Below, in pieces: positions 1 through 64,000 of a stretch of 64,000 bases of DNA (position 1 is the stretch's first letter; every line of letters begins with the position of its first letter). Both the position numbers and the translations under genes were made by a program. The notes beneath the pieces are model-generated. The model was given only the letters and a program-made list of their open reading frames with translations, was not told the DNA's origin and did no database searches. Origin of the DNA: an uncultured Lentisphaerota bacterium (GTDB lineage: Bacteria; Verrucomicrobiota; Kiritimatiellia; CAIQIC01); NCBI GenBank assembly GCA_903896925.1, contig CAITZM010000033.1:1-64000 (forward strand), written 5' to 3'.

Positions 1-89
1 CTACTGCATCAAGGAGCGATCAACAGGCGCACCTACGCGCCCCGTCAGCGCTCCGGTGCGCCCAAGATGACACCGTCGGCTTGCGAAAT

Positions 90-151
90 TTCAACGCACG
101 GCAGGAAATTTTGATCGCACCGCGACAGCCTTGTTCATGGCAATGTCGGCG
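90..151 (+). repeat. Imperfect direct repeat, copy A
   Basis: A 62-bp segment starting TTCAACGCAC matches 431-492 at 55 of 62 positions by direct reading. Both copies contain TTTGATCGCACC and GCCTTGTTCATGGCAAT. No coding function is apparent. Confidence 0.8.
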
Positions 152-430
152 TGCACTTGAATCTTCCCTTTTTGTGCGTTGAACCTTCCGCTTTGCCTGT
201 TCACATCGTCGAACAGAGGCAGCGCATTCTATTTGCTGAGTGGGGCCGACATGCGCGCAGGCGTCCAAAGCCATCTGCCAGGTCGGAATTCCCCTCTATT
301 CCCAGCCTTATTGCGATCCTCGGTGTTCTCCCCAACCGCGCCTGCGCGCTTTTAGGGCGCTCCGGCGCGGCCAAGGGTATTCCCGCTCCCTCGCTGCCAT
401 GGCGGAAGGTTCAACGCACAAAGCGGAAGA

Positions 431-492
431 TTCAACGCACGCTAGGAAGGTTTGATCGCACCACGGCAGCCTTGTTCATGGCAATATCGGCG
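431..492 (+). repeat. Imperfect direct repeat, copy B
   Basis: Partner of the repeat at 90-151, in the same orientation and with no length difference. A third, much weaker copy starts near 695 (TTCAAAGCACGCTAGG). A second shared phrase, GGTGTTCTCC, precedes the copies at about 322 and 660, so the original repeat unit was probably longer than 62 bp. Confidence 0.8.
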
Positions 493-1478
493 GGCATTTT
501 ATTTCCTTTTTTATGCGGTGAACTTTTTGCTAAGGTTGTTAATCGTTAATAGTAGACGTAGAATTTTTCCTTGCTAGGTGCGGACGACAGGCAAGCGGGC
601 ATTCGGCGAAGCCTTCCAAGTGCGGAATCAACTTTATTCCAGACGGAGCGCGACGGCACGGTGTTCTCCGCAACCGTGTCCGCAATGGGGCCAGTTCAAA
701 GCACGCTAGGTAAATTTGCTGGCACCATGAAAGTCGTATCGCGCCCGTGTCCCCAGCCGGGAGAGCGCCTGCGAGGTGCTTCCCGCGCTGGACAATAAGG
801 GGTTCGGGCCACGTTGCGAGGCTTTGTCGCAAGCCCATGCGGGATGGCCTTATCGCAGTCAGGAAGGCTTGGAATAGCTCGACAAAGGGCTGGTGGTTGT
901 GATGTTCAGCCGGTTCTTCAGGTTGAGCCACCTCGCGTGCCGTAGATCCGCCTCGTTCTGGTCAAGGCCGAGGTGGTGACTAACTTCAGCGAGCAGCATG
1001 CGCGGACCTGCGTGCGGAACCTAGGCCCATCGCACCGGACGTAGTACTCGCGGATATTTTCAGAAAAGAGGATGAACTGTGGCTTGCGCCGGGAGAGGAG
1101 GGCATCCTTGGCGCTCACCGAGGGCGTAGCCGTGTAAACCCGATTGTCGGATCGGCGTCGATACCGTTGGCGACCATGGCGGAACGGGGCTTCTACCCAA
1201 AGGCGATAAGCAGTTTCGCTGGATGGTCGCAGCCCTCACGGGTACGGTAGCGCGGGTCAGGCGGGACCACAGGCGGGGGCAGAACATCGATCTTGTGTTG
1301 TTTTTTCTGATCTTCGTGAGCACTCAAGTGTATTCAAGGTCAATAGAAGTGCTGGGACATGAACGCGGTAGACAGGGATGAACGTAGCTGGAAACGTTAC
1401 CATCCAGCGTTACCAGTCACGGGGATATCGAGCAGGTAGAATTCAGCATTCATCTTGCTGTTAATCACTCAGGTGAAT

Positions 1479-1570
1479 TGGCGGAGAGGGAGGGATTCGA
1501 ACCCTCGTGCCCCCTTACGGGGACAACACGCTTTCCAGGCGTGCCCATTCAGCCACTCTGGCACCTCTCC
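1479..1570 (-). tRNA. tRNA-Ser (anticodon GGA)
   Basis: Read on the minus strand, the sequence folds as a class II tRNA. It has acceptor stem GGAGAGG paired with CCTCTCC, discriminator G, an encoded CCA, an anticodon loop reading CTGGAAA (anticodon GGA), a variable arm CCCCGTAAGGGGG, and a T arm containing GGTTCGAATCC. Length is 92 nt including CCA. The long variable arm and the anticodon identify serine. The 3' end faces the gene-poor tract at 1-1478. Confidence 0.95.
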
Positions 1571-1757
1571 GCGGGAGCGTTGCAGTCGCGCTGAAACTAC
1601 TGGTTCGCCTCGACACCTGCAAGCGCGAATCTAGCGCCGTGTCCGCCGCGCCTGCCGCCGGGTTGCGTTTCCGGTGTCCCGACGGCCTGTCCTCCCCGCC
1701 CGCCGCCGGTGTCCGGCCACCCATGGCGACCACGTCGGGGGCGGCTGGAGCCTGACG

Positions 1758-1786
1758 TTGTCAAGCGGCGGGGCAGACGGTATACT
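1758..1786 (+). promoter_or_regulatory. Sigma-70-type promoter for the pseudopilin gene
   Basis: TTGTCA (1758-1763) and TATACT (1781-1786) are separated by exactly 17 bp, a near-consensus sigma-70 arrangement. The -10 box ends 23 bp before the ATG at 1810, giving a short leader. It probably drives the pseudopilin gene and perhaps parB downstream. Confidence 0.65.
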
Positions 1787-1809
1787 GGCCGCCGTTTGAG
1801 GAACGTATT

Positions 1810-2475
1810 ATGAAAACAACGTGCGAGCGGCGGCGGGGTTTCACGCTGATCGAGCTGCTGGTGGTGCTCGTGATCATCGGCATCCTGATGGCGGTCCTGC
1901 TGCCGGCGGTGCTCAACGCGCTCGATACCGGCAAGATCACCCACTGCCAGAACAATCTCTCGCAGATCGGCAAGACCATCCCCCAATACGCGGCCGATAA
2001 CAAGGATTCGCTGCCCTATTTGAACAGCGGCACCAACCGCTGGGCGCACGCCCTGCTGCCGTACCTCGGCCGGTCGACCAACGTGTTCTGGTGCGTGGCC
2101 GATCCCTTCCCGCTCGCCACGGGAGACCGCATCAGCTATGGCGCCAATGGGGACCAGGGCGACTGTCCGTTCCGGCGCTCGACGGACGCCAACCGGCCCG
2201 CCAAGCTGCGCGACTTCGAGGGCGGCAACCAGATGGGCGACCTGATCCTGGTCGCCGACCTTACCAGAGGCTCGGCCTCCGGCCTGCCCAGTTTCGGCAA
2301 ACAATCGGCGCCCGTTGTCCGGTGGGGCAGTTACCCCAACCTGCACAAGAAGGGTTTGAGCGGCAACTATCTGATGGCTTCCTATGCGGTGCGCAGCTTC
2401 ATCACGGCGGATGCCAACTTGAAGGTAAAATATACCGAACCGAACAATATGTGGGGCTTTTTCGCACCGCCCTAA
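1810..2475 (+). CDS. Type II secretion/type IV pilus-like pseudopilin
   Basis: This is a 221-residue protein whose N-terminus has the prepilin signature: a short basic leader (CERRRG), then FTLIELLVVLVIIG. Cleavage is expected after Gly and Glu5 of the mature protein is present. A single hydrophobic helix is followed by a globular region with WAHALLPYLG and FWCVADPF, a composition typical of the large DUF1559/GspG-like pseudopilin families of planctomycetes and verrucomicrobia. The mature protein should be inserted in the inner membrane and assembled into, or secreted through, a pseudopilus system. No other secretion genes are adjacent. The start at 1810 is supported by the promoter just upstream and by the leader length. 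The specific role is unknown. Confidence 0.85.
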   Translation: MKTTCERRRGFTLIELLVVLVIIGILMAVLLPAVLNALDTGKITHCQNNLSQIGKTIPQYAADNKDSLPYLNSGTNRWAHALLPYLGRSTNVFWCVADPFPLATGDRISYGANGDQGDCPFRRSTDANRPAKLRDFEGGNQMGDLILVADLTRGSASGLPSFGKQSAPVVRWGSYPNLHKKGLSGNYLMASYAVRSFITADANLKVKYTEPNNMWGFFAPP

Positions 2476-2495
2476 GCAGGAACGAGAACACCAGT

Positions 2496-3467
2496 ATGGC
2501 AGCCAAACACAGCGGACTCGGACGGGGACTCGGCGCGTTGATCCAGGACGCGGCGCAGAAGATGGTCGCGCCGCCGGCGCCGCCGCCCGCGGCGGCAGCG
2601 GTCCCGGCGGCAGCGCCGGCGGTGGCGCCGGCCGCCAAGCCGGAACCGCCCGGCGAACGCATCCTGCACGTCTCGCCGGACATGATCCATCCCAGCCGCT
2701 GGCAGCCGCGCAAGCACTTCACGGCCGAGGCGATCGAGGAACTCGCGCAGTCCATCCGCGAAAAGGGCGTCCTGCAGCCGCTGACCGTCCGCCGCTCGGG
2801 CGACACGTTTGAGCTGATCGCGGGCGAGCGCCGCTGGCGCGCGTCCCAGGCGGTCGGCCTCAAGGCCATCCCGGTGCGCGTCGTCACCGCCGGGGACCAG
2901 CAGGCCCTCGAGATGGCGCTGATCGAAAACCTCCAGCGCGAGGACCTGAACATCATCGAGGAGGCCGAAGGCTACCGCCAGCTCGCGGAAACTTTTTCCC
3001 TCACGCAGGAGCAGATCGCCCAGCGCGTCGGCAAGGCGCGCGCGTCGGTGACCAACGCGCTGCGGATGCTGGAACTGCCGGATGGCGTGCGTCGCATGGT
3101 GTCCGAAGGCCGCGTCGCGCCGGGTCACGCGAAGGTGCTGCTCGGCCTGGAGATCGCGCACGAGCAGGAGCTGCTCGCCGGCCGCGTCGCCCAGGAAGGC
3201 CTGTCGGTCCGCGCGCTCGAGCGCATCGTCGGCCGCCTGAAGAAGGCGCCGCGCAAGCCGCGCGCCCAGAAGAGCGATCTGCCCGCCGACTACCTGCGCG
3301 ACCTGACCGACCGGCTGCACCGCCACTTCGGCACGGCGGTCCGCCTGGCGCCCGTGCGCACGCTGGCCAACGGCAAGAAGGCCCATGGCACGCTCGAGGT
3401 GGACTTCTACGACAACGACGACCTCGACCGCATCCTGACCATGCTCGGCCTTTCCGAAAGCCCGTAG
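2496..3467 (+). CDS. parB: Chromosome-partitioning protein ParB
   Basis: A 323-residue ParB/Spo0J family protein that would bind parS sites near the origin, load as a CTP-dependent DNA clamp and act with ParA in segregation. The N-terminus has the hallmark GLGRGLGAL (residues 7-15), where ParA usually contacts ParB. An Ala/Pro-rich linker follows (about 22-52). The N-terminal CTPase domain contains GERRWRAS (110-117) and ENLQRED (144-150), a helix-turn-helix lies near 170-191, and a C-terminal dimerisation region completes the protein. The ORF track starts earlier, but the ATG at 2496 gives the canonical N-terminus. No parA lies in the 2.5 kb upstream, where the pair would usually be. No parS-like TGTTTCACGTGAAACA was seen. 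Confidence 0.93.
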   Translation: MAAKHSGLGRGLGALIQDAAQKMVAPPAPPPAAAAVPAAAPAVAPAAKPEPPGERILHVSPDMIHPSRWQPRKHFTAEAIEELAQSIREKGVLQPLTVRRSGDTFELIAGERRWRASQAVGLKAIPVRVVTAGDQQALEMALIENLQREDLNIIEEAEGYRQLAETFSLTQEQIAQRVGKARASVTNALRMLELPDGVRRMVSEGRVAPGHAKVLLGLEIAHEQELLAGRVAQEGLSVRALERIVGRLKKAPRKPRAQKSDLPADYLRDLTDRLHRHFGTAVRLAPVRTLANGKKAHGTLEVDFYDNDDLDRILTMLGLSESP

Positions 3468-3469
3468 TC

Positions 3470-4600
3470 ATGACGCCCGTCGCATCCGCTGACCGCGCCC
3501 GGCAGGCGCGCGAGTACGAGAGCCTGCGCAACCGCCTGTTCGTGGTGCGCCTGCTGCTGACGGCGCTGACGCTCGCGCTGTTTCACTTTTCCGGCGGCTC
3601 GGCGCAGCTCGCCGCGGGCCTGCGTGCGCACTGCGGCGCGTGGTGGCCGGTGAGCAACGGCCTCTACGTACTGACCGCGGTCTTCGGCTTCGCGGCCTTT
3701 TCCTTCCCGCTGTCGTTCTACGAGGAATACGCCCTCGAGTCCCGCTACGGCCTGAACCGGCAGACGTTCGGCGGCTGGCTGTGGGACTACGTCAAGGGGC
3801 TGCTCCTCGAGCTCGCGCTCGCGCTCGTCTTCTTCGAGGTGCTCTACGCGCTGCTGCGCTGGGCGCCCGACGGCTGGTGGCTGCTGGCGACGGTCTTCTA
3901 CGTCGTGTTCAGCGTCGGCCTGAGCGCGATCGCGCCGGTGCTGATCATGCCGCTCTTCCACAAGTTCGAGCCGCTCGACAACCCCGAGCTGGTCGCGCGC
4001 GTCACCGAGTTCGCGCAGCGCGCCGGCCTCCAGGTCACCGGGGTCTTCCGCTGGGGCCTCGCCGAGAAGACCGCGACCGCCAACGCCGCGCTCGCCGGCC
4101 TCGGCCGCACGCGCCGCATCATCCTCGGCGACACGCTCCTGACCGGCTACTCCACCGAGGAGATCCTCGCCGTGCTCGCGCACGAGCTGGGCCACCAGCG
4201 GCACCACGATCTCACGCGCCTGCTCGTCGTCGGCACCGCGCTGGCCGGCCTCGGCTTCTGGCTGTTGCATCTCGTCCTCGAGAAGCTGTCGGCGGCCGCG
4301 GGGTTCGCCGGCGCCGCCGACATCGCCGGTTTTCCGATCCTGGTGTTCTGCCTGTTCCTCTTCTCGCTGGTGACGATGCCGCTGGTGAACTGGTACTCGC
4401 GGCGCCGCGAATATGCCGCCGACGCCTATGCCGTCGCCACGCTCGGCGCCGCCGCGCCGCTGGTCACCGCGCTGGACAAGCTCGCGCTGCAGAACCTCGA
4501 CGACCGCGAGCCTGCCGCGTGGATCGAATTCCTCCTGCACAGCCACCCTTCGATCGCCCGCCGCGTCGCCGCCGCCCGCGCCGCGGAACCGCACGGTTGA
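3470..4600 (+). CDS. M48 family (Ste24-type) membrane zinc metallopeptidase
   Basis: A 376-residue polytopic membrane protease. Several hydrophobic segments (about 25-40, 62-82, 108-130, 138-162, 250-300) surround a catalytic HELGH (238-242), with the probable third zinc ligand in RREYAADAYAV near residue 320. The SFYEEYALESRYGLNRQT stretch before the zinc site is typical of the CAAX-protease/Ste24 branch, as is the conserved FNKFEPL-like segment, here FHKFEPLD. Such enzymes cleave membrane or lipidated proteins at the inner membrane. The ATG lies 2 nt after the parB stop, so the two are probably cotranscribed. The specific substrate in this organism is unknown. Confidence 0.88.
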   Translation: MTPVASADRARQAREYESLRNRLFVVRLLLTALTLALFHFSGGSAQLAAGLRAHCGAWWPVSNGLYVLTAVFGFAAFSFPLSFYEEYALESRYGLNRQTFGGWLWDYVKGLLLELALALVFFEVLYALLRWAPDGWWLLATVFYVVFSVGLSAIAPVLIMPLFHKFEPLDNPELVARVTEFAQRAGLQVTGVFRWGLAEKTATANAALAGLGRTRRIILGDTLLTGYSTEEILAVLAHELGHQRHHDLTRLLVVGTALAGLGFWLLHLVLEKLSAAAGFAGAADIAGFPILVFCLFLFSLVTMPLVNWYSRRREYAADAYAVATLGAAAPLVTALDKLALQNLDDREPAAWIEFLLHSHPSIARRVAAARAAEPHG

Positions 4601-4667
4601 CTGCTCGCGGATTGCACCGCCGGGCACGGTGCGGCACAATGCGGCGCGGTTGCATGAAAGGGAAAAC

Positions 4668-5363
4668 ATGAACATCAAAAACATCCTGCCAGGGCTCACG
4701 CTCGCGTTGGCCGTACACCTGTTCTCCGGCTGCACCTCCACCATGATGTCCAAGTCACCGGCGACCCTAAAGCTTGGGGGCGGTGGCGGGGCGGCGGAAG
4801 CCGATCAGCAGGAGGTCCGCGCCGACCGGATGCTGGTCTGGAAGGCGTGGCTGGACCTCGAGGTCTGGAACGTCAGCAACGCGGTCGCCCGGGCGGTGGC
4901 CCTGGCGCAGCAACAGGGCGGCTTCGTGGAACAAAGATCAGGGAGCGAGGAGGCCGAGGCCAGCCTGCGCCTGCGCGTGCCGGCGGCGCAGCTCAAGGCG
5001 GCTGTCGGCGGGCTGGAGGAACTGGGCACGGTGACGCGCCGCAACCTGTCGTCGGAGGATGTGACCGAGCAATACGTGGACGTCGCGGCGCGCCTGAAGA
5101 ACAAGCTTGTCCTGCGCGACCGGCTCCAGCAGCTGCTCGACAAGGCGACCGGCGTCAAGGACGTGCTCGCCATCGAGACGGAACTCAACCGCGTGCAGGC
5201 CGATATCGATGCGATGACCGCGCGGCTCAAGGTGCTCAAGGGGCAGGCGGACCTGGCGACGATCGAAGTGAATTTCACACGCCGTGCGATCCTCGGCCCG
5301 CTGGGTTACGTGTGCCACGGCCTGTGGTGGTGCGTCGAGAAACTGTTCGTCATCCGGGATTGA
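4668..5363 (+). CDS. DUF4349-type lipoprotein
   Basis: A 231-residue predicted lipoprotein. The start at 4668 is preferred over the longer track ORF because it gives a clean signal peptide (MNIKNILPGLTLALAVHLFSGC) with lipobox LFSGC and has AAAGGGA just upstream. After a Gly-rich linker, the body matches the DUF4349 pattern: a beta region (LDLEVWNVSNAVARAVALAQQQGGFVE), RLRVPAAQL, the conserved SSEDVTEQYVD, a coiled coil (about 140-195, ARLKNKLVLRDRLQQLL through TARLKVLKGQ) and a final hydrophobic stretch (LGPLGYVCHGLWWCVEKLF). Function is unknown. It is probably attached to the membrane and faces the periplasm. Confidence 0.8.
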   Translation: MNIKNILPGLTLALAVHLFSGCTSTMMSKSPATLKLGGGGGAAEADQQEVRADRMLVWKAWLDLEVWNVSNAVARAVALAQQQGGFVEQRSGSEEAEASLRLRVPAAQLKAAVGGLEELGTVTRRNLSSEDVTEQYVDVAARLKNKLVLRDRLQQLLDKATGVKDVLAIETELNRVQADIDAMTARLKVLKGQADLATIEVNFTRRAILGPLGYVCHGLWWCVEKLFVIRD

Positions 5364-5482
5364 ACCCGCTCCCGTTGTTTTACAAATAAAAATTTAAGAT
5401 TTGCTTGAAGTTACCCGACGGATGCGGCAAACAAATCCGTGCGGTGCGTGTGCCCATTTAATTTGAAAGGAAGTTTTCCATC

Positions 5483-5704
5483 ATGGCTACCGGAACAGTG
5501 AAGTGGTTCAACGAGAAAAAGGGTTACGGATTCATCATTCCCGACGGCATGGACCTCGACGTGTTTGTTCATTACAGCGTCATCCAGATCGAAGGCTTCA
5601 AGACCCTCGCCGAGGGCGAGAAGGTGCAATTTGAGATGACGCAGGACGTCAAGGGTGCCCGCGCGACCGCGGTCCAGCGGCTCGGCGGCGGCACCCCGGC
5701 CTGA
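5483..5704 (+). CDS. Cold-shock domain protein (CspA family)
   Basis: A 73-residue single cold-shock domain. RNP1 (KGYGFI) and RNP2 (VFVHYS) are both intact after the usual GTVKWFNEKKG start. It binds single-stranded RNA or DNA and acts as an RNA chaperone or antiterminator. The start is set by a strong AAAGGAAG ribosome-binding site. The 119-bp upstream region is unusually AT-rich for this window and may form the long structured leader that cold-shock mRNAs often have. I could not define a promoter there. Confidence 0.95.
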   Translation: MATGTVKWFNEKKGYGFIIPDGMDLDVFVHYSVIQIEGFKTLAEGEKVQFEMTQDVKGARATAVQRLGGGTPA

Positions 5705-5757
5705 ACGCGCGTTGTTCGCGTGTTCGCGGCTGGTCGGGAGGGGCCGGAGACATCATT

Positions 5758-6291
5758 GTGCAGGATCGCAATATCGCCTTGCTGGGCTTCATGGGCACGG
5801 GCAAGAGCACCGTCGCCAGCCTGTTGGCGCGGCGGCTCGGGCGGCGCGTCGTCGAGATGGACGCCGTCATCGAGCAGCGCGCCGGTAAACCGATTTCCGC
5901 CATCTTCGCCGAGGACGGCGAGCCGCATTTCCGCCAGCTGGAACGCGCGCTCGTCCGGGAGCTCGCCGCGCAACGCGGCCTCGTCATCTCCTGCGGCGGC
6001 GGCGTGGTGCTCAACCCCGACAACGTCCGCGACCTCGGCGCAACCGGGCTGGTCGTCTGCCTGACGGCGAGCCCGCAGGTCGTGCTCCAGCGTGTTGCCG
6101 CAGCGAGCCACCGTCCGCTGCTCGAGGGCGGCGACAAGGCGCAGAAAATCCTCGACCTGCTCGCCAGCCGCCGCGCGCTGTATGCGGCCGTCCCGCACGG
6201 CATCGACACCTCCGCGCGCACCCCGGAAGAAATCACCGACCTGGTCCTCGCCCTGTTCAGCCAGCCTGCGCCCGCCGCGCAAAGGAACTGA
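5758..6291 (+). CDS. aroK: Shikimate kinase
   Basis: A 177-residue P-loop kinase that phosphorylates shikimate at O3 in the chorismate pathway. The Walker A motif GFMGTGKST is at residues 10-18. Conserved shikimate-binding elements follow: VEMDAVIEQ, an Arg in HFRQLE, the CGGGVV loop, and the lid Arg in ASHRPLL. The start is GTG, preceded by GGAGACAT. Length is normal for AroK. The gene sits between the cold-shock gene and the M50 protease, 2 nt before the latter. No other aro genes are in the window. Confidence 0.93.
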   Translation: MQDRNIALLGFMGTGKSTVASLLARRLGRRVVEMDAVIEQRAGKPISAIFAEDGEPHFRQLERALVRELAAQRGLVISCGGGVVLNPDNVRDLGATGLVVCLTASPQVVLQRVAAASHRPLLEGGDKAQKILDLLASRRALYAAVPHGIDTSARTPEEITDLVLALFSQPAPAAQRN

Positions 6292-6293
6292 CG

Positions 6294-7100
6294 ATGCGCG
6301 CGTTCGAGAGCGCCCCGCCGCCGCTGCCGCCGCCCTCGGTTTGGCAGCGCCTCAAGAAGTGGCTGGGCCCCATCGGCTTCGTTCTGCTGCTGCTCTTCAA
6401 GTTCGCCGCGAAGCTGAAGTTCCTGTTCATTCCGTTGCTCAAGTGGCTGCCGGTTGCGTTCAAGACCGGCGGCACGATGTTCCTGAGCATCGGCGTCTAC
6501 GCGATGCAATGGGGCTGGCGGTTCGCCGTCGGCTTCGTGCTGCTGCTGCTCGTCCACGAGTGCGGCCATCTGATCGCGGCGCGCCGGGTCGGGCTCAAGG
6601 TGGGCGCACCGGTGTTCATCCCGTTCATGGGCGCGTTCATCGCGCTCAAGGACATGCCGCCGAACGCGTGGATCGAGGCGCAGGTGGCCATCGGCGGCCC
6701 GCTGGTCGGCGCCGCCGGTGCGCTCGCCTGTGACTTCCTGTATCTGCTGACCGGCAACCAGCTCTTCCGCGCGCTCGCCTATTCCGGCTTCATGCTAAAC
6801 CTGTTCAACCTGATCCCCGTGGGCTTCCTCGACGGCGGCCGCGTGGCCAAGGCGCTCTCGCCGTGGCTCTGGGTGGTCGGCGCGGTGGTGATGGTCGCGC
6901 TGCTCATCGTCCAGTTCAACCTGCTGCTGCTGATCGTGCTCGCGCTCGCCGTGCCGCAGCTCATCGCGCTCTTCCGCCGCCGCACGCCGGAGGAGGCGCG
7001 CTGGTTCGAGGTCACTCCCAGCCAGCGCCAGTTCATGGCGTTGCTCTACTTCGGCCTGATGGCCCTGCTCGCGCTGGGCCTGCACATGACGCAGCTGTGA
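6294..7100 (+). CDS. Site-2-protease-type M50 membrane metalloprotease
   Basis: A 268-residue polytopic protein with the intramembrane protease signatures HECGH (88-92) and NLIPVGFLDGG (172-182), which supply the zinc ligands. Hydrophobic segments flank both motifs, and GGPLVGAAGALACD is the conserved GGP-type transmembrane stretch. It has no PDZ domain, unlike RseP, so it belongs to the compact rhomboid-sized S2P branch. Substrate is unknown. The start codon lies 2 nt after aroK, indicating cotranscription. Its stop is followed within 25 nt by a large hairpin repeat. Confidence 0.88.
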   Translation: MRAFESAPPPLPPPSVWQRLKKWLGPIGFVLLLLFKFAAKLKFLFIPLLKWLPVAFKTGGTMFLSIGVYAMQWGWRFAVGFVLLLLVHECGHLIAARRVGLKVGAPVFIPFMGAFIALKDMPPNAWIEAQVAIGGPLVGAAGALACDFLYLLTGNQLFRALAYSGFMLNLFNLIPVGFLDGGRVAKALSPWLWVVGAVVMVALLIVQFNLLLLIVLALAVPQLIALFRRRTPEEARWFEVTPSQRQFMALLYFGLMALLALGLHMTQL

Positions 7101-7124
7101 TGGTGTCTCGGCTGGAAAAGGTTT

Positions 7125-7207
7125 AACCACAGAGGACGCAGAGGTCCTCCGAGGTCACGGAGGAAAACCTCCGTGAACCTCCTCTTACCTCCGCGACCTC
7201 TGTGGTT
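7125..7207 (+). repeat. Hairpin-forming dispersed repeat (CCACAGAGG family)
   Basis: An 83-nt imperfect inverted repeat. The outer arms are AACCACAGAGG and CCTCTGTGGTT, and an inner hairpin GGTCACGGAGG / CCTCCGTGAACC encloses an AAAA loop. Related sequence recurs at 7288-7333, 49246-49314 and 61577-61707. It may also serve as a transcription end for the M50 protease gene, although it has no T-tract. Confidence 0.75.
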
Positions 7208-7699
7208 CATGCTCGTCCTCGCCAGGGCCGCACGGAAAGCAGCAGAGGCTTCACCGCCAAGACGCCAAGCCCGCCAAGTCCGGAGAAGATTTCACCACCG
7301 AGGACGCAGAGGTTGAGGAGGTCACAGAGGTGGAAGCGTAAAGCAGCCACGGACGGGCACGGATTTTCTCGGAAGGGAAGCCCGGCAGCTGAGGCTTCAC
7401 CGCCAAGAGCGGGCGCTGAAGACCGAAAGCTGGTACTGGTGCAGCCTCGTTGCCGCCCTATTGATCAGGCCGGCAGGGATCGTCATGCTGCTGTCTTCAC
7501 AGTCGCTCTATGGCCTGTTTCTGGTGCTCGGCGGCGTGGTGGACGTCAATCTTGGAAAGCTCTGGTCGCACCTTCGACAGGCGACGCACCAGCTCATCCA
7601 GGAATTGCAGTGGGGAGACAAGAAACAGGACACCACTGCGGCCACCATCCCGCGGCAGGGTGCAGTTCATGCCCCTGCGGCAGTCCGTTGGCCACGTGA
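7208..7699. other. Intergenic tract with repeats and a possible gene remnant
   Basis: Contains a second, partial CCGAGGACGCAGAGG repeat (about 7288-7333) and the associated phrases CACCGCCAAGACGCC and CCACGGACGGGCACGG. A plus-strand frame over 7413-7640 reads like part of a hydrophobic protein (SWYWCSLVAALLIRPAG, then LYGLFLVLGGVVDVNLG) but has no credible start or ribosome-binding site. It may be a decayed gene. I see no intact gene. Confidence 0.4.
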
Positions 7700-7903
7700 C
7701 TACGGGGCGGGACGCGAGGTGCCATCACGTTGTTTCCTGATCAGACTGATTTCCTCGGCAATCTTCCCGAGTTCCAGGCGTGTGCGCTGGTATTCCTCAA
7801 AGCAGCTTAGTCCGAATCTGCGGAGCCGAATGAGCCCGCTTATCAGCAGGACAGGGATCAGTATCCACACGAACAGGTACAACCATACCAAGGGTGAGGC
7901 CAT
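7700..7903 (-). CDS. Small single-pass membrane protein
   Basis: A 67-residue ORF with an excellent ribosome-binding site (AAGGAAG, 5 nt before ATG). Residues about 5-26 are a transmembrane helix (LVWLYLFVWILIPVLLISGLI), followed by basic RLRR and a charged region predicted to be a short coiled coil (EEYQRTRLELGKIAEEISLIRKQ). The topology would leave the coiled coil in the cytoplasm. It starts 2 nt after the upstream HTH gene and probably forms a bicistron with it. I recognise no family. It could be a small partner or anchor for the HTH protein. Confidence 0.6.
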   Translation of the reverse strand: MASPLVWLYLFVWILIPVLLISGLIRLRRFGLSCFEEYQRTRLELGKIAEEISLIRKQRDGTSRPAP

Positions 7904-7905
7904 GG

Positions 7906-8106
7906 CTACTTCCTTTCTTTTTGTTTGCTCGGGTTAACTTTTCTTGATTCCAACCACTGGTCGACGTCCGCCCGATCGAACTTGATGTTCTTTGAACTGA
8001 GCTTGATGTAGGGAGGACAGTCGCCGCTGGCAATATAATTGTAGATAGTCCTCTTGGAGTCGCCCAAGTAAAGGGCCAGATCCTCAATCGACATGAGTTG
8101 CAACAT
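7906..8106 (-). CDS. Excisionase-like helix-turn-helix DNA-binding protein
   Basis: A 66-residue protein from the ATG at 8106, which has GAAAGAGG directly upstream. The longer track ORF lacks such a site. The sequence MSIEDLALYLGDSKRTIYNYIASG, then IKFDRADVDQWLESRK, is the winged HTH_17/AlpA-excisionase pattern: a recognition helix around SKRTIYNYI and a wing ending in the DVDQWL helix. Such proteins are small DNA-bending regulators or excision factors. No integrase is nearby. A well-formed promoter (8141-8169) lies upstream, and the next gene encodes a small membrane protein. Confidence 0.75.
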   Translation of the reverse strand: MLQLMSIEDLALYLGDSKRTIYNYIASGDCPPYIKLSSKNIKFDRADVDQWLESRKVNPSKQKERK

Positions 8107-8140
8107 GCACCTCTTTCTCTTAAATGTATCAACAAGGCGC

Positions 8141-8169
8141 AATATGTCACCATATGCAGTCATTGTCAA
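8141..8169 (-). promoter_or_regulatory. Sigma-70-type promoter for the HTH/membrane pair
   Basis: On the minus strand, TTGACA (8164-8169) and CATATT (8141-8146) are separated by exactly 17 bp. Transcription would start near 8134, about 28 nt before the HTH start codon. The surrounding region is noticeably AT-richer than the neighbouring enzyme genes. Confidence 0.6.
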
Positions 8170-8288
8170 CATGGAAAGACAAAAATCATGATCCTGCAAG
8201 AACATCCGCGGTACGACTTCGCCGGTTTCGATCCTCAGTGTGTGCTCCGTGAAGTCGGTGGACAGATCGGCTGCTGCCGCGGTTGGGC

Positions 8289-8316
8289 TTGACGCGGGCG
8301 GCGCGGCTTCTATGCT
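8289..8316 (+). promoter_or_regulatory. Probable promoter for the GH127 gene
   Basis: TTGACG (8289-8294) and TATGCT (8311-8316) lie 16 bp apart, ending 32 bp before the ATG at 8349. The ribosome-binding site GAAAGGAG sits between the promoter and the start codon. Confidence 0.55.
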
Positions 8317-8348
8317 GGCGCGCGACGTTGAAACGAAAGGAGCGCACT

Positions 8349-10673
8349 ATGCGCAATTGGATCGTCGGTTTCGGTTTGCTGGCGGGCGCGGTGCATGCGG
8401 CGCAGAGCGACTACCCCTTCCACCCGGTGCCGTTCACGGCGGTGCATGTGCAGGACAATTTTTGGACGCCGCGCATCGAGACCAACCGCCAGACAACCGT
8501 CTGGTATGACTTCAAGAAATGCGAGGAGACCGGGCGCAACGACAACTTCGCCAAGGCCGCCGGGCTGATGCAGGGCGAGTTCAAGGGCATTCCCTACGAC
8601 GACTCCGATGTCTACAAGGTGATCGAAGGCGCCAGCTATTCGCTCGCGCTCCAACCCGATGCCAAGCTCGACAAGTATCTCGACGACCTCATCGCCAAGA
8701 TCGCCGCAGCGCAGGAGCCGGACGGCTATATCTACACCGCGCGCCGCTTGCTGCCGCCGGAGAAGATGCCCGGCATGTCCGGCAAAGCGCGCTGGCTCAA
8801 CGAGCATTCGAGCCACGAGTTGTACAACGTCGGCCACATGTACGAGGCCGCCGTCGCGCATTTCCAGGCGACGGGCAAGCGCACCTTCCTCGACGTGGCC
8901 ATCAAGAACGCCAACCTGATCGCGCAGGAGTTCGCGCCGGGCAAGCTCCAGCTCCCGTCCGGCCACGAGGAGATCGAGATCGGGCTCGCCAAGCTCTACC
9001 GCGCCACCGGCGACGAAAAATACCTCCAGCTCGCCAAGTTCCTCATCGAGATCCGCGGCCGGCCGGAGACGCACAAGCTCTACGGCGCCTACAACCAGGA
9101 CCACGTGCCGGTGGTCGAGCAGGACGAAGCGGTCGGCCATGCGGTGCGCGCGGGCTACCTCTATTCCGGCGTCGCCGACGTGGCCGCGCTGACCGGCGAT
9201 GCCAGGCTGATCGCCGCGATCGACCGCATCTGGGACAACGTCGCCGGGAAGAAGCTCTACCTGACCGGCGGCATCGGCGCGCGCCACGCGGGCGAGGCGT
9301 TCGGCGAAAACTTCGAGTTGCCCAACGCCAGCGCCTACAACGAGACCTGCGCGGCGATCGCCAACGCGCTCTGGAACCAGCGCATGTTCCTGCTCCACGG
9401 CGACGCGAAGTACGCGAACGTGCTCGAGCACATTCTCTACAACGGCTTCCTCTCCGGCGTCGCGCTGACCGGCGACGCGTTCTTCTACCCGAACCCGCTC
9501 GAGAGCCGCGCCAACTACAAGCGCAGTCCGTGGTTCGGCACCTCGTGCTGCCCGGTCAACGTCGTGCGCATGGTGCCCAGCGTGCCCGGCTACATCTACG
9601 CGACGCGCGGCGACGCGCTTTTCGTCAACCTGTTCATCGGCGGCACGGCGAAAGTGCAGCTCGGCGGACAGACCGTGACGCTGACGCAGACGGGCGAATA
9701 TCCTTGGGACGGCAAGATCAAGCTCACCGTCGCATCGGAAAAGGAAATGAACTTCGCGCTCAAGCTGCGCATCCCCGGTTGGGCCCGGAACGAGCCGCTG
9801 CCCGGCGGACTCTATCGCTATGCCGACCAACTGCCGGAAAGCTGGACCGTGAAAGTCAACGGCGCGCCCGCGAGTTTCCCAGGGTTGGAAAACGGCTATG
9901 CGGTTCTTTCCAAGACCTGGAAAACCGGCGACGTGGTCGAGCTGGAGCTGCCGATGCCCGTCCGCCGCGTGCTCGCGCGCGACGAGGTGAAAGCCGACCG
10001 CAACCGCTTCGCCGTCATGCGCGGTCCCATCGTCTTTTGCGCCGAGGGCGCCGACAACGGCGGCAAGGTGCTCGACAAGAAATTCCCCGGCGCCGTGCAG
10101 TTCGCCGTCCACCGCCAGCCGGAGCTGTTCAATGGCGTGGTCACGCTGCGCATGTCGCAGAGCGAACAGCCGGACGCGCTGACGCTGATTCCCTATTGCC
10201 TGTGGGAGAACCGCGGCCCGAACGAGATGGCGGCGTGGTTCCGCACCGTGATCACGCCGGATCCGTGGGCGGCGTCCTTCTGCTTCCCGAGCGACAGCAT
10301 CGAGGCGTGTTTCGACGGGCAGCTGCCGAAAAAATCAAGTGACCAAAAAATTCCGCGCATGACGTGGTGGGACCACAAGGGCACCGCCGAATGGGTCGAG
10401 CGCACCTTCGAGAAGCCGACACAATTCACCTCGTCTGAAGTGTACTGGTTCGACGACACCGGCAAAGGCGGCTGCCGCGTGCCGCAGAGCTGGAAGCTGC
10501 TCTATAAATCCGGCAACGACTGGAAACCTGTCGAGCCTACCGGCGACTATGGCGTGGCGGTGGATAAATTCAACACCATCACCTTCCCACCCGTCACCAC
10601 CACCGCCCTGCGCCTCGAAGTCCAGCTCCAGCCCAAATTCTCCGGTGGAATTTTGGAGTGGCGGATGAAATAG
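8349..10673 (+). CDS. GH127 (DUF1680) beta-L-arabinofuranosidase-like enzyme
   Basis: A 774-residue secreted glycosidase. The start at 8349 follows GAAAGGAG and gives a signal peptide (MRNWIVGFGLLAGAVHA). The (alpha/alpha)6 barrel matches GH127: ETCAAIAN (Glu332, Cys334) and the tandem Cys motif TSCCPVN (Cys400, Cys401) correspond to the zinc ligands and catalytic cysteine of characterised beta-L-arabinofuranosidases. A C-terminal beta-sandwich follows, ending LEVQLQPKFSGG. It probably removes L-arabinofuranose, or a related sugar, from a plant- or algal-type polysaccharide in the periplasm. It is the only enzyme of the saccharolytic region on the plus strand. A truncated copy of its last ~30 codons lies 600 bp downstream, beyond a toxin-antitoxin pair. 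Confidence 0.88.
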   Translation: MRNWIVGFGLLAGAVHAAQSDYPFHPVPFTAVHVQDNFWTPRIETNRQTTVWYDFKKCEETGRNDNFAKAAGLMQGEFKGIPYDDSDVYKVIEGASYSLALQPDAKLDKYLDDLIAKIAAAQEPDGYIYTARRLLPPEKMPGMSGKARWLNEHSSHELYNVGHMYEAAVAHFQATGKRTFLDVAIKNANLIAQEFAPGKLQLPSGHEEIEIGLAKLYRATGDEKYLQLAKFLIEIRGRPETHKLYGAYNQDHVPVVEQDEAVGHAVRAGYLYSGVADVAALTGDARLIAAIDRIWDNVAGKKLYLTGGIGARHAGEAFGENFELPNASAYNETCAAIANALWNQRMFLLHGDAKYANVLEHILYNGFLSGVALTGDAFFYPNPLESRANYKRSPWFGTSCCPVNVVRMVPSVPGYIYATRGDALFVNLFIGGTAKVQLGGQTVTLTQTGEYPWDGKIKLTVASEKEMNFALKLRIPGWARNEPLPGGLYRYADQLPESWTVKVNGAPASFPGLENGYAVLSKTWKTGDVVELELPMPVRRVLARDEVKADRNRFAVMRGPIVFCAEGADNGGKVLDKKFPGAVQFAVHRQPELFNGVVTLRMSQSEQPDALTLIPYCLWENRGPNEMAAWFRTVITPDPWAASFCFPSDSIEACFDGQLPKKSSDQKIPRMTWWDHKGTAEWVERTFEKPTQFTSSEVYWFDDTGKGGCRVPQSWKLLYKSGNDWKPVEPTGDYGVAVDKFNTITFPPVTTTALRLEVQLQPKFSGGILEWRMK

Positions 10674-10683
10674 GCCGAGGCGC

Positions 10684-10712
10684 TTGACAGATATGGGCGA
10701 CATGATAGCGTA
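10684..10712 (+). promoter_or_regulatory. Possible toxin-antitoxin promoter
   Basis: A perfect -35 TTGACA lies at 10684-10689, 53 bp before the antitoxin ATG. At the expected distance the -10 (AGCGTA, 10707-10712) is poor. The small palindrome GCGTACGC overlaps it and could be where the antitoxin represses its own operon. Only the -35 is convincing. Confidence 0.3.
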
Positions 10713-10742
10713 CGCAAAACTGTACATGTTCAAAGGTGTATT

Positions 10743-10997
10743 ATGACAACGATGACAGCGACCACGGCGCGGCGCGATTTTTTTGACTTGGTCAAAGGCG
10801 CGGCGGAAGGGCACAAGACGTTTCGTATTCAGCACCGCCAAGGCGCGGCGGTATTGCTTTCCGAAACCGACTATGACGGCTTGCTGGAGACCTTGGAATT
10901 ACTCTCGGTTCCGGGCTTCCGCGACAGCCTCAAAAAGTCGGTTGCGCAGATGCGGCGCGGGGAAACCGTGTCGCTGGCGGAGGCGTTAGGAGGCTAG
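10743..10997 (+). CDS. Phd/YefM-type antitoxin
   Basis: An 84-residue protein with the Phd/YefM layout. It has an N-terminal DNA-binding fold that starts TATTARRDFFDLVKGA, an HRQGAAVLLSETDYDGLLETLELL core, and a charged C-terminal tail (RRGETVSLAEALGG) that would wrap the toxin. AAAGG lies 6 nt upstream of the ATG. The toxin gene starts 2 nt after the stop. The family normally neutralises the toxin and represses the operon. Confidence 0.85.
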   Translation: MTTMTATTARRDFFDLVKGAAEGHKTFRIQHRQGAAVLLSETDYDGLLETLELLSVPGFRDSLKKSVAQMRRGETVSLAEALGG

Positions 10998-10999
10998 GC

Positions 11000-11257
11000 G
11001 TGAAACCCTACGAAATCCGCCTCACACGGGAAGCGGTCAAAGACCTCGCCAAACTGACGCCCAAGCTGAAGCTCAAGCTCAAAGGCATGCTGCTGCACAA
11101 TGTTGCCCTCACGCCCTATCAGGGCAAACGGCTGGTCGGCGATTTGGAAGACTTCTATTCCCTGCGACTGACTTTCAAGGATCGCATCGTTTATACCGTG
11201 GATGAAAGCACCCACACCATTTATGTCCACCGGGTACGGACACATTACGGTGATTGA
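11000..11257 (+). CDS. RelE/YoeB-type toxin (mRNA interferase family)
   Basis: An 85-residue basic protein that starts with GTG after TAGGAGG. The sequence (YEIRLTREAVKDLAKL, then a GKRLVGDLEDFYSLRL core and RIVYTVDESTHTIYVHRVRTHYGD) fits the Txe/YoeB branch of the RelE superfamily. In these toxins an Arg/Glu/His set and a C-terminal Tyr cut ribosome-bound mRNA. Its TGA stop runs directly into the copied GH127 3' end. The pair appears intact and is likely functional. Confidence 0.85.
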   Translation: MKPYEIRLTREAVKDLAKLTPKLKLKLKGMLLHNVALTPYQGKRLVGDLEDFYSLRLTFKDRIVYTVDESTHTIYVHRVRTHYGD

Positions 11258-11343
11258 TAAATTCACCACCGCCCTCCGCCTCGAAGTCCAGCTCCAGCCA
11301 AAATTCTCCGGGGGGGGGGGGGATTTGGGAGTGGAGAATGAAG
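11256..11343 (+). pseudogene. Truncated copy of the GH127 gene 3' end
   Basis: GATAAATTCA followed by CCACCGCCCT, then CGCCTCGAAGTCCAGCTCCA and AAATTCTCCGG, repeats the end of the GH127 gene (about 10563-10673). It carries a 24-bp internal deletion near its start and an expanded G tract. It has no start and ends at about TGAAGTAA, matching the GH127 stop context. It is a remnant, not a gene. It could be left over from a second GH127 gene or from insertion of the toxin-antitoxin cassette with duplication of the target end. Confidence 0.75.
11310..11322 (+). repeat. G13 homopolymer tract
   Basis: Thirteen consecutive G residues inside the GH127 remnant. The parent gene has TCCGGTGGAA at this point, so the tract probably grew by slippage after the remnant became non-coding. 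The count is the kind of value sequencing can get wrong. Confidence 0.8.
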
Positions 11344-11348
11344 TAACC

Positions 11349-12086
11349 ATGAAAAACAAGACGTTGATCGTGCCGCTGCTTTTGCTGCTGGCCGGCTGCG
11401 CCGCGTTCCACGCCAAGGAAAAAATGCACGCCGAGGAACGGCCGTGGTGCCATATTTTCTCCGTGAACAGGGCGGAGCTGGTTGACGCGGGGAAGAGCCC
11501 CTTCTTTCCGCTCTGGCCGGGCTACAAGATGAAGCTGCAACACGGGGGAGACACGCTGATCATCAGTGTGCTGGACGAGACGAAGATCGTGGATGGCGTG
11601 AGGACGCGCGTGGTCGAGGAGCGCGAAACCAAGGCCGGCCAGGTGGCGGAAGTCTCCAGCAATTATTTCGCCATCAGCCGGGTGACCGGCGACGTTTATT
11701 ATTTCGGTGAGGATGTGGATATCTTCAAGAACGGAAAGCTGGCCGGCCACGACGGCGCGTGGCGCTCAGGAGTTCGCGGCGCAAAGTTTGGCCTGCTGCT
11801 ACCCGGCCGGCCGGGCGTCGGCGACCGGTACTATCAGGAACTTGCGCCGGGCGTCGCGATGGATCGCGCCGAGATCATCGCCTGCAACGAAGACTGCGTC
11901 ACGCCGGAAAAAGCCTTCGAGCAGTGCGTGCGCGTGCGGGAAACCAGCGCGCTGGAAGGCGGCAGCAGCGAAAAGTTTTATGCACCCGGCGTGGGCCTGG
12001 TCAAGGACGGTGAGTTCCTGCTGACCGCGCTGAACTGCCCGATCTGCAGCGGCGAACAAGAGGTACCGACCTATCCGGCTAGATAA
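11349..12086 (+). CDS. Hypothetical lipoprotein
   Basis: A 245-residue predicted lipoprotein from the ATG at 11349. The signal peptide (MKNKTLIVPLLLLLAGC) has lipobox LAGC. The body has no catalytic motif I recognise. It contains YYFGEDVDIFKNGKLAGHDG and LLLPGRPGVGDRYYQELAPG, phrases I associate with uncharacterised secreted proteins, and a C-terminal CPICSG. The track ORF begins upstream in the GH127 remnant, but that part is not a credible coding start. The convergent gene at 12334 is separated from it by a perfect palindrome. Confidence 0.7.
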   Translation: MKNKTLIVPLLLLLAGCAAFHAKEKMHAEERPWCHIFSVNRAELVDAGKSPFFPLWPGYKMKLQHGGDTLIISVLDETKIVDGVRTRVVEERETKAGQVAEVSSNYFAISRVTGDVYYFGEDVDIFKNGKLAGHDGAWRSGVRGAKFGLLLPGRPGVGDRYYQELAPGVAMDRAEIIACNEDCVTPEKAFEQCVRVRETSALEGGSSEKFYAPGVGLVKDGEFLLTALNCPICSGEQEVPTYPAR

Positions 12087-12242
12087 ATGCAGGAACAGGA
12101 ACTGCCGTCGGTCTCCAGTGGCAGCCCATCTTGCCCCGCGTTTCGCCGTGTTCTGTTCCAGTTGAAGCCCTTGGATGGGGCACCGGCGCCCGCATCCCCC
12201 GGCAGGGCGCGCGCCGGGTCTCCCGCCATGCGCTTCGGGCCT

Positions 12243-12272
12243 TCATCGCACAGTTGTACAACTGTGCGATGA
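12243..12272. terminator. 30-bp perfect palindrome between convergent genes
   Basis: The sequence is self-complementary over 30 bp with no spacer; the arm is TCATCGCACAGTTGT. It lies in the 247-bp gap between the lipoprotein gene and the convergent rhamnosidase gene. In RNA either strand would form a long hairpin, so it could end transcription in both directions, although neither side has a U-tract. Nothing else in this gap looks like a gene. Confidence 0.5.
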
Positions 12273-12333
12273 GGGCGGAACAACTGGCTGGTGCCGAACG
12301 CTGGGGATAGCAGCGTGCTCAAGCCCGGCGCCC

Positions 12334-14676
12334 CTACCACTCGTGCCGGCCCGGACCGGCATCGACCCACTGCTGTGCATGCGGTAGCCGGACCGTGGCG
12401 CGCACGCCGGGCGGAATTTCCAGCGTGAGCTTCATTTTCCCTTCGACGATTTTCCATTCGACGCACACCGGGCCTTTAACCGAGCGATAGGTGCCGCGCG
12501 CCCAGGTGAGTCCGGCCACGGCCTGGGGCCGGATGCTGATGCGATCGAAGCCGGCGGCATCGGCGGCGGGCGCGATGCCGAGGACATGCTTCATGAACCA
12601 CTCCTCGACAGAGCCGAACATCGGATGGTTCTGGCTGTAGGTGTTGTCCGACGCTTTCCACGTTTCCCACAGTGTCGTCGCGCCGTGCTCGAGCATGAAG
12701 CCCCAGCCTGGAAATTCCCGTCGTGTGACAATTTTCCCCGCGAGATCCTCCAGGCCTTCCGCACACAACACTTCCAGCAAATATTTCGTGCCGAAGATGC
12801 CGGTGGTCAGCGCGCCGCCTTTGTCTTCGATGCTCTTCTTCAAGAACGCCAGAGCTGCCGGCCGGTCCGCGTCGGGAATCAGTTGGTGGTAGAGGCCGAA
12901 CAGCTGTTCATCCTGCCGGCCTTGTCCAACTTTGCCGGCGACGACGAATCGCGCCTGGAAGGCGGCGCGGATGGAGTCGGCCAGGCGGTTATATTTTTCC
13001 GCGTCGTCGGTTTTGCCAAGCAGCGCGGCGATCTCTGCGGTGAGCCGCGCCCACTGGTGGAAATGCGCCGTGGCGGTCAGCGTGCCCGGCGCCTTATCCA
13101 GCGCCTCGTGATCGCCGATGCAGTGCGGCACGATCAGCTCCGGGCACTTCGCCTGCACGAGATCCACATAGCGGGCGCAGGCGGGGTAATGCCGGGCGAG
13201 CAGTGCCCGGTCGCCGTAGTAGCGGTGGAGGTCGCGGAGCATGATCGGCACGGCCACCGTCCAGCCGATCGGGCCCGACCGTCCGCCGAAGCCGCGGTCC
13301 GCGATGCCGACGAACGGCGCGGTCTCGGTGAACCAGCCGTCGCCCACCGCCTCGTCGGCGAAGTCCTGCAGGACCTTGGCGTAGAACGCCTGCATGTCGA
13401 AGTTGAAGATGAACGCCTCGGTGGTCGCGGCGATGTCGCCGCCATAGCCGAAGCGCTCGCGGGCGGGGCAGTCGGATTGTACGCCGAAGACGTTGCTCAA
13501 GAAGGTGTCGCGGCACACGCGATGAAGCTGGTTGAGCCGTGGATCGGAGCACTCGAACTCGCAGGCGTCCGGCAACTCCGACGCGAGCGCGACGGCGCGG
13601 ATGTCTACCTTCTGCGGCATGCGCTCCAAACCTTCGATCTGTACATACCGGAAGCCGTGCCACGTGAAGCGCGGCGCATAACTTTCGTCGCCACCGCCGC
13701 GCCGGATATACTCGTCGCGCTGCTCCGCCACCGCGGGCGCGCCGGGGCCGCCGGTGCCCGCGCGCTTGATCTGACCGCACACCGCCGTCAGGCCGTTCAC
13801 CGTGCCATCGGGCTTCAGCAGTTCGCCATAGCGGAAAGTCACCGACTGTCCGGCCGACCCCGCGCCGAGTTGGAACCGCGCCTGCCCCGCGAAGTTGCGT
13901 CCGAGATCAACGACGTACACGCCGGGTTTCGGCGCGGTGACGCTCGCTGCCGTCCATGTGTCGCGGATGCCGATACGCGGTGCCTGGCGCGGCTGCAACA
14001 CGCCAGCGGGTCCGTTGACGCGTACGGCTGACCGCCAGGCCGCATCGTCGAACTCCGGCTGCTGCCAGCCGGGCATTTCTTTCCGCGCGTCATAGACTTC
14101 GCCCAGGTAGAGGCTGTTGCGGAGCAGCGGACCCTCCGCGACTTTCCACGAGGCGTCGCTGGCCACGGTCGCGGTGGTGCCGTCGGAGAACAGGACCTCC
14201 AGTTTCGCCCGGAGGCAGGGCCGGCCCACCGTCAGCGCGTCGCGTGGATTTATGTGGCCCCACATCCGCAGCGGCAGCGGATTGAACCAGCCGTTGCCGA
14301 GCGTCACCGTGAGCGCGTTTCCACCCTGCCGCAACAGGCCGGTCACGTCGTACGTGTCGTAGAGCACGCGCTGGCCGTAGGGTGTCCACAGCGGCGCAAG
14401 CGCGTTATCGGCGAGTGCATGGCCATTGAGCTGCGCCTCGTAGAAGCCGAGGCCGACGATGTGCAGCCGCGCCGCCTTGATTTCGCGCAACACGGGAAAG
14501 GTTTTGCGGAACTGCGGAGCGGGATCGTCGCGATAGAAATCCTCGTCGCGCACGGGCTGCGGCTTGCCAGCGCCGATCCATTCCGTCCCCGCCCAGTCGC
14601 ACGTAGTGGTTCCTCTCCCGGCCGAGGCGGACAGCAAGGCCGGCAACAGCACCGCCAACAAAACGGAAATCTTCAT
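12334..14676 (-). CDS. GH78 alpha-L-rhamnosidase
   Basis: A 780-residue secreted enzyme that hydrolyses terminal alpha-L-rhamnose. The signal peptide is MKISVLLAVLLPALLSASA. An N-terminal beta-sandwich region (FRKTFPVLREIKAARLHIVGLGFYEAQLNGH) precedes the (alpha/alpha)6 catalytic barrel with the family motif DCPARERFGYGGD (about residues 402-414), whose Glu region carries the general acid. A C-terminal beta-domain with SIRPQAVAGLTWARGTYRSVKG closes the protein. Length and order are normal for bacterial GH78. It is the last gene of the minus-strand saccharolytic block, 22 bp downstream of the heparinase-like gene. Confidence 0.92.
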   Translation of the reverse strand: MKISVLLAVLLPALLSASAGRGTTTCDWAGTEWIGAGKPQPVRDEDFYRDDPAPQFRKTFPVLREIKAARLHIVGLGFYEAQLNGHALADNALAPLWTPYGQRVLYDTYDVTGLLRQGGNALTVTLGNGWFNPLPLRMWGHINPRDALTVGRPCLRAKLEVLFSDGTTATVASDASWKVAEGPLLRNSLYLGEVYDARKEMPGWQQPEFDDAAWRSAVRVNGPAGVLQPRQAPRIGIRDTWTAASVTAPKPGVYVVDLGRNFAGQARFQLGAGSAGQSVTFRYGELLKPDGTVNGLTAVCGQIKRAGTGGPGAPAVAEQRDEYIRRGGGDESYAPRFTWHGFRYVQIEGLERMPQKVDIRAVALASELPDACEFECSDPRLNQLHRVCRDTFLSNVFGVQSDCPARERFGYGGDIAATTEAFIFNFDMQAFYAKVLQDFADEAVGDGWFTETAPFVGIADRGFGGRSGPIGWTVAVPIMLRDLHRYYGDRALLARHYPACARYVDLVQAKCPELIVPHCIGDHEALDKAPGTLTATAHFHQWARLTAEIAALLGKTDDAEKYNRLADSIRAAFQARFVVAGKVGQGRQDEQLFGLYHQLIPDADRPAALAFLKKSIEDKGGALTTGIFGTKYLLEVLCAEGLEDLAGKIVTRREFPGWGFMLEHGATTLWETWKASDNTYSQNHPMFGSVEEWFMKHVLGIAPAADAAGFDRISIRPQAVAGLTWARGTYRSVKGPVCVEWKIVEGKMKLTLEIPPGVRATVRLPHAQQWVDAGPGRHEW

Positions 14677-14698
14677 GGTATCTCCAGATTGTCCAAGG

Positions 14699-17362
14699 TT
14701 AGAAAAGATTGCCGTAGGTCGTGGCGTCGGGGAGCTTGTCCACAGCTTGCTGCACCTTGCAGCCTGCGCCGGTTTTTTCCAGCAGCAGCGTCGTGCCGGT
14801 TTGCGGGGCTTTGTATTTCGCGCCTTGGAACATGATGCGCTCGGCGGCGCTGCCCGTCAGGATCGCGCCGGTCTGTTCGTCGCTGGCCATCAGCAACGAA
14901 GGTTTGGCCGCGTCCAGTTCGACGCAGATGTTCCAGGCGTCGATGACGAGCTGCAGTTGGCTGCCGGATTTCTCCGCTCTAACTGCGAGCGGTTGGGTGG
15001 GGTCGGTCGCGCCCGGGTTGATGCGGATGACGGTCAGCAGCCGTTCGCGCGCCGTTTTGGATGCGGTGCTCAGATCGGCGTGCCACTCGTTTTTCGTGGT
15101 GGGCAGCTTGTGCTGGAAGTCCACCGCAGGTCCGCCAAAGAACTGATCGGTCACGCCGGCGCGCGCACCGGTGAGCGTGAACATTTTTGCCGTGGCTGTG
15201 GCGTTGCCGTTCCGGACGGCCACGCTGTCGTCCGCGACTTTCGTGATCGTTTCGGGCGAGTTCAGCCGGAAGGTCCACGTGACCGGCTGCTTCGCTTCCA
15301 GCTCGTCATAGACCAACAGCGTCTGCGGGCGCAGGAAAACCAGATGGCGGCGAAACCGCGTGACGCCCGGTTTGCCGTAGCCGTTTGCGGGCGAAACCGC
15401 GATGCCGCGCTCCTTGAGCATGTCGCCATAGGGGCCGTATTCGCCGGTGTACGCCGTCGAGGCGTCGCCGAGGCAGTAGGCGATGTTCCCGCCGTTGAGA
15501 AAGCGCGGCACCCAGCCGTAACCGCTGTGGGCCATGGACATTCCCATGCCGTCGGCAAGAATCGTGTTGTGCGCGCGGCTGTGCTTGTAGTTCGGGACGG
15601 AAAACGGATCGTTCGAGGACGTGTAATAGCCGGTGTGGAAGAAAAGCTTCCTGCCCTGCCACGTCAGGTTGAACGCATTCTGCGCCGCGTGCGCATGGCC
15701 GTTCTGTCCGAAGGGACAGGACCGAAAATTGACCATGGTGTTGGAGCGCAGGTTGTCCGCGTCGCTGAACAGCGCCACATAACCGGTGTCGGGAAAGCAG
15801 GCCGCCTGCTCGGTGAGCTTGAGGTGGCCGGTGGATTTCCCGACTGCTTCCGGATGCTGTTTGCGCAACTGCAGCTCATACCATTTCGTGGCGGACTGGA
15901 GATAGGCGCTCACCCGCTCGTTGCGGACAGCAGACTTGCCCGTCGTCAGAACATAGCGGTGGTTCCAAGGATTTTCCGGATCCACGTAGCGCAGGTTCCG
16001 CACGAGATCGAAGACCGGCGTGGCTTCATACGCTCCAGCCTTGTCCCCGAAGCCTTCGGAAGGATGTCCCGGCAGTGTGGAGTAACACATGAATTTTCCG
16101 ACCTGCTTATACCAGGGGAGGTCGAAGAAATTGGCGCCGGTGTATTGCGACAGGAGATAGGGCACGATGAAGAGCGTGTCGCAGCTCGCGTTGAAATAGC
16201 CGGTGCCGGTGAACCAGCCGCCGTCGTTCCGGCCCGCGCCCGGCGCGCGGAAATTCCACAGGTCATAGAGATAGCGCATCCACTCGGAAGCTTCCGGCGT
16301 CTCGCCCACCAGCACCAGCGTCTTCAGGACCGCCGAGCGGATGAAGGACTGCCACCGGTGCTCGTTGTAGGGGGCGTGCTCATAGTCATCGAGCAGCGTT
16401 TCGAAGTACACCCGGCTTTCTGCTGTCACCGCGGCCCGCAACGCGGTGCGCTGCTCTTTTCCCAGCTCGTTGTAGAGCGAGTCGAACAGGACGTTGATCA
16501 GGTTGCCGTAGGTGTCGTTGACGAAGCCCTCGGCCAGCTTATGCGCCTTGAGTTCCTGGTAGCCCTTGTCCAGTACCACGCCCGCCGCCAGGGCTTCCTG
16601 CAGATAGCGCTGGTCGCCGGTCAAGAGGAAGCCGCGCACCACCGGCATCACTTTATGCTGCTCGAACCCGTCGAGAAGATAGGAGGCCTGCTGGCTCCTG
16701 GTGGTGCCGCTCTTGCGCGCGCCGGGATCGTCCCATTTGCTGAAATCCATGAACGTTTTGGGCAGCGGCGACCGCAATGCTTTCTCCGCCAGTTCGACCA
16801 GTTGCCGGGCCAGTTTGGGATCATCCGGCATCAGGTGCCCGACATCGGCCGCCCGGCACTCGATCCGCGGATGGCCGTTTTTCAGCAGCCCGGCCTCCAG
16901 CACGTCATAGGCTGGTGCGTTCTGCGGATTTTCGCGCCCGCTGATGGTGAAGCAAAACACATCCGACCACTTGATGGCTTGCGGTGAGCTCTTCTGCGCC
17001 GCACCGCATTGCCAATACCACGTGCCCTGGTCCAAGCGTTTATACGGACAGTAAAATGACCAGCGTCGCTCGCCGCTCTCGAACACGGGATGCCGCAGGT
17101 CCGCATCGCGCGCCATGCGGAAATAGAAAAGCGTGGTCAGCTTTTCCAGCTGGTGCTGCTGCTCGTCGGCATAGCTTCTCTGGAAGTACAGAAAGGGAGG
17201 GTTTTCATCCACCCGGCCGACGGGCATCGGGTCTACCATGTTCGAGGGATAAACCTCGTACTGGTCCAACTTGATCTCGGGCGTCTGCGCGAAACCCACC
17301 GCGGGCAGCACGAGGCTGGCCCATAGAACAGCCCTGGTGATGCGCGACTTCGATTTTTTCAC
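14699..17362 (-). CDS. Heparinase II/III-like polysaccharide lyase
   Basis: A secreted protein of about 887 residues. I place the start at the GTG at 17362 because GAAAGG sits correctly upstream and the product begins with a typical signal peptide (KKSKSRITRAVLWASLVLPAVGFA); the track ORF starts at 17401. An N-terminal DUF4962-like alpha/alpha toroid (GTWYWQCG, NEHRWQSFIRSAVLKTLVLVGE) precedes a heparinase-II-type beta-sandwich (PFGQNGHAHAAQNAFNLTWQG, SRAHNTILADG). These domains cleave uronic-acid-containing polysaccharides by beta-elimination; the His/Tyr-rich segments fit that chemistry. Substrate cannot be set from sequence, but the neighbours point to a rhamnose/uronate polymer. Confidence 0.75.
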   Translation of the reverse strand: MKKSKSRITRAVLWASLVLPAVGFAQTPEIKLDQYEVYPSNMVDPMPVGRVDENPPFLYFQRSYADEQQHQLEKLTTLFYFRMARDADLRHPVFESGERRWSFYCPYKRLDQGTWYWQCGAAQKSSPQAIKWSDVFCFTISGRENPQNAPAYDVLEAGLLKNGHPRIECRAADVGHLMPDDPKLARQLVELAEKALRSPLPKTFMDFSKWDDPGARKSGTTRSQQASYLLDGFEQHKVMPVVRGFLLTGDQRYLQEALAAGVVLDKGYQELKAHKLAEGFVNDTYGNLINVLFDSLYNELGKEQRTALRAAVTAESRVYFETLLDDYEHAPYNEHRWQSFIRSAVLKTLVLVGETPEASEWMRYLYDLWNFRAPGAGRNDGGWFTGTGYFNASCDTLFIVPYLLSQYTGANFFDLPWYKQVGKFMCYSTLPGHPSEGFGDKAGAYEATPVFDLVRNLRYVDPENPWNHRYVLTTGKSAVRNERVSAYLQSATKWYELQLRKQHPEAVGKSTGHLKLTEQAACFPDTGYVALFSDADNLRSNTMVNFRSCPFGQNGHAHAAQNAFNLTWQGRKLFFHTGYYTSSNDPFSVPNYKHSRAHNTILADGMGMSMAHSGYGWVPRFLNGGNIAYCLGDASTAYTGEYGPYGDMLKERGIAVSPANGYGKPGVTRFRRHLVFLRPQTLLVYDELEAKQPVTWTFRLNSPETITKVADDSVAVRNGNATATAKMFTLTGARAGVTDQFFGGPAVDFQHKLPTTKNEWHADLSTASKTARERLLTVIRINPGATDPTQPLAVRAEKSGSQLQLVIDAWNICVELDAAKPSLLMASDEQTGAILTGSAAERIMFQGAKYKAPQTGTTLLLEKTGAGCKVQQAVDKLPDATTYGNLF

Positions 17363-17407
17363 CGGCTGCCTTTCACAGGACCATTCCATTCCGCCCGCCA
17401 CAAGGGG

Positions 17408-19258
17408 TCACGGTGCCGGTTTGGCCGCGAGGTCGTCGAGGACGGCGAGCAGGGTTTGATAGTTGTCCACGAGCAGGCCTTCGTAACCGTGCCCGCCGCC
17501 CTTCCAGTCGCGCCAGTCGCGCGAGCGGCCGCTGGCGTCGAAGCCCTGAAATTCACCGCGCGCGTAGCCGGCGAGCATCGGGTGGAAGATCCTCCGCGCA
17601 TCGGCGGCGCGGCCGAGCCGGTAGAGCGCCTTGACCGTGTAGTAGCTCCAGCAGCCCGTCGCGCCGCCGTTCTCGTAGAACTGGAAGCCGTCGCTGCCGT
17701 CATCGAGCAGCGGCTCGCCGGTGCGCTCCGGTGCGTTATGCTCGAAGACGTAATCGTTTTTCTTCACCGGCACGAGATTGCCCGGCAGGCCCAGGCTGAA
17801 GTTCGTGTAGCCGACCGCCTGCATTTTGGCGAGCAGGTGATCCATGACGGAGTTCGCAGCCGCGTCGTCGAGCAGGCCGTAGGTGATGGCGACGCCCTGC
17901 ACGAAGGTGAACCAGTAATCATGGAGCTGGCCGTCGGCGCTCTTCCATCCGGCGAGCACTCCGGTGGCGGGGTTCAAAAATGTTTTCGTGTAGTTGGCGC
18001 GCAGCAGCGCGGCTTTTTCCGCGAAGAACCGTGCGTCGTCCGCGTGGCCCAGCTGGTTCGCGAGCCCGCCGAAGCGCGTTGCGGCGTGATAGGCGAGCGC
18101 GTTCGCGTAGGCGTCCTCGTGGCCGAAGTTGATGGTGTCCCACCAGTTCGCCGGGCGCATGTCGCGGCGCGGACGGTCGCCGAAATTGCCGCTGCCGGGA
18201 TATTCGAGCAGGCCGTTGCCGTCCTTGTCGGAGGCGAGCATCTCGCGGCCCCACGCGAGCAGCTTGGCGTAGTTGGCGCGCGCCCAAGGCAGGTCCTTGC
18301 TGCCATCCAGGTAGTCGCACGCGGCGATCAGGAACGACGGCAGCGAGTCGAGCGAGGTGCGCGGCGTCTTCCAGCTGATGATATCGGCGTCGCTGTCGCC
18401 GGGGCCGTAGCCGATCTGGCCGTAGCCCTTCGCGCCGGCGAGGTAGCGGTCGAGCGTCATGCGCACCAGGTCGAGGCACGTGAGCCCGTCGGCCAGCGGC
18501 GGCGTGTGCACCGCGAGGCTGGAATATTCGAAGAGCGTGAACGCGCACGGATCGCTGGAGGCGTTGTTCGCGAGCATCTGCAGGCGCGGATTGACCTGGA
18601 ACATATTGAGCCAATCGCGGCGGAAGCCGTCATACAATGCGTCCTGCTCGTGGCCCGGCACCGGCGGATGGATGGCGACGACCTCGAGGCGGTACTCGAC
18701 GTGCTTCTGCTCCCCGCTCGCCGGCGGGAATGCAATATGGACGAAGGCCGGCTTCGTGCGGCGGCGCGCGTCATAGTCGAGCTTCAGTCCGGGCGTGCTG
18801 CTCGTGATGCGCACCGTGCCCATGTCCGGCAGGTGCAGGACGCACGGCAGGCTCATGCGCCGCTCGCCGGACTGCATCAGCCCGAGCAGCGTCGCGTGGT
18901 TCTCGTGCTGGTTGAACTGCAGCACCAGCGGCGGCGCGCCGGCGACGAAGTCCGACGAGAGCGTCAGGGCTTTTTCCGCACACGCGACACGCCACAGCGG
19001 CTGCCCGTTCAGCGTGTAGGTGAAGGCGTCCGGCTTCGTCAAGCCCTGCAGCGCGGCGTTGGTGACGGCCAACACGGGGTTCTGTTGGACCTTGCCCTGG
19101 CCGAGCGAGTCCACGGAGAAAAAGGTGAAGGCCGGCGTCGTCGGCGCGAAGCCCACGGCGAGGTGTTGCGATTGGTAGTCCGGCGGAACCGCACGCGCCT
19201 GGATGGCGGTCGCTGCCATCAGCAGCGCAGCGAACGTAAGCAATTGTTTCCGTCTCAT
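17408..19258 (-). CDS. Secreted six-hairpin glycosidase-like protein
   Basis: A 616-residue exported protein. The ATG at 19258 follows GGAGGA and yields a signal peptide (MRRKQLLTFAALLMAATAIQARA). An N-terminal beta-rich domain is followed by an alpha-helical region with GYGQIGYGPGDSDADIISWKTPRTSLDSLPSF, NWWDTINFGHEDAYANALAYHAATRFGG and a C-terminal DWKGGGHGYEG. This resembles the (alpha/alpha)6 barrel of GH63/GH78-like families. I cannot assign a GH number. The Asp/Glu-rich loops are suitable for an inverting glycosidase. It lies 45 bp upstream of the heparinase-like gene. Confidence 0.6.
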   Translation of the reverse strand: MRRKQLLTFAALLMAATAIQARAVPPDYQSQHLAVGFAPTTPAFTFFSVDSLGQGKVQQNPVLAVTNAALQGLTKPDAFTYTLNGQPLWRVACAEKALTLSSDFVAGAPPLVLQFNQHENHATLLGLMQSGERRMSLPCVLHLPDMGTVRITSSTPGLKLDYDARRRTKPAFVHIAFPPASGEQKHVEYRLEVVAIHPPVPGHEQDALYDGFRRDWLNMFQVNPRLQMLANNASSDPCAFTLFEYSSLAVHTPPLADGLTCLDLVRMTLDRYLAGAKGYGQIGYGPGDSDADIISWKTPRTSLDSLPSFLIAACDYLDGSKDLPWARANYAKLLAWGREMLASDKDGNGLLEYPGSGNFGDRPRRDMRPANWWDTINFGHEDAYANALAYHAATRFGGLANQLGHADDARFFAEKAALLRANYTKTFLNPATGVLAGWKSADGQLHDYWFTFVQGVAITYGLLDDAAANSVMDHLLAKMQAVGYTNFSLGLPGNLVPVKKNDYVFEHNAPERTGEPLLDDGSDGFQFYENGGATGCWSYYTVKALYRLGRAADARRIFHPMLAGYARGEFQGFDASGRSRDWRDWKGGGHGYEGLLVDNYQTLLAVLDDLAAKPAP

Positions 19259-19415
19259 GCCCTGTCCTCCGCTTGGTATGATGAGTTGTGCAAACCGCAT
19301 GAAGAAATAGCACGGCGCCCGGGTGGTGTGCCAGCCTGCTGCAAAGCCTCGCCACCGACGCCCGGCCGTGCATCTTTTCTGGTCACGATCATTCCGATCC
19401 GCGATGACACGATGG

Positions 19416-20270
19416 TCAGGTGGCAACAGAATGACCCTTTTTCAGTTCCAACATCTGTGGATCGACAATCCAGCCTTCAAATTTATCGCAACCCTCGGGT
19501 ATGCCATCGGGCGGCATGGTGCAACGGGCGGACCAGGCTGCCTGCACCGAGCAAAGCAAGGCGTCCAGCGTATCGCCCGTCGGATCTTCGCTCGCCGACG
19601 CTTGTATTTGGCGAGGCAGGCGCAGCCGGAAACCAAAATCTTCCTGCACATGCGCCTGAAGGCCATCCAGAATCCTGTCCCGGGTTGCCTTGCGCTCCGT
19701 CGTTTGATGGCGGCGCTCGTCGGTTTTGTACTTTCCGCCGGCCGCATATCGGGCCGCCACGAGCTTAGGGTAGGCCTCGATGGCAACCCGCGGGTCCGGC
19801 CTCGGACACATCGGCAGGATGGAGACACCCGCCGCGTATAAGCGTGGCGCACCGCCGTGGAACATCTTGGCCACGGGTACCCCGTAAAGCATCATCGGGC
19901 TGCAGGCGCTGGCGAGGCGGTCTGTTTCCCTCCGGTGTTGCTTGTCGCCATAGGGACGATGCCGTCGATACTCGGTCAACCACTCCGCAAAGGCGGCACC
20001 ACTGCGCTGTGCCACCCAAGAAACGAACGTCGGCCAGTCCTCCTGTCCCCGGCGTTGCTCGGCGAGCAGGCGGCGCGGCTGGCCAAAGGGAAAGTCAAAG
20101 CCCGCCCGCCACGGGCCTGGACGATGCAGGAAAGCCTCAAACTCCGGAAACGAGTTGAACCGTTCCACCGTCTCCACGCTCAAGCGCCCGCCTTCCAGTT
20201 GCGCCCCGGCGCAGGTGATGGGTTTGCGGCGGCCGGGCACACTGGTGAAATCGAGTCCGTAAATATGCAT
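19416..20270 (-). CDS. DUF429-family protein
   Basis: A 284-residue protein without signal peptide. Its N-terminus (MHIYGLDFTSVPGRRKPI) and the acidic/His positions in GFDFPFGQPR and DTLDALLCSVQAAW match DUF429, a family predicted from its RNase H-like fold to be a nuclease. It does not fit the surrounding exported saccharolytic enzymes and is the only clearly non-carbohydrate cytoplasmic gene in this stretch. It begins 16 bp after the sulfatase stop, so it may simply be read through with the cluster. Confidence 0.75.
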   Translation of the reverse strand: MHIYGLDFTSVPGRRKPITCAGAQLEGGRLSVETVERFNSFPEFEAFLHRPGPWRAGFDFPFGQPRRLLAEQRRGQEDWPTFVSWVAQRSGAAFAEWLTEYRRHRPYGDKQHRRETDRLASACSPMMLYGVPVAKMFHGGAPRLYAAGVSILPMCPRPDPRVAIEAYPKLVAARYAAGGKYKTDERRHQTTERKATRDRILDGLQAHVQEDFGFRLRLPRQIQASASEDPTGDTLDALLCSVQAAWSARCTMPPDGIPEGCDKFEGWIVDPQMLELKKGHSVAT

Positions 20271-20286
20271 CAGGCCCGCCGCGTGT

Positions 20287-21759
20287 TTATCGCTTGAGCT
20301 TCAATTCGTCCATCCGCGCCTGCATGCGCGCGGCGATGTCGGGATGCCGCTCGATGACATTGGTGTGCTGAGGCAAATCGTCTTTGAGGTTATAGAGCTG
20401 CGCCTTGGGCGCGTCGGGTTTGATCTGGCCCTGCGCATCCACGTCGCTGTTGGTCAGGCCCAGCTTGGCATAGGGCGCGCCCCACTGCGGGCCGGGCGGG
20501 ACCTGCACGGTCATGCCGGCGGAACCTTGCTTGGGGATATACAGCCAGTCGCCCTGCCGCAGCGCGTGGCCGCCGGTGCCGAGGAACGAGGCCTCGGTGC
20601 GCTTCACCGGCGCGTGCGCGGGATCGGTGAACGCCGCGAGTTCGCTCGCGCCATCGGGCGAGGCGCCGTCGGGCAGTTTTGCGCCCACGGCTTCCGCCAG
20701 GGTCGCCATGCAATCCACCTGCGTGAACAGCGGCGCACGCAGGCTGCCCGACGGGATGCGGCCGGGCCAGCGCGCGAGCAGCGGTATGCGGTGACCGGCT
20801 TCCCATGCATCGGTCTTCTGCCCAAGCAGCACGCTGTTGGGCCGGTGGGCCGAGGTCAGCACGTCGTTGTTGAGCACCGCACCGTTGTCGCTGGTGAAGA
20901 TGACCAGCGTGTTCTGTGCGAGGCCCCGCTTCTCCAGCGCATCGAGCACCAGCCCCAGGCAGTGATCGAGCTGCTGGACGTAATCGCCGTAGAGCTTGGC
21001 GCCGCTCTTCCCTCGAAATTCCGGTGCGGGATCAATGGGGACATGCGGCGCGGCGAACGCGAGGTACAGGAAGAACGGCGTATCCCGGGTCTGCTGCGCG
21101 AAGAACTGCGCCGCCTTCTCCGCGAGGATGAAATCAATTTGATCATCGGGCCGCGCCTGCTGTGCCGCCGCGCCGCCGGTCATGACGCCGTGCGGGCCCT
21201 TCGACTTATCGATGCGGATCGGGTCGGCGGGATCGAGTCCGACGACCTTGTGATTCTCGACAAACACCAATGGCGGCTCGTTGTGCGTCTTGGGCGTGCC
21301 AAAGAAATAATCGAAGCCAATCTCCAATGGGCCGGGCTTCAGCTCCTGGTTCCAGTCCGGATCGCCGTTGCGACCGAACCCGTTATGCCATTTGCCCAGC
21401 GCGGCGGTGCGGTAGCCGGCGGACTTCAGCAGCGCAGGCAGCGTGACCTGGCCCTCGTGGAAATAGAGCGAGTAGTCGTTCTTCCGCTTCGCATGCTGGA
21501 GCAGGGTGCCGGAGAGGATCGCGTAGCGCGAGGGATTGCAGACGCCGCAAGTCGAGTGCGCGTCGGTAAACCGCACGCCCTCGCGCGCGAGCTGATCCAT
21601 GCGCGGCGTCTGGATCTTGGTCGCGCCATAGCAGCCCACATCGCCCCAGCCGAGGTCGTCGGCGATGATGAACAAGATGTTCGGGCGCGACACTCCGGCG
21701 GCAAACGCCGCCGCAGCCATCGCCATCCATAACGAAAATCCGCCGGCCAGTTTCCTCAT
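20287..21759 (-). CDS. Type I sulfatase (arylsulfatase family)
   Basis: A 490-residue secreted sulfatase. A signal peptide (MRKLAGGFSLWMAMAAAAFA) is followed by the metal-binding ADD near residues 33-35. The formylglycine motif is CNPSR (Cys74), in CGVCNPSRYAILSG, then KWHNGFG, and FTSDNGA farther on. It would hydrolyse sulfate esters on a carbohydrate after Cys74 is converted to formylglycine. The 490-residue length is normal. The gene lies 13 bp downstream of a TIM-barrel glycosidase gene, consistent with removal of sulfate from the same substrate. Confidence 0.93.
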   Translation of the reverse strand: MRKLAGGFSLWMAMAAAAFAAGVSRPNILFIIADDLGWGDVGCYGATKIQTPRMDQLAREGVRFTDAHSTCGVCNPSRYAILSGTLLQHAKRKNDYSLYFHEGQVTLPALLKSAGYRTAALGKWHNGFGRNGDPDWNQELKPGPLEIGFDYFFGTPKTHNEPPLVFVENHKVVGLDPADPIRIDKSKGPHGVMTGGAAAQQARPDDQIDFILAEKAAQFFAQQTRDTPFFLYLAFAAPHVPIDPAPEFRGKSGAKLYGDYVQQLDHCLGLVLDALEKRGLAQNTLVIFTSDNGAVLNNDVLTSAHRPNSVLLGQKTDAWEAGHRIPLLARWPGRIPSGSLRAPLFTQVDCMATLAEAVGAKLPDGASPDGASELAAFTDPAHAPVKRTEASFLGTGGHALRQGDWLYIPKQGSAGMTVQVPPGPQWGAPYAKLGLTNSDVDAQGQIKPDAPKAQLYNLKDDLPQHTNVIERHPDIAARMQARMDELKLKR

Positions 21760-21772
21760 GGGCTTGTTCCTT

Positions 21773-22894
21773 TCAGGGCGTGCCGGCTTTGCCGGTCACC
21801 CGCTTGATATAGGTTGTCTCGGCTGGATCAAACGGCGTGCCGTCGCGCCGCACAATGTCGTGGAACCACAGCTTGGGCTCCGGGGCCGGCTCCGGTTTCT
21901 CCCATGTATTCCACGCGAAGCGCGTGTTCGACTTGCCCGTCACAAAGCCCCAGTTGTAGGCGGCGACCTTCTGCTCCTTGAAGTAGCCCAGGATCGGGTC
22001 GAACCGGCTCTCGCGGCGTTTCATATATTCCGAACAGAGGATCGGGCGGCCTTGCGGACGCAGATAGGCGATCCACTTTTTCACGGCGTCCAGCCCTCCA
22101 TAGTTGTGGAAGCTGAACACGTCCGACTCGGCCAGTTGCACGCGCTCGATTGCATGCAGCTTGGTGGCATCGGGCTTGGGACCAAGCCACGGCGCGGAGG
22201 TCAGCGGCTGCGAAGGCTGCGCGGCGCGGGCCCACGCGAACGCCTGCGGCAGCAACGCGGCCACCAGGTCCTGCTTGTTGCGCGGCTCCTGCGCACCGTA
22301 GCTGGAGCCGTTGGTGTTGTCCGGCTCGTTCCAGACGTCCCACAGGTGGACACGCCGGTCATCCTTGAAGCGGCCGACGACGCCCTTGACGTAGGCCTCG
22401 AGCAGCTTGTAGCGCGCGGGATCTTGCAGGTCGGCCGCGCCCGGCGACTGCACCCAGCCGGAGTTGTGGACGCCCGGACGCGGCTCGTGCTGCCGGCCCA
22501 GCTTCGGGAATGGATCCCAGCAGCTGTCGAACAGGACGAACATCGCGCCGATCTTATGCCGGTCGGCGATGGCGAGGAACTGGTCCATCCGCTTGAGGAA
22601 ACCTTCCGGGTCCTGCTCCCAAAGCTGGTGATGGAGGAAGACGCGCATGGAGTTGAAACCGAGCTGTTCGGCCCAGCCGAGTTCCTTGTCAATCTGCGCC
22701 GGGTCAAAGGTGTCGGCTTGCCACATCTCCAGCTGGTTGATGGCGTTCTCCGGCAGGTAGTTGCAGCCCGCGAGCCAGCCGGTTTTCTCCAGCCAGGCCT
22801 GCGCCTTCTCGGCGGGCCAGCGCTCGGCAGCCGGCGTGACACCGGTTAGTACGAACATCGCGAGCATCGCTTTCAGCAGACCTGCAGTCTTCAT
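21773..22894 (-). CDS. Secreted TIM-barrel glycoside hydrolase (GH5-like), paralog 1
   Basis: A 373-residue exported protein with signal peptide MKTAGLLKAMLAMFVLTGVTPA. The clan-A pattern is clear: DVWNEPDN supplies the probable acid/base Glu190, and RPILCSEYM near residue 280 supplies the nucleophile Glu. NQLEMWQADTFDPAQID and NSMRVFLHHQLWEQD are shared with the adjacent gene 22917-24053, so the two are tandem paralogs. Proteins of this type are often named 1,4-beta-xylanase or cellulase-like in annotations, but the real substrate is not established. It is 22 bp from its paralog and 13 bp from the sulfatase. Confidence 0.78.
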   Translation of the reverse strand: MKTAGLLKAMLAMFVLTGVTPAAERWPAEKAQAWLEKTGWLAGCNYLPENAINQLEMWQADTFDPAQIDKELGWAEQLGFNSMRVFLHHQLWEQDPEGFLKRMDQFLAIADRHKIGAMFVLFDSCWDPFPKLGRQHEPRPGVHNSGWVQSPGAADLQDPARYKLLEAYVKGVVGRFKDDRRVHLWDVWNEPDNTNGSSYGAQEPRNKQDLVAALLPQAFAWARAAQPSQPLTSAPWLGPKPDATKLHAIERVQLAESDVFSFHNYGGLDAVKKWIAYLRPQGRPILCSEYMKRRESRFDPILGYFKEQKVAAYNWGFVTGKSNTRFAWNTWEKPEPAPEPKLWFHDIVRRDGTPFDPAETTYIKRVTGKAGTP

Positions 22895-22916
22895 GGTTCT
22901 TGCTCCTCCGGGTTTA

Positions 22917-24053
22917 TCACTTGCCGCTCATGATCCGGCGAATGTAATCGGTTTCGTCTATCAAATAGGGCGCGCCATCGGGGTGGAGCATACACGTATT
23001 CCAAACCGCCGGCGCGGCAGAAAAAACCTGTCGCCAGGATTCCACCGGATAGATCGTCTGCGTGCGACCATTGACCAGGTCCCAGCAGTAGGCGGCGACC
23101 TTTTGCTCGCGCATGAAACCCAGCAGCGGGTCGAAGTGGCCGCCGCCCGGCCGTGCCATGTATTCCGTGCAGAGCAGCGGCCGGCCCAGCCGCTGGAGCG
23201 ACCGCACCACCCGCTGGAATTCGACGGTCGGACTGTAGCTGTGGAAGGAAACCACATCGCTGTTGGCCTGCTGCACCTGTTTTGTTTCATCAAGTGCATC
23301 AAGCCGGCCGCTGTCGCGCCACACGGCGGAGGTCAACGGCTGTGCGGGGTTTGCTTCGCGCGCCCAGACGAAGGCTGCTTTCAACAGAGGGAGGACCAGT
23401 TCCGGCTTGTGGCGCGGCTCCGGCGGCATCTCGCGCACGCCGCCATCGAAGTTGTCCGGCTCATTCCACACATCCCAAGCGAGCACGCGCCGGTCGTTGG
23501 CGAAACGTTTGAGCACGCCCTGCACATAAGGCTTCAGGTGAGCCTGCTGCGCGGAATCCTGCAATACAGCCAGGCCGGGCGACTGCAGCCAGAGGGCATT
23601 GTGCGTGTGCGGACGCGGCGCGGGTTGCGAACCCCACCGAGGGCACGGATTCCAACACGAATCAAAGAAGACGAACAGGGTCTTGATGCCGTGGCGGTCA
23701 GCGAGGGCGAGGTACCGATCCATGCGCTCGAGCAGGCCGGCGCTGTCATGCTTCCACAACAGGTCATGCAGAAAGACCCGCATCGTATTGAAGCCCAGCG
23801 CCTGCGCATAGCCGAGTTCGCGATCGATCGTCGCCGCATCAAAAGACTCCGCGCGCCACATCTCGAGCTGGTTGCCGGCGGTGCTGGGGGAGAAGTTCGC
23901 CCCGGCCAGAAACGGTTGCTGCGCAGACCATGCTTGCGCGCGTTCCTTGCTCCAGCGGCCGGGCGCGTCGGCCAGCGACGAGGCGCCTGCGCCCCCTCGC
24001 AGCGGGCACATGGCCAGCCAACCGGTCAACAGGATGAGCAGACGGGCGGTCAT
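22917..24053 (-). CDS. Secreted TIM-barrel glycoside hydrolase (GH5-like), paralog 2
   Basis: A 378-residue protein parallel to the downstream paralog: NQLEMWRAESFDAATID, NTMRVFLHDLLWKHD, FDSCWNPCPRWG, DVWNEPDN (acid/base Glu198) and RPLLCTEYMARPGG (nucleophile). The N-terminus is hydrophobic (TARLLILLTGWLAMCPLRGGAGA) and fits a signal peptide. The start codon overlaps the stop of the upstream sulfatase gene in an ATGA, which suggests translational coupling. Divergence from the paralog at substrate loops suggests the pair act on different linkages or positions. Confidence 0.78.
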   Translation of the reverse strand: MTARLLILLTGWLAMCPLRGGAGASSLADAPGRWSKERAQAWSAQQPFLAGANFSPSTAGNQLEMWRAESFDAATIDRELGYAQALGFNTMRVFLHDLLWKHDSAGLLERMDRYLALADRHGIKTLFVFFDSCWNPCPRWGSQPAPRPHTHNALWLQSPGLAVLQDSAQQAHLKPYVQGVLKRFANDRRVLAWDVWNEPDNFDGGVREMPPEPRHKPELVLPLLKAAFVWAREANPAQPLTSAVWRDSGRLDALDETKQVQQANSDVVSFHSYSPTVEFQRVVRSLQRLGRPLLCTEYMARPGGGHFDPLLGFMREQKVAAYCWDLVNGRTQTIYPVESWRQVFSAAPAVWNTCMLHPDGAPYLIDETDYIRRIMSGK

Positions 24054-25432
24054 GGGTGCTTCGGTGCCTGTTTCTCGGCCGCTTGGCCGGCGTGCTTGCG
24101 CGGGGCGGGCGGGATGACCTGCGGTTTTAGGCTCGCGCGCCAGGTCTCGAGCGCGGCGCGCAGGACCTCGCGTCTTGCCGGCTCCTGCGCAGCCAGGTCC
24201 GTGGCTTCGCCGGGATCGTTGGCGAGGTTGAACAGCTCCTGCCGGTTCGCGCCTTCTTCATCGAGCACTACGAGCTTCCAGTCCCCCTGCCGCACAGCGG
24301 AAAGATGTGCCGCCGGCGTGCCTTGCTCCCGCGCGCGGCGCCACTGGGCATGGTCGGTGGTGCGCCAGAACAGGGCGGTGTGCGGCACGGCGTTGCTGGT
24401 GCCGTCGAGAAACGGCAACAGGTTGACCCCGTCGGTCACACCCAGTGCGCCGCCCGCCGCCGCCAGGCAGGTCGGCATCACATCCAGCGTCGCCACCGGC
24501 GCGGCATACGTGCGGCCGGCGGGCAGCGTGCCCGGCCAGTGCACCACGAACGGCACGCGCACGCCGCCCTCGTAGAGGTCGAACTTCTGTCCGCGATACG
24601 GCGTGTTCCGTGTGCCCAGCACCAGCGGTTCGCCGCCGTTGTCGCTGAGGAAAAAGGTGAGCGTCCGCTCCGTGAGGCCGGCGTCCTGCAGGGCCTGCCG
24701 CAGGCGGCCGAGGTTTTCATCGAGGTTGCTGATGATGGCGGCGGCCATCTGGCGCTTCGGGTCCAGGTGCGCGAACCTGGCGAGGTCGGCAGGTTTGGCC
24801 TCCTGCTTCAGGTGCGCCGCGGTATAGGCGAGATGCAGAAAGAAGGGCTTGTCCTTCCAGGCGCGGAGACGCTCGCACGCCTCGGCGGTGAGCAGGTCCG
24901 TGCCGTAGCCCGGGCAAACCTGCTCGACACCGTTGCGCGAATAGGTGGGATCCACATAGGAACCGAAGGCCCCGAAGTAGCCGAAGAACTCATCGAAGCC
25001 GCGGTTGCGCGGCGCATACTCGAACTTCAGGCCCTTGCCGAGATGCCACTTGCCGACCAGCGCGGTGGCGTAGCCGGCCTCGCGCAATTTCTCCGGCAGC
25101 GTGGGGATGCTCCGTTCCAGCCCGGTATGCGCCGTGTCGAAGGGCCGGTTGTCCTCGTAGCCCAGCCGCTGCGGATAGCGCCCGGTCAGCAGCATCGCGC
25201 GCGTCGGCGCGCACATCGGCTGCACGTAGCCGGCGGTGCAGACCACGCCCTCGCGCGCGAGACGGTCCAGGTTGGGCGTGGGGATGTCCCGCGCGCCGCA
25301 GAAGCCGAGATCGCCCACGCCGATATCGTCCACGACGATGAGCAGGACGTTGGGCTTGGAGGGGGCCACGGGCGCGGCGCCGGCCGGTGCCAGCCAGAAC
25401 GCTGCACACAACATCAGGAGGACACGTTTCAT
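24050..25432 (-). CDS. Type I sulfatase
   Basis: A 460-residue secreted sulfatase from the ATG at 25432, giving a signal peptide (MKRVLLMLCAAFWLAPAGA). Metal-binding VDD lies near residues 34-36 and the formylglycine motif CAPTR begins at Cys74 (QPMCAPTRAML). KWHLGKG and FLSDNGG follow. The track ORF begins 26 codons earlier without signal-peptide features. Its stop overlaps the start of the next gene by 4 nt. A TTCCAAGCCTTGGAA palindrome lies 73-87 bp before the start, inside the 3' end of the upstream sulfatase gene. Confidence 0.92.
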   Translation of the reverse strand: MKRVLLMLCAAFWLAPAGAAPVAPSKPNVLLIVVDDIGVGDLGFCGARDIPTPNLDRLAREGVVCTAGYVQPMCAPTRAMLLTGRYPQRLGYEDNRPFDTAHTGLERSIPTLPEKLREAGYATALVGKWHLGKGLKFEYAPRNRGFDEFFGYFGAFGSYVDPTYSRNGVEQVCPGYGTDLLTAEACERLRAWKDKPFFLHLAYTAAHLKQEAKPADLARFAHLDPKRQMAAAIISNLDENLGRLRQALQDAGLTERTLTFFLSDNGGEPLVLGTRNTPYRGQKFDLYEGGVRVPFVVHWPGTLPAGRTYAAPVATLDVMPTCLAAAGGALGVTDGVNLLPFLDGTSNAVPHTALFWRTTDHAQWRRAREQGTPAAHLSAVRQGDWKLVVLDEEGANRQELFNLANDPGEATDLAAQEPARREVLRAALETWRASLKPQVIPPAPRKHAGQAAEKQAPKHP

Positions 25433-25464
25433 GGAGCTTCTTTCGCCCGAAGGCTCACCCGCCG

Positions 25465-27543
25465 TCAATGCTTTTCCTGGGCTTGGAAGCCGGCAGCGCT
25501 GTTTTTCCAAGCCTTGGAAGTTTGCCCTGCCGGCTGTTCATGGCGCGGCTTTTTGACGGCGCGGAAGTCCCAGGCGCGGACGGGCCTGGCGGCATTCGCC
25601 GGCAGATATTGGATGGACTCGATTTCGACGGGCGCTTTGTCGGCCGGCAGGTAGAGGCGGACGATGCGCGGCTCGCCATGGATCGGCAGAGCGATCGTCA
25701 CGTCCTGCCAGCCGGCGCCGGCGGGCAGCGTGTAGTTGACCAGCTGGCCGGTCTTCGGGAAATCCGCCTGCTCCTTGGTGCTCCACTGCACTTTGCCCTC
25801 GCCGCCGGACGTGCTGCGGGCGCGCAGCTGCAGCGTGAGCGGGCCGGCGTGTTTGACCTGCGCGGTGCCGAGGAACGGCGTGCGGCCATCGGCTTCGACG
25901 TGCAGGGCGCCCTCCACCAGCGTCGCTTTGCAGAATTTCGGCACCAGTCCCGCCAGCGGATCGGCCGGCGCTTGGGCCGCGCTCTCCTTGGCGGCGGCAC
26001 GCGGCTTGTAGGCGGGATTCGCCCGGGGATAGAGCGCACCGGTATCCTTGACGAACGCATCGATCAGCGCGTCGAGCTCCTGCACCTTGTCCGGCCTCTG
26101 TGCGGCGAGATTTTTTGTTTCGCCAAGATCTTCCCGGATGTTGAACAGCTCGCGCGTGCCATCGTATCGGTCCGGCCGCTCGGCGAAACGGCGGATCAGC
26201 TTCCAGTCGCCCTGGCGCACGCTCACGCCGGGGACGAGGTGCGGGAACCAGATGAAGTAGGCGTCGCGCGCCAGCGGGCCGGTGCCGCGCAGGACGGGTG
26301 CGTAGGAGACGCCGTCCAGCTTCTGCTCCGGGTGCGGCGTGAGGCCAACAAGATCGAGCACGGTGGGATAGACATCAATGCAGCCGACGACCGCGTCGCT
26401 CGTCGCACCCGCCGCAATCTTGCCGGGCCAGCGGACCAGCAGCGGCACGCGCGTGCCGCCCTCGTAGAGGCTGCCCTTGCCGTCGCGCAAAGGCCAGTTG
26501 CTGGTCGGCGGCTTGTGGTCCGCCCACTTGCGGTAGCTGGCCACCGCGGGATTGGTCGTGTCGTCGCGCTTCGGCTTACGGCCTTCCTCGTCCTCGGTCA
26601 TGCTGTGCGTGTTGCCGCCGTTGTCCGACATGAAGAGGATGATCGTGTTGTCAGCCAGCTTGAGTTCGTCGAGCCTGGCGAGAATCCGCCCGAGGCTTTC
26701 GTCCACGCTCTTGAGCATCGAGGCCATGACAGCATTGCCCTGGTGGCCGGTCGGGTCGGTGCGCTTCGCCAGTTCCGCGGTGAGGCTTTCCTTGTGGCCC
26801 CACGGACCGTGGACGCCAAAGTGCCAGAGGTTGAGGAAGAACGGCCGGTCCTTGCTTTCGCCGATGAATTTCAACGCCTCGTCGGTCAGGCGGTCCGTGA
26901 TGTACTCGCCGGGCTGGCCATCGGTGATGGTGCCCGTCAGAAATTTCTGCCCCGCCTTGCCCTTGGGCCGCTCCGTGCCCGGCGGAACAACGCCGTAGGG
27001 CGAGAAATAGAAGTTCGGCGGTCCGGCGCTCGGCTCGCAGTGAAACGCGACGTCGAAGCCCTGCCGCTCCGGCCAGTGGGGCTGCGTCGCGCCGAGGTGC
27101 CACTTGCCGAAATGCCCCGTGCGATAGCCCGCGTCGCGCAGCGCCTTCGCGAGCGTGTGCTGGGACGGCTCCATGAAATTCTTGCTTTCCGGCATCAGCA
27201 GCGGCGCGTTGGGCGGCGCGGTTTCCGGCAGGAACTGGTGGCCCGGCGGCTGCGGCGGCTGGTGCCCGCTCGCGCTGGTGATGCCGTGCCGCGCCGAGTA
27301 TTGCCCGGTGAGCAGCGAGCAGCGTGTCGGCGAGCACAGCGGCTGCGAGTAGGCCTGCGTGAAGCGCATGCCCTGCGTGGCCAGGCGGTCCATCTCCGGC
27401 GTCACGTAATACTTCGAGCCGTTCGCTCCGCAATCCATCCAGCCCATGTCGTCGACGAGGAAGAGGATGACGTTCGGCTTGGGCGTCGCGGCGCCCGCCG
27501 CGGCGGCGAGCAGGCTGCACACCAAAAGGGCATAACGTTTCAT
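25465..27543 (-). CDS. Type I sulfatase with C-terminal beta-domain
   Basis: A 692-residue secreted sulfatase with signal peptide MKRYALLVCSLLAAAAGAA and AGGAG before the ATG. It has VDD at about 30-32, formylglycine motif CSPTR at Cys70 (QPLCSPTRCSLL), KWHLGAT and FMSDNGG. It is about 200 residues longer than the other sulfatases here. The extra C-terminal part (residues about 500-670, with GPLTLQLRARSTSGGEGKVQWST and IVRLYLPADKAPVEIESIQY) looks like a beta-sandwich that may bind carbohydrate. The last ~20 residues, after VRAWDFR, look like read-through into former intergenic DNA, because they contain the palindrome found upstream of other genes. Confidence 0.9.
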   Translation of the reverse strand: MKRYALLVCSLLAAAAGAATPKPNVILFLVDDMGWMDCGANGSKYYVTPEMDRLATQGMRFTQAYSQPLCSPTRCSLLTGQYSARHGITSASGHQPPQPPGHQFLPETAPPNAPLLMPESKNFMEPSQHTLAKALRDAGYRTGHFGKWHLGATQPHWPERQGFDVAFHCEPSAGPPNFYFSPYGVVPPGTERPKGKAGQKFLTGTITDGQPGEYITDRLTDEALKFIGESKDRPFFLNLWHFGVHGPWGHKESLTAELAKRTDPTGHQGNAVMASMLKSVDESLGRILARLDELKLADNTIILFMSDNGGNTHSMTEDEEGRKPKRDDTTNPAVASYRKWADHKPPTSNWPLRDGKGSLYEGGTRVPLLVRWPGKIAAGATSDAVVGCIDVYPTVLDLVGLTPHPEQKLDGVSYAPVLRGTGPLARDAYFIWFPHLVPGVSVRQGDWKLIRRFAERPDRYDGTRELFNIREDLGETKNLAAQRPDKVQELDALIDAFVKDTGALYPRANPAYKPRAAAKESAAQAPADPLAGLVPKFCKATLVEGALHVEADGRTPFLGTAQVKHAGPLTLQLRARSTSGGEGKVQWSTKEQADFPKTGQLVNYTLPAGAGWQDVTIALPIHGEPRIVRLYLPADKAPVEIESIQYLPANAARPVRAWDFRAVKKPRHEQPAGQTSKAWKNSAAGFQAQEKH
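25474..25519 (-). promoter_or_regulatory. Candidate operator pair (TTCCAAGCCTTGGAA)
   Basis: The perfect palindrome TTCCAAGCCTTGGAA lies at 25505-25519. A weaker version, TTCCTGGGCTTGGAA, lies at 25474-25488, 31 bp away or about three helical turns. Both precede the sulfatase gene 24050-25432. The first belongs to the shared pattern TTCCAANNCTTGGAA also seen at 38264 and 39745. Confidence 0.5.
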
Positions 27544-27603
27544 ATGGGCTCCTGTGATGACAACGGCCCGGCTCCAGTTATATTTTTCGCCACCGCCGTG
27601 GCT

Positions 27604-29433
27604 TCACGGCGGGAGCAAGGTTGCGGCTTCGATGGTGAGGGGCTGGCCGTTTTCGCGGGTGCCGGAAAAAGCCAGGCCGTCGAACGGACAAGGCAGCGGC
27701 GGAGCGGTGACGCTCCTGGTCGTCAGCTTGAAGGCGCTCCAGGGAAGATCAAACAGGGCGCTGGCAGCGGCATAGGCGATCTCGGCGGTGTAGGCGCGCT
27801 CGTCGAGGCTGTTCGTGTCGCGCAGCAGCGTGATTTTCAGGACGCCCGCAGCGCCATGGCCATGGATGCGGAGCTGCAAGCCTTTATGCTGTGCGGCCAC
27901 GCCGCTGGCGAGGATGGCGCTGTTGCTGACGAGGGCGAATTCCTTGCCGCCCTTGTCGGGGCCAAGTTTGAGCCCGGTCGGCGGCGCAAATTCGAACACG
28001 GTTTTCGGCAGCCAGCCGGCGGGGGTGCGCCATGCCGCCGCGCCGCGCTCGGTGTCCCACAACTGGCCACCGCGCCACGACGGGCCGGCCGCGGTCATCG
28101 GGTCGAGCCCGTCGCGCACGAGCAGCGTGCTGGACACGACGAGGCCGCGCTCGTCTCCGATGTTGACGAAGGCCTGCGCGGCGCACTTCCCGAACTCCGC
28201 CGGCACCTGCGCGCTCCACGTGTCGCCCTCACGCGTGGCGGGGCATTCCATCCAGTAGCGGGCGGGACTGACCGCCTTGCCGGGGCTCCAGTTGAGCACG
28301 GCGCGCGTGAGCGCGCGCGGCCCGGTCGCCTGCCAGGTATAGCGCAAGCCATCGTCGCTGACCTGCAAGGCGCTCACCTGGGGCAGAGCGGGTTCGCCGA
28401 GCAACACGTGACGCATGAAGGCGGGGGCGGCCGTGTCCGGCACCTCGGGGCCGCCCGCACCATGGTTGGAGTTCGGCCGCAACACCCAGCCTTTCTCACC
28501 GGGCAACGCCGCAAGGTTTTGCGCCGCGCCGTTGAGCCAGAAAAACAGATCGTTCGCGGCGAGCTGGAAGAACACCGCCGCCTTCGTGCGCGGCGCATGC
28601 GCGAGCGGTTCGTAGTTGGCGAGCCAGAGCGCGCGCTGCTCAGCCGGCTCCCAGCGCAGTTGTTGCGCAGCCCGGCCGGAGGTGAGCCCGGCGCCACCCG
28701 CGCTGACGCCCGTGGTCACGCACTTCACGCGTTCGTCCACGCCGGCGAGCAGCAGCGCAACCCAGCCGCCGTAGCTGATGCCGACCGCGCCGATCCGGTT
28801 TTTGTCGGCCCAAGGCTGCGTCTCGAGGAAGTCGATCATCCGCCGCGCGGCGGTGACGTTGTGCCACATCGGCCAGTTTTGCAGGTTGGGGACGAGGTCG
28901 AACGTCCGGTCATGCGGGACGTTTTTCCACTGCGTGACCTTGCCTTTGGGCCCGGGCATGAACTGCCCGTTATAGTCGATCGCCACGCCCGCCATGCCCG
29001 GGTGCCGGCGCGCCGCCGCCAGCGCGAGCGCACCGCTGGCGTGCCCGCCGCCGCCGTGGAAGATGAGCACGACCGGCACCGGCCCGGCGGCTTTCTCCGG
29101 CCGCGCGACGGCGCAGAATATCCGGTTCGGCCCGGCCGGCGAATTCTCTGAGCTGATGAACAATTCCTCGACGAGCAGTTGCTCATCACCCGACGCTGGC
29201 TTGGCGGCGGCAGGCGCAGGCGCGCCCTTCTTGCCGGCCACCCAGCCATCGCCGGTGTTCATCCAGTCGGCCGCTCCGGCAACTACCAGCGGCGCCTTGC
29301 GCGGCGCGCCGACCTGCTCTACATCCAACGGCTGCTTCCGCACCTCGGTCATGTCCCAAAGATCAACTGGGGCCGGCGCGGCCGGGGTGGCCAGGAGCAG
29401 CATGGCTCCGAAGAACCACAGCCTGCTCTTCAC
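27604..29433 (-). CDS. Secreted alpha/beta-hydrolase esterase
   Basis: A protein of about 609 residues. I choose the GTG at 29433, which overlaps the upstream TGA (GTGA) and gives the signal peptide KSRLWFFGAMLLLATPAAPAP; the track start at 29649 lies inside the upstream gene. The esterase core has FHGGGGHASG (oxyanion region), GISYGGW with the nucleophile Ser, and downstream Asp and His candidates (AANDLFF, NSNHGAGG). It resembles acetylxylan-esterase/dienelactone-hydrolase-type proteins. A C-terminal beta-domain follows, with WSPGKAVSPARYWMECPA. It probably removes acyl groups from the polysaccharide. Confidence 0.75.
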   Translation of the reverse strand: MKSRLWFFGAMLLLATPAAPAPVDLWDMTEVRKQPLDVEQVGAPRKAPLVVAGAADWMNTGDGWVAGKKGAPAPAAAKPASGDEQLLVEELFISSENSPAGPNRIFCAVARPEKAAGPVPVVLIFHGGGGHASGALALAAARRHPGMAGVAIDYNGQFMPGPKGKVTQWKNVPHDRTFDLVPNLQNWPMWHNVTAARRMIDFLETQPWADKNRIGAVGISYGGWVALLLAGVDERVKCVTTGVSAGGAGLTSGRAAQQLRWEPAEQRALWLANYEPLAHAPRTKAAVFFQLAANDLFFWLNGAAQNLAALPGEKGWVLRPNSNHGAGGPEVPDTAAPAFMRHVLLGEPALPQVSALQVSDDGLRYTWQATGPRALTRAVLNWSPGKAVSPARYWMECPATREGDTWSAQVPAEFGKCAAQAFVNIGDERGLVVSSTLLVRDGLDPMTAAGPSWRGGQLWDTERGAAAWRTPAGWLPKTVFEFAPPTGLKLGPDKGGKEFALVSNSAILASGVAAQHKGLQLRIHGHGAAGVLKITLLRDTNSLDERAYTAEIAYAAASALFDLPWSAFKLTTRSVTAPPLPCPFDGLAFSGTRENGQPLTIEAATLLPP

Positions 29434-32408
29434 GGGTACCCTGCTTTCTGCAACGTCACCGGGCCGAGCAGGCCGGAGGGGACGAGGGGCGTATCCTTCC
29501 GGTAATGGCGACATGAGGTGAAGGTCAAACGGCCCGAGGTGCGCGGCGTGCCGTTCAGGAACCACGCGGGCCAGGCGAGCAGCGTCTCGAAATCCTTCCA
29601 GTCGCCGTCGAGCGGCAGTTGTTCGTCGCCGATCAGGCGGTTGATCCATAGGTTGACGACGGAAATCTCCAGCTCGTTTTTCCCGGCGCGCACGGCACCG
29701 GAGATGTCCACGCGATAGGGCGGCTTCCAGGCGATGCCGCAGTCCTGGCCGTTGACCCGCACCCGCGCCATCACCTCCACGGAGCCGAGGTCCAGGAAGA
29801 GATGGTTGATGGCGGATGGTTGATGGCGGATGGGGGATACGCTGCTTGTTTCCCCCTTAACCGCCAACCATGAACCGTCAGCCATAAAGGTCTTGCGATA
29901 GACCGCGGTGCCCGAATAATACTTGATGCCATCTTCCGCATGCTTGCTCCAATCGGTCAGCTCGTTGAACGTCACGGGCTGTGCCGGTCCTCCCCACTTG
30001 GGATCGAACGTGACCTGCCACGGGCCGGCGATGACGCCTCGCGCGATCTGCGGAAGGAAGTTTTTCTGCGCAGCATCTCGCGGAGCGAGATGACTACTCT
30101 GACGGAAGACGACGAACCAGCTCTGCAGCGGATCGAAGCGGAGCGGGATGCTGATGCGTCCGTCCTGCTCGGAGAACTCCGGCAGCGTGCGGATGGCGCC
30201 GGTCTCCGGGTCCCACAGTTCAGGGCGTTTGCCGGCGATGCGGAAGGTGCAGGTGGCCCGGCACGCGTTGGTGGTCTGGTTGGCGACGAAGTAGATGTCG
30301 GCTTCGCCGGAACGGCGGTGGATGTAGGGCAACCCGGCGCCCTCGAAATCCGGCGCGAGCTGGTCCCGCGCGAACACCTGCGCCGGCGTCTTACCGGTCA
30401 CAATGCGGTTGGCGTCCCAGAGCGACACGGCGAGCTTTTCGATCCCGGCATCGCAGCGCGGAAAATCCGACAGACCGGGCGCACCCTTGGGCCGCGGGCC
30501 GCCGATGACGCGCGCGCCGGCATCCACCAGCTCGCGGATCTTTTGCGCGAACGGCAGCGTCATGCGGTCGGTGTCCGGCAACACCAGATAGCGATAGCTC
30601 GCGCCCGAGGGCAGCACGAGCCGGCCATCTTTCACGGCCATTGTGAGCAGCAGTTCCGCCGAGACGTGGTCATAGTCATAGCCCGCCGGCAAGTCCAGGT
30701 GCATGTCGTCCACATTCAGCGGCGCGCCTTCGCCGGGGCAGTAGCAGACATCGGCGACAAAGCCGCCCTGCTGGAGCAGATACTGGCAGCGCGTGAGATA
30801 ATCCATCCACGGCTGCATGTAGGGGGACCAGGTGTTGTTCCGCTGGATGTGCTCGCCCCACTTCCGGTGTGTCAGGCCGGGGACCATGTTGGCGTAGGCC
30901 TGGTGCGCGGAGAGGTGGAAGACCATCCGGTTGAGCCCCTCGCAATATTTCTTGTCGCCCTGCGCCTTGAGCGTGAACGGATGGTCGCGCCAGCCGCGGT
31001 CGGAGGTGAACGACTCCGCGCCGATCACCGGCCTGCCATAGGTGTGCGCGGCGGAGGCCATCACCTTGGTGGAAAGTTCGTAGCCGTGCCCGGTCTGCAC
31101 ATTGGGGAACAACCCGGTGCCGCGCGACCAGAACTCGCTGATCGGGAAATCGCAGGCACCGGCGTAGGCGAGGTTGTCGATGCACAGGTGGCCGTAGGCC
31201 TCGGTGGAGAACTTGATGCCGAACGGCCGCGCCAGCTCGCGCAAACGGACCGAATAATTGTCATGGATCATCTCGCTGACGGTCTTCCGCATGTCCCACA
31301 GGAAGCGTTCCGAGAGTTCCGCGCTGCCCACCATGCGGCCCGCGAGCACCGGGAGCCACGGGCGCAGGTTGTAGCCGCGCCGCGTGCGGAATTCCACAGG
31401 GAACGTCGCCGTCCAGTTCTGGCCGCCGGCCTCCCAGCTGTCCACGTGGACATGCGACAGCGCCGGGCCGGCCAGCGGGCCGGCGTCGGTGAAGATCTTT
31501 TTCAGGAAGCCATTGAAGTGCGTCTCGATGCCGGCCTGGCCGAGGCGGTCGCATTCGAGCCCGATGGCCGCGGTCGGGCACGGCCTGGTCATCTTGAAGT
31601 TGGAGGCGTGTCCGCAGCGCAGGACCAGCCAGTTGCCCGGCGGCGCGTCCCACGTCAGGCGGCCGTCCGGGCCCATGCGGTCGGTCAAATCAAGCACACG
31701 CGCGAGGGGTGTCACGGCGTCCGGCGGCAGCGCGGGCGCTTTGTTTCCGCGCGGCAACAGCCAGCTGGTGCCATCCTTGAGGTTGAGTTCCGGGATGCGA
31801 TAGTCGCGCCCCTGCGCCGACGCCGGCGCCGGAAGCGCGAGCACGGCGACGTCGCGGTAGGAATCCATCTTCTCAATATCAGCTAGCACCTTCGCGGTGA
31901 TGCCCGCGCCGGGCCGCAGCCATGCCGAGAGATTCTTTTTCGTGACCTCGGGCTTCGGCAGCACCAGCTCCAGCTGCTTTCCGCCCGTGATGTCCGTCTC
32001 GCTCCAGTACAGTTTCTGCATCGAGCGGTCCGGCGTGATGTGCGGGCCGCCGCTGCCGTAGCCGAAATCCAGCGAAAGGTCGAACTCCAGGCCGAGGCGG
32101 CCGCACTCGTGGAACGCCCACTGCATGCAGTCGTGCCACTGCGGGCTGCCGCCCGCCACCTTGCCGTCCGGCGCCCACCACGGCCCGCTGACCTCCATCC
32201 AGATCACGCCGCCGATGCCGGCGCGCTGCAGTGCCTCGAGGTCCGCGGTGATGCCTTCCTTGCTGATGTTGCCGTTGATCCAGAACCAGAACACCCACGG
32301 CTTCGCCGCGTGCGGCGGCTGCGCGAACCCGCGCTCCAACTCGTAAGCGGTTGCGATACGCACCAGCGAACACAGCGCGAGCAACATCATCAACATGCGT
32401 TTTTTCAT
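29430..32408 (-). CDS. GH106-like alpha-L-rhamnosidase
   Basis: A 992-residue secreted enzyme starting at the ATG at 32408 (signal MKKRMLMMLLALCSLVRIATA). The GH106 pattern is clear: PWVFWFWINGNISKEGI at the N-terminus with a TIM-barrel (GIGGVIWMEVSGPWW, HVDSWEAGGQNWT, KFSTEAYGHLCID) and a C-terminal galactose-binding-like domain (RVNGQDCGIAWKPPYRVDI, RLIGDEQLP, SGLLGPV). The track start 21 codons earlier lacks a signal. In the C-terminal domain a 28-residue segment between YRKTF and LFLDLG is encoded by an inverted-repeat DNA element. The GTGA overlap couples it to the esterase gene. Confidence 0.85.
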   Translation of the reverse strand: MKKRMLMMLLALCSLVRIATAYELERGFAQPPHAAKPWVFWFWINGNISKEGITADLEALQRAGIGGVIWMEVSGPWWAPDGKVAGGSPQWHDCMQWAFHECGRLGLEFDLSLDFGYGSGGPHITPDRSMQKLYWSETDITGGKQLELVLPKPEVTKKNLSAWLRPGAGITAKVLADIEKMDSYRDVAVLALPAPASAQGRDYRIPELNLKDGTSWLLPRGNKAPALPPDAVTPLARVLDLTDRMGPDGRLTWDAPPGNWLVLRCGHASNFKMTRPCPTAAIGLECDRLGQAGIETHFNGFLKKIFTDAGPLAGPALSHVHVDSWEAGGQNWTATFPVEFRTRRGYNLRPWLPVLAGRMVGSAELSERFLWDMRKTVSEMIHDNYSVRLRELARPFGIKFSTEAYGHLCIDNLAYAGACDFPISEFWSRGTGLFPNVQTGHGYELSTKVMASAAHTYGRPVIGAESFTSDRGWRDHPFTLKAQGDKKYCEGLNRMVFHLSAHQAYANMVPGLTHRKWGEHIQRNNTWSPYMQPWMDYLTRCQYLLQQGGFVADVCYCPGEGAPLNVDDMHLDLPAGYDYDHVSAELLLTMAVKDGRLVLPSGASYRYLVLPDTDRMTLPFAQKIRELVDAGARVIGGPRPKGAPGLSDFPRCDAGIEKLAVSLWDANRIVTGKTPAQVFARDQLAPDFEGAGLPYIHRRSGEADIYFVANQTTNACRATCTFRIAGKRPELWDPETGAIRTLPEFSEQDGRISIPLRFDPLQSWFVVFRQSSHLAPRDAAQKNFLPQIARGVIAGPWQVTFDPKWGGPAQPVTFNELTDWSKHAEDGIKYYSGTAVYRKTFMADGSWLAVKGETSSVSPIRHQPSAINHLFLDLGSVEVMARVRVNGQDCGIAWKPPYRVDISGAVRAGKNELEISVVNLWINRLIGDEQLPLDGDWKDFETLLAWPAWFLNGTPRTSGRLTFTSCRHYRKDTPLVPSGLLGPVTLQKAGYP
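29802..29885 (-). repeat. In-frame inverted-repeat insertion inside the GH106 gene
   Basis: An 84-bp element, exactly 28 codons, made of two imperfect inverted arms of about 34 bp: ATGGTTGATGGCGGATGG at one end and CCATGAACCGTCAGCCAT at the other. The loop is about 14 nt. It encodes the part of the protein ending IRHQPSAINH and interrupts the usual YRKTF-to-FLDLG junction. A single-arm version sits at the same place in the paralog at 63670-63699. Confidence 0.8.
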
Positions 32409-32489
32409 AATCACACCTCTGTCATGCAGTGTGCTGGAACCAAGACCTGGGGGGAAGTCGCCAATTTTCAAACCCTGGATAACGACAGC

Positions 32490-32526
32490 GGCGGCGTGAC
32501 ACGCCGCCCTCCAGCGAGGAGGGCGG
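32490..32526 (-). promoter_or_regulatory. Two overlapping hairpins before the GH106 gene
   Basis: GGCGGCGT / ACGCCGCC (32490-32508, 3-nt loop) and CCGCCCTCC / GGAGGGCGG (32504-32526, 5-nt loop) share five bases, so only one can fully form at a time. They lie in the 192-bp gap between the sulfatase stop and the GH106 start. They could be an attenuator or a pair of REP-like hairpins; there is no U-tract. Confidence 0.4.
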
Positions 32527-32600
32527 TGCCGGATGGCGGGCAGAAGGCATGGATAGCGCTTTCATTTTGAGTTCGGTGAATCATGGCGGGGACGAGCTTT

Positions 32601-34052
32601 TCAAGGGTCGTCGCCCTTGCGTTGTTTTGTTTTTCCACCCTCCGGAGGCGGGACAAACGAGCGGCCGCTGGCGAGGATCTGCTCCCAGCGTGCGCGGCAG
32701 TCGCGCTCCATGCGCGCGGCGAGGTCGGGGAATTTCGCCTGCACATCGGCGGTCTCGCCGGGGTCGACGTCGAGATCGAAGAGCGCGTGCTGGCCGCCGG
32801 GGAGCGCGTGGAATTTGAAGCGCGGGCCGCGGAGCGTCAGGTGATGATCCTCGTACTTGCGCTGGTGCACGTCGGCGATGTTGTCGCGCGGCGAGCCGGG
32901 GCCGGAGATGGCCATGCGGAACACCTCGGGCCGATCGCAGATCATCGCCGCGTTCTCGAGCGAGGCGCGCAGGCTGACGCCGCTGAACGGCAGGTGCGCG
33001 GGCAAGATCCCGGACTTCGTGAAGTCCGGGATCTTGTTGCTCTCGCCCAGGCCTGCCAGATCGAGCAGTGTCGGGAGGATGTCTTCCGCGCAGCCGAACT
33101 GCCGGCGGTCGCCGGGCGCGATGCGGCCGGGCCAGCGCACGAGCAGCGGTACGCGGTCGCCGTTTTCCCAGACGAGCGCCTTGTGCCCGCGCAACTTCGC
33201 GACGTTGCGCTTTTGCCAGTCGGTGTCCTTCGCCAGCGCTTCCTCATCCTTGAGCTTCTTCACTTCCGGGCTGGTCGGTCCGTTGTCGCTGATGAAGACG
33301 ACGATCGTGCGCTGGTCCTGCCCGGCCGCCTTCAGGCCGTCGAGCAAGCGCCCGATGCACTCATCGAGGTGTGCGATGCTGCCGTAGCACGCCGCGAGAT
33401 TCGAGGAGCAGCCCTGGGCCGCGAACGGCGCGCTGTATTTTTCGGCACAGACCCAGGGCATGTGCGGGATGATGTAGGCGAGCGAGACGAACCACGGCTG
33501 GTCGCCGTGCCCGCGGATGAACTGCAGCGTGTAGTCCGTCCAGATATCTGCGGTCCAGCCCTGGCCGCGCGCGCTGTTGCGCGGCTTCCACAGCATCGGG
33601 TCGCGATGCTCGTAGCCGCCGCCGCCCAGGTAATCCTCCCAGCCGAAGTCGGTGGGATTGCCCTTGCCCATCTTCGCGCAGTCGAGCTTGCCCACGTGGA
33701 GCGTCCGGTAGCCGGCGGCCTTGAAGAAGGCGGGCATCCGCGTCTCGTCGGGCCGCAGGTTGGCGCGCATCGGCACGCCCCAGACGCCGGTCAGCAGGTG
33801 GTCGCGCCCGGTGAAGACCGCCGCGCGCGTCGGCGAGCAGGCGGCGGCGACGGTGAAGTTGCGGTAGACCGCCGACTCGCCCGCGAGCCGGTCGAGCTGC
33901 GGCGTGCGCACCAGCTTGTTCCCGTTGAACCCGAAATCGCCGAAGCCCTGGTCGTCGCTGATGATCAGCAGGACGTTAGGCGGTGCGGCCTGGATCTTCA
34001 ACCCCAGGCAGCAGACCGCCAGCAGCAGCGACCGTAAGATGTTTTTCTTCAT
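32601..34052 (-). CDS. Type I sulfatase with in-frame palindrome
   Basis: A 483-residue secreted sulfatase from the ATG at 34052, preceded by GAAAGG. The signal peptide is MKKNILRSLLLAVCCLGLKIQA. Metal-binding SDD lies near 32-34 and formylglycine motif CSPTR at Cys72 (AACSPTRAAVF). FISDNGP and RVPLLVRWPG follow. Around residues 339-350 the sequence NKIPDFTKSGILP is encoded by a 34-bp palindrome, where relatives usually have a short loop. The reading frame stays open. A 446-bp non-coding gap lies upstream. Confidence 0.92.
   Translation of the reverse strand: MKKNILRSLLLAVCCLGLKIQAAPPNVLLIISDDQGFGDFGFNGNKLVRTPQLDRLAGESAVYRNFTVAAACSPTRAAVFTGRDHLLTGVWGVPMRANLRPDETRMPAFFKAAGYRTLHVGKLDCAKMGKGNPTDFGWEDYLGGGGYEHRDPMLWKPRNSARGQGWTADIWTDYTLQFIRGHGDQPWFVSLAYIIPHMPWVCAEKYSAPFAAQGCSSNLAACYGSIAHLDECIGRLLDGLKAAGQDQRTIVVFISDNGPTSPEVKKLKDEEALAKDTDWQKRNVAKLRGHKALVWENGDRVPLLVRWPGRIAPGDRRQFGCAEDILPTLLDLAGLGESNKIPDFTKSGILPAHLPFSGVSLRASLENAAMICDRPEVFRMAISGPGSPRDNIADVHQRKYEDHHLTLRGPRFKFHALPGGQHALFDLDVDPGETADVQAKFPDLAARMERDCRARWEQILASGRSFVPPPEGGKTKQRKGDDP
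33003..33036 (-). repeat. 34-bp palindrome inside the sulfatase coding sequence
   Basis: Perfect 16-bp arms (CAAGATCCCGGACTTC and its complement) flank a 2-nt centre. In the reading frame it encodes KIPDFTKSGIL. Palindromes of this length are rarely found in coding DNA by chance, so this is probably an inserted REP-like element that kept the frame. Confidence 0.75.
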
Positions 34053-34498
34053 ATCAACCCTTTCAATACTAACGGCCAAGGTGAGGGGATATTTTCCGGG
34101 CGTTGAACTTGTGCCAAGGATGGGGAACGGAGTGCTGACGAAAAGCTGGGCGTATGCTCCACGGGTGTTAACCGAAAAGAACGAGGTGCTCCGCACGGAC
34201 ACCAGCTGGGAGCGGCGGTCCCGCCGCGGCGGGATCGCTGCAGATGAGCCGTCGGGCGTGTGTGTTGCACACGTGTCTGCGGTCACGGCAAGGCGGTTTA
34301 CACTATGCGGGGCGGTGAGGACACCGCCCCTCCCAGCCAGGCAGACAACCTCGAGGGCAAAATCTCCTCGTTTGGCTGATGAGCATATGGTGGGCACAAA
34401 GGCTGGTGTTCGCTTCATGCAGTATCAAGCCGCCCCATCCTTGGCGCAATATACACACCTTGGTCTCGCTCTGGTGCCTGCCGGCGGAGTCATCCGGT
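34053..34498. other. Intergenic region with hairpins and a dispersed repeat
   Basis: I see no gene here. The region has a 9-bp-stem hairpin GGGGCGGTG / CACCGCCCC (34309-34330), a 16-bp palindrome TCCCGCCGCGGCGGGA (34219-34234), and two phrases shared with 62827-62910: GGAGTGCTGACGA near 34129 and TCCTCGTTTGGC near 34366. It probably contains the promoter of the sulfatase gene at 34052, which I could not define. Confidence 0.5.
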
Positions 34499-35755
34499 TC
34501 AGGGGATCAGCTCGCCGGCGAGCAGGACGCCGCCGAGGTACAGCCGGTTCTCCGTGAACGCCTCGGGCTTGTCCATCGTCTTGTGCTGCTTCTTCAGGAT
34601 GCCGGCCTTGTCCGGCGGCTCGGCCAAGAATTCCAGACGCACACGGTGCTCGCCGTTCTTTAAATCACCGGAATAGAACCACGGCTGGATGCGCCACGTA
34701 TTGGCCTTGGCATAGTGATCGAACAGCGTCCCGTTCACCGGCGTGCCGTCGTCCACGGTCACGCGGAACTGGCCGGCGTCGGGACCGCGCAGCCCGACGA
34801 GGCCGCAGCACGTCCCGCGGAACTTGAACGTGAGCGACTGGCCGGGCTGCTCGGCCTTCCAGAGCGACGGCAGATGTTTCTTCTCCACGGCCGCGGCCCA
34901 CGCGTCGCTCGGCGAGGTCGCCAGCTTCCAGCCGTCGCTCTTTTGGATCTGTTCCAGCGGCACAAGCGCGGCGCGGCCCCAGTTCGCGGCGTCCAGCGGC
35001 TCCGGCAGCGCATGCGGTCCGGGCTGGCCGGCTTTTTTCAGCGCGGGCGCCGCGCGGAGGATGGCGTCGAGGTAGAGCTTGTGGCCGGTCTCGGCAAACG
35101 GATGGACGCCATCGGCGCTGAACACGGTTTTGTTTTCGTGATGGGCGGTGGGCGCCTGGAACACCAGCCGGCCCGCCTGCACCTGTCGCGCCACCTCGAC
35201 GCCGAAGTTGAGCGACGGCACCTGGTAGTGTTCCGCGACGCGCTCCATCTGCACCTGCAGCGCCGGCAGTTTATCCGCCTGAAACGCAGGCAGCATCCCG
35301 GAGTTGATCGTATAGACGAAGCAGATGTCGGTGGCCGGATCCAGCCGCCACGTCTGCCGGATGATGCCTTCCATCGTCTGGATCGGCCGCCGGCTGTTGC
35401 CCGCGCCGTTGACGGCAAACTCCACGAAGAGCAGGTCCGGCTTGAACTGCAGCACGTCATGCGTCAGCCGGCACGCTCCGAGTTCCGCGCCCGTGCCGCA
35501 GATGGTCGCGCGAATTTCCCGCACCTGCGCCTGCGGGTACTGGGCCGCCAGCCACTGGCGCGACAGCACCCGCCAGCCTTCCGCGTCGGTGATGCTCCCG
35601 CCCAGATAGGCCACGCGGACTTCGCCGCCGGCCTGCAGCTTGGCAAAAACATTCGGCAGACCGGTGCGGGCGTGGCATTCCTGTAAAGGCTCCGCCGCCC
35701 GCGCCGAAAGACCAGCCAACATCGCCAACGCAAGCCACATGATTTGCAGTTTCAT
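34499..35755 (-). CDS. Secreted SGNH/GDSL hydrolase with C-terminal beta-domain
   Basis: A 418-residue protein from the ATG at 35755 (signal MKLQIMWLALAMLAGLSARA). The SGNH hydrolase blocks are present: GGSIT (nucleophile Ser), ICGTGAE (Gly block), FAVNGAGN (Asn block) and DGVHPFAETG (Asp/His). The C-terminal ~150 residues (SLTFKFRGTCCGLVGLRGPDAGQFRVTVDDG, RVRLEFLAEPPDK) look like a jelly-roll module that may bind sugar. It is probably a carbohydrate esterase removing acetyl or methyl groups. It stands apart from its neighbours by 166 bp on one side and 446 bp on the other. Confidence 0.82.
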   Translation of the reverse strand: MKLQIMWLALAMLAGLSARAAEPLQECHARTGLPNVFAKLQAGGEVRVAYLGGSITDAEGWRVLSRQWLAAQYPQAQVREIRATICGTGAELGACRLTHDVLQFKPDLLFVEFAVNGAGNSRRPIQTMEGIIRQTWRLDPATDICFVYTINSGMLPAFQADKLPALQVQMERVAEHYQVPSLNFGVEVARQVQAGRLVFQAPTAHHENKTVFSADGVHPFAETGHKLYLDAILRAAPALKKAGQPGPHALPEPLDAANWGRAALVPLEQIQKSDGWKLATSPSDAWAAAVEKKHLPSLWKAEQPGQSLTFKFRGTCCGLVGLRGPDAGQFRVTVDDGTPVNGTLFDHYAKANTWRIQPWFYSGDLKNGEHRVRLEFLAEPPDKAGILKKQHKTMDKPEAFTENRLYLGGVLLAGELIP

Positions 35756-35894
35756 TTTATTCCCATCCGCATGCTCGGTTTCACGACAGACAATGGCATC
35801 CGCCAACTCGGCCGCGCCCAACCCATTAGCCGCACCAGGTTCAGTCCCTACTGGCACACCGAAAAACCAGCGGGCGCATCCGCACACACGACAA

Positions 35895-35907
35895 AGGCAT
35901 GATGCCT
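35895..35907 (-). terminator. Small hairpin after the alpha/beta-hydrolase gene
   Basis: AGGCAT-G-ATGCCT lies 15 bp beyond the stop of gene 35922-36740. Read on the minus strand it is followed by TTTGTC, a weak U-tract. It may be a short terminator for that gene. Confidence 0.3.
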
Positions 35908-35921
35908 CGTACTACCAGCTA

Positions 35922-36740
35922 TCATGGCTTGGAAGGCGTCGGCAAGGTTGGAGGTGCGATGGCGCGGGCCTTCACGAAGTTCACCAACTCCTCGCACTGA
36001 AAGAATCCATTCCACATAGTGTGACCCTGGCCGGCCGGGACGATCAGCTGCATCGTGCCGCCGAGCGCGGCGTAACGCTCCTTCAGCAACCCGGAGTTGA
36101 GCGCCAGCGGCACGAGCTTGTCGCTGTCGCCGTGGATCGCAAACAGCGGGACACCCGCCTGCGCCAGCGTCGCGAGGCGATCGATGGGGTTGTGCCCGGC
36201 CAGCCGCGCCTGCAAGTCATCAGGCTTCAGCTCAAAGGCGCCGGCGGCCTTCGCGATGCCGGGATAACTGGTGAGGTTACTCACCGGATAGATGCCGGCG
36301 AAGCCCGCGACCTTGTCGGGGTTTTCCTCCGCCCACGAGAGCAGCTGCAGGCCGCCGCGGCTCCGGCCGAGGAGCACCGGCTGGCGTGCGTAGCCGCGCG
36401 CGAGCAGCTCGTTGTAGAGTGCGGTGAAGAGCTTGCGGCCCGCGGGGCTGCCATAGGATTCGCCCGCGTCTATGCCGGCGATGGCGAGGCCCGCGGCCTG
36501 GAACTTTTCAAACATCCACTTTTCCGCCGCGCCCGGATAACTCCCCAGGGTCGGCGCATACCAGACCCACGGCTTGCCCGCGCCCTCCGCCTTGGCCGGA
36601 ATCAGAAAAGCCGTGTGCCCGGCGACAGAGAAAACCTCGCCCGGCAGCGGCAGAACTTTCTTGGGCGCGCTCGTTTCCGGGGCGCACAACGCGACCAGCG
36701 GCGCCAGGAGCAGCGTGATGCACAGCGTGGTGTTTTTCAT
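35922..36740 (-). CDS. Secreted alpha/beta hydrolase
   Basis: A 272-residue exported hydrolase with signal peptide MKNTTLCITLLLAPLVALCA. It has the nucleophile elbow GRSRGG (Ser in LLGRSRGGLQLL), an Asp in HGDSDKLVPL and His in GQGHTMW, completing the usual triad. The fold and triad are those of esterase/lipase-like enzymes. It is short, without extra domains, and 35 bp downstream of the GH28 gene. An esterase acting on the same pectin-like substrate is the simplest reading. Confidence 0.75.
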   Translation of the reverse strand: MKNTTLCITLLLAPLVALCAPETSAPKKVLPLPGEVFSVAGHTAFLIPAKAEGAGKPWVWYAPTLGSYPGAAEKWMFEKFQAAGLAIAGIDAGESYGSPAGRKLFTALYNELLARGYARQPVLLGRSRGGLQLLSWAEENPDKVAGFAGIYPVSNLTSYPGIAKAAGAFELKPDDLQARLAGHNPIDRLATLAQAGVPLFAIHGDSDKLVPLALNSGLLKERYAALGGTMQLIVPAGQGHTMWNGFFQCEELVNFVKARAIAPPTLPTPSKP

Positions 36741-36775
36741 GGTGTTTTCTTTTTCATCGAACAGCCTGGTGCCTG

Positions 36776-38257
36776 CTATTTTTCAAACTGGATCGCGGTG
36801 GCGTTTTTCACGCGCAGCTGCGCCTCCTCCGGGGAGGACAGGGTTTTTCCTTGGAACGAAAGGTTTTTGAAAACGACCTCGCTCACTTCGTGGCGCGCGC
36901 TGAAGCCTACGATGTCGGAGCCCGGGAGCCGGTCGCCGCCGATCCGGATGTTCTTGAACAGCACGTTCCGGATGGTGCCGCGCGTGCCGGACCTCTTCTC
37001 GCGCAGCACCTGCTGCCACGCGTCACCCTGCGCCTCCTTGCGCGCCGGGTTGTTGCGGAAAAACTCGGACGGGCAGTCGGCGCTGTACTGGGAGAACGCC
37101 ACCTTCAGCGCCAGCAGCTTGTCGCAGCCCTCCTCGACGCGGATATCCTCGAAGCGCACATCCTCCACCGCGCCGAGGTCGTGATTATCGATGCTCAACG
37201 CCGGGCCTTTTTCCTTCTTGATGATGTCGCAATCGGTGAAGACGACATGACGGATGGAGGGCGCGCCGACCGCGAAGCCGACGGTCAAGGCATGACCCCA
37301 TTCCGAACTCCAGAAGATGGAGTTGGTCACGCATACGTCGTCCGTGTTGAATTTCCCCGGGTCGCTCTTCGACGCGCCGCTTTTCCCGGAGTAGTCGTGG
37401 GCCTTGACCGCGATGCAATCGTCCTTGGTGCGGAAGAAGCTGTTGGCCACCGTCACGTGGCGGGAGCTGTCGGGGTCGCAGCCGTCGTCATTGTCCCGCC
37501 AGCCGACCACTTTGATGTTATGTATAAGGATGTTTTCCGAGCACCGTGGGACGAGCGTCCACCCGTAGCTGCCCTGCAGGATGACGTCGCTGACCTCCAC
37601 GTTCCTGCACGTGTCCAATTCGACCAGCCTGGCCTGCGTGGTCCGTGTGGACCCATCGAGCATGCCCGGCCCCGCGATGCGTAGGCCGGAAGCGTGCTTG
37701 GCGTGAATCGAGCCGCGCACCACAGCGCCGCCGGCCAGATACACGGTCTCGTTGTCCTTCAATTCGATGCGACCCGCCTCGTGAATTTTCCCGCCCTCGA
37801 AATAGCGTACCTGGGCAGCGCCCGCCTTGGGCGCTTTTGGTTCCGGCGCGTTGGCAAACAGGAACAGCGGGCGATGCAGGTCGTCATCCACCTCGATGGC
37901 CAGCTGGCCGGGACCGGGCAGACGGAAACGGAGGCTGCCGCGCTCCACCACCGGCTTGATGCCGCGTGCGAGCGGACGGATCACCGGGTGCGTGATCGGT
38001 CGCTGCACTTTTATCTCGACCTCCACCTCGCCCGTCACGGCGAACGTGGCGAGGGAACACACCGGCGTCCGATAGACAAAAATGCTTTGGCCGCCCGCGC
38101 TGACGAGATAATCCGGCGACGCCTCCATTCCCTGCGGAACCGGATACGCTGTGACCACGCCACCCGCCAAGGCGGCGACGCCGGAAACCGCGCCCGCCAC
38201 CAGCGCGACCAAACGTGCGCAACTCGAACAATACAACGCCATTAAATTTTTGTTCAT
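36776..38257 (-). CDS. GH28-family polygalacturonase-like enzyme
   Basis: A 493-residue right-handed beta-helix glycosidase from the ATG at 38257; the track start 110 codons earlier has no support. A hydrophobic N-terminus (MALYCSSCARLVALVAGAVSGVAALAGG) could be a signal peptide. GH28 catalytic segments are present: DNDDGCDPDSS (an NTDG-type Asp), TKDDCIAVK (paired Asp) and SEWGHALTVG (catalytic His region). It would cleave galacturonan or rhamnogalacturonan chains. A TTCCAATGCTTGGAA palindrome lies 7-21 bp before the start, overlapping the expected ribosome-binding region. Confidence 0.85.
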   Translation of the reverse strand: MNKNLMALYCSSCARLVALVAGAVSGVAALAGGVVTAYPVPQGMEASPDYLVSAGGQSIFVYRTPVCSLATFAVTGEVEVEIKVQRPITHPVIRPLARGIKPVVERGSLRFRLPGPGQLAIEVDDDLHRPLFLFANAPEPKAPKAGAAQVRYFEGGKIHEAGRIELKDNETVYLAGGAVVRGSIHAKHASGLRIAGPGMLDGSTRTTQARLVELDTCRNVEVSDVILQGSYGWTLVPRCSENILIHNIKVVGWRDNDDGCDPDSSRHVTVANSFFRTKDDCIAVKAHDYSGKSGASKSDPGKFNTDDVCVTNSIFWSSEWGHALTVGFAVGAPSIRHVVFTDCDIIKKEKGPALSIDNHDLGAVEDVRFEDIRVEEGCDKLLALKVAFSQYSADCPSEFFRNNPARKEAQGDAWQQVLREKRSGTRGTIRNVLFKNIRIGGDRLPGSDIVGFSARHEVSEVVFKNLSFQGKTLSSPEEAQLRVKNATAIQFEK

Positions 38258-38263
38258 CCGCTT

Positions 38264-38278
38264 TTCCAATGCTTGGAA
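38264..38278 (-). promoter_or_regulatory. Candidate operator TTCCAATGCTTGGAA
   Basis: A 15-bp palindrome (6-bp half sites TTCCAA / TTGGAA) immediately before the GH28 start codon. It matches the TTCCAANNCTTGGAA pattern at 25505 and 39745. At this position a bound protein would block transcription or, if the palindrome acts in RNA, translation. Confidence 0.5.
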
Positions 38279-38369
38279 CTTTCTGAAAATGCGGCTCGCA
38301 TAGGCGCGATCCATGGCGCCAGCGGCGCTGGCGGTAACCGTTTCAGTGCAAAATTCCAGTCGGAGTTCT

Positions 38370-39713
38370 TCATGATCCCAGCGCGCGCAACACGGCGCGG
38401 GCGTTCCTGTTCTCCCCGTCGAGCTTGAGGGCGTGCCCGAGGTGCAAATCGGCGGTCTTGCGGTCGCCGCGCAGGAGCGCCTGGATGGCTTGCAGCACCA
38501 GGAGGTCGGCGGTTTGCCCCGGATCGGTCTTATCGTTGGCCAACGCCGCGGCGCGCTGGAGGCACCCGGCGGCCTTGGCCTCGTCACCGCGGCGCAACAG
38601 CATGGCGGCCTTTCCTAGGGTGGCGAGGAAATGGTCCGGCTCGCGTTTCAAAATGAGATCGAGTTGTTCGATTGTCTGGTCAAACTGCGCAAGCTGTTCA
38701 TGGGCCTTGGCGAGGAAATAGCGGTTGCGGCTGGTATCCGCGGCCCTGACGCGTTCGGTGCAGACGGCGAGCAGTTCAGCGTTGCGTTCGGCCTTGATCT
38801 GTACCGCGGCGAGCAATTCCCACGCGGAATCGCGGGCGGGGTCGAGCGTGATGGCGCGCCGGCAGTAGGTCTGCGCGTCGTCCGTCGCGCCGAACATGAG
38901 CCTGTTCATGCCCAGCCCTTCGCAGGCTTGCGCGGCCAGCTTGGAATCGCTGCCGGCGGCGAGGGTTTCGAGGCGGGCACGGGTTTCTTCGCGGGCCGTC
39001 CGGGCTTGCGCAAGGAAGGCGGGCTCGAAATGGGTGCCGGGCTGTTTGGCCGCTCCATCGGACATAATCAGGAAGAAGAGGAGGGTGGACTGGATGTTCA
39101 CGTTGTCGGGGCACAGCCGCGCTACTTGTTGAAAATCGCTCAAGGCCTCGGTTGTGAGGAACTGCGACAGGTTGGGCTGGTCACCGCCCAGTACGGCCCT
39201 TACCGCTTGCAGGCAATTGCGAAAAAAAAGCTGGCAGCCCAGGCGCTTGAGATAGCCATCGAGTTGTTCCGGCGCGTTCGCGATCGCCTTGGAAAAACAG
39301 TCGAGCGCTTCCTCCATCAGTTGCCAGGCGTGTTGGACGTCGTCACGGGTCAGCCGCCCCGCCTGCAGCGCGGCCAGCAGCTTGGGGATGTCGTCGCCAT
39401 GGAGGCGCGCCACGTGCAGATGGTCGTGCATCGCGCGCTCGAGCAGCTGTTCGCCGAGCTCGCACCACGCCGCCGCGTTGGTCGGCGACGCTTTCAGGAC
39501 CTCGCGTAACTCAGCCTCGCTTTTGCGCGGCGCGGCGTTGGTTTTATGCACCTCGAAGTCCGTGCTTTGGAAGCCCATCGTTACGTTGACGTTGATGGAC
39601 GGCAGCCTGGCCAGCAGGCGGAGGGCTTCCGGTTTTGTCCCGTCCTCGGCGGCGTGGACCGCGGCCAGCGGCGCGAGCAGCAAGGCGACGAGGAGTGTGA
39701 CGGTATGTTTCAT
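38370..39713 (-). CDS. Secreted tetratricopeptide-repeat protein
   Basis: A 447-residue exported protein with signal peptide MKHTVTLLVALLLAPLAAVHA. Several TPR-like helical pairs are visible: TNAAAWCELGEQLLERA, RLCPDNVNIQSTLLFFLI, DDAQTYCRRAITLDPARDSAWELLAAVQI, QLDLILKREPDHFLATLGKAAMLLRRGDEAKAAGC and GDRKTADLHLGHALKLDGENRNARAVL. It has no catalytic motif. TPR proteins hold other proteins together, so in this cluster it may organise enzymes at the membrane. AAAGAAG precedes the ATG, and a candidate operator lies 32-46 bp upstream. Confidence 0.75.
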   Translation of the reverse strand: MKHTVTLLVALLLAPLAAVHAAEDGTKPEALRLLARLPSINVNVTMGFQSTDFEVHKTNAAPRKSEAELREVLKASPTNAAAWCELGEQLLERAMHDHLHVARLHGDDIPKLLAALQAGRLTRDDVQHAWQLMEEALDCFSKAIANAPEQLDGYLKRLGCQLFFRNCLQAVRAVLGGDQPNLSQFLTTEALSDFQQVARLCPDNVNIQSTLLFFLIMSDGAAKQPGTHFEPAFLAQARTAREETRARLETLAAGSDSKLAAQACEGLGMNRLMFGATDDAQTYCRRAITLDPARDSAWELLAAVQIKAERNAELLAVCTERVRAADTSRNRYFLAKAHEQLAQFDQTIEQLDLILKREPDHFLATLGKAAMLLRRGDEAKAAGCLQRAAALANDKTDPGQTADLLVLQAIQALLRGDRKTADLHLGHALKLDGENRNARAVLRALGS

Positions 39714-39744
39714 GTTCTTCTTTCCACTTCACTGCATGCATCAT

Positions 39745-39759
39745 TTCCAAACCTTGGAA
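39745..39759 (-). promoter_or_regulatory. Candidate operator TTCCAAACCTTGGAA
   Basis: The third perfect match to TTCCAANNCTTGGAA, in the 64-bp gap between the double-SGNH gene and the TPR gene, 32-46 bp before the TPR start codon. Confidence 0.5.
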
Positions 39760-39777
39760 CGCCCGGCAAGGCGCGAC

Positions 39778-41613
39778 TCACGGCTTCAATAATTTCTCCA
39801 GCACGGGTTTCAGTTTGCTGGCGTAAATATCGTAGCCGGCGGGGCCGAGGTGCAGGTGGCCGTCGGAGTAGGCGGCGGCCTTGAGCGAGCCGTCGGGATG
39901 GGTGAACTCGCTCCAAAGATCGAGGAGGTGAAGGTTGGGGTCGGTGTCGAGTTTCAGCGCGTCGAGTGCAGTATTGATGCTCTTCACGTCCTGGTAGATG
40001 ATGTTGCCAGGTTTCCCTGCCGGCAGAATTTTCACGACGACGATCTGCGTTTGCGGGCAGCGGGCGCGGAGATTTTGCGCGCAGAGCCCGATGCCCTGCG
40101 CGACGGACGCGGCGGGCACACCGTTCGCGCCGACGAGCGGGGCGTTGTTTACGCCGACCAAGAGCACGATGACCTTCGGCGCAGCGCCCGCGAGCGCGCC
40201 GTGATCGAGCCGCCAGAGAACATGCTCGGTGCGGTCGCCGCCGATGCCGAGGTTGACGGTTTTGAAAGCAGCGAAATATTTTTGCCATGCGGCGTTGAAC
40301 GGCACGCCATCCCAGCCGCCGCCCCAATACTGCGTGATGCTGTCGCCGAGGAGCGCGATGTCGGGCGCGCCCTTCGCCGCCTGGACTTTCTCGATGAGCG
40401 TCGCGTGGTGTTCCAGCCACAGATTGCCCGCGCTGCCGTCCTGCGTTTTCCAATGTCCCGCGGTGGGGGTCACGGCCCAGAATTGCGGCAGATGTTTTTG
40501 CGCCTCGTGGCCCGGCTTGCGCGAGTACTCCTCCTTCAGCACCCACGCGCGCTCGGCGTCGGTCAACGGCCAGCCGCTGAGTTGCGGGTCCATTTTCCCC
40601 TCATTGTAGGGCGCGTAGGGATAGGCGAGCACGGGTTTCAATTCCAGAACGATGTTGGCCGCTGTGGATGCTGCGCGGGGTGTGCTTGCGGGCTTGGTGG
40701 ACAGCGCCAGAGCAGGAGGCGCCGCATTACGCGCCTCCGTCTTGGCCGGCTGGGCGGGCACCGGCTTGCCGCTCAGCAATGCCTCCAGGATTGGTTTCAG
40801 CCTGCCCGCGTAGAGCGCATAGCCGCCGTCCTGCGTCAGGTGGATGTTGTCGGGCGTGAAGAGTTCTTTCTTCAGCGTGCCGTCGGCCTGGGTGAAGTCG
40901 TTCCACAGGTCGAGAACGTGAACCTGCGGGTCGCTGCCGAGCTTCAGCGCGTCGAGCGCGAGATTCGTTTGCTTGATGTCCTCGTAGAAACGCACACCGG
41001 GCGCGTGGGCGGGCAGGATTTTCGCGACGATGACGGCCGCCCGCGGGAACTTTTCGCGCACGTTCGCGACGACCGTCTGGACACCCTGCGCCGCCGCTGG
41101 GATGCCGGTCTCCGGCGTGAAGAACATGTTGTTGTTGCCGATCATCACGATGACGATCCGCGGCTCCAAGCCGGCGACGCCGCCATGATCGAGCCGCCAG
41201 AGCACGTTCTGCGTCTTATCGCCGCCGATGCCGATGTTGACCGTCTTGAGCTGCGGAAAATGTTTCGCCCACGCCGCGCCCCACTGCATGGTGATGCTGT
41301 CGCCGACGAGCAGCACATCGATCGGCCCCTTGCTCGCCTCCGCGTCCTTCACCAGCTTCGCGTGCATATCCAGCCAGCTCGTTCCGCCCCAGTTTCCGGC
41401 CGACGGAACCGACGGCCACAGCTGCGGCAGATGCTTGTTCGCCTCGCGGCCCGGCCGGCGCTCGTACTCCGGCTTCATGACGTAGGTCTTCTCTTCGTCC
41501 GTCAGCGGCCAGCCGCATTTCTGCGGCTCGGCCGTCACGCAGGCGTAGTCGAGCGCGAGCGCATTCGCCAGCGGCAGCAGCAATCCAACGAGCAGGATGA
41601 CGGTAGTTTTCAT
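39778..41613 (-). CDS. Two-domain SGNH hydrolase (tandem GDSL domains)
   Basis: A 611-residue protein from the ATG at 41613 (signal MKTTVILLVGLLLPLANALA). Two complete SGNH domains lie in tandem. The first has LLVGDSITMQWG, NIGIGGDKTQNVLWRLDHG, MIGNNN and DNIHLTQDGG. The second has ALLGDSITQYWG, NLGIGGDRTEHVLWRLDHG, VGVNN and DGHLHLGPAG. They are joined by an Ala/Pro-rich linker near residues 310-340. Each has its own catalytic Ser, Gly, Asn and Asp/His, so both could be active. The gene overlaps the upstream GH99-like gene by 4 nt (ATGA). It probably deacylates a polysaccharide. Confidence 0.85.
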   Translation of the reverse strand: MKTTVILLVGLLLPLANALALDYACVTAEPQKCGWPLTDEEKTYVMKPEYERRPGREANKHLPQLWPSVPSAGNWGGTSWLDMHAKLVKDAEASKGPIDVLLVGDSITMQWGAAWAKHFPQLKTVNIGIGGDKTQNVLWRLDHGGVAGLEPRIVIVMIGNNNMFFTPETGIPAAAQGVQTVVANVREKFPRAAVIVAKILPAHAPGVRFYEDIKQTNLALDALKLGSDPQVHVLDLWNDFTQADGTLKKELFTPDNIHLTQDGGYALYAGRLKPILEALLSGKPVPAQPAKTEARNAAPPALALSTKPASTPRAASTAANIVLELKPVLAYPYAPYNEGKMDPQLSGWPLTDAERAWVLKEEYSRKPGHEAQKHLPQFWAVTPTAGHWKTQDGSAGNLWLEHHATLIEKVQAAKGAPDIALLGDSITQYWGGGWDGVPFNAAWQKYFAAFKTVNLGIGGDRTEHVLWRLDHGALAGAAPKVIVLLVGVNNAPLVGANGVPAASVAQGIGLCAQNLRARCPQTQIVVVKILPAGKPGNIIYQDVKSINTALDALKLDTDPNLHLLDLWSEFTHPDGSLKAAAYSDGHLHLGPAGYDIYASKLKPVLEKLLKP

Positions 41614-42737
41614 CTTCCTCTCCCCGGCAGCGGCGGTGCGGCGAAGGTGACGCCTTTCCACTCCGCCAAAATTTTCAGATAGAGATAGGGATCGGGCCAC
41701 GATGACGAAGGCTCGATGATCGTCGTCTCCGGCCATTCGTTCCAACTGGTGACCATGATGTAATCGGCGCCGGCCTCGGTTGCGGCGCGCAGAAAATCGC
41801 GCAGCGTCTGGCCGTCACGCCGCGGCATTTCGTAGGGCGTGGGATTGAAATGCGAGTTGTTGTGGCCGGGATGGACGGGCAGCAACATTTTCCTGCCGGA
41901 GTCGTGCGCGAGCTTCGTCAGGTAGCGATATTTTCCGGCGAGTTCCTCATGGCGGCACGCCCTGAAATTCGAGAACGTGCCGTAGAACGCGAAGCTGTCC
42001 ACGCCCGGCGTCGCCAGCCAGTCGGCGGGGATGCATTTCTCGCGCGCCAGGTCGCCGGCGTTGTGCGCCCGCGCATCGTGCGCGAGCTTGTCCACGATCC
42101 AATAGACCGCGCCGATTTCTTTTTCGACGTGCTGCTTGAGCGTCGAAAATTCCTGCGGCGTCAGGCCGGGCTTGGTCCCTACCTGGTAGAGATAGACCGC
42201 CGGCTTGCCGTCGAGCTTCAGATAGACGGGGTTGTCCTTGTACTTGCGCAAGGCGCGGGTGAGCATCGCGGCGTAGTCCTCGAGCTGGCCGTGGAACTGC
42301 GCGCGTTCGTCGAGCAGCGCGAATTTGAAGCCGAGTTTCTGCGCCGCGGCGACGATGCCGCTATCCACCACCCGGTCGAGCCCGTTGTGCTCGCCCCACC
42401 AGTCCACGAGAAACGCGTCCAGCCCCGCCGCTTGCGCCAGCCGCACGTGCCACTCCGCGACGACAGGATCAGCGCTGTCGTAAAATCCGACGAGCGGACG
42501 CGCCGCGCTGTTGAGCGGCGGCTCGCCCGGCCGCTGCTCGCGCAACGCCACCGCGTTGGTCGCCGCCGCCGGATAGGTCCAGTGCAGCCACGGCGCCTGC
42601 ACGTTGGTGGCCGAGTGATACCAGCAATAATACGCCGCAAACAGCAGCGGGCGCGCCGGCGCATCGGCAGCGTGCAGCGCGGCCAGCGGCGCCAAGAGCA
42701 GAACGGCAAGAAATTGGAGGGTGTTTCTCAAAGCCAT
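41610..42737 (-). CDS. GH99/GH71-like glycoside hydrolase
   Basis: A 375-residue secreted protein with signal peptide LAVLLLAPLAALHA. It follows the GH99/GH71-like pattern: FAAYYCWYHSA near the N-terminus, AGLDAFLVDWWGEHNG, and a C-terminal VTSWNEWPETTIIEPS, a motif typical of endo-alpha-mannosidase-type families. The exact substrate is unknown; alpha-linked mannan-like or other backbones are possible. Its ATG overlaps the stop of the upstream gene by 1 nt (TAATG), and its own stop overlaps the next gene by 4 nt, placing it in a tightly coupled operon. Confidence 0.75.
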   Translation of the reverse strand: MALRNTLQFLAVLLLAPLAALHAADAPARPLLFAAYYCWYHSATNVQAPWLHWTYPAAATNAVALREQRPGEPPLNSAARPLVGFYDSADPVVAEWHVRLAQAAGLDAFLVDWWGEHNGLDRVVDSGIVAAAQKLGFKFALLDERAQFHGQLEDYAAMLTRALRKYKDNPVYLKLDGKPAVYLYQVGTKPGLTPQEFSTLKQHVEKEIGAVYWIVDKLAHDARAHNAGDLAREKCIPADWLATPGVDSFAFYGTFSNFRACRHEELAGKYRYLTKLAHDSGRKMLLPVHPGHNNSHFNPTPYEMPRRDGQTLRDFLRAATEAGADYIMVTSWNEWPETTIIEPSSSWPDPYLYLKILAEWKGVTFAAPPLPGRGR

Positions 42738-44395
42738 TAGGGCCCTTTCAGCACGCTGATGCGGTAGACGGCTGCATCTGTAAACGCTTCCTCGACCATT
42801 CCATTGCGGTGGTTGAGCCGCTTCCCTGTCCGCTGCCAGGTGGCGGTGGCCGGCTCGTTGACCGTCACCTGCACCCCGCCATCCGTCCGCTTCAGCCGCA
42901 ATGCGTTGCCATCGAGATGGATGTCGGTCTCCTGCTGGCCGTCGAACACCAGCATCGGAAAACCGATCCGCGCCACGGAGCCGGCGGTGACCGTTACACC
43001 CTGGGCATGGAGTGTCAAGGTTTCACCGCCCGCCCTGAACTGTACCTGCCGGGCCGACTCCTCCAGCACTTCGACCTGGCGCACCGGTTCGGTGGTCTTG
43101 TGCAGAATGCCATCCGAATACCCCAGTTGCGGACACCCGCCTTGGAGGTGGACGCGGATCAGGCCGGACGGGTTGTACACACCGTTCCCGCGCGTCATGT
43201 ATTGGAGATAATTCCCGCCGGCGTTGGCGACGACCATGTTGAACTCGGGCAGCCGGACCACGAAGCCACCGACCTCCGCGGGTGCCGGTCTTTCCACGAT
43301 CGCCTCGTCCGCCTGTTGCCACGCGGCGCAGAGCATCGAGCAGGCGAGCAGATTGTAGTTCGCATGGACGGAATATCCCTCATAGCCGTGCCGGGCTTCC
43401 ACGGGGTACCGGTTCTTCACGATGTAACCGGAGCCGTCGGGGCGGATCCACTTTTGGATGGACGCAAGGGCCAGCCGCGCGCCGCGCTTGAACGCGCCAG
43501 CCTCTGCCGGCCGCCCGGCCTGCGCGTATTGCGCTGCGTAGGTTTCGTACACCGCGGCCAACTCGGCCTCGTTCCAGAGGTGCTGCGCGCTGCGGTAGCC
43601 GGTCGGCAGTTCGCCAAACGGCGACTGGATCAGCAGCGAAGTCCACGCGCCTTTCCAGCAGGCGTCGCGATAGAAGGTGTCCTGGTAACCGCGCTGCAGC
43701 ATCCCCGTCAGGAAGTACCGGCTGAAGGCGTCGTAGGCGAAGGGCGCGCCGTGTTCCAGATACTGTCCCGCCGGCGTCATATGCGGCCGTTGGATCTGCA
43801 GCGCGTGGGCCACATAGGCCGGGTCGGTCAGGCGGTGGAGCGAGCGCAGGTATTCGCCGGCGGCGTGGACCAGCGTCCAGTTGCCGTCGGCTTTGCCATA
43901 CGCGGCGTAGGTCTTGGCGGGGTTGATGGCGGAGAGCTGCTTCCGCCAGGTCTCCAGCCTTTCCTTGGGCGCGACCTTCTCGAACTGCTCGAAGGCCAGC
44001 ATCACGGGGTAGGTGTAGAAGTCCGGATGTTTGTCGGGGAAGGCGGACATACCCTTGGCGAGGCTGTCCACGCTGAAATCCATCGCCCGCATCCCGCTTT
44101 CAAGCAATTGCGGGTCGGTGTCGAACCCGCTCGCCGCCAGCGTCGCGACGCTGTGCGCGTAGCAGGGTGGGCTGAACTGCGTCCGCCCATCCACGGGATC
44201 CGGCAGGTCGCCGTCGGGCTTCAGGCACTTGCGCAGCGCGCGGACCTGGCCGTCCACGACCTTGAGATAATCGGCCCGGCTCAGCCCGGTCGGCTGCACC
44301 GTCCCCCGGTGCTCAAGAAACCGGCTGATCTGCGGCTGGAGCGGATGCTCCGCCGTGCTCAGCAACGTTGCTGCGATGACGACACCGAAAATCAT
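42737..44395 (-). CDS. Uncharacterised secreted alpha-toroid protein
   Basis: A 552-residue exported protein. The true start is the ATG at 44395, which overlaps the GH105 stop (ATGA); the upstream part of the track ORF is a shadow of GH105. A hydrophobic N-terminus (MIFGVVIAATLLSTAEH) is signal-like. The rest suggests an (alpha/alpha) toroid (PVMLAFEQFEKV, NWTLVHAAGEYLRSLHRL, LWNEAELAAVYETYAAQYA, HGYEGYSVHANYNLLACSML) followed by a beta-domain (EVGGFVVRLPEFNMVVANAGGNYLQY). This layout resembles heparinase-like lyases, but I recognise no family. Position next to GH105, which acts on lyase products, favours a lyase role. This is inference only. Confidence 0.7.
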   Translation of the reverse strand: MIFGVVIAATLLSTAEHPLQPQISRFLEHRGTVQPTGLSRADYLKVVDGQVRALRKCLKPDGDLPDPVDGRTQFSPPCYAHSVATLAASGFDTDPQLLESGMRAMDFSVDSLAKGMSAFPDKHPDFYTYPVMLAFEQFEKVAPKERLETWRKQLSAINPAKTYAAYGKADGNWTLVHAAGEYLRSLHRLTDPAYVAHALQIQRPHMTPAGQYLEHGAPFAYDAFSRYFLTGMLQRGYQDTFYRDACWKGAWTSLLIQSPFGELPTGYRSAQHLWNEAELAAVYETYAAQYAQAGRPAEAGAFKRGARLALASIQKWIRPDGSGYIVKNRYPVEARHGYEGYSVHANYNLLACSMLCAAWQQADEAIVERPAPAEVGGFVVRLPEFNMVVANAGGNYLQYMTRGNGVYNPSGLIRVHLQGGCPQLGYSDGILHKTTEPVRQVEVLEESARQVQFRAGGETLTLHAQGVTVTAGSVARIGFPMLVFDGQQETDIHLDGNALRLKRTDGGVQVTVNEPATATWQRTGKRLNHRNGMVEEAFTDAAVYRISVLKGP

Positions 44396-45447
44396 TTTTT
44401 CAGCTTCAGCATCTCGCTGCCCGCGAGCAGAAACGTGCCGGTGACGTATTCGTGGGTCTGGGCCTGCTGCAGGCTCACCGGGCGGTCCCCGACGGGCTGG
44501 CCCCATTGGACCTGGCCCTCGGCGCTGACGCTCTGCACCAGTCCGGCCCACGCTTTCTGCACCACGGGCAGATACGTTTCGCGGTCGAGCAGCCCGTGGT
44601 TGAGGCCCCACGCCAGGCCGTAGCAGAAGAAGCCGGTGCCGCTGGTCTCGGGCACGGCCACATCCTCGGGATCGGCGAGGTTCGGCCGCCAGAGACCGTC
44701 GTCGCCCTGCCGCTTCGCGATGGCAGCGGCCATGGTCTTCAGCAGCGCCACGTAGCGCGGCCGCTGCGGATCGTCCTCCGGCAGATATTCCAGGATGCGG
44801 ACGATCCCGCCCAGCACCCAGCCGTTGCCGCGCGACCAGAAAATTTTCTTCCCGTTCTTCGTTGTCTGACCGATGAACCGCTTGTCGCGATAGAACAGCC
44901 CATCGTCCTTGTCGAAGAGTTCCGCGTGTACGTCCCAGAAAAACGCGTGCATATAGGCGAGATACTTTTTGTCGCCGGTCGCTTTCGCCAGCATCGCCAG
45001 CGAGCACGCCCCGTAGAGCGAATCCGCGTAGCGCCGCCCGCCTTCGAGATACCAGACCTTGGCGCCCGCCGGCGAGTTGTTCGTGGCGGTGTTCAGCCAG
45101 GCGATGGCCGGCGCCAGCATCGCCTTGTCCTGCTTCGCGAAATAACATTCGGCCCAGGTCTCGACGCAGAACAGCCGGTTCGCGCCCTGCTGCTCCGTGC
45201 CGACCTTCCACTGATGTTGCGCACCCCACGCCAGCGCCTGCTGGAGAAACTTCTCGTCGCCGGTCGTCTTGAACGCGGCCATCACGCCGGTGTACCACGT
45301 GCCGCGCTCCCAGTTGCGGTCGCCCGCCTGCATGCGCGGGTGCGCGACCTGCCAGGCGTTGACGCGGTGCAGCAGCGGCGCGATCTCGTCGGCTTGCGCG
45401 GCAGCGCAGCCCCAACCAACCAGGGCCAGACACCAAGCGATCTTCAT
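44392..45447 (-). CDS. GH105 unsaturated rhamnogalacturonyl hydrolase
   Basis: A 351-residue secreted enzyme with signal peptide MKIAWCLALVGWGCAAAQA. The (alpha/alpha)6 barrel of GH105/YteR has the expected WERGTWYTGVMAA, YADSLYGACSLAML (the catalytic Asp of ADS), FWSRGNGWVLGG and ETSGTGFFCYGLAWG segments. It hydrolyses the unsaturated uronic acid left at the end of chains by polysaccharide lyases, via hydration of the double bond. Its presence therefore implies a lyase acts upstream, which supports that role for the heparinase-like gene and the unknown neighbour. Confidence 0.9.
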   Translation of the reverse strand: MKIAWCLALVGWGCAAAQADEIAPLLHRVNAWQVAHPRMQAGDRNWERGTWYTGVMAAFKTTGDEKFLQQALAWGAQHQWKVGTEQQGANRLFCVETWAECYFAKQDKAMLAPAIAWLNTATNNSPAGAKVWYLEGGRRYADSLYGACSLAMLAKATGDKKYLAYMHAFFWDVHAELFDKDDGLFYRDKRFIGQTTKNGKKIFWSRGNGWVLGGIVRILEYLPEDDPQRPRYVALLKTMAAAIAKRQGDDGLWRPNLADPEDVAVPETSGTGFFCYGLAWGLNHGLLDRETYLPVVQKAWAGLVQSVSAEGQVQWGQPVGDRPVSLQQAQTHEYVTGTFLLAGSEMLKLKK

Positions 45448-45460
45448 CGAAAGGCTCCTC

Positions 45461-46135
45461 TCACATGATCCCGAATTTGCGGAACGCCTCGACGGTGCTC
45501 ATGCCGTCCGCCAGCGCCAGCTGCACGAGCTTTTCGCCGCGCGCCTTCTCCAGCGCCTTGGTGAAGGTCTCCACCTCCGCCGCGCGCGGCACGACGCATA
45601 CGCCGTCGAGGTCGCCGAACACGATATCGCCGGGCTGCACGGTGACGTCGCCGAAGGCGAGCGGCACGCGGAAATCCACCACGGTGCCGCGCGGCCCCTG
45701 GTCCTGCGCGTAGCGGCCGTAGGAAAAGGTCGGGAAGTTCAACCGCAGGATGCCGGGCGTGTCGCGGGAGTAGCCCTCCACCACCGCGCCCGCCGCGCCG
45801 AGCTTTGCGGCGCGCGTGCTCATCATCTCGCCCCACAAGGCATACCGCGGTGATGCGCCGGCGCAGATATAGACTTCGCCCGGCTTCAAGTCGTCCAAGG
45901 CCTCAAACATTTTTCCGAACGGCGGCAGTTGCGGCCCAGCGGCGACCACATCGGCCTCCAGCACCGTCATCGCCCTTCCGATGACGACCATGTCGTCGCG
46001 CAGCGGTTTCAGGTCCGGTGGCAAGAATTGATGGAGCAGCCCCAGCTTGTCCATCGCGTCGCCGACCAGCGCCGTGAACAGCTCCCGGCGCGCGAGCGCG
46101 AACAGTTCCGCATCGTCTTTCCACCCGGCTGCCAT
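45461..46135 (-). CDS. RraA-family aldolase/regulator-like protein
   Basis: A 224-residue cytoplasmic protein from the ATG at 46135; the longer track start reaches into the upstream gene. It carries the RraA-like fold motifs: GDAMDKLG, GEVYICAGASPRYALWGEMMSTRAAKLGAAGAVVEGYSRDTPGI, and PGDIVFGDLDGVCVVPR near the C-terminus. Family members include 4-hydroxy-4-methyl-2-oxoglutarate and oxaloacetate-type aldolases, and RNase E inhibitors. The GDLDGVCVVPR form suits the enzymes. In this operon it could process a keto acid derived from the degraded uronate, which is an inference. Confidence 0.8.
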   Translation of the reverse strand: MAAGWKDDAELFALARRELFTALVGDAMDKLGLLHQFLPPDLKPLRDDMVVIGRAMTVLEADVVAAGPQLPPFGKMFEALDDLKPGEVYICAGASPRYALWGEMMSTRAAKLGAAGAVVEGYSRDTPGILRLNFPTFSYGRYAQDQGPRGTVVDFRVPLAFGDVTVQPGDIVFGDLDGVCVVPRAAEVETFTKALEKARGEKLVQLALADGMSTVEAFRKFGIM

Positions 46136-46173
46136 ACTCGTTCCTTCCAAGGATTGCTTGTGCGCAGCGGCCT

Positions 46174-46192
46174 GCCGGGCGCCACGCCCGGC
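46174..46192 (-). terminator. GC-rich hairpin between GH gene and rraA-like gene
   Basis: GCCGGGCG / CGCCCGGC with a 3-nt loop, 8 bp beyond the stop of gene 46200-47522 on the minus strand. It lacks a U-tract, so it may pause or protect RNA rather than end it. Confidence 0.3.
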
Positions 46193-46199
46193 TCTGCCG

Positions 46200-47522
46200 T
46201 CAAGGGGCCACACGAAACGGAAAATTCGCGGTGGCCGCACCGCCCTTGCCATCCTGCACGGTCACGAACAAACGATAAGGGCCGGCGGCGGCCGGGCTGG
46301 TGAACACACAATGGGTGGAGTTGTTCTGCGTGACCAGTTCCGGGAAGGCGGGCGGGACCGCTTCCGCATCGCCGCCCACGCCGGGCGCGGCGCTTTCGGC
46401 GACGACCAGCCATCGATAGGTGCACACGCCCCCGGCAGGTTGCTCCATGTCCAGGTCGGCCGTCAGCGTCTGGCCGGGCTTGACCGTCTGGCCGGCGGCG
46501 GCGGAAGTCAGCGCGCGAATTTCCGGGCAGCGCTGCGCGGGCCATTGGCCGGTCCAGGCTTTCGTCATCGCGTCCACCGGCGACAATTTTTCCAGCGTCG
46601 GCAGGAACATGCCGAACCACGTCGCGGTGCGTTCCTGCTTCCAGCCCCAGACGAAGGCGAACGTGCCGAGGCATTGTTCCTTGCCCTCGTTCAGTTCGGT
46701 CACGAGCCGTTGCGTCGCGTAGAAGGTGCGCGCCTTCTCATGGCTCGTCGGTTCCAGCGGCGCGCCCCAGGCGGTGGCCGGGACCTCCCACGGGCCGCGC
46801 ACGCCGAACTCGGTGACGACGAACGGTTTCGTCCAGCCGGCCCGCTTCAGCGCCTCGCCCGCGCCCGCCGCGCCGCCGTAGGAATTGACGCCGAGGATGT
46901 CGAGGCTGGGGCAATGACGCTGCACGTTCTCCACCTTCGCCGCGTTGAAGGCGATGACGCTCATCACTGGATGAGCGGGATCTTCCTGCTTGATGAGCTT
47001 GGTGAGTTCCTCGATCTCCTTGAACACCGCCACGCTGCCGGTTGGCGACGCCGGCCCTTCCATCTCGTTGCCCAGGCCCCACACGAGCACCGCCGGGTGG
47101 TGCTTGTAGCGACGGACGGCAGCCACCACCTTCTCGCGCTGCGCCTGGACCTTGGCGGGGTCGGAGTAATTGAAACCGTGGCGCTCGTGCTCGATCCAGA
47201 GCCCCGGGACGACCATGAGGCCCAGTTGCTGCGCGCGGTCGATGAAGCGCGCGCCGCCGGTCACCTTCGCCTCCAGCGTCTCCACGCTCCAGGTGCGCAC
47301 GCAGTTGCCGCCGGCCTCCTTCAGCTTCTCCAGCAGGCCGGGCGCCTCGGCGCCGCCCGCGCCGTGCATGGAAAAAGCCGCGCCGTTCACCTGCAGGCGC
47401 CAGCCCGACGGGCTGATCGGCTGCAGCTCCACCTTCGCCGGCTCCTGGGCATTGCAAGCCGCCGCGCAGAGCAACGGCGCCAAGTGACCCAGAACGACGC
47501 GCGCGAACTTATTTCTTTTCAT
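46200..47522 (-). CDS. Secreted TIM-barrel glycoside hydrolase (clan A)
   Basis: A 440-residue exported protein (signal KFARVVLGHLAPLLCAAACNA, possibly a lipoprotein through AAAC). The barrel has GNCVRTWSVETLEAKV, GLWIEHERHGF, VWGLGNEMEG with the acid/base Glu, and KPFVVTEFGVRGPW with the nucleophile Glu, the arrangement of GH2/GH5-type clan A enzymes. A C-terminal immunoglobulin-like domain (QTVKPGQTLTADLDMEQPAGGVCTYRWLV, GPYRLFVTVQDGKGG) may bind carbohydrate. The start overlaps the upstream gene by 14 nt. Confidence 0.8.
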   Translation of the reverse strand: MKRNKFARVVLGHLAPLLCAAACNAQEPAKVELQPISPSGWRLQVNGAAFSMHGAGGAEAPGLLEKLKEAGGNCVRTWSVETLEAKVTGGARFIDRAQQLGLMVVPGLWIEHERHGFNYSDPAKVQAQREKVVAAVRRYKHHPAVLVWGLGNEMEGPASPTGSVAVFKEIEELTKLIKQEDPAHPVMSVIAFNAAKVENVQRHCPSLDILGVNSYGGAAGAGEALKRAGWTKPFVVTEFGVRGPWEVPATAWGAPLEPTSHEKARTFYATQRLVTELNEGKEQCLGTFAFVWGWKQERTATWFGMFLPTLEKLSPVDAMTKAWTGQWPAQRCPEIRALTSAAAGQTVKPGQTLTADLDMEQPAGGVCTYRWLVVAESAAPGVGGDAEAVPPAFPELVTQNNSTHCVFTSPAAAGPYRLFVTVQDGKGGAATANFPFRVAP

Positions 47523-47985
47523 CGAATTCCAGCTCGACGAGTTTCTGCTTGGCGGCGTCGGCGGGTTTCCAGAACCAGCCCTTTTCGTCCCAGCATTGGG
47601 CCCACTTGAACCCGGCGACCAATTTGGCGAAAGCTTCCTTCGCGCCTTGTTTGTCGCCCTTCTTGAGCAGCACCTCGCCCTTGATGAACAGGCAGGTGCC
47701 CACGTCGTTGAGCGCCCAGCGCTTGAACGTCTCTTCCTTCGGCTCGGTGGCCGGCAGTTCCTTCAAGGCCTCCTGCATTTTTTTCGCCTCGGCCTCGTAG
47801 AGCTCGATGCACTTGCCCACGTAGGCGAGCGCCTCCTCGGCGTTCCCGCTCCCGTGCGCCTTCCACGCCTTGCTGGTCAGCGTCTCCGATTTGTGGTCGC
47901 CGAAATCCGGCGCTGCCGCCGCCGGTTGCACCAGGACGAACGCCGCGAGCAACGCGGCCACGATGCTGTTCACGTAGCTGTTCAT
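47509..47985 (-). CDS. Small secreted TPR-like protein
   Basis: A 158-residue exported protein from the ATG at 47985 (signal MNSYVNSIVAALLAAFVLVQPAAA). The mature part is all-helical, with SKAWKAHGSGNAEEALAYVGKCIELYEAEAKKM, LNDVGTCLFIKGEVLLKKGDKQGAKEAFAKLVAGFKWAQCW and DEKGWFWKPADAAKQKLVELE. These are TPR-like pairs that I associate with small secreted proteins of saccharolytic clusters; no catalytic residues stand out. It overlaps the next gene by 14 nt and begins 20 bp after the URO-D-like gene. It may be a partner or adaptor for the enzymes here. Confidence 0.75.
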   Translation of the reverse strand: MNSYVNSIVAALLAAFVLVQPAAAAPDFGDHKSETLTSKAWKAHGSGNAEEALAYVGKCIELYEAEAKKMQEALKELPATEPKEETFKRWALNDVGTCLFIKGEVLLKKGDKQGAKEAFAKLVAGFKWAQCWDEKGWFWKPADAAKQKLVELEFDEKK

Positions 47986-48005
47986 TTCCGTCTCCTGCTT
48001 GTGTT

Positions 48006-49085
48006 TTACGACTGCTGCACGGTCTCGATCATGGCGAGAATATTTTCCAGCGGCGTGCCGGGTTGGACGTTGTGGCAGGAGCAGCAGATGAAGCCCTCGC
48101 GGCCGGCGCCGAGCGTGGCCAGGCAGGCGCGCGTCTCGCGGCGGACGTCGTCGGCCGTGCCGCGCGGCAGCACGCTCTGGTTGTCCACGCCGCCGTGGAA
48201 GATGACGCGGTCGCCGAACTCCTTTTTCAGCTCCGCCGTGTCCATGCCCGGACAGGCGTGCTGGATCGGGTTGAGCACGTCCACGCCGCAGTCGAGGATC
48301 GGCCGCAGCAGCGGCCGGGCGGCGCCGTCGGTGTGATAGAAAACTTTCAGGCCGTGGGCGTGGATCAGGTCGCACCAGCGCCGCATGCGCGGCTGCAGGT
48401 GCCGCATCCACGCGGCGGGCGAGATCAGCAATCCCGTCTGTCCGCCGATGTCATCGCTGATGAAGACCAGGTCGAGGTAGGGGCGCGCCTGCGCGAAGAA
48501 CCGCCGCATCATCTCCGACTGGATGGCCTCGATCCGGTCGAGGATCGCGTCCACCAGTTCGGGGCTTTCGGCGATGTCGAACATCGCCTGCTCCAGCCCG
48601 CGCATCTGGCAGTAGATCTCGAAGAACGACACCCAGGGGCCGATCACCGCGAAATCGTGCGACGCCTTCTTTGCGAGGGCCGTCGCGCCGGCATAGTCGA
48701 AGCGCTCGACCTGCGGCCACCACGCATAGGCGTCGAGCGACTCCGGCGTGTCGAAGCCCAGCAGCGGCGCCGTGCCGAACTCGGCGTAGTGCGCCAGGCC
48801 GGCCTGCACGCCCTTGAGCGGCACGCCCCACATGGTGCGGTCGCCGCCGCTCTCCGCGCCCGCCCCCGACTGCCCGCCGGCGCGCGCGCCGACATCGGTC
48901 CGGTAGTCCATGAAATCCCAGACGATCTTGTCGAGGCCGAGCGCCTGCCACATCGCGAAGTCGTCGGTGACGCCGCAGTGCTGGCGGAGCAGGGCGGCGA
49001 TCTCCGGCGTGTGCCAGAGGTCGACCGGCAGGCGGTCCACCGGTTGGCGCGCCAGCGTGGCGAGCACCCGTTCCTTAGGTTGCAT
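48006..49085 (-). CDS. URO-D-superfamily protein (MtaA/CmuA-like)
   Basis: A 359-residue cytoplasmic protein with the uroporphyrinogen-decarboxylase fold. It starts MQPKERVLATLARQPVDRLPVD, typical of non-haem URO-D paralogs, and has GPWVSFFEIYCQMRGLEQAM, FISDDIGGQTGLLISPAAW, KVFYHTDGAARPLL and HGGVDNQSVLPRGT, including His and Cys-rich positions (CCSCHN) suited to a methyl-transfer centre. Such paralogs are often found beside polysaccharide clusters in this superphylum, with unknown substrate. It opens the tight operon that runs down to the double-SGNH gene. True haem synthesis is unlikely given the context. Confidence 0.82.
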   Translation of the reverse strand: MQPKERVLATLARQPVDRLPVDLWHTPEIAALLRQHCGVTDDFAMWQALGLDKIVWDFMDYRTDVGARAGGQSGAGAESGGDRTMWGVPLKGVQAGLAHYAEFGTAPLLGFDTPESLDAYAWWPQVERFDYAGATALAKKASHDFAVIGPWVSFFEIYCQMRGLEQAMFDIAESPELVDAILDRIEAIQSEMMRRFFAQARPYLDLVFISDDIGGQTGLLISPAAWMRHLQPRMRRWCDLIHAHGLKVFYHTDGAARPLLRPILDCGVDVLNPIQHACPGMDTAELKKEFGDRVIFHGGVDNQSVLPRGTADDVRRETRACLATLGAGREGFICCSCHNVQPGTPLENILAMIETVQQS

Positions 49086-49776
49086 AGTCGGTTCCTTTCT
49101 GCTGCGGCCCTATCAAACCACAGGGCGTGCGTTTTGAAAATGCCCAAACCGCGCCGAAGACCGGTGGCGAGGGCGGGTGGCGAGGGGCGGAAGAAGGAGG
49201 ACAGAGGTCGGCGGTCAGAGGTCGGCAGGAAGAGGCGGAAAGGAATTCACCACGGAGGTCACAGAGGTCGGAGGAGGTCACAGAGGAAAAAAACAGCCGC
49301 GGATGAACACGGAAAGGAGGCAGCAGATATTTTAGCTCAAAGACACGAAGGCAAGCACCCTGCGACAGGCCCGACAGGGATGGCGCAGAGAAGATTCTTT
49401 GCCTTGTTAACCAGCAGAATTTCATTTTCTCAACACAATTTACCCGGATTTCGACAGAACCATTGCCGACAGAATCATCAGGCGGCGAGGGGCAGATTTA
49501 GCTGATGGGTCGCTGACAGGCAGCAGGCTCTCACACCTTGTTGATATGGTTCTACTCTGACGCTTTGAGCGGCGGAGGGACTCTTCGTAGAAGCGGCGTC
49601 CTCGCCGCTTTTCCTTTGCGTTGGGTCTACGCGGCGGGACGCCGCGTCCACGGGTTGTTGTGCGGGCGCGGTCGATGCGTGGGTACGGCTGGGCTCGCGG
49701 GGTGGGCCTGCCCGGCGCAGCGCCGCGCGCAGCCGGGAAAACCCCGCCCACGAAGAACAGAGGATAAGCGGCCGGC
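49086..49776. other. Intergenic region with dispersed repeats and hairpins
   Basis: I see no gene here. From the left it holds a CCACGGAGG-family repeat (49246-49314), the phrase AGCTCAAAGACACGAAGG (from 49335) often seen with that family, and two GC hairpins: AAGCGGCG / CGCCGCTT (49591-49610) followed by TTCC, and ACGCGGCG / CGCCGCGT (49629-49647). Either could close transcription of the giant gene. A further CCCGGC / GCCGGG pairing lies at about 49709-49740. Confidence 0.55.
49246..49314 (+). repeat. Dispersed repeat, copy downstream of the giant gene
   Basis: TTCACCACGGAGGTCACAG, GGAGGTCACAGAGGAAA and CGGATGAACACGGA are shared, in order and orientation, with the repeat at 61577 on the other side of the giant gene. 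Both are related to the hairpin repeat at 7125. Confidence 0.75.
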
Positions 49777-52700
49777 TCAGCCCTGCGCGGTGCAGCGGCG
49801 GCGGATGCGCCGCACGAGCCACGCGACGCCCACCAGGCCGAGCAGCGAGGCCGTGCCCGGCTCCGGCACCGCCGTCAACGTGATCTTATGCCCGTTGGCG
49901 AGGTTGTCACCGTAGTTGATCGTGAACAGATTGGTCGAACCGCTCTGGCCGACGACGGGCAGCATCATGCCCTGCGCCCACAGCACGCCGTTGCTCGGCC
50001 CGCCCACATCCATCAGCGTCAGCCACTGGGCCGCGTTCAGCGGGTCGAAGTCGGAAGCGCCTGTCCAATCCACGAGGGTGTAGGACGCGCCGGCGACCAG
50101 GCTGTAGGCCCGCAGGTCCAGCTTCAGCAGGCCGCCGGAGATGGTCAGGCTGTTGGTGACGATGCTCCGGTCGTTGACCTGGGCGCCGTTGCCCAGTTCC
50201 ATCTCCAGGATGCCGGCGTTGGCCAGCGTCAGGCTGGCGACATATTGCGTGGCGATGCTGTTGCCCGGCGCGTAGACGCCGCCGCTGCCGACCACCAGCG
50301 TGCTGAGCGGGCCGTTGCCGCCCACCAGGCCGTTGCTGATGACGGTGATGACGCCGCCGTTATGCAGGCCGTTCACGAAGTAGTTCGCGTTGCTGACGAG
50401 CGTGCCGCCACCGAAGTTGTTCGTGCCGGTCAGCCTCAGCGTGCCGCCGCCGGTCAAGGTGAAGGTGCTGGCGCCCGTCAAGACACCGCCGAAGACGTTG
50501 GTGGCGTTGACCAGCTGGAGGGTCAGGCCGCCGCCGCCGTTGGTCACCATGCTCCCGCTGGCGCCGGTGAGGCCGGCGATGGCCAGGCTGTTCCCGTCCA
50601 AATCCAGGACCCCCAGACTGTCCACATAGACCCGCGTGCTGCTGGAGAGCGTGGCCCCGCTGGCGAGCTTCAGGGTGCCGTTGCTGATGGTCGTGGTGCC
50701 GCTGTAGCTGTTCGCGCCGGAGAGCGTCAGGGTGCCAACGCCGGACTTGACCAGGTTGCCGCCGTTGGTGATGGCGCCGGTGAGCGCGAGGTTGCCGGCG
50801 GACGTATCGAAGTTGCCGGAGGTGGCCAGGTTGACGGTGTTGGTCAGCTGCCACGAGCCACCGTAGGTGCCGAGCGAGCCGCCGGCCATCGTCACCAGGC
50901 CGCTGCCCAACGGATTGTCCTGGCCCATCCGGAGCAGGCCGTTGCTGATCGTGGTGCCGCCGACGTAGCTATTGTTGGCATAGGCTGCGGCGAGGGTCTG
51001 CGTACCGCTGCCGCCCATGACCAACGCCAGGTTGTTATCGTTGACACCGACACTGCCCAGCGAGCCATCAAAGAAACTATCGCCCGTCGTATGGAGGGTC
51101 AGGATGGAGAGCGTGGCCGCACCGCCGATGACCCTGTTCGTATTGAGGCCACCGCCCCCGTTGGTGCTGACCAAGCCAGCCAGCGTCTGATTATAACCAT
51201 CGAGCATCAAGGTGGCGGTATTGGTCCGGGCCGCGACGCTTTGCGCCTGCAAATTCAGCACCGTCGTCGTCGGCAGCGCGTCGTTGATGCCCAGCTGAAC
51301 CGTGAGGCCATTAAAGTTGACGTTGCTCACAGCCAGATACGTGTTGCCATTATAGGACGATTGGCCCTTCAGGATGTACAGCGCGCCGCCATTGTTGGCC
51401 GCACTGGCGCGCAACGTCAGGTCGCCTGTGCCGCCAATCCCTTGATCCATGGTGACCAAGGCCTTGCCGGCGTTATAGGTGTTGATGGCCGCACCGCCAG
51501 CCAACGTGATGGGCCCTTGCAGTTCGAAGACACCCGTGTTCTCGTTCAGCAGCAGCGCGCCGTAGGCGGCGGGAGCGGTGCCGATACCGCTGCCCGAGAG
51601 CGTGAGGGGCACCGCATTGGTCGTGTGGGACGCGAACTGCAAGCGTGCGCCATTGGAAACCACGGCGCCCACGCTCGCCGGGCTTAGCGCATCCTGCCGG
51701 TCCAGGCGCAACACACCTTCGCCCACCAGCGTCCACCCCGTATAGGAGTTCGAGGCGTTAAGGGCCAAGACGCTGTTGCCGGTCTTGGTCAGCCCGCCGC
51801 CGCCGGAGAGCACTCCGCTATTGGTGGAAGCGGTGTTGTTGCCGCCCACCGTCAGAGTGATGGCATTGCCGCTGAGATTGGTCAGGCCGATGTTCTGCGT
51901 GCCGGCCAGGCCGCCGAGGGTGAAGGCCGTGGTGCCGCCGATGAAGCTGACCGTACCCGCCGCGTTCGTATAGTTCAGCGTGCTGTTGGTCAGGGCCAGC
52001 GTGCTGCCGATGACCAGCGTGCCGGCGTTGGGGATGGTGTCGCCGGAATAGGCGTTGGTGCCGGCTATCGTCAGCGTGCCGGCGGTGCTCTTGACCAGCG
52101 CCGCGCCGCCGTTGAACTGGCCCAGGTTCATCAGCGTGCCGGACTGCAGGTTCAAGACACCGAGCGGAGCGGCGGCGCTGCCGATGCTCGCGCCGGTCAT
52201 GTCCAGCGTGCCCCCGTTGAGGTTGATGGTGCTGGTGCAGTTGCTGGGACCGACCGTGATGGGGGCGTAGGATCTAAAGACGCCGCCGGAGAGGGTCAGC
52301 GTGCCATTGGCGGAGCCGGTGCCGGTTTGGGAGGCGAGCGAGAAGCTGCCGCCGGGATTCACGGTGAACTCGCCGCCGCCGACCATCAGCGTGGCCGTGG
52401 CCGTGGTGGTGTTCGCACCGCTCTTGGCCGCCATGACGATGCTCGTCACGGTGAAGACGCCGTTGTCGAAATAGAGATTGCCGAACGCGCTGCCGGCGCC
52501 GCCGCCGGTCTCGATGCCGTTGGTCAGGGCGCCGGCGGTGACGTACGCCGGATGGCCCAGCAGGTTGAGCGTGCCCGTGATGGTCGCACCGGTGCCGGTA
52601 CCCGTCTTGCTGCCGATGGTGATCTCGGTGGTCGCCCCGCTCTTGCCGCCAATGGTCACGGTGCCGGCGCTGCCGTTGGTCTGTGAGGCAAATTTGACCA

Positions 52701-55700
52701 CCCCGTTGGCCTTGGACAGGCCGATGGTGAGCTTATCCACGGCCAAGGTGTTGACACCTGCGCCCAGGATGAGGGTGCCGCCGGTGGCGCCTGCGTTCGA
52801 GCCAAGCGAGTGCCCAACTTGCAGCGCCGTGGCGGTGATGAGGTTGTTGGTGTCGGACAGGGTCAACTGGCCTGAACTCTTCTGGCCATAGCCGACACGC
52901 ACTTCGTTGAGCGGGACGGCGCTGCTGCCAAGGATCACGCTGCCCAGTCCGGAGAGGTCCAGTATGCCGCTGCTGGAACTGGTGTCCACGGCTTGGGCCC
53001 TGCCGATGACCACATACGCGGCTGTATTGGTGACCACCAAAGAACCCGCACCGCTCACGACCAATCTATTCGTGGTGGAAGTGGTGCCTCCAAAATCAAC
53101 ACCATTGGTGAGGCCGCCCGCCCCGTTGATCGTCAACGTCTGGCCGGCGCCGATGTTGATCATGTTCGTGGCGAACGCGCCGGTGGACTGCACCAGCAGT
53201 TGGCCTATGGTCTGGCTGTAGGAGGGGAGATCCAGATGGCCCGCGCCGGTGCCTTCGCCCAAGGACACTCCGCCCGTGGTCGGCAAAGCATCCGTGATAC
53301 CTACCCGCAAGGTATTCCCATTGTTGACCAAGGTGCCACCGCCGAAACTGCTGGCCGCCGTCAGCACCACGGTACCGCCGTTGCCGCCGCCGACGACCAG
53401 ATTGGAGGAACCGCCTATCGCCGCCGGATAGGTCAACACGCCGCCGCCACCGCCCAGGCGATAGGTCGTGCCATTGAAGGCCCACGCGCCGCTGTAGGTC
53501 CCGGTGCTGCCGGCCGCCATGCCGAGGAACAGGCTGTTGAAGCCACCCGTAGCAAAGTCAATCGTCTCGGAGTTGTCGCCGACCATGGCCAGGGCGCCCG
53601 CCGAGGCGGTGTCGAGCCTGCCGGAGCCCAGCCAGTTCACCACCGAGCCATAAGCGCCGGTGGCCACCAGCGCGCCGGCGCTGTTGATGAGCACGTTGCC
53701 GGTGGGCGGCAGGGCACTGGCGCCGAAGGCCAGCAAGCCGCCGTTGACGAACGTCCCCCCGCTGTAGCTGTTGGCGCCGGTGAGCTGCAGCACGCCGGTG
53801 CCGACCTTGGTCAGGCTGCCCCCTTGCGACAGCACGCCACCATAGACCAGATCCACGTTGTTATTGCCCAGGGAGAGCGCCACGTTCACGCCACCCGCGT
53901 TGGTCAGCGCCACATTGCCCGTGCCCGCCAACCCGCCCACGGTGTAGGCGTTGGTGGTGGCGGAGAAGCCGAGGCCGTCAGATGCAGCAGCATTGGTGAT
54001 CGTGACGAGCTGCGCCGCCGTGGAGCTCAGCAACAACAATTGCCCGCCGTTGATGGTGGTGGGGCTGACGAAGGCCGTGGTGTTGGTGAGCGCCAGCACG
54101 CCGCCGTTGATGGTCGTGGGCCCCGTATACTTGATCGTGGTGCCGCTCAAGGTTTGCGTGTAGGTCCCGTTCATGAGCAGCGCAATATTCCCGTCGATTC
54201 TGCCGGAATAGACGTGGTTCGTCGGGTTGGGATTGCCCAAGGTCAACACCACCTGGGTGGCATTCACGGTATTGGTGATCGTGCGGGTGAAGGACGAATC
54301 CCTCAGGCCTGCGAGCGTTTGGCTGAAGCCGTTGAAGTCGAAGAGGCCGGTGGCGGAACCGGCCACCTGCAACACAGCGTTCGTGGCCAGGCCGTTGTTC
54401 GCCCCCAGTTTGACCGTGTCCTGCGAGATGCTGAAATCGGCATACGAGCCGCCGCCGCTAAACACCACGGTACCGATCCGGCTCACCACCCCCACCGAAC
54501 TGGTGACGGCACCGGCGATGACCAGGGTTCCCCCGGCACCCGTGCTGCCAAAATGGCCGCCGGCGGCCGCGATGTTACTGATGGTAATCGGGCCACTGAA
54601 CGCGCCGGTACTCGCACCCGCGTATTCAAGCAGGCCGCGTCCCGAGGCGCCGCTATTGTTATACAGCGCGATGGCGTTGGTGATGGTGACCCCATCGCCT
54701 ACCGTCACGCGCACCGCGGTGCTGGTCATGACCAAGGTGCCTGAGCCCAGCGCAGCGTTGTTGTTCAAGGTCAATTGACCGGCGCTGATGAAGGTGCCGC
54801 CGCTGTAGGTGTTGCTGCCGCCGAGCGTCGTGGTGCCCGTGCCGGTCTTGGTCACGGTGCCCGTGCCCGCCAGGTTGGCCGTGGCGGTGCCGCCGGAGAA
54901 GGCGTAGGACGCACCCACCAGCGTGCCGTTGGAAATGACGCCACCGCTCAGGGTGACGACCCCATTGGTCACATTGGGGAACGTGTTCAGATCGTAGCCG
55001 CCGCCGCGCACGGTCACCGCGGCGGTGGCCGGCAACGCATTGAAGAGGCCCAACTGCAACACGCCGTTGCTGATGGTGGTGGTGCCGCTGAAGCTGTTCA
55101 CGGCGTTCAGCACGAGCACGCCGCCGCCGCTCTTGGTCAGGCCTCCGATGTTGGAGTCATCCAGGACGCTGGCGAAGGTTACGGGCAGGTTGGTGGTGTC
55201 GATGGCGATGGCGCCGGTGCTGTTCTTGATCCGCGCAGAAAGGTCCAGGGTAATGCCCGACCCGTACCGCAGGGTGCCGCCGCCAAAGGTGATATCGCCG
55301 CTGGTGCCCAGTGCCGCATCGTTGTTGAACGTCAGCACGCCGCCATTCAGCCGCGTCCCCCCGTTATAGGAGTTCACGCCGGAGAGCACCAGCGTACCGG
55401 TGCCGGTCTTGGTCAGGCTGCCGGCCCCACCGATGCTGTCGGCGACCAGCAGGGTGCCACCCGCGCCCACGCTCAGCCCGCCATTGAAGGTGCCCCAGTT
55501 GATGGCATAGCCAACCAGGTTGGTAATCAAGCTGCCGGTCACTTGCAACGTACCGCCATTGACATGGAGGTTGCCCGCCGCCGGCAGGTTGACGTAGTCA
55601 CCGATGGATAGCATCCCTCCCTCGAGTGCCATGCCACCGGTAAAGGTGTTCGTGCCGGACAGCGTCGTGACGCCACCGCTGTTGGTCAAGGCCCCGGAGC

Positions 55701-58700
55701 CGGCCAGGTTCGCATAGGCGGTGCCGCCGGAGAACGTATAGGACGAGCCGACCAGGGTGCCATTGGAGATGCCACCGGAGCTCATCGTGATCGCGCCATT
55801 GGTCACATTCGGGAAACCGTTGAGGTCATAGATGCCGCCGGCCATACTCACGGCGCCATTAGCAGGCAGCGCATTGAAGAGGCCCAACTGCAGCCTGCCG
55901 CCCGTGAGCAGCGTGGTCCCGCTGAACGTGTTGACGCCATTGAGCACCTGCAAGCCGGTGCCTGATTTGACCAGCGACCCGGCGCCTGAAAGGCTGCCGG
56001 AAAAAGCCCCCGACTGATTGCCGCCACCGAGCGTCAGCGTGACCGCGGCGCCGGCGTCGTTCGTCAAGGCGATGTCGCCCGTGCCGCTCAGGCCGCCGAT
56101 GGTGAAGGCGTTGGTCGCGAGGAAGCCCACGCCTTGGGCGACGAGGTTGGTGATGTCGCGGTCGCCGCCCATGGCATTGGCGGTGGCGAGCAACAGACGG
56201 CCACCGTTGATGGTCACCATGCTGTTGAAGCCCGACGTATTGGTCAAGATCAAGGTGCCGCCATTGACGGTGGTGGGCAGGCTGTAGGTGATCTGGCTGC
56301 CGCTGAGCGTCAGCACGCCGCTGCCGGACTTGGTCAGGGCCAATCTGTTGGAGGGACCGGTCTTGTTGCTGTCCCGCAAATAACCGGCATAGACGAAGTC
56401 GGCCGTGTTGTTCACCACCAACAGGCTGGGGCCTGAATTAGTATCCGTGACGGCGGCATCATTAACCTCGATGACGCCATTGGTGCCCGGGTCGGAGATG
56501 CCGGCGACGGTATTGGTGTGGCCCAGCAGCAGGAGCCGGCCATAGGATCCGGCGAAGGTGAGGATGGCGCTGGAAGCGATCTGGTCGCTGGCTTCCATCC
56601 GCACCAGGACATTGGCGCCGGCGGCGGCGGCATTGCCGATCTGGAAGTTGCCCGGCACCGTCAGACCGCCGGTCGTGTTGCTCAACGTGAGGGTGCCGTT
56701 GGCGGCGATGGTCATGCCGGGATAGGTGTTGTTGCCGGTGAGCGTCAGGTTGTTGGTGCCCAGTTTGACCAGACCCCGCGTGGCTTGCGGCGTGGCATAG
56801 AGGAAGTCACCGGCCGTCGTGTCGATGCCCACGAGCGCGTCGGCGTTCATGGCAACACCGGCCATCCCGTTGGCCCACAGGGTGTCTACGTTGGCGGATG
56901 TGAAGAACCCGCCGGCGGAGCCTACGCCCAGCGCCAGGGCTGCATTGGAAAGGACATTGATGGTGCCTGCCGGAGGCTGGGCCGACGTGTTGGCCAGGCT
57001 CAAGGCGCCGTTGCTGACGATGGTGCCGCCGCTGTAGGTATTCGCGCCGGAGAGGGTCAGCACGCCCGCGCCCTGCTTGATCAGGATGCCGTTCTGGCCC
57101 ACACCCACGGCGTCCTGGAGCTTCTGGACGATGAGGATGTCCTTGCCGTAGCCCACATTCAAGGTGCCGCCGTTGGTGGTCAGGAAGGCATAGGTCAGGT
57201 TGCTCATGTAGTTCAAACTGGTGGCATAGGGGCTGAGCGTGCCGCCATCCATGGTGAGTTCCGTATAAGTGCCCGAGGAGCCGCGTGTCGTCGGGAAGGA
57301 GGGCAACGTCACGAGGCTGCCCTTGCCAAAATAGAGCACGCCCGTGTTGTTGGGACTGCCCGCCAGGGCGCTGAACGCGGAGGCGCTGAAGACACCATTG
57401 CTGACGGCAAAATAGCCGTAGGTATTGGTGGTTAGCGAGCCGCCACCGACGTACAACGTGGTCACCGTGGCCGTGCCGCCGGATTGGTGATAATAGGCCG
57501 TGACGTTGGTTGCGAAATTACCGCTGCGCCCAAGCAGCAGAGAAGTGGCCCACATCTGGCCATTGGTCATCTCGAAGAGGCCGTGGGTATTGTGGTTCAC
57601 GCCCACATACAGATTGGGGCCGGCGTTCAAGGTGCCGCCATAGAGGTGATATTCGCCATAGGAACCGACGGTAGAGCCGTCTTGGATGGCCGTGCCGAAC
57701 GACACCGCGCCGGCGGTCTGCACGACGATGCCCGTCGCGGCGGCCAGGTTGCCCACCATGAAGTTTGCGCCGCTGACCGATCCGCCCTGGATATTGACCG
57801 TGGCGGTACTGTTCGCCAGTTTGCCTAGATAGATGTTGTTGGCGCCAGCCGAGACGTTCCCCGACACGTTCAGCGTACCCTCGCTCACAAGGGGGGCGCC
57901 GCCGAGGTTCGCATCGCCGGTCAGCGTCAACGTGCCCCCGCCGGCCTTCGTCCAGGCCCCCGCGCCGCTGATGTTGTTGGTAATGGTCAGCGTGGTGCCG
58001 GCATCCACCACATTGGTGCCCGCGCCGGCCAGCGTGACCGTGCGATTGCTCAGCGTCATGTCGCCGCTGGTTTGCAACGCGCCGCCGTTGAAGGTCAGGC
58101 TGTTGCCTGTGCCCAGCGCGGTGTCGTTGGTCACGTTCAGTATGCCGCCGTTGATCGTCACGCCGCCGCCAAAGGAGTTCGCGCCGGACAGGACCAGCGT
58201 ATTCGGGCCGAGCTTGGTCACGCCGGCCCCGGCGAGCGTGATGGCCGTGGCCCACTCGCCGCTGCCATTGCTGGTGTCGAAGCCGAGCGCGGAACCGGCA
58301 GCAAAGGCGCCGCTATTGCCCAGCAGGTTATTGATCTGCGTGGTGTTCCAGTCGCTGCCGCCGCCGTAATTGATCGCCAATGTCGCGCCGTTGGACACCG
58401 CCAGCCTGCCCGCCGTGGCGTAGCCGGGCAGCGCATTCGTGGTCGTGGCCAGCAGGGAGCCCGCCTGGATCACCGTGCCGCCGGTGTAGGTGTTCGCGCC
58501 GGAGAGCGTCAGCATACCTGCGCCCTGCTTGGTCAAACTGCCGCTGCCGTTGGCGCCGATGGAGACCGTCGGCACCGTCGGATTGGTGCTGCCGCCGCCC
58601 ATCAAGGTGACCACGGGCGCCAGGGTGTAACCAACGCCGGGGCTGGTGATGATCAGGTTGGTCACCTGCCCATAGGTCAGGCTGCCCAGCGTCAGGTCGG

Positions 58701-61362
58701 TCTGCGCGATGGCCGTCGCGCCCGTGCCGTTGCCCGAGATGGCCACATAGGGCGCGCCGACAAAGCCACCCAGGCCGGAGCCGGACAGGCTCAAACCCGT
58801 CAGCCCGCCGGTCGGCGGGGCAAGCAGGTCCTGCGAAATGGTCACGGCCAAGCCATTGTCATCGATGATGGCGCCGCCGGTGCGCACATAGGCGGCATCC
58901 ACGGAGCCGGAAGCGCTGCCCATGATGACCCCGGTCTGCGCCGCGCGGAAGGTGCCGCCGTTGAAGTTGACGACCGCGTAACCCGTGTTGGTGCTGTTGT
59001 AGCCCTTGAAGATGGAACTGGCCTGCAGCACACCGCCGTTGAGGTTGAGGAAACCGGTGGCATTGGTGCCGGCGGCAGCTTGCCGGTTGATCCCCACCGA
59101 GGCGTTGGAGAGGAGCACGGTGGCCGTGCCGTCCACGGTAAATTCACCGCGGCCGAAGGAACCGTTGTTATAGCCCACCCAGATGGGTACTCCGCTGCTC
59201 AGGGTCGTCAGGCCGCCGGCGAGGTAGACCGTGCCGGTGCTGGTGCTGCCGCCAATGATAAGCCCGCTGCCGGTTATCAGATTGGTGCCGCCGTATTGAT
59301 AGAGCAAACCCTGGCCCGCCGCGCCCACCTGGATCCAGGTGGTATTGGTCATCACGCCACCGCTCAATTGATACATGCCGTAAGCGCTCGCGTTGTTGCC
59401 CATGTAGAGCTGGTTGGCCTGCCGGAGCGCGCCACCCGTCTGATTGATCACACCCACGCCCCCGGCATTGGCGCCCACATAGACTGTGCGGCCGGCATAG
59501 ATCGAACCGCCGGCCAGATACACCAGGCCGGTACCCGTGGCGCCGGCGTAGAAATTCGTCTGCACACTCAACAGGGCGTTCTCCTGCACCTGCAGCATGC
59601 CCCAGGCGGCGGCATTGTTGCCCACGACGAAGTTGTTTTGCAGCTTGCGGAAGACGGCCGTCCCTCCCAGCACGTTGGTGGCTATATCGCCGTTCGCATT
59701 GCCGACATAATCCACACTGTTGTGGATGCTGGTGATCGAGCCGCCCACCTGCACGAAGGTGCCGGCCTTGACCTGGAAGCCGGAGCTGGCGTTGAGGGTG
59801 GCGTTTCCCGCGGCATTGCTGAAGATGAGCGTGCCGGTGCCCACCTTGACCAACGAGCCGGTACCGGTGACCGGGTTGGCGAAGACCAGCGTGGTGCCGG
59901 CATCCGCCGAGTTGGTGAACGGGCCCGCCAGGACCAGGTCGCGGTTGTTCACGGTCAGGCTGCCGCTGTTCCACAGCGTGCCGCTGTTGACCGTCAGCGC
60001 ACTGCCGCCCACGCCCAGGGCGGCCGCATTGCTGATGTTCAGCGCGCCGCCGTTGATCGTCACCGGGCCGCTGAAGTTGTTGGCGCCGGAGAGCGTCAGC
60101 GTGTTCGCGCCCAGTTTGGCCAGGCCCAAAACACTGGTCGTGGTGTTCGAAAACACGGGGGCGTACTCGCGGTTGGCGAGGGTGGTGTCGAAGCCGAGGC
60201 TGGCGCCGTCGGCGAAATAGCCCGTGTCCCGGATGGTGGCGATCTCACTGTCGAGCACAGCGTTCCCCACCGCCAGGATCGCGCCGTTGGAGATGGCATA
60301 GCGCCCTGCCGCATTCCAGCCCGGCAAGGCGGAGGGGATGGAAATGATCAAAGCACCGGTCCGGATGTCCGTGAGACCGCCATAGGTGTTGACGTTGGTC
60401 AAGGTCAGGTTGCCCGCACCCGCCTTGATCAGACCGTAGGTGTTGACGCCATCGTCAATCACGCCGCCCACCGTCAGCATATTGGTCCTGACCGTCACCG
60501 TCCGGCTCCCGCCCAACAGGGTCACCGCGCCGTTGCCCGTGTCCCAGTTGAAGGAACCGCCAAACGTGAAGTCACCGATCCAGTTTTGCGGGTTGTTGTT
60601 GGCCGTCGTCCGCGCGGCCGTAACATCCACCGTGCCACCGGCGAGCTTAAAGACGCCGGCGGCGATGCCCAGCGCCCCGTTGTTGCCCAGCACCAGGGTG
60701 CCATTGTTTAACGTGATGCCTCCGTTGAAGGTGTTCGACGCTCCCAGATACAACGAACCTGTCCCGGTCTTGATGATGCCATTGCCGGCCGTGGTGCTGG
60801 AAACCACACCCGAGGCATTGATGCCGCCGGTGCCGTCAAAGGTGAGGAGCTTGGCATTCAGGTTGATAGTGTTCTGGCTGTTGAGGATGAGGGTATTGGC
60901 CGAATTGTTCTGCCACGTCTGCGTAGCGCCGAGGGTAAAAGGCAACCTAAATTTATCTACGGTCGTCCCGAAGACCACCGGTCCCGCGCCCGCGTTGATG
61001 GTGAGACCGGCGGCGCCCAGCGTGATGGTACGATTGGCTATGCCATCGGTTTTGATGTCGGTTTGCGCGGTGCTGCTGAAAACAAAGCCCGAGACCGAGA
61101 GGGCTGCGGCCAGCGTCGCGGTCTGCGCCGAGTTGAGCGAGGAGACGTTGAACCAGGCGATGCTGCCCGCGCCGGGCGCCGCAAGGGGATCGCTGCCAGA
61201 GCCATCAGGGGCCGTGTTCCAGTTGGCCTGCAACGCCCAATTGGTATTGGGCGTTCCGCTGCCGTCCCAATACAGAATTTCCGCCTTTGCTGAGCCCAGC
61301 GCACCTGCCACCGCCAGCCACAGCCAGCCCGTTTTTCTCAGCCAGTCGAACGAGTTTTTCAT
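49777..61362 (-). CDS. Giant autotransporter-associated beta-strand-repeat protein with PEP-CTERM
   Basis: A single 3861-residue ORF. An N-terminal signal (about MKNSFDWLRKTGWLWLAVAGALGSAKA) is followed by at least twenty passenger-type repeats of the form TKxGxGxLxLSGxNTYSGGTxIxxGxLxL. There are also blocks of another repeat (YVGANAGGVGVINQTGGAL, YMGNNASAYGMYQLSGG). The fold expected is a very long right-handed beta-helix. No autotransporter beta-barrel follows; instead the last 30 residues are VPEPGTASLLGLVGVAWLV plus RRIRRR, a PEP-CTERM anchor processed by an exosortase. It is likely a cell-surface adhesin or matrix protein. GGAG precedes the ATG. An internal duplication of 278 residues is visible (54.9-55.9 kb). 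Confidence 0.9.
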   Translation of the reverse strand: MKNSFDWLRKTGWLWLAVAGALGSAKAEILYWDGSGTPNTNWALQANWNTAPDGSGSDPLAAPGAGSIAWFNVSSLNSAQTATLAAALSVSGFVFSSTAQTDIKTDGIANRTITLGAAGLTINAGAGPVVFGTTVDKFRLPFTLGATQTWQNNSANTLILNSQNTINLNAKLLTFDGTGGINASGVVSSTTAGNGIIKTGTGSLYLGASNTFNGGITLNNGTLVLGNNGALGIAAGVFKLAGGTVDVTAARTTANNNPQNWIGDFTFGGSFNWDTGNGAVTLLGGSRTVTVRTNMLTVGGVIDDGVNTYGLIKAGAGNLTLTNVNTYGGLTDIRTGALIISIPSALPGWNAAGRYAISNGAILAVGNAVLDSEIATIRDTGYFADGASLGFDTTLANREYAPVFSNTTTSVLGLAKLGANTLTLSGANNFSGPVTINGGALNISNAAALGVGGSALTVNSGTLWNSGSLTVNNRDLVLAGPFTNSADAGTTLVFANPVTGTGSLVKVGTGTLIFSNAAGNATLNASSGFQVKAGTFVQVGGSITSIHNSVDYVGNANGDIATNVLGGTAVFRKLQNNFVVGNNAAAWGMLQVQENALLSVQTNFYAGATGTGLVYLAGGSIYAGRTVYVGANAGGVGVINQTGGALRQANQLYMGNNASAYGMYQLSGGVMTNTTWIQVGAAGQGLLYQYGGTNLITGSGLIIGGSTSTGTVYLAGGLTTLSSGVPIWVGYNNGSFGRGEFTVDGTATVLLSNASVGINRQAAAGTNATGFLNLNGGVLQASSIFKGYNSTNTGYAVVNFNGGTFRAAQTGVIMGSASGSVDAAYVRTGGAIIDDNGLAVTISQDLLAPPTGGLTGLSLSGSGLGGFVGAPYVAISGNGTGATAIAQTDLTLGSLTYGQVTNLIITSPGVGYTLAPVVTLMGGGSTNPTVPTVSIGANGSGSLTKQGAGMLTLSGANTYTGGTVIQAGSLLATTTNALPGYATAGRLAVSNGATLAINYGGGSDWNTTQINNLLGNSGAFAAGSALGFDTSNGSGEWATAITLAGAGVTKLGPNTLVLSGANSFGGGVTINGGILNVTNDTALGTGNSLTFNGGALQTSGDMTLSNRTVTLAGAGTNVVDAGTTLTITNNISGAGAWTKAGGGTLTLTGDANLGGAPLVSEGTLNVSGNVSAGANNIYLGKLANSTATVNIQGGSVSGANFMVGNLAAATGIVVQTAGAVSFGTAIQDGSTVGSYGEYHLYGGTLNAGPNLYVGVNHNTHGLFEMTNGQMWATSLLLGRSGNFATNVTAYYHQSGGTATVTTLYVGGGSLTTNTYGYFAVSNGVFSASAFSALAGSPNNTGVLYFGKGSLVTLPSFPTTRGSSGTYTELTMDGGTLSPYATSLNYMSNLTYAFLTTNGGTLNVGYGKDILIVQKLQDAVGVGQNGILIKQGAGVLTLSGANTYSGGTIVSNGALSLANTSAQPPAGTINVLSNAALALGVGSAGGFFTSANVDTLWANGMAGVAMNADALVGIDTTAGDFLYATPQATRGLVKLGTNNLTLTGNNTYPGMTIAANGTLTLSNTTGGLTVPGNFQIGNAAAAGANVLVRMEASDQIASSAILTFAGSYGRLLLLGHTNTVAGISDPGTNGVIEVNDAAVTDTNSGPSLLVVNNTADFVYAGYLRDSNKTGPSNRLALTKSGSGVLTLSGSQITYSLPTTVNGGTLILTNTSGFNSMVTINGGRLLLATANAMGGDRDITNLVAQGVGFLATNAFTIGGLSGTGDIALTNDAGAAVTLTLGGGNQSGAFSGSLSGAGSLVKSGTGLQVLNGVNTFSGTTLLTGGRLQLGLFNALPANGAVSMAGGIYDLNGFPNVTNGAITMSSGGISNGTLVGSSYTFSGGTAYANLAGSGALTNSGGVTTLSGTNTFTGGMALEGGMLSIGDYVNLPAAGNLHVNGGTLQVTGSLITNLVGYAINWGTFNGGLSVGAGGTLLVADSIGGAGSLTKTGTGTLVLSGVNSYNGGTRLNGGVLTFNNDAALGTSGDITFGGGTLRYGSGITLDLSARIKNSTGAIAIDTTNLPVTFASVLDDSNIGGLTKSGGGVLVLNAVNSFSGTTTISNGVLQLGLFNALPATAAVTVRGGGYDLNTFPNVTNGVVTLSGGVISNGTLVGASYAFSGGTATANLAGTGTVTKTGTGTTTLGGSNTYSGGTFISAGQLTLNNNAALGSGTLVMTSTAVRVTVGDGVTITNAIALYNNSGASGRGLLEYAGASTGAFSGPITISNIAAAGGHFGSTGAGGTLVIAGAVTSSVGVVSRIGTVVFSGGGSYADFSISQDTVKLGANNGLATNAVLQVAGSATGLFDFNGFSQTLAGLRDSSFTRTITNTVNATQVVLTLGNPNPTNHVYSGRIDGNIALLMNGTYTQTLSGTTIKYTGPTTINGGVLALTNTTAFVSPTTINGGQLLLLSSTAAQLVTITNAAASDGLGFSATTNAYTVGGLAGTGNVALTNAGGVNVALSLGNNNVDLVYGGVLSQGGSLTKVGTGVLQLTGANSYSGGTFVNGGLLAFGASALPPTGNVLINSAGALVATGAYGSVVNWLGSGRLDTASAGALAMVGDNSETIDFATGGFNSLFLGMAAGSTGTYSGAWAFNGTTYRLGGGGGVLTYPAAIGGSSNLVVGGGNGGTVVLTAASSFGGGTLVNNGNTLRVGITDALPTTGGVSLGEGTGAGHLDLPSYSQTIGQLLVQSTGAFATNMINIGAGQTLTINGAGGLTNGVDFGGTTSTTNRLVVSGAGSLVVTNTAAYVVIGRAQAVDTSSSSGILDLSGLGSVILGSSAVPLNEVRVGYGQKSSGQLTLSDTNNLITATALQVGHSLGSNAGATGGTLILGAGVNTLAVDKLTIGLSKANGVVKFASQTNGSAGTVTIGGKSGATTEITIGSKTGTGTGATITGTLNLLGHPAYVTAGALTNGIETGGGAGSAFGNLYFDNGVFTVTSIVMAAKSGANTTTATATLMVGGGEFTVNPGGSFSLASQTGTGSANGTLTLSGGVFRSYAPITVGPSNCTSTINLNGGTLDMTGASIGSAAAPLGVLNLQSGTLMNLGQFNGGAALVKSTAGTLTIAGTNAYSGDTIPNAGTLVIGSTLALTNSTLNYTNAAGTVSFIGGTTAFTLGGLAGTQNIGLTNLSGNAITLTVGGNNTASTNSGVLSGGGGLTKTGNSVLALNASNSYTGWTLVGEGVLRLDRQDALSPASVGAVVSNGARLQFASHTTNAVPLTLSGSGIGTAPAAYGALLLNENTGVFELQGPITLAGGAAINTYNAGKALVTMDQGIGGTGDLTLRASAANNGGALYILKGQSSYNGNTYLAVSNVNFNGLTVQLGINDALPTTTVLNLQAQSVAARTNTATLMLDGYNQTLAGLVSTNGGGGLNTNRVIGGAATLSILTLHTTGDSFFDGSLGSVGVNDNNLALVMGGSGTQTLAAAYANNSYVGGTTISNGLLRMGQDNPLGSGLVTMAGGSLGTYGGSWQLTNTVNLATSGNFDTSAGNLALTGAITNGGNLVKSGVGTLTLSGANSYSGTTTISNGTLKLASGATLSSSTRVYVDSLGVLDLDGNSLAIAGLTGASGSMVTNGGGGLTLQLVNATNVFGGVLTGASTFTLTGGGTLRLTGTNNFGGGTLVSNANYFVNGLHNGGVITVISNGLVGGNGPLSTLVVGSGGVYAPGNSIATQYVASLTLANAGILEMELGNGAQVNDRSIVTNSLTISGGLLKLDLRAYSLVAGASYTLVDWTGASDFDPLNAAQWLTLMDVGGPSNGVLWAQGMMLPVVGQSGSTNLFTINYGDNLANGHKITLTAVPEPGTASLLGLVGVAWLVRRIRRRCTAQG

Positions 61363-61465
61363 GATTCACTCCATCTATTGCATACACCCCGGCATCACCC
61401 TGCGCACGCGAACGAGTCACGAGCAGTCAATTCCATCCATATTTCACCCGCATACACAGTAGGAA

Positions 61466-61494
61466 TTACTAGCGGAAAGCATCGCGTTTGTCAC
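61466..61494 (-). promoter_or_regulatory. Possible promoter of the giant surface-protein gene
   Basis: On the minus strand GTGACA (61489-61494) and TAGTAA (61466-61471) are separated by 17 bp. Transcription would start about 100 nt before the ATG. Both boxes are imperfect. Confidence 0.4.
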
Positions 61495-61576
61495 GTATTT
61501 TTTGGGCGCTTTTTAGGGGGGGGCGGAAGCAAGCGGACAGCGAGCAGCGGACAGCAGGAGGCAGCAGGGAAGAGGC

Positions 61577-61707
61577 AACCACGGAGGATACAGCGGCCAG
61601 AGGAGGTCACAGAGGAAATACAGCCACGGATGAACACGGATCGGCAAGGAAAGGCGGCGGCAGAGAACTCATGGCTGTCTTGGCGTTTCTCTGTGTTCCC
61701 CGTGGTT
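61577..61707 (+). repeat. Dispersed repeat with inverted ends, upstream of the giant gene
   Basis: Begins AACCACGGAGGATACAG and ends CTCTGTGTTCCCCGTGGTT, which are imperfect inverted ends. Between them it carries GGAGGTCACAGAGGAAA and CGGATGAACACGGA, as in the copy at 49246. Confidence 0.7.
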
Positions 61708-61807
61708 GATCTTCCTGCCCCAAGGAAGGCAGCCTGTTTGGAGTGCGGTAGCGGGATTTGGGGCGGCGGGCAGCGTTTCTTGGCTTCCACCTGGAGGGCG
61801 GCGAACA

Positions 61808-61822
61808 GGCCAAGGCTTGGCC
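61808..61822 (-). terminator. Palindrome after the pseudopilin gene
   Basis: GGCCAAGGCTTGGCC lies 3 bp beyond the stop of the pseudopilin gene. Its core, CCAAGCCTTGG on the minus strand, is identical to the core of the candidate operator at 25505, so it may be either a hairpin terminator or another protein-binding site. Confidence 0.3.
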
Positions 61823-61824
61823 GT

Positions 61825-62604
61825 TTAGCGCCAGGACCGGATGTGGGTCGTGTCGTTTTTGTTCGGCCGACAAGTGCTGCCGCGGTTGGTCGGTCCCCAC
61901 GACCAGACCGCCACGCCACGCCGGACGATTTCGCCGTCGGTGACATCGGTATTTAAGTTGCCCACCAGGCCGTCGTGCGTCATGTCCATGGCCACCACAT
62001 AGCGGTTGCCCCAAGGGTCGGCGAATTCACCCTGCCTGGCTTCCACCGTGATGGATGAGTTGCCGGGCAGCCAGTGGGTCAGGGTGGCGGGCGCGTTGGT
62101 CTGGATGCTTTTCTCGGAGACCTGCAGATAGACCCGCTGGCGCGGATTCTGGTTTTTCCAGGCGGTCCCGAGGCCGAGCAGGTCTTGCACCGTCCCAGGC
62201 ACGTTGCTGCCCCGCAGGGTGGGAATCAGCTTGTCGTAGCCCCAACAGATTTCGTCGTTCCCCGCGCCCTCATCGGGATATTTTCCGTAGTCCACGAAAT
62301 AGGCCTTGATGGCCGTCTCAATCAGTTTGACTTCGCATTGGGCCTGCGTGATTTCCGCCCGCTTGAGGCCGCCGATCACCGCGGGCAGCAGCAGGCCTGC
62401 GAGAATGGCGATGATGGCGATGACGATCAGCAGTTCAATCATCGTGAACGCCCGCCGGATGCGGGCCGGAGCTGGCGCGAGATGGAGCCTTGTATCGGGG
62501 GAACCGCTGGTGTCCCCATGCAGGGTGGCCGCCTGCACCTGGCCCGGCGTGTCCCCCCACGCCGCCCACCCACCACGCCCAGTCCGGTCGAAAGTGTGTT
62601 TCAT
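61825..62604 (-). CDS. GspG-like pseudopilin with long leader
   Basis: A 259-residue protein with a prepilin signature (RRAFTMIELLIVIAIIAILAGLLLPAV), the conserved Glu5, and a pseudopilin globular part (KAYFVDYGKYPDEG, EFADPWGNRYVVAMD), close to the major pseudopilin GspG. The residue before cleavage is Ala rather than Gly, as in many related organisms. The leader before the cleavage point is about 52 residues, far longer than the usual 6-20. The start is nevertheless well supported, since AGGAGG lies 7 nt before ATG. The ORF ends just after GSTCRPNKNDTTHIRSWR. Its partner secretion genes are not in the window. Confidence 0.85.
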   Translation of the reverse strand: MKHTFDRTGRGGWAAWGDTPGQVQAATLHGDTSGSPDTRLHLAPAPARIRRAFTMIELLIVIAIIAILAGLLLPAVIGGLKRAEITQAQCEVKLIETAIKAYFVDYGKYPDEGAGNDEICWGYDKLIPTLRGSNVPGTVQDLLGLGTAWKNQNPRQRVYLQVSEKSIQTNAPATLTHWLPGNSSITVEARQGEFADPWGNRYVVAMDMTHDGLVGNLNTDVTDGEIVRRGVAVWSWGPTNRGSTCRPNKNDTTHIRSWR

Positions 62605-62720
62605 GACGCGTCCTCCTGTCCCCGCCAGATGAGCGCGGCACAGCAGGGTGCACCTGCCCTGTTGCGCGCGGCCAGAATTTGCACGAGCTGATCCGCCGCA
62701 CTTCCATTCAGCGTGTGTGC

Positions 62721-62749
62721 TCTCTAGCAGAGATTCACCCGCTTGTCAT
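62721..62749 (-). promoter_or_regulatory. Possible promoter of the second pseudopilin gene
   Basis: On the minus strand ATGACA (62744-62749) and TAGAGA (62721-62726) are separated by 17 bp, 117 bp before the ATG. The -10 is weak. Confidence 0.35.
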
Positions 62750-63128
62750 GGGGATTCGGGTGAGCGCGGCGGTTTCCAGGCCTGGGGTAGCCGCAGGAAA
62801 GACCGCCCGAGCCCTGCTATGGTGTCAAGAATGGGGAGGGGCCGGAGTGCCTGACGAGAAACTGAGAGTCGGCCAACCCCGGGGCCAACCTCCTCGTTTG
62901 GCGATGAGCACAGCGCGGCAACTGCCGCAACCAAACCTCACGCGGAGCGTGAGGAGCACTTTGCCAAAGCCGCCGCCATAGTAGCCCTCTCGCTCCGCGA
63001 GAGGCTTTTGTAAGCCGCCCTACCGGCCACCTGAAAATAAAGATCTATGCCGAAATGCGGCGATTTTTCAGGTTAGTGGCCTAGATGGGTGGCGGACGGT
63101 TTACCTGGCGGCGGGCGCGGCGGGCGCG

Positions 63129-63215
63129 ACCCGTCGACAAGCTCAGGGCAGGCCCTTCGACAGGCTGGTTCGACAAAGCTCACCACAGGTCAGGGCAGGC
63201 AGGCTCAGCGCAGGC
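63129..63215 (+). repeat. Cluster of GACAAGCTCAGGGCAGG-type repeats
   Basis: GTCGACAAGCTCAGGGCAGG, CCCTTCGACAGGCT, TTCGACAAAGCTCA and GGTCAGGGCAGG follow one another within 87 bp. They are imperfect copies of a short unit, some with small shifts, in a non-coding gap. Confidence 0.65.
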
Positions 63216-63286
63216 GCGCCCGCCCTGCCGACATCGTGCCTTGGTGGTTGCCAGCCCGGCACGTTTCCGCGGGCTGTTACGTCCCC

Positions 63287-64000
63287 TCAGGGCCGGGCCG
63301 GGACTTGCACCGCGGTCCGCAGCAGCACGGGGCCGAGGAGGCCGGAAGGCAGCAGCTCGTCGGCCTTGGTCCAGTGATGCCAGGTGGTGAAGGTGAAGCG
63401 GCCGGTCGGGCTGGGCTTGCCGTCGAGCACCCACTGCGGCCACGCCTTGAGCTGGATGCCGTTCCATTCGCGGTCCTCGGGCAGCTGCTCGTCGCCGATC
63501 AGGCGGTTCGGCCAGAGGTTCGTGATCTGTACCACGAGTTCGTTCTTCCCGTCGCGCAGGGCGTCGGTGACCTCGACGCGGAACGGCGGCTTCCAGAGGA
63601 TGCCGAGGTCCCGGCCGTTGAGCCTGACCTCCGCGAGGTTTTTCACGAGGCCAAGATCGAGGAAGACACGGTTGATGGCGGATGGTTGATGGGGGATGGA
63701 GAACGTCTTCCTGTACGTGGCGGTGCCGGAGAAATACTTCACGCCCTGATCGGCGTGGTCGGTCCACGAGATGAGCTTGTCGAGTTTGACGGCGGCGGGT
63801 GCGCCCCAGTTGGGCGGGAATGCGAGGTCCCAGGCGCCGGCGATTTCGACGGGCGCGGGCACGGCGGTCGTCGCGGCCTTGAGCGTCTGGCCGGCGGCGG
63901 TCTTGAGCTCGAGGTTGACGGGCTGCCACGCGTAGACGGCGGGCCGGCCATCGGCGGCGACCGCGAGGTCGAAGGTCACCGGCGGCGTGGGCCGGTCGCT
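63287..64000 (-). CDS. GH106-like alpha-L-rhamnosidase, C-terminal part (cut by window edge)
   Basis: The reading frame is open from the stop at 63287 to the window edge, so this is the 3' end of a longer gene; the GTG/ATG starts in the track are internal. The product matches the C-terminal domain of GH106 gene 29430-32408: GVKYFSGTATYRKTF, VFLDLG, VRLNGRDLGILWKPPFRVEV, NLWPNRLIGDEQLPEDREWNG, and SGLLGPVLLRTA. The domain is galactose-binding-like. IPHQPSAIN between YRKTF and VFLDLG is encoded by the repeat shared with that gene. The catalytic part lies outside the window. Confidence 0.8.
   Translation of the reverse strand, partial: SDRPTPPVTFDLAVAADGRPAVYAWQPVNLELKTAAGQTLKAATTAVPAPVEIAGAWDLAFPPNWGAPAAVKLDKLISWTDHADQGVKYFSGTATYRKTFSIPHQPSAINRVFLDLGLVKNLAEVRLNGRDLGILWKPPFRVEVTDALRDGKNELVVQITNLWPNRLIGDEQLPEDREWNGIQLKAWPQWVLDGKPSPTGRFTFTTWHHWTKADELLPSGLLGPVLLRTAVQVPARP
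63670..63699 (-). repeat. Shared in-frame repeat arm in the second GH106-like gene
   Basis: GGTTGATGGCGGATGG, then TTGATGG and GGATGG, is nearly identical to the arm at 29804-29833 and sits at the equivalent codons of a paralogous gene. Confidence 0.75.

Follow-up and report, generated by a model that had tools for sequence, protein, structure and literature searches.

This locus raises the question of why a long and perfect palindrome should lie in frame within the coding sequence of a sulfatase. It was examined in a window (the whole stretch of 64,000 nucleotides that was analysed), which lies within a 112-kb contig of a 7.22-Mb genome in 191 contigs (the own genome, G000). A preliminary description of the window had reported a 34-bp palindrome with 16-bp perfect arms, in frame inside a sulfatase gene, and both its coordinates and its complementarity were verified. 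The two features concerned are as follows.

32601..34052, minus strand: S1-type sulfatase of 483 aa (Pfam PF00884 Sulfatase, E 1.3e-53)
33003..33036, no strand assigned: family A palindrome CAAGATCCCGGACTTC-GT-GAAGTCCGGGATCTTG, an in-frame insertion at sulfatase codons 339-350, missing in the orthologues of the congeneric genomes G002 and G003

The palindrome within the sulfatase gene

The left arm (33003-33018, CAAGATCCCGGACTTC) and the right arm (33021-33036, GAAGTCCGGGATCTTG) are each 16 nt long and 100% complementary around the 2-nt spacer GT. The longest perfect arm in order-1 resamples of the window (n = 100) was 12 nt versus the 16 nt observed, and 0 of the synonymous recodings of the sulfatase gene (n = 1000) contained a 16-nt arm; the arm length is far above the chance expectation. 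The listed open reading frame (32601-34418) starts upstream of the likely sulfatase start, where the signal peptide is MKKNILRSLLLAVCCLG, and the codon numbering of the palindrome follows from taking 32601-34052 as the likely gene. The palindrome is kept in frame on the minus strand, and the peptide around it reads GESN-KIPDFTKSGIL-PAH. The solved structures related to this sulfatase are bacterial aryl- and carrageenan sulfatases.

The closest orthologues were found in the two congeneric genomes (G003, 87% identical; G002, 85% identical), and in the alignment both are 11 codons shorter precisely at the palindrome. The loop at this site reads LAGV-KPGLVPHQPF in G003, LAGI-KPGIVTHQPF in G002 and LAGL-GESNKIPDFTKSGILPAHLPF in the window, a net insertion of 33 bp or approximately 11 residues. 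The earlier proposal of a palindromic element inserted in frame into a tolerant loop, with residues of about 339-350 as an extra loop absent from close sulfatases, agrees with this alignment, and neither G002 nor G003 encodes the same residues by other, non-palindromic codons. Because the same loop differs in length among more distant orthologues, it was regarded as a tolerant place; the enzyme presumably tolerates the approximately 11 added residues, and the insertion would be neutral for the sulfatase. The sulfatase palindrome is one copy of a palindromic element that is dispersed in the genome, and its insertion is recent. No target-site duplication was recognisable at the insertion, the exact boundaries of which are blurred at 15-20% divergence, and no parent transposon with terminal inverted repeats, as a MITE would have, was seen among the loci examined.

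The preliminary description had also drawn a parallel with a palindromic insertion in the GH106 gene (29430-32387), which was not upheld: a long palindrome of the 33003-33036 kind is not present there, and the sequence in that gene is a different repeat, GGTTGATGGCGGATGG, which was probably the element that had been meant. This repeat (GGTTGATGGCGGATGG / CCATCCGCCATCAACC) lies at 29801-29835 inside the gene, encodes the peptide SPIRHQPSAINH, and has another copy at 63670-63690. It was also noted that a single ORF of 3861 aa (49777-61362, minus strand) adjoins the polysaccharide-degradation cluster.

Dispersed copies of the palindrome

With up to 3 mismatches, ATCCCGGACTTnnnnAAGTCCGGGAT was found at 11 places in the own genome, 9 in G002, and 7 in G003, bearing out the expectation of further copies in the genome; G001, a small congener, and two further genomes of this family had 0. 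Its reversed control pattern gave 0 matches. The family A relatives in the own genome (about 11) are nearly all intergenic. Among 346 genomes of the class, the shorter pattern CCGGACTTnnnnAAGTCCGG occurred only as singletons or pairs outside the three genomes with dispersed family A. The sequence surveyed amounted to 976 kb, made up of the window and sampled stretches. Each palindrome family has approximately 10-30 copies per genome, which is below classical REP numbers. A product of chance or of assembly in this metagenome-assembled genome, which its division into 191 contigs might suggest, has a negligible probability: there are dozens of copies over several independent assemblies, and the explanation was rejected on the reversed-pattern controls, which were zero, together with the shuffles and recodings, which never reached the observed arm length.

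The family A core is strictly conserved, and the four central bases vary by copy (TTAA, GCGC, CGTG) and are mostly self-complementary. Two central positions per side are still symmetric, with pairing of 0.78 and 0.96, without sequence conservation, and the symmetry of the arms outlasts the conserved core to approximately 17 bp from the centre before reaching chance level. This pattern bears on whether selection has favoured the palindromes as RNA hairpins, serving as 3' stabilisers or terminators, the sulfatase copy being an accidental hairpin duplication. The sulfatase copy has a strong predicted fold in the mRNA (-33.4 kcal/mol, z -5.6), and several copies lie 11-57 bp past a stop codon. However, a hairpin loop needs no symmetry at its central positions, and regulator-specific families of palindromes, described below, would be left unexplained. 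The T-run of a terminator is absent after the copies inspected, on which ground the terminator reading was rejected, and we regard selection as RNA hairpins as very improbable.

Other palindromes were recorded as well. A further dispersed palindrome, TTTTCCAAGGCTTGGAAAA, occurs in many intergenic regions (e.g., window 25505-25519, L071, L074, L025), often as 2-4 repeats upstream of genes and frequently adjoining family A palindromes. The 976 kb contain 22 sites of TTCCAAGnnTTGGAA, and the genes on either side are mostly co-directional or divergent.

Tandem winged-helix regulator genes and their palindromes

Three family A copies spaced 334-348 bp apart recur in each of G000, G002, and G003, and this triplet surrounds and enters one gene, which encodes 217-221 aa with two ArsR-like winged-helix domains. 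Counted from the ATG, the palindrome centres fall at -30/-31, at +317 (in frame, within the linker), and, at the 3' end, at approximately +651. The NCBIfam ArsR/SmtB model HTH_metalloreg scored above its cut-off in two stretches of the protein, and Pfam HTH_5 was likewise matched above the curated cut-off. The AlphaFold model of the own-genome protein is confident (pLDDT 88.9, pTM 0.84) and contains two winged-helix domains, and its weak stretch at approximately residues 91-115 is the inter-domain linker containing the palindrome-encoded residues. The nearest PDB folds (CzrA, SqrR, and SmtB) each cover one domain. As modelled, the regulator is a fused winged-helix pseudo-dimer for which palindrome recognition would be natural, and binding may be predicted from this arrangement.

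The full-length family A regulator was found in exactly the three genomes with dispersed family A among the 346 genomes of the class. An alignment scan of public genomes matched two lake MAGs and no others: uncultured Lentisphaerae bacterium LaPlata-15m-a_bin-260 and Loclat_bin-07389, which are identical in the scanned genes to G002 and G003. A separate scan of public genomes with the window sulfatase gave no match, and no relative was found in the viral contigs searched. The search for relatives of the regulator raised the number of tandem winged-helix genes in G000, G002, and G003 to 15, forming 12 families (A to L), and most of these genes have a private palindrome at matching places, usually in two or three copies. 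Their locations are given below, together with a family D palindrome in the window.

G000:C180: family A regulator of the own genome
G000:C184: family D regulator, palindrome ATCGCACAGTTGTACAACTGTGCGAT
G000:C177: family H regulator, palindrome GAATTCCACACCTTGCAAGGTGTGGAATTC
G000:C5: family I regulator, palindrome ATCTCACACTTGTACAAGTGTGAGAT
G002: regulators of families B, E, F, G, J, K, and L
G003: regulator of family C
Window 12239..12276, no strand assigned: family D palindrome GCCTTCATCGCACAGTTGTACAACTGTGCGATGAGGGC, between convergent genes, of the same superfamily as the 33003-33036 palindrome

The cognate regulator of the window's family D palindrome is G000:C184:108477-109106 (L113), and the palindrome is missing at the orthologous G002 locus. 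Across the families, the cognate palindrome is centred approximately 30-50 bp before the regulator ATG, with no clear upstream copy in families G and H. Families C, I, K, and L lack the linker copy, which, wherever present, is always read in the same frame. The identity of the 28-bp palindromes was 0.88 within a locus versus 0.61 between loci, and related cores, such as ACTT-nnnn-AAGT, were noted among families A to L. Protein and palindrome distances were correlated (Mantel r 0.59-0.66, p 1e-4, the lower value being that for a single member of each family), as is partly expected from physical linkage alone. A family E-like regulator at L185 (G003:C189:43020) ends after the first domain (129 aa) with its palindromes kept, and is possibly decaying.

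We consider it likely that, in this group of lake bacteria, each dispersed palindrome family is the recognition site of a dedicated tandem winged-helix regulator; the sulfatase copy, an inserted element, would probably be a cognate binding site of the regulator. Under such a scheme, the regulator with its two fused ArsR-like winged-helix domains would bind its own palindrome, and the copy just upstream of its start codon would be suitably placed for autorepression. The regulator gene also bears the palindrome, usually in the inter-domain linker, in frame, and usually at the 3' end, and paralogous regulators would have diverged jointly with their palindromes into the separate families A to L. 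Copies would spread and vanish fast across the genome, mainly in intergenic regions and mostly where harmless, and one landed in frame in the length-tolerant sulfatase loop, which gained approximately 11 residues. The protein binding, the autorepression, and the copying mechanism are inferred. The regulator has no nuclease or transposase domain and therefore cannot itself explain the copying.

Copying could be attributed to a Y1 (TnpA-REP/RAYT) transposase elsewhere in the genome that moves a REP-like element, with the winged-helix gene as a passenger or insertion host. The palindromes are indeed short, dispersed, and mainly intergenic, and there are six Y1_Tnp matches in the genome. However, palindrome copies are absent near these matches in the loci examined, the REP tags are not enriched (GTAG at 1/70 versus 3.8 by chance; CGTC at 11/70 versus 13.9), and the private palindrome of each winged-helix paralogue is left unexplained. 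Movement by a Y1 transposase is considered improbable, and a canonical REP was rejected on the tag and Y1-partner tests, so that the REP/BIME-like element of the preliminary description is not a canonical one.

Distribution, turnover, and comparison with known systems

Beyond these genomes, a single strong regulator match was obtained in the phylum sample; it came from G046, which belongs to another family of the class and carries a remote tandem winged-helix gene with two upstream palindromes (TCACACTTCC-type, TCACACTT..AAGTGTGA). With 1 mismatch, TCACACTTnnnnAAGTGTGA gave 27 matches in G046 and 31 in G007, from another family of the order, and its reversed controls gave 0 matches in both. 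In G007, two loci were chosen from the spacing of palindromes as likely regulator genes, and a tandem winged-helix protein is encoded at each (2/2; profile E 9e-31, 2e-28), each gene with one palindrome just upstream and one past its 3' end; the linker copy is missing in the regulators of G007 and G046. Judged from these arrangements, the linkage between palindromes and tandem winged-helix genes is present in three bacterial families. Half of the sampled G046 copies (7/14, a small sample with home-made gene calls) lie in divergent promoter regions, a lean more in keeping with operators than with neutral mobile units.

Sixteen loci were compared with their orthologous positions in the sister species; of 27 comparisons, 17 were alignable on both sides and 0 keep the same palindrome. 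The intergenic copies showed 0 cases of conservation at orthologous loci despite flanks that are 73-93% identical. By these alignments, the palindromes outside regulator genes are lineage-specific, and because copies turn over between species, they behave like mobile units or like ones that are quickly acquired and lost. A GH13-like glycosidase of the own genome (L124 4828-4857, G000:C5) contains a family H palindrome with the peptide NSTPREVWNS, its G002 counterpart (L214 1412-1445) contains a palindrome of another family at homologous codons with the peptide MPTLSKVWAS, and in G003 the loop is of nearly equal length without a palindrome. This case looks like an old insertion whose family has since changed or decayed.

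Placement was assessed for a sample of 33 non-regulator copies with a home-made gene caller. Thirty-one were intergenic, their neighbours being co-directional genes in 22 cases, convergent genes in 7, and divergent genes in 2, in near agreement with the shares of intergenic bases in the sample (112 kb, 37 kb, and 26 kb, respectively). Coding sequence makes up 78% of the sample, yet only 2/33 copies were in genes; the general process suggested earlier, which would add loops to secreted enzymes, is not supported.

Alternatively, the palindromes may serve as the operators of a conventional regulon, with selection driving their gain and loss and with the sulfatase and linker copies as intragenic operators acting by looping or roadblock (cf. 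lac O2). In lac-type auxiliary operators, an intragenic regulator site lies hundreds of bp from the promoter site, and by analogy the candidate regulator site here is within coding sequence; unlike those operators, it is a discrete in-frame inserted unit and lineage-specific. A regulon would agree with the cognate palindrome ahead of the regulator ATG, with the divergent bias in G046, and with the several intergenic regions in which two families are represented (A+G at G000:C110, twice; A+H at G003:C13). However, the intergenic copies are not conserved between species, the number between convergent genes is as chance would give, and the genes adjoining copies, as read from sequence, have no common theme. 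A simple conserved operator was rejected since copies are not conserved and placement is neutral, and we regard a conventional regulon as unlikely. The lineage specificity of the copies and their neutral placement point to a mobile element, and the site before the regulator start codon and the G046 bias point to operators. Tentatively, and with less than even confidence, we would suggest a probably class-wide REPtron-like system without a transposase, in which a tandem winged-helix protein is paired with a private, self-carried, and spreading palindrome, specificity and element co-diverge, and in-frame insertion occurs occasionally.

REP elements and REPtrons are 20-50 nt palindromes, mostly intergenic, with a partner gene flanked by copies (PMC8266576, PMC2817692). 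Of the known systems, they come nearest in organisation. The window-type palindromes are likewise short, multi-copy, and mainly intergenic. Unlike REPs, they show no enrichment of a GTAG/CGTC tag beside the stem, and their partner is a tandem winged-helix protein and not HuH/Y1, the Y1 loci examined being without such palindromes; unlike in REPtrons, the palindrome is often inside the partner's own coding sequence, and there are several parallel partner-palindrome pairs per genome. The Rickettsia palindromic elements are in-frame insertions in protein genes with several families per genome, are approximately 150 bp long with nearly half within ORFs, and have no partner gene described there (PMC10969869). 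They set the precedent for in-frame palindromic insertion into ORFs, which was also found here (sulfatase, GH13-like glycosidase), but the units are approximately 30-34 bp, few lie in genes, a cognate regulator is present, and no encoded peptide is conserved (KIPDFTKSGI in the sulfatase versus YPELAQVRDD in the regulator linker, in different frames). The regulators resemble ArsR/SmtB autorepressors in the winged-helix fold and in having a palindromic site shortly before their own gene, and differ in having two domains in one chain, additional linker and 3'-end sites, and 10-30 dispersed sites that are not conserved between species.

In bacteria, dispersed palindromes have been described chiefly as REPs whose partner is a Y1 transposase, and here the partner is of another kind, a tandem ArsR-like protein; among the papers searched, none describes dispersed palindromes associated with tandem winged-helix genes. 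The palindrome is self-carried in several copies, and in many regulators one copy also encodes the inter-domain linker. With a dozen parallel pairs, the three related genomes offer a ready set for studying joint change in protein and site specificity, the spread of short palindromes where no transposase is evident, and the gain of peptide loops by enzymes.

Two further arrangements were noted. In G015, of the same order, two copies of CCGGACTTTATAAAGTCCGG occur at C28 and C68 (L093, L099), where a regulator was not detected. At L260 (G007:C1:33000-41700), where a winged-helix gene was likewise not detected, four TCACACTTTGCAAAGTGTGA-type palindromes lie within 6 kb and have the matching flanks catgaTCACAC...GTGTGAtcatg.
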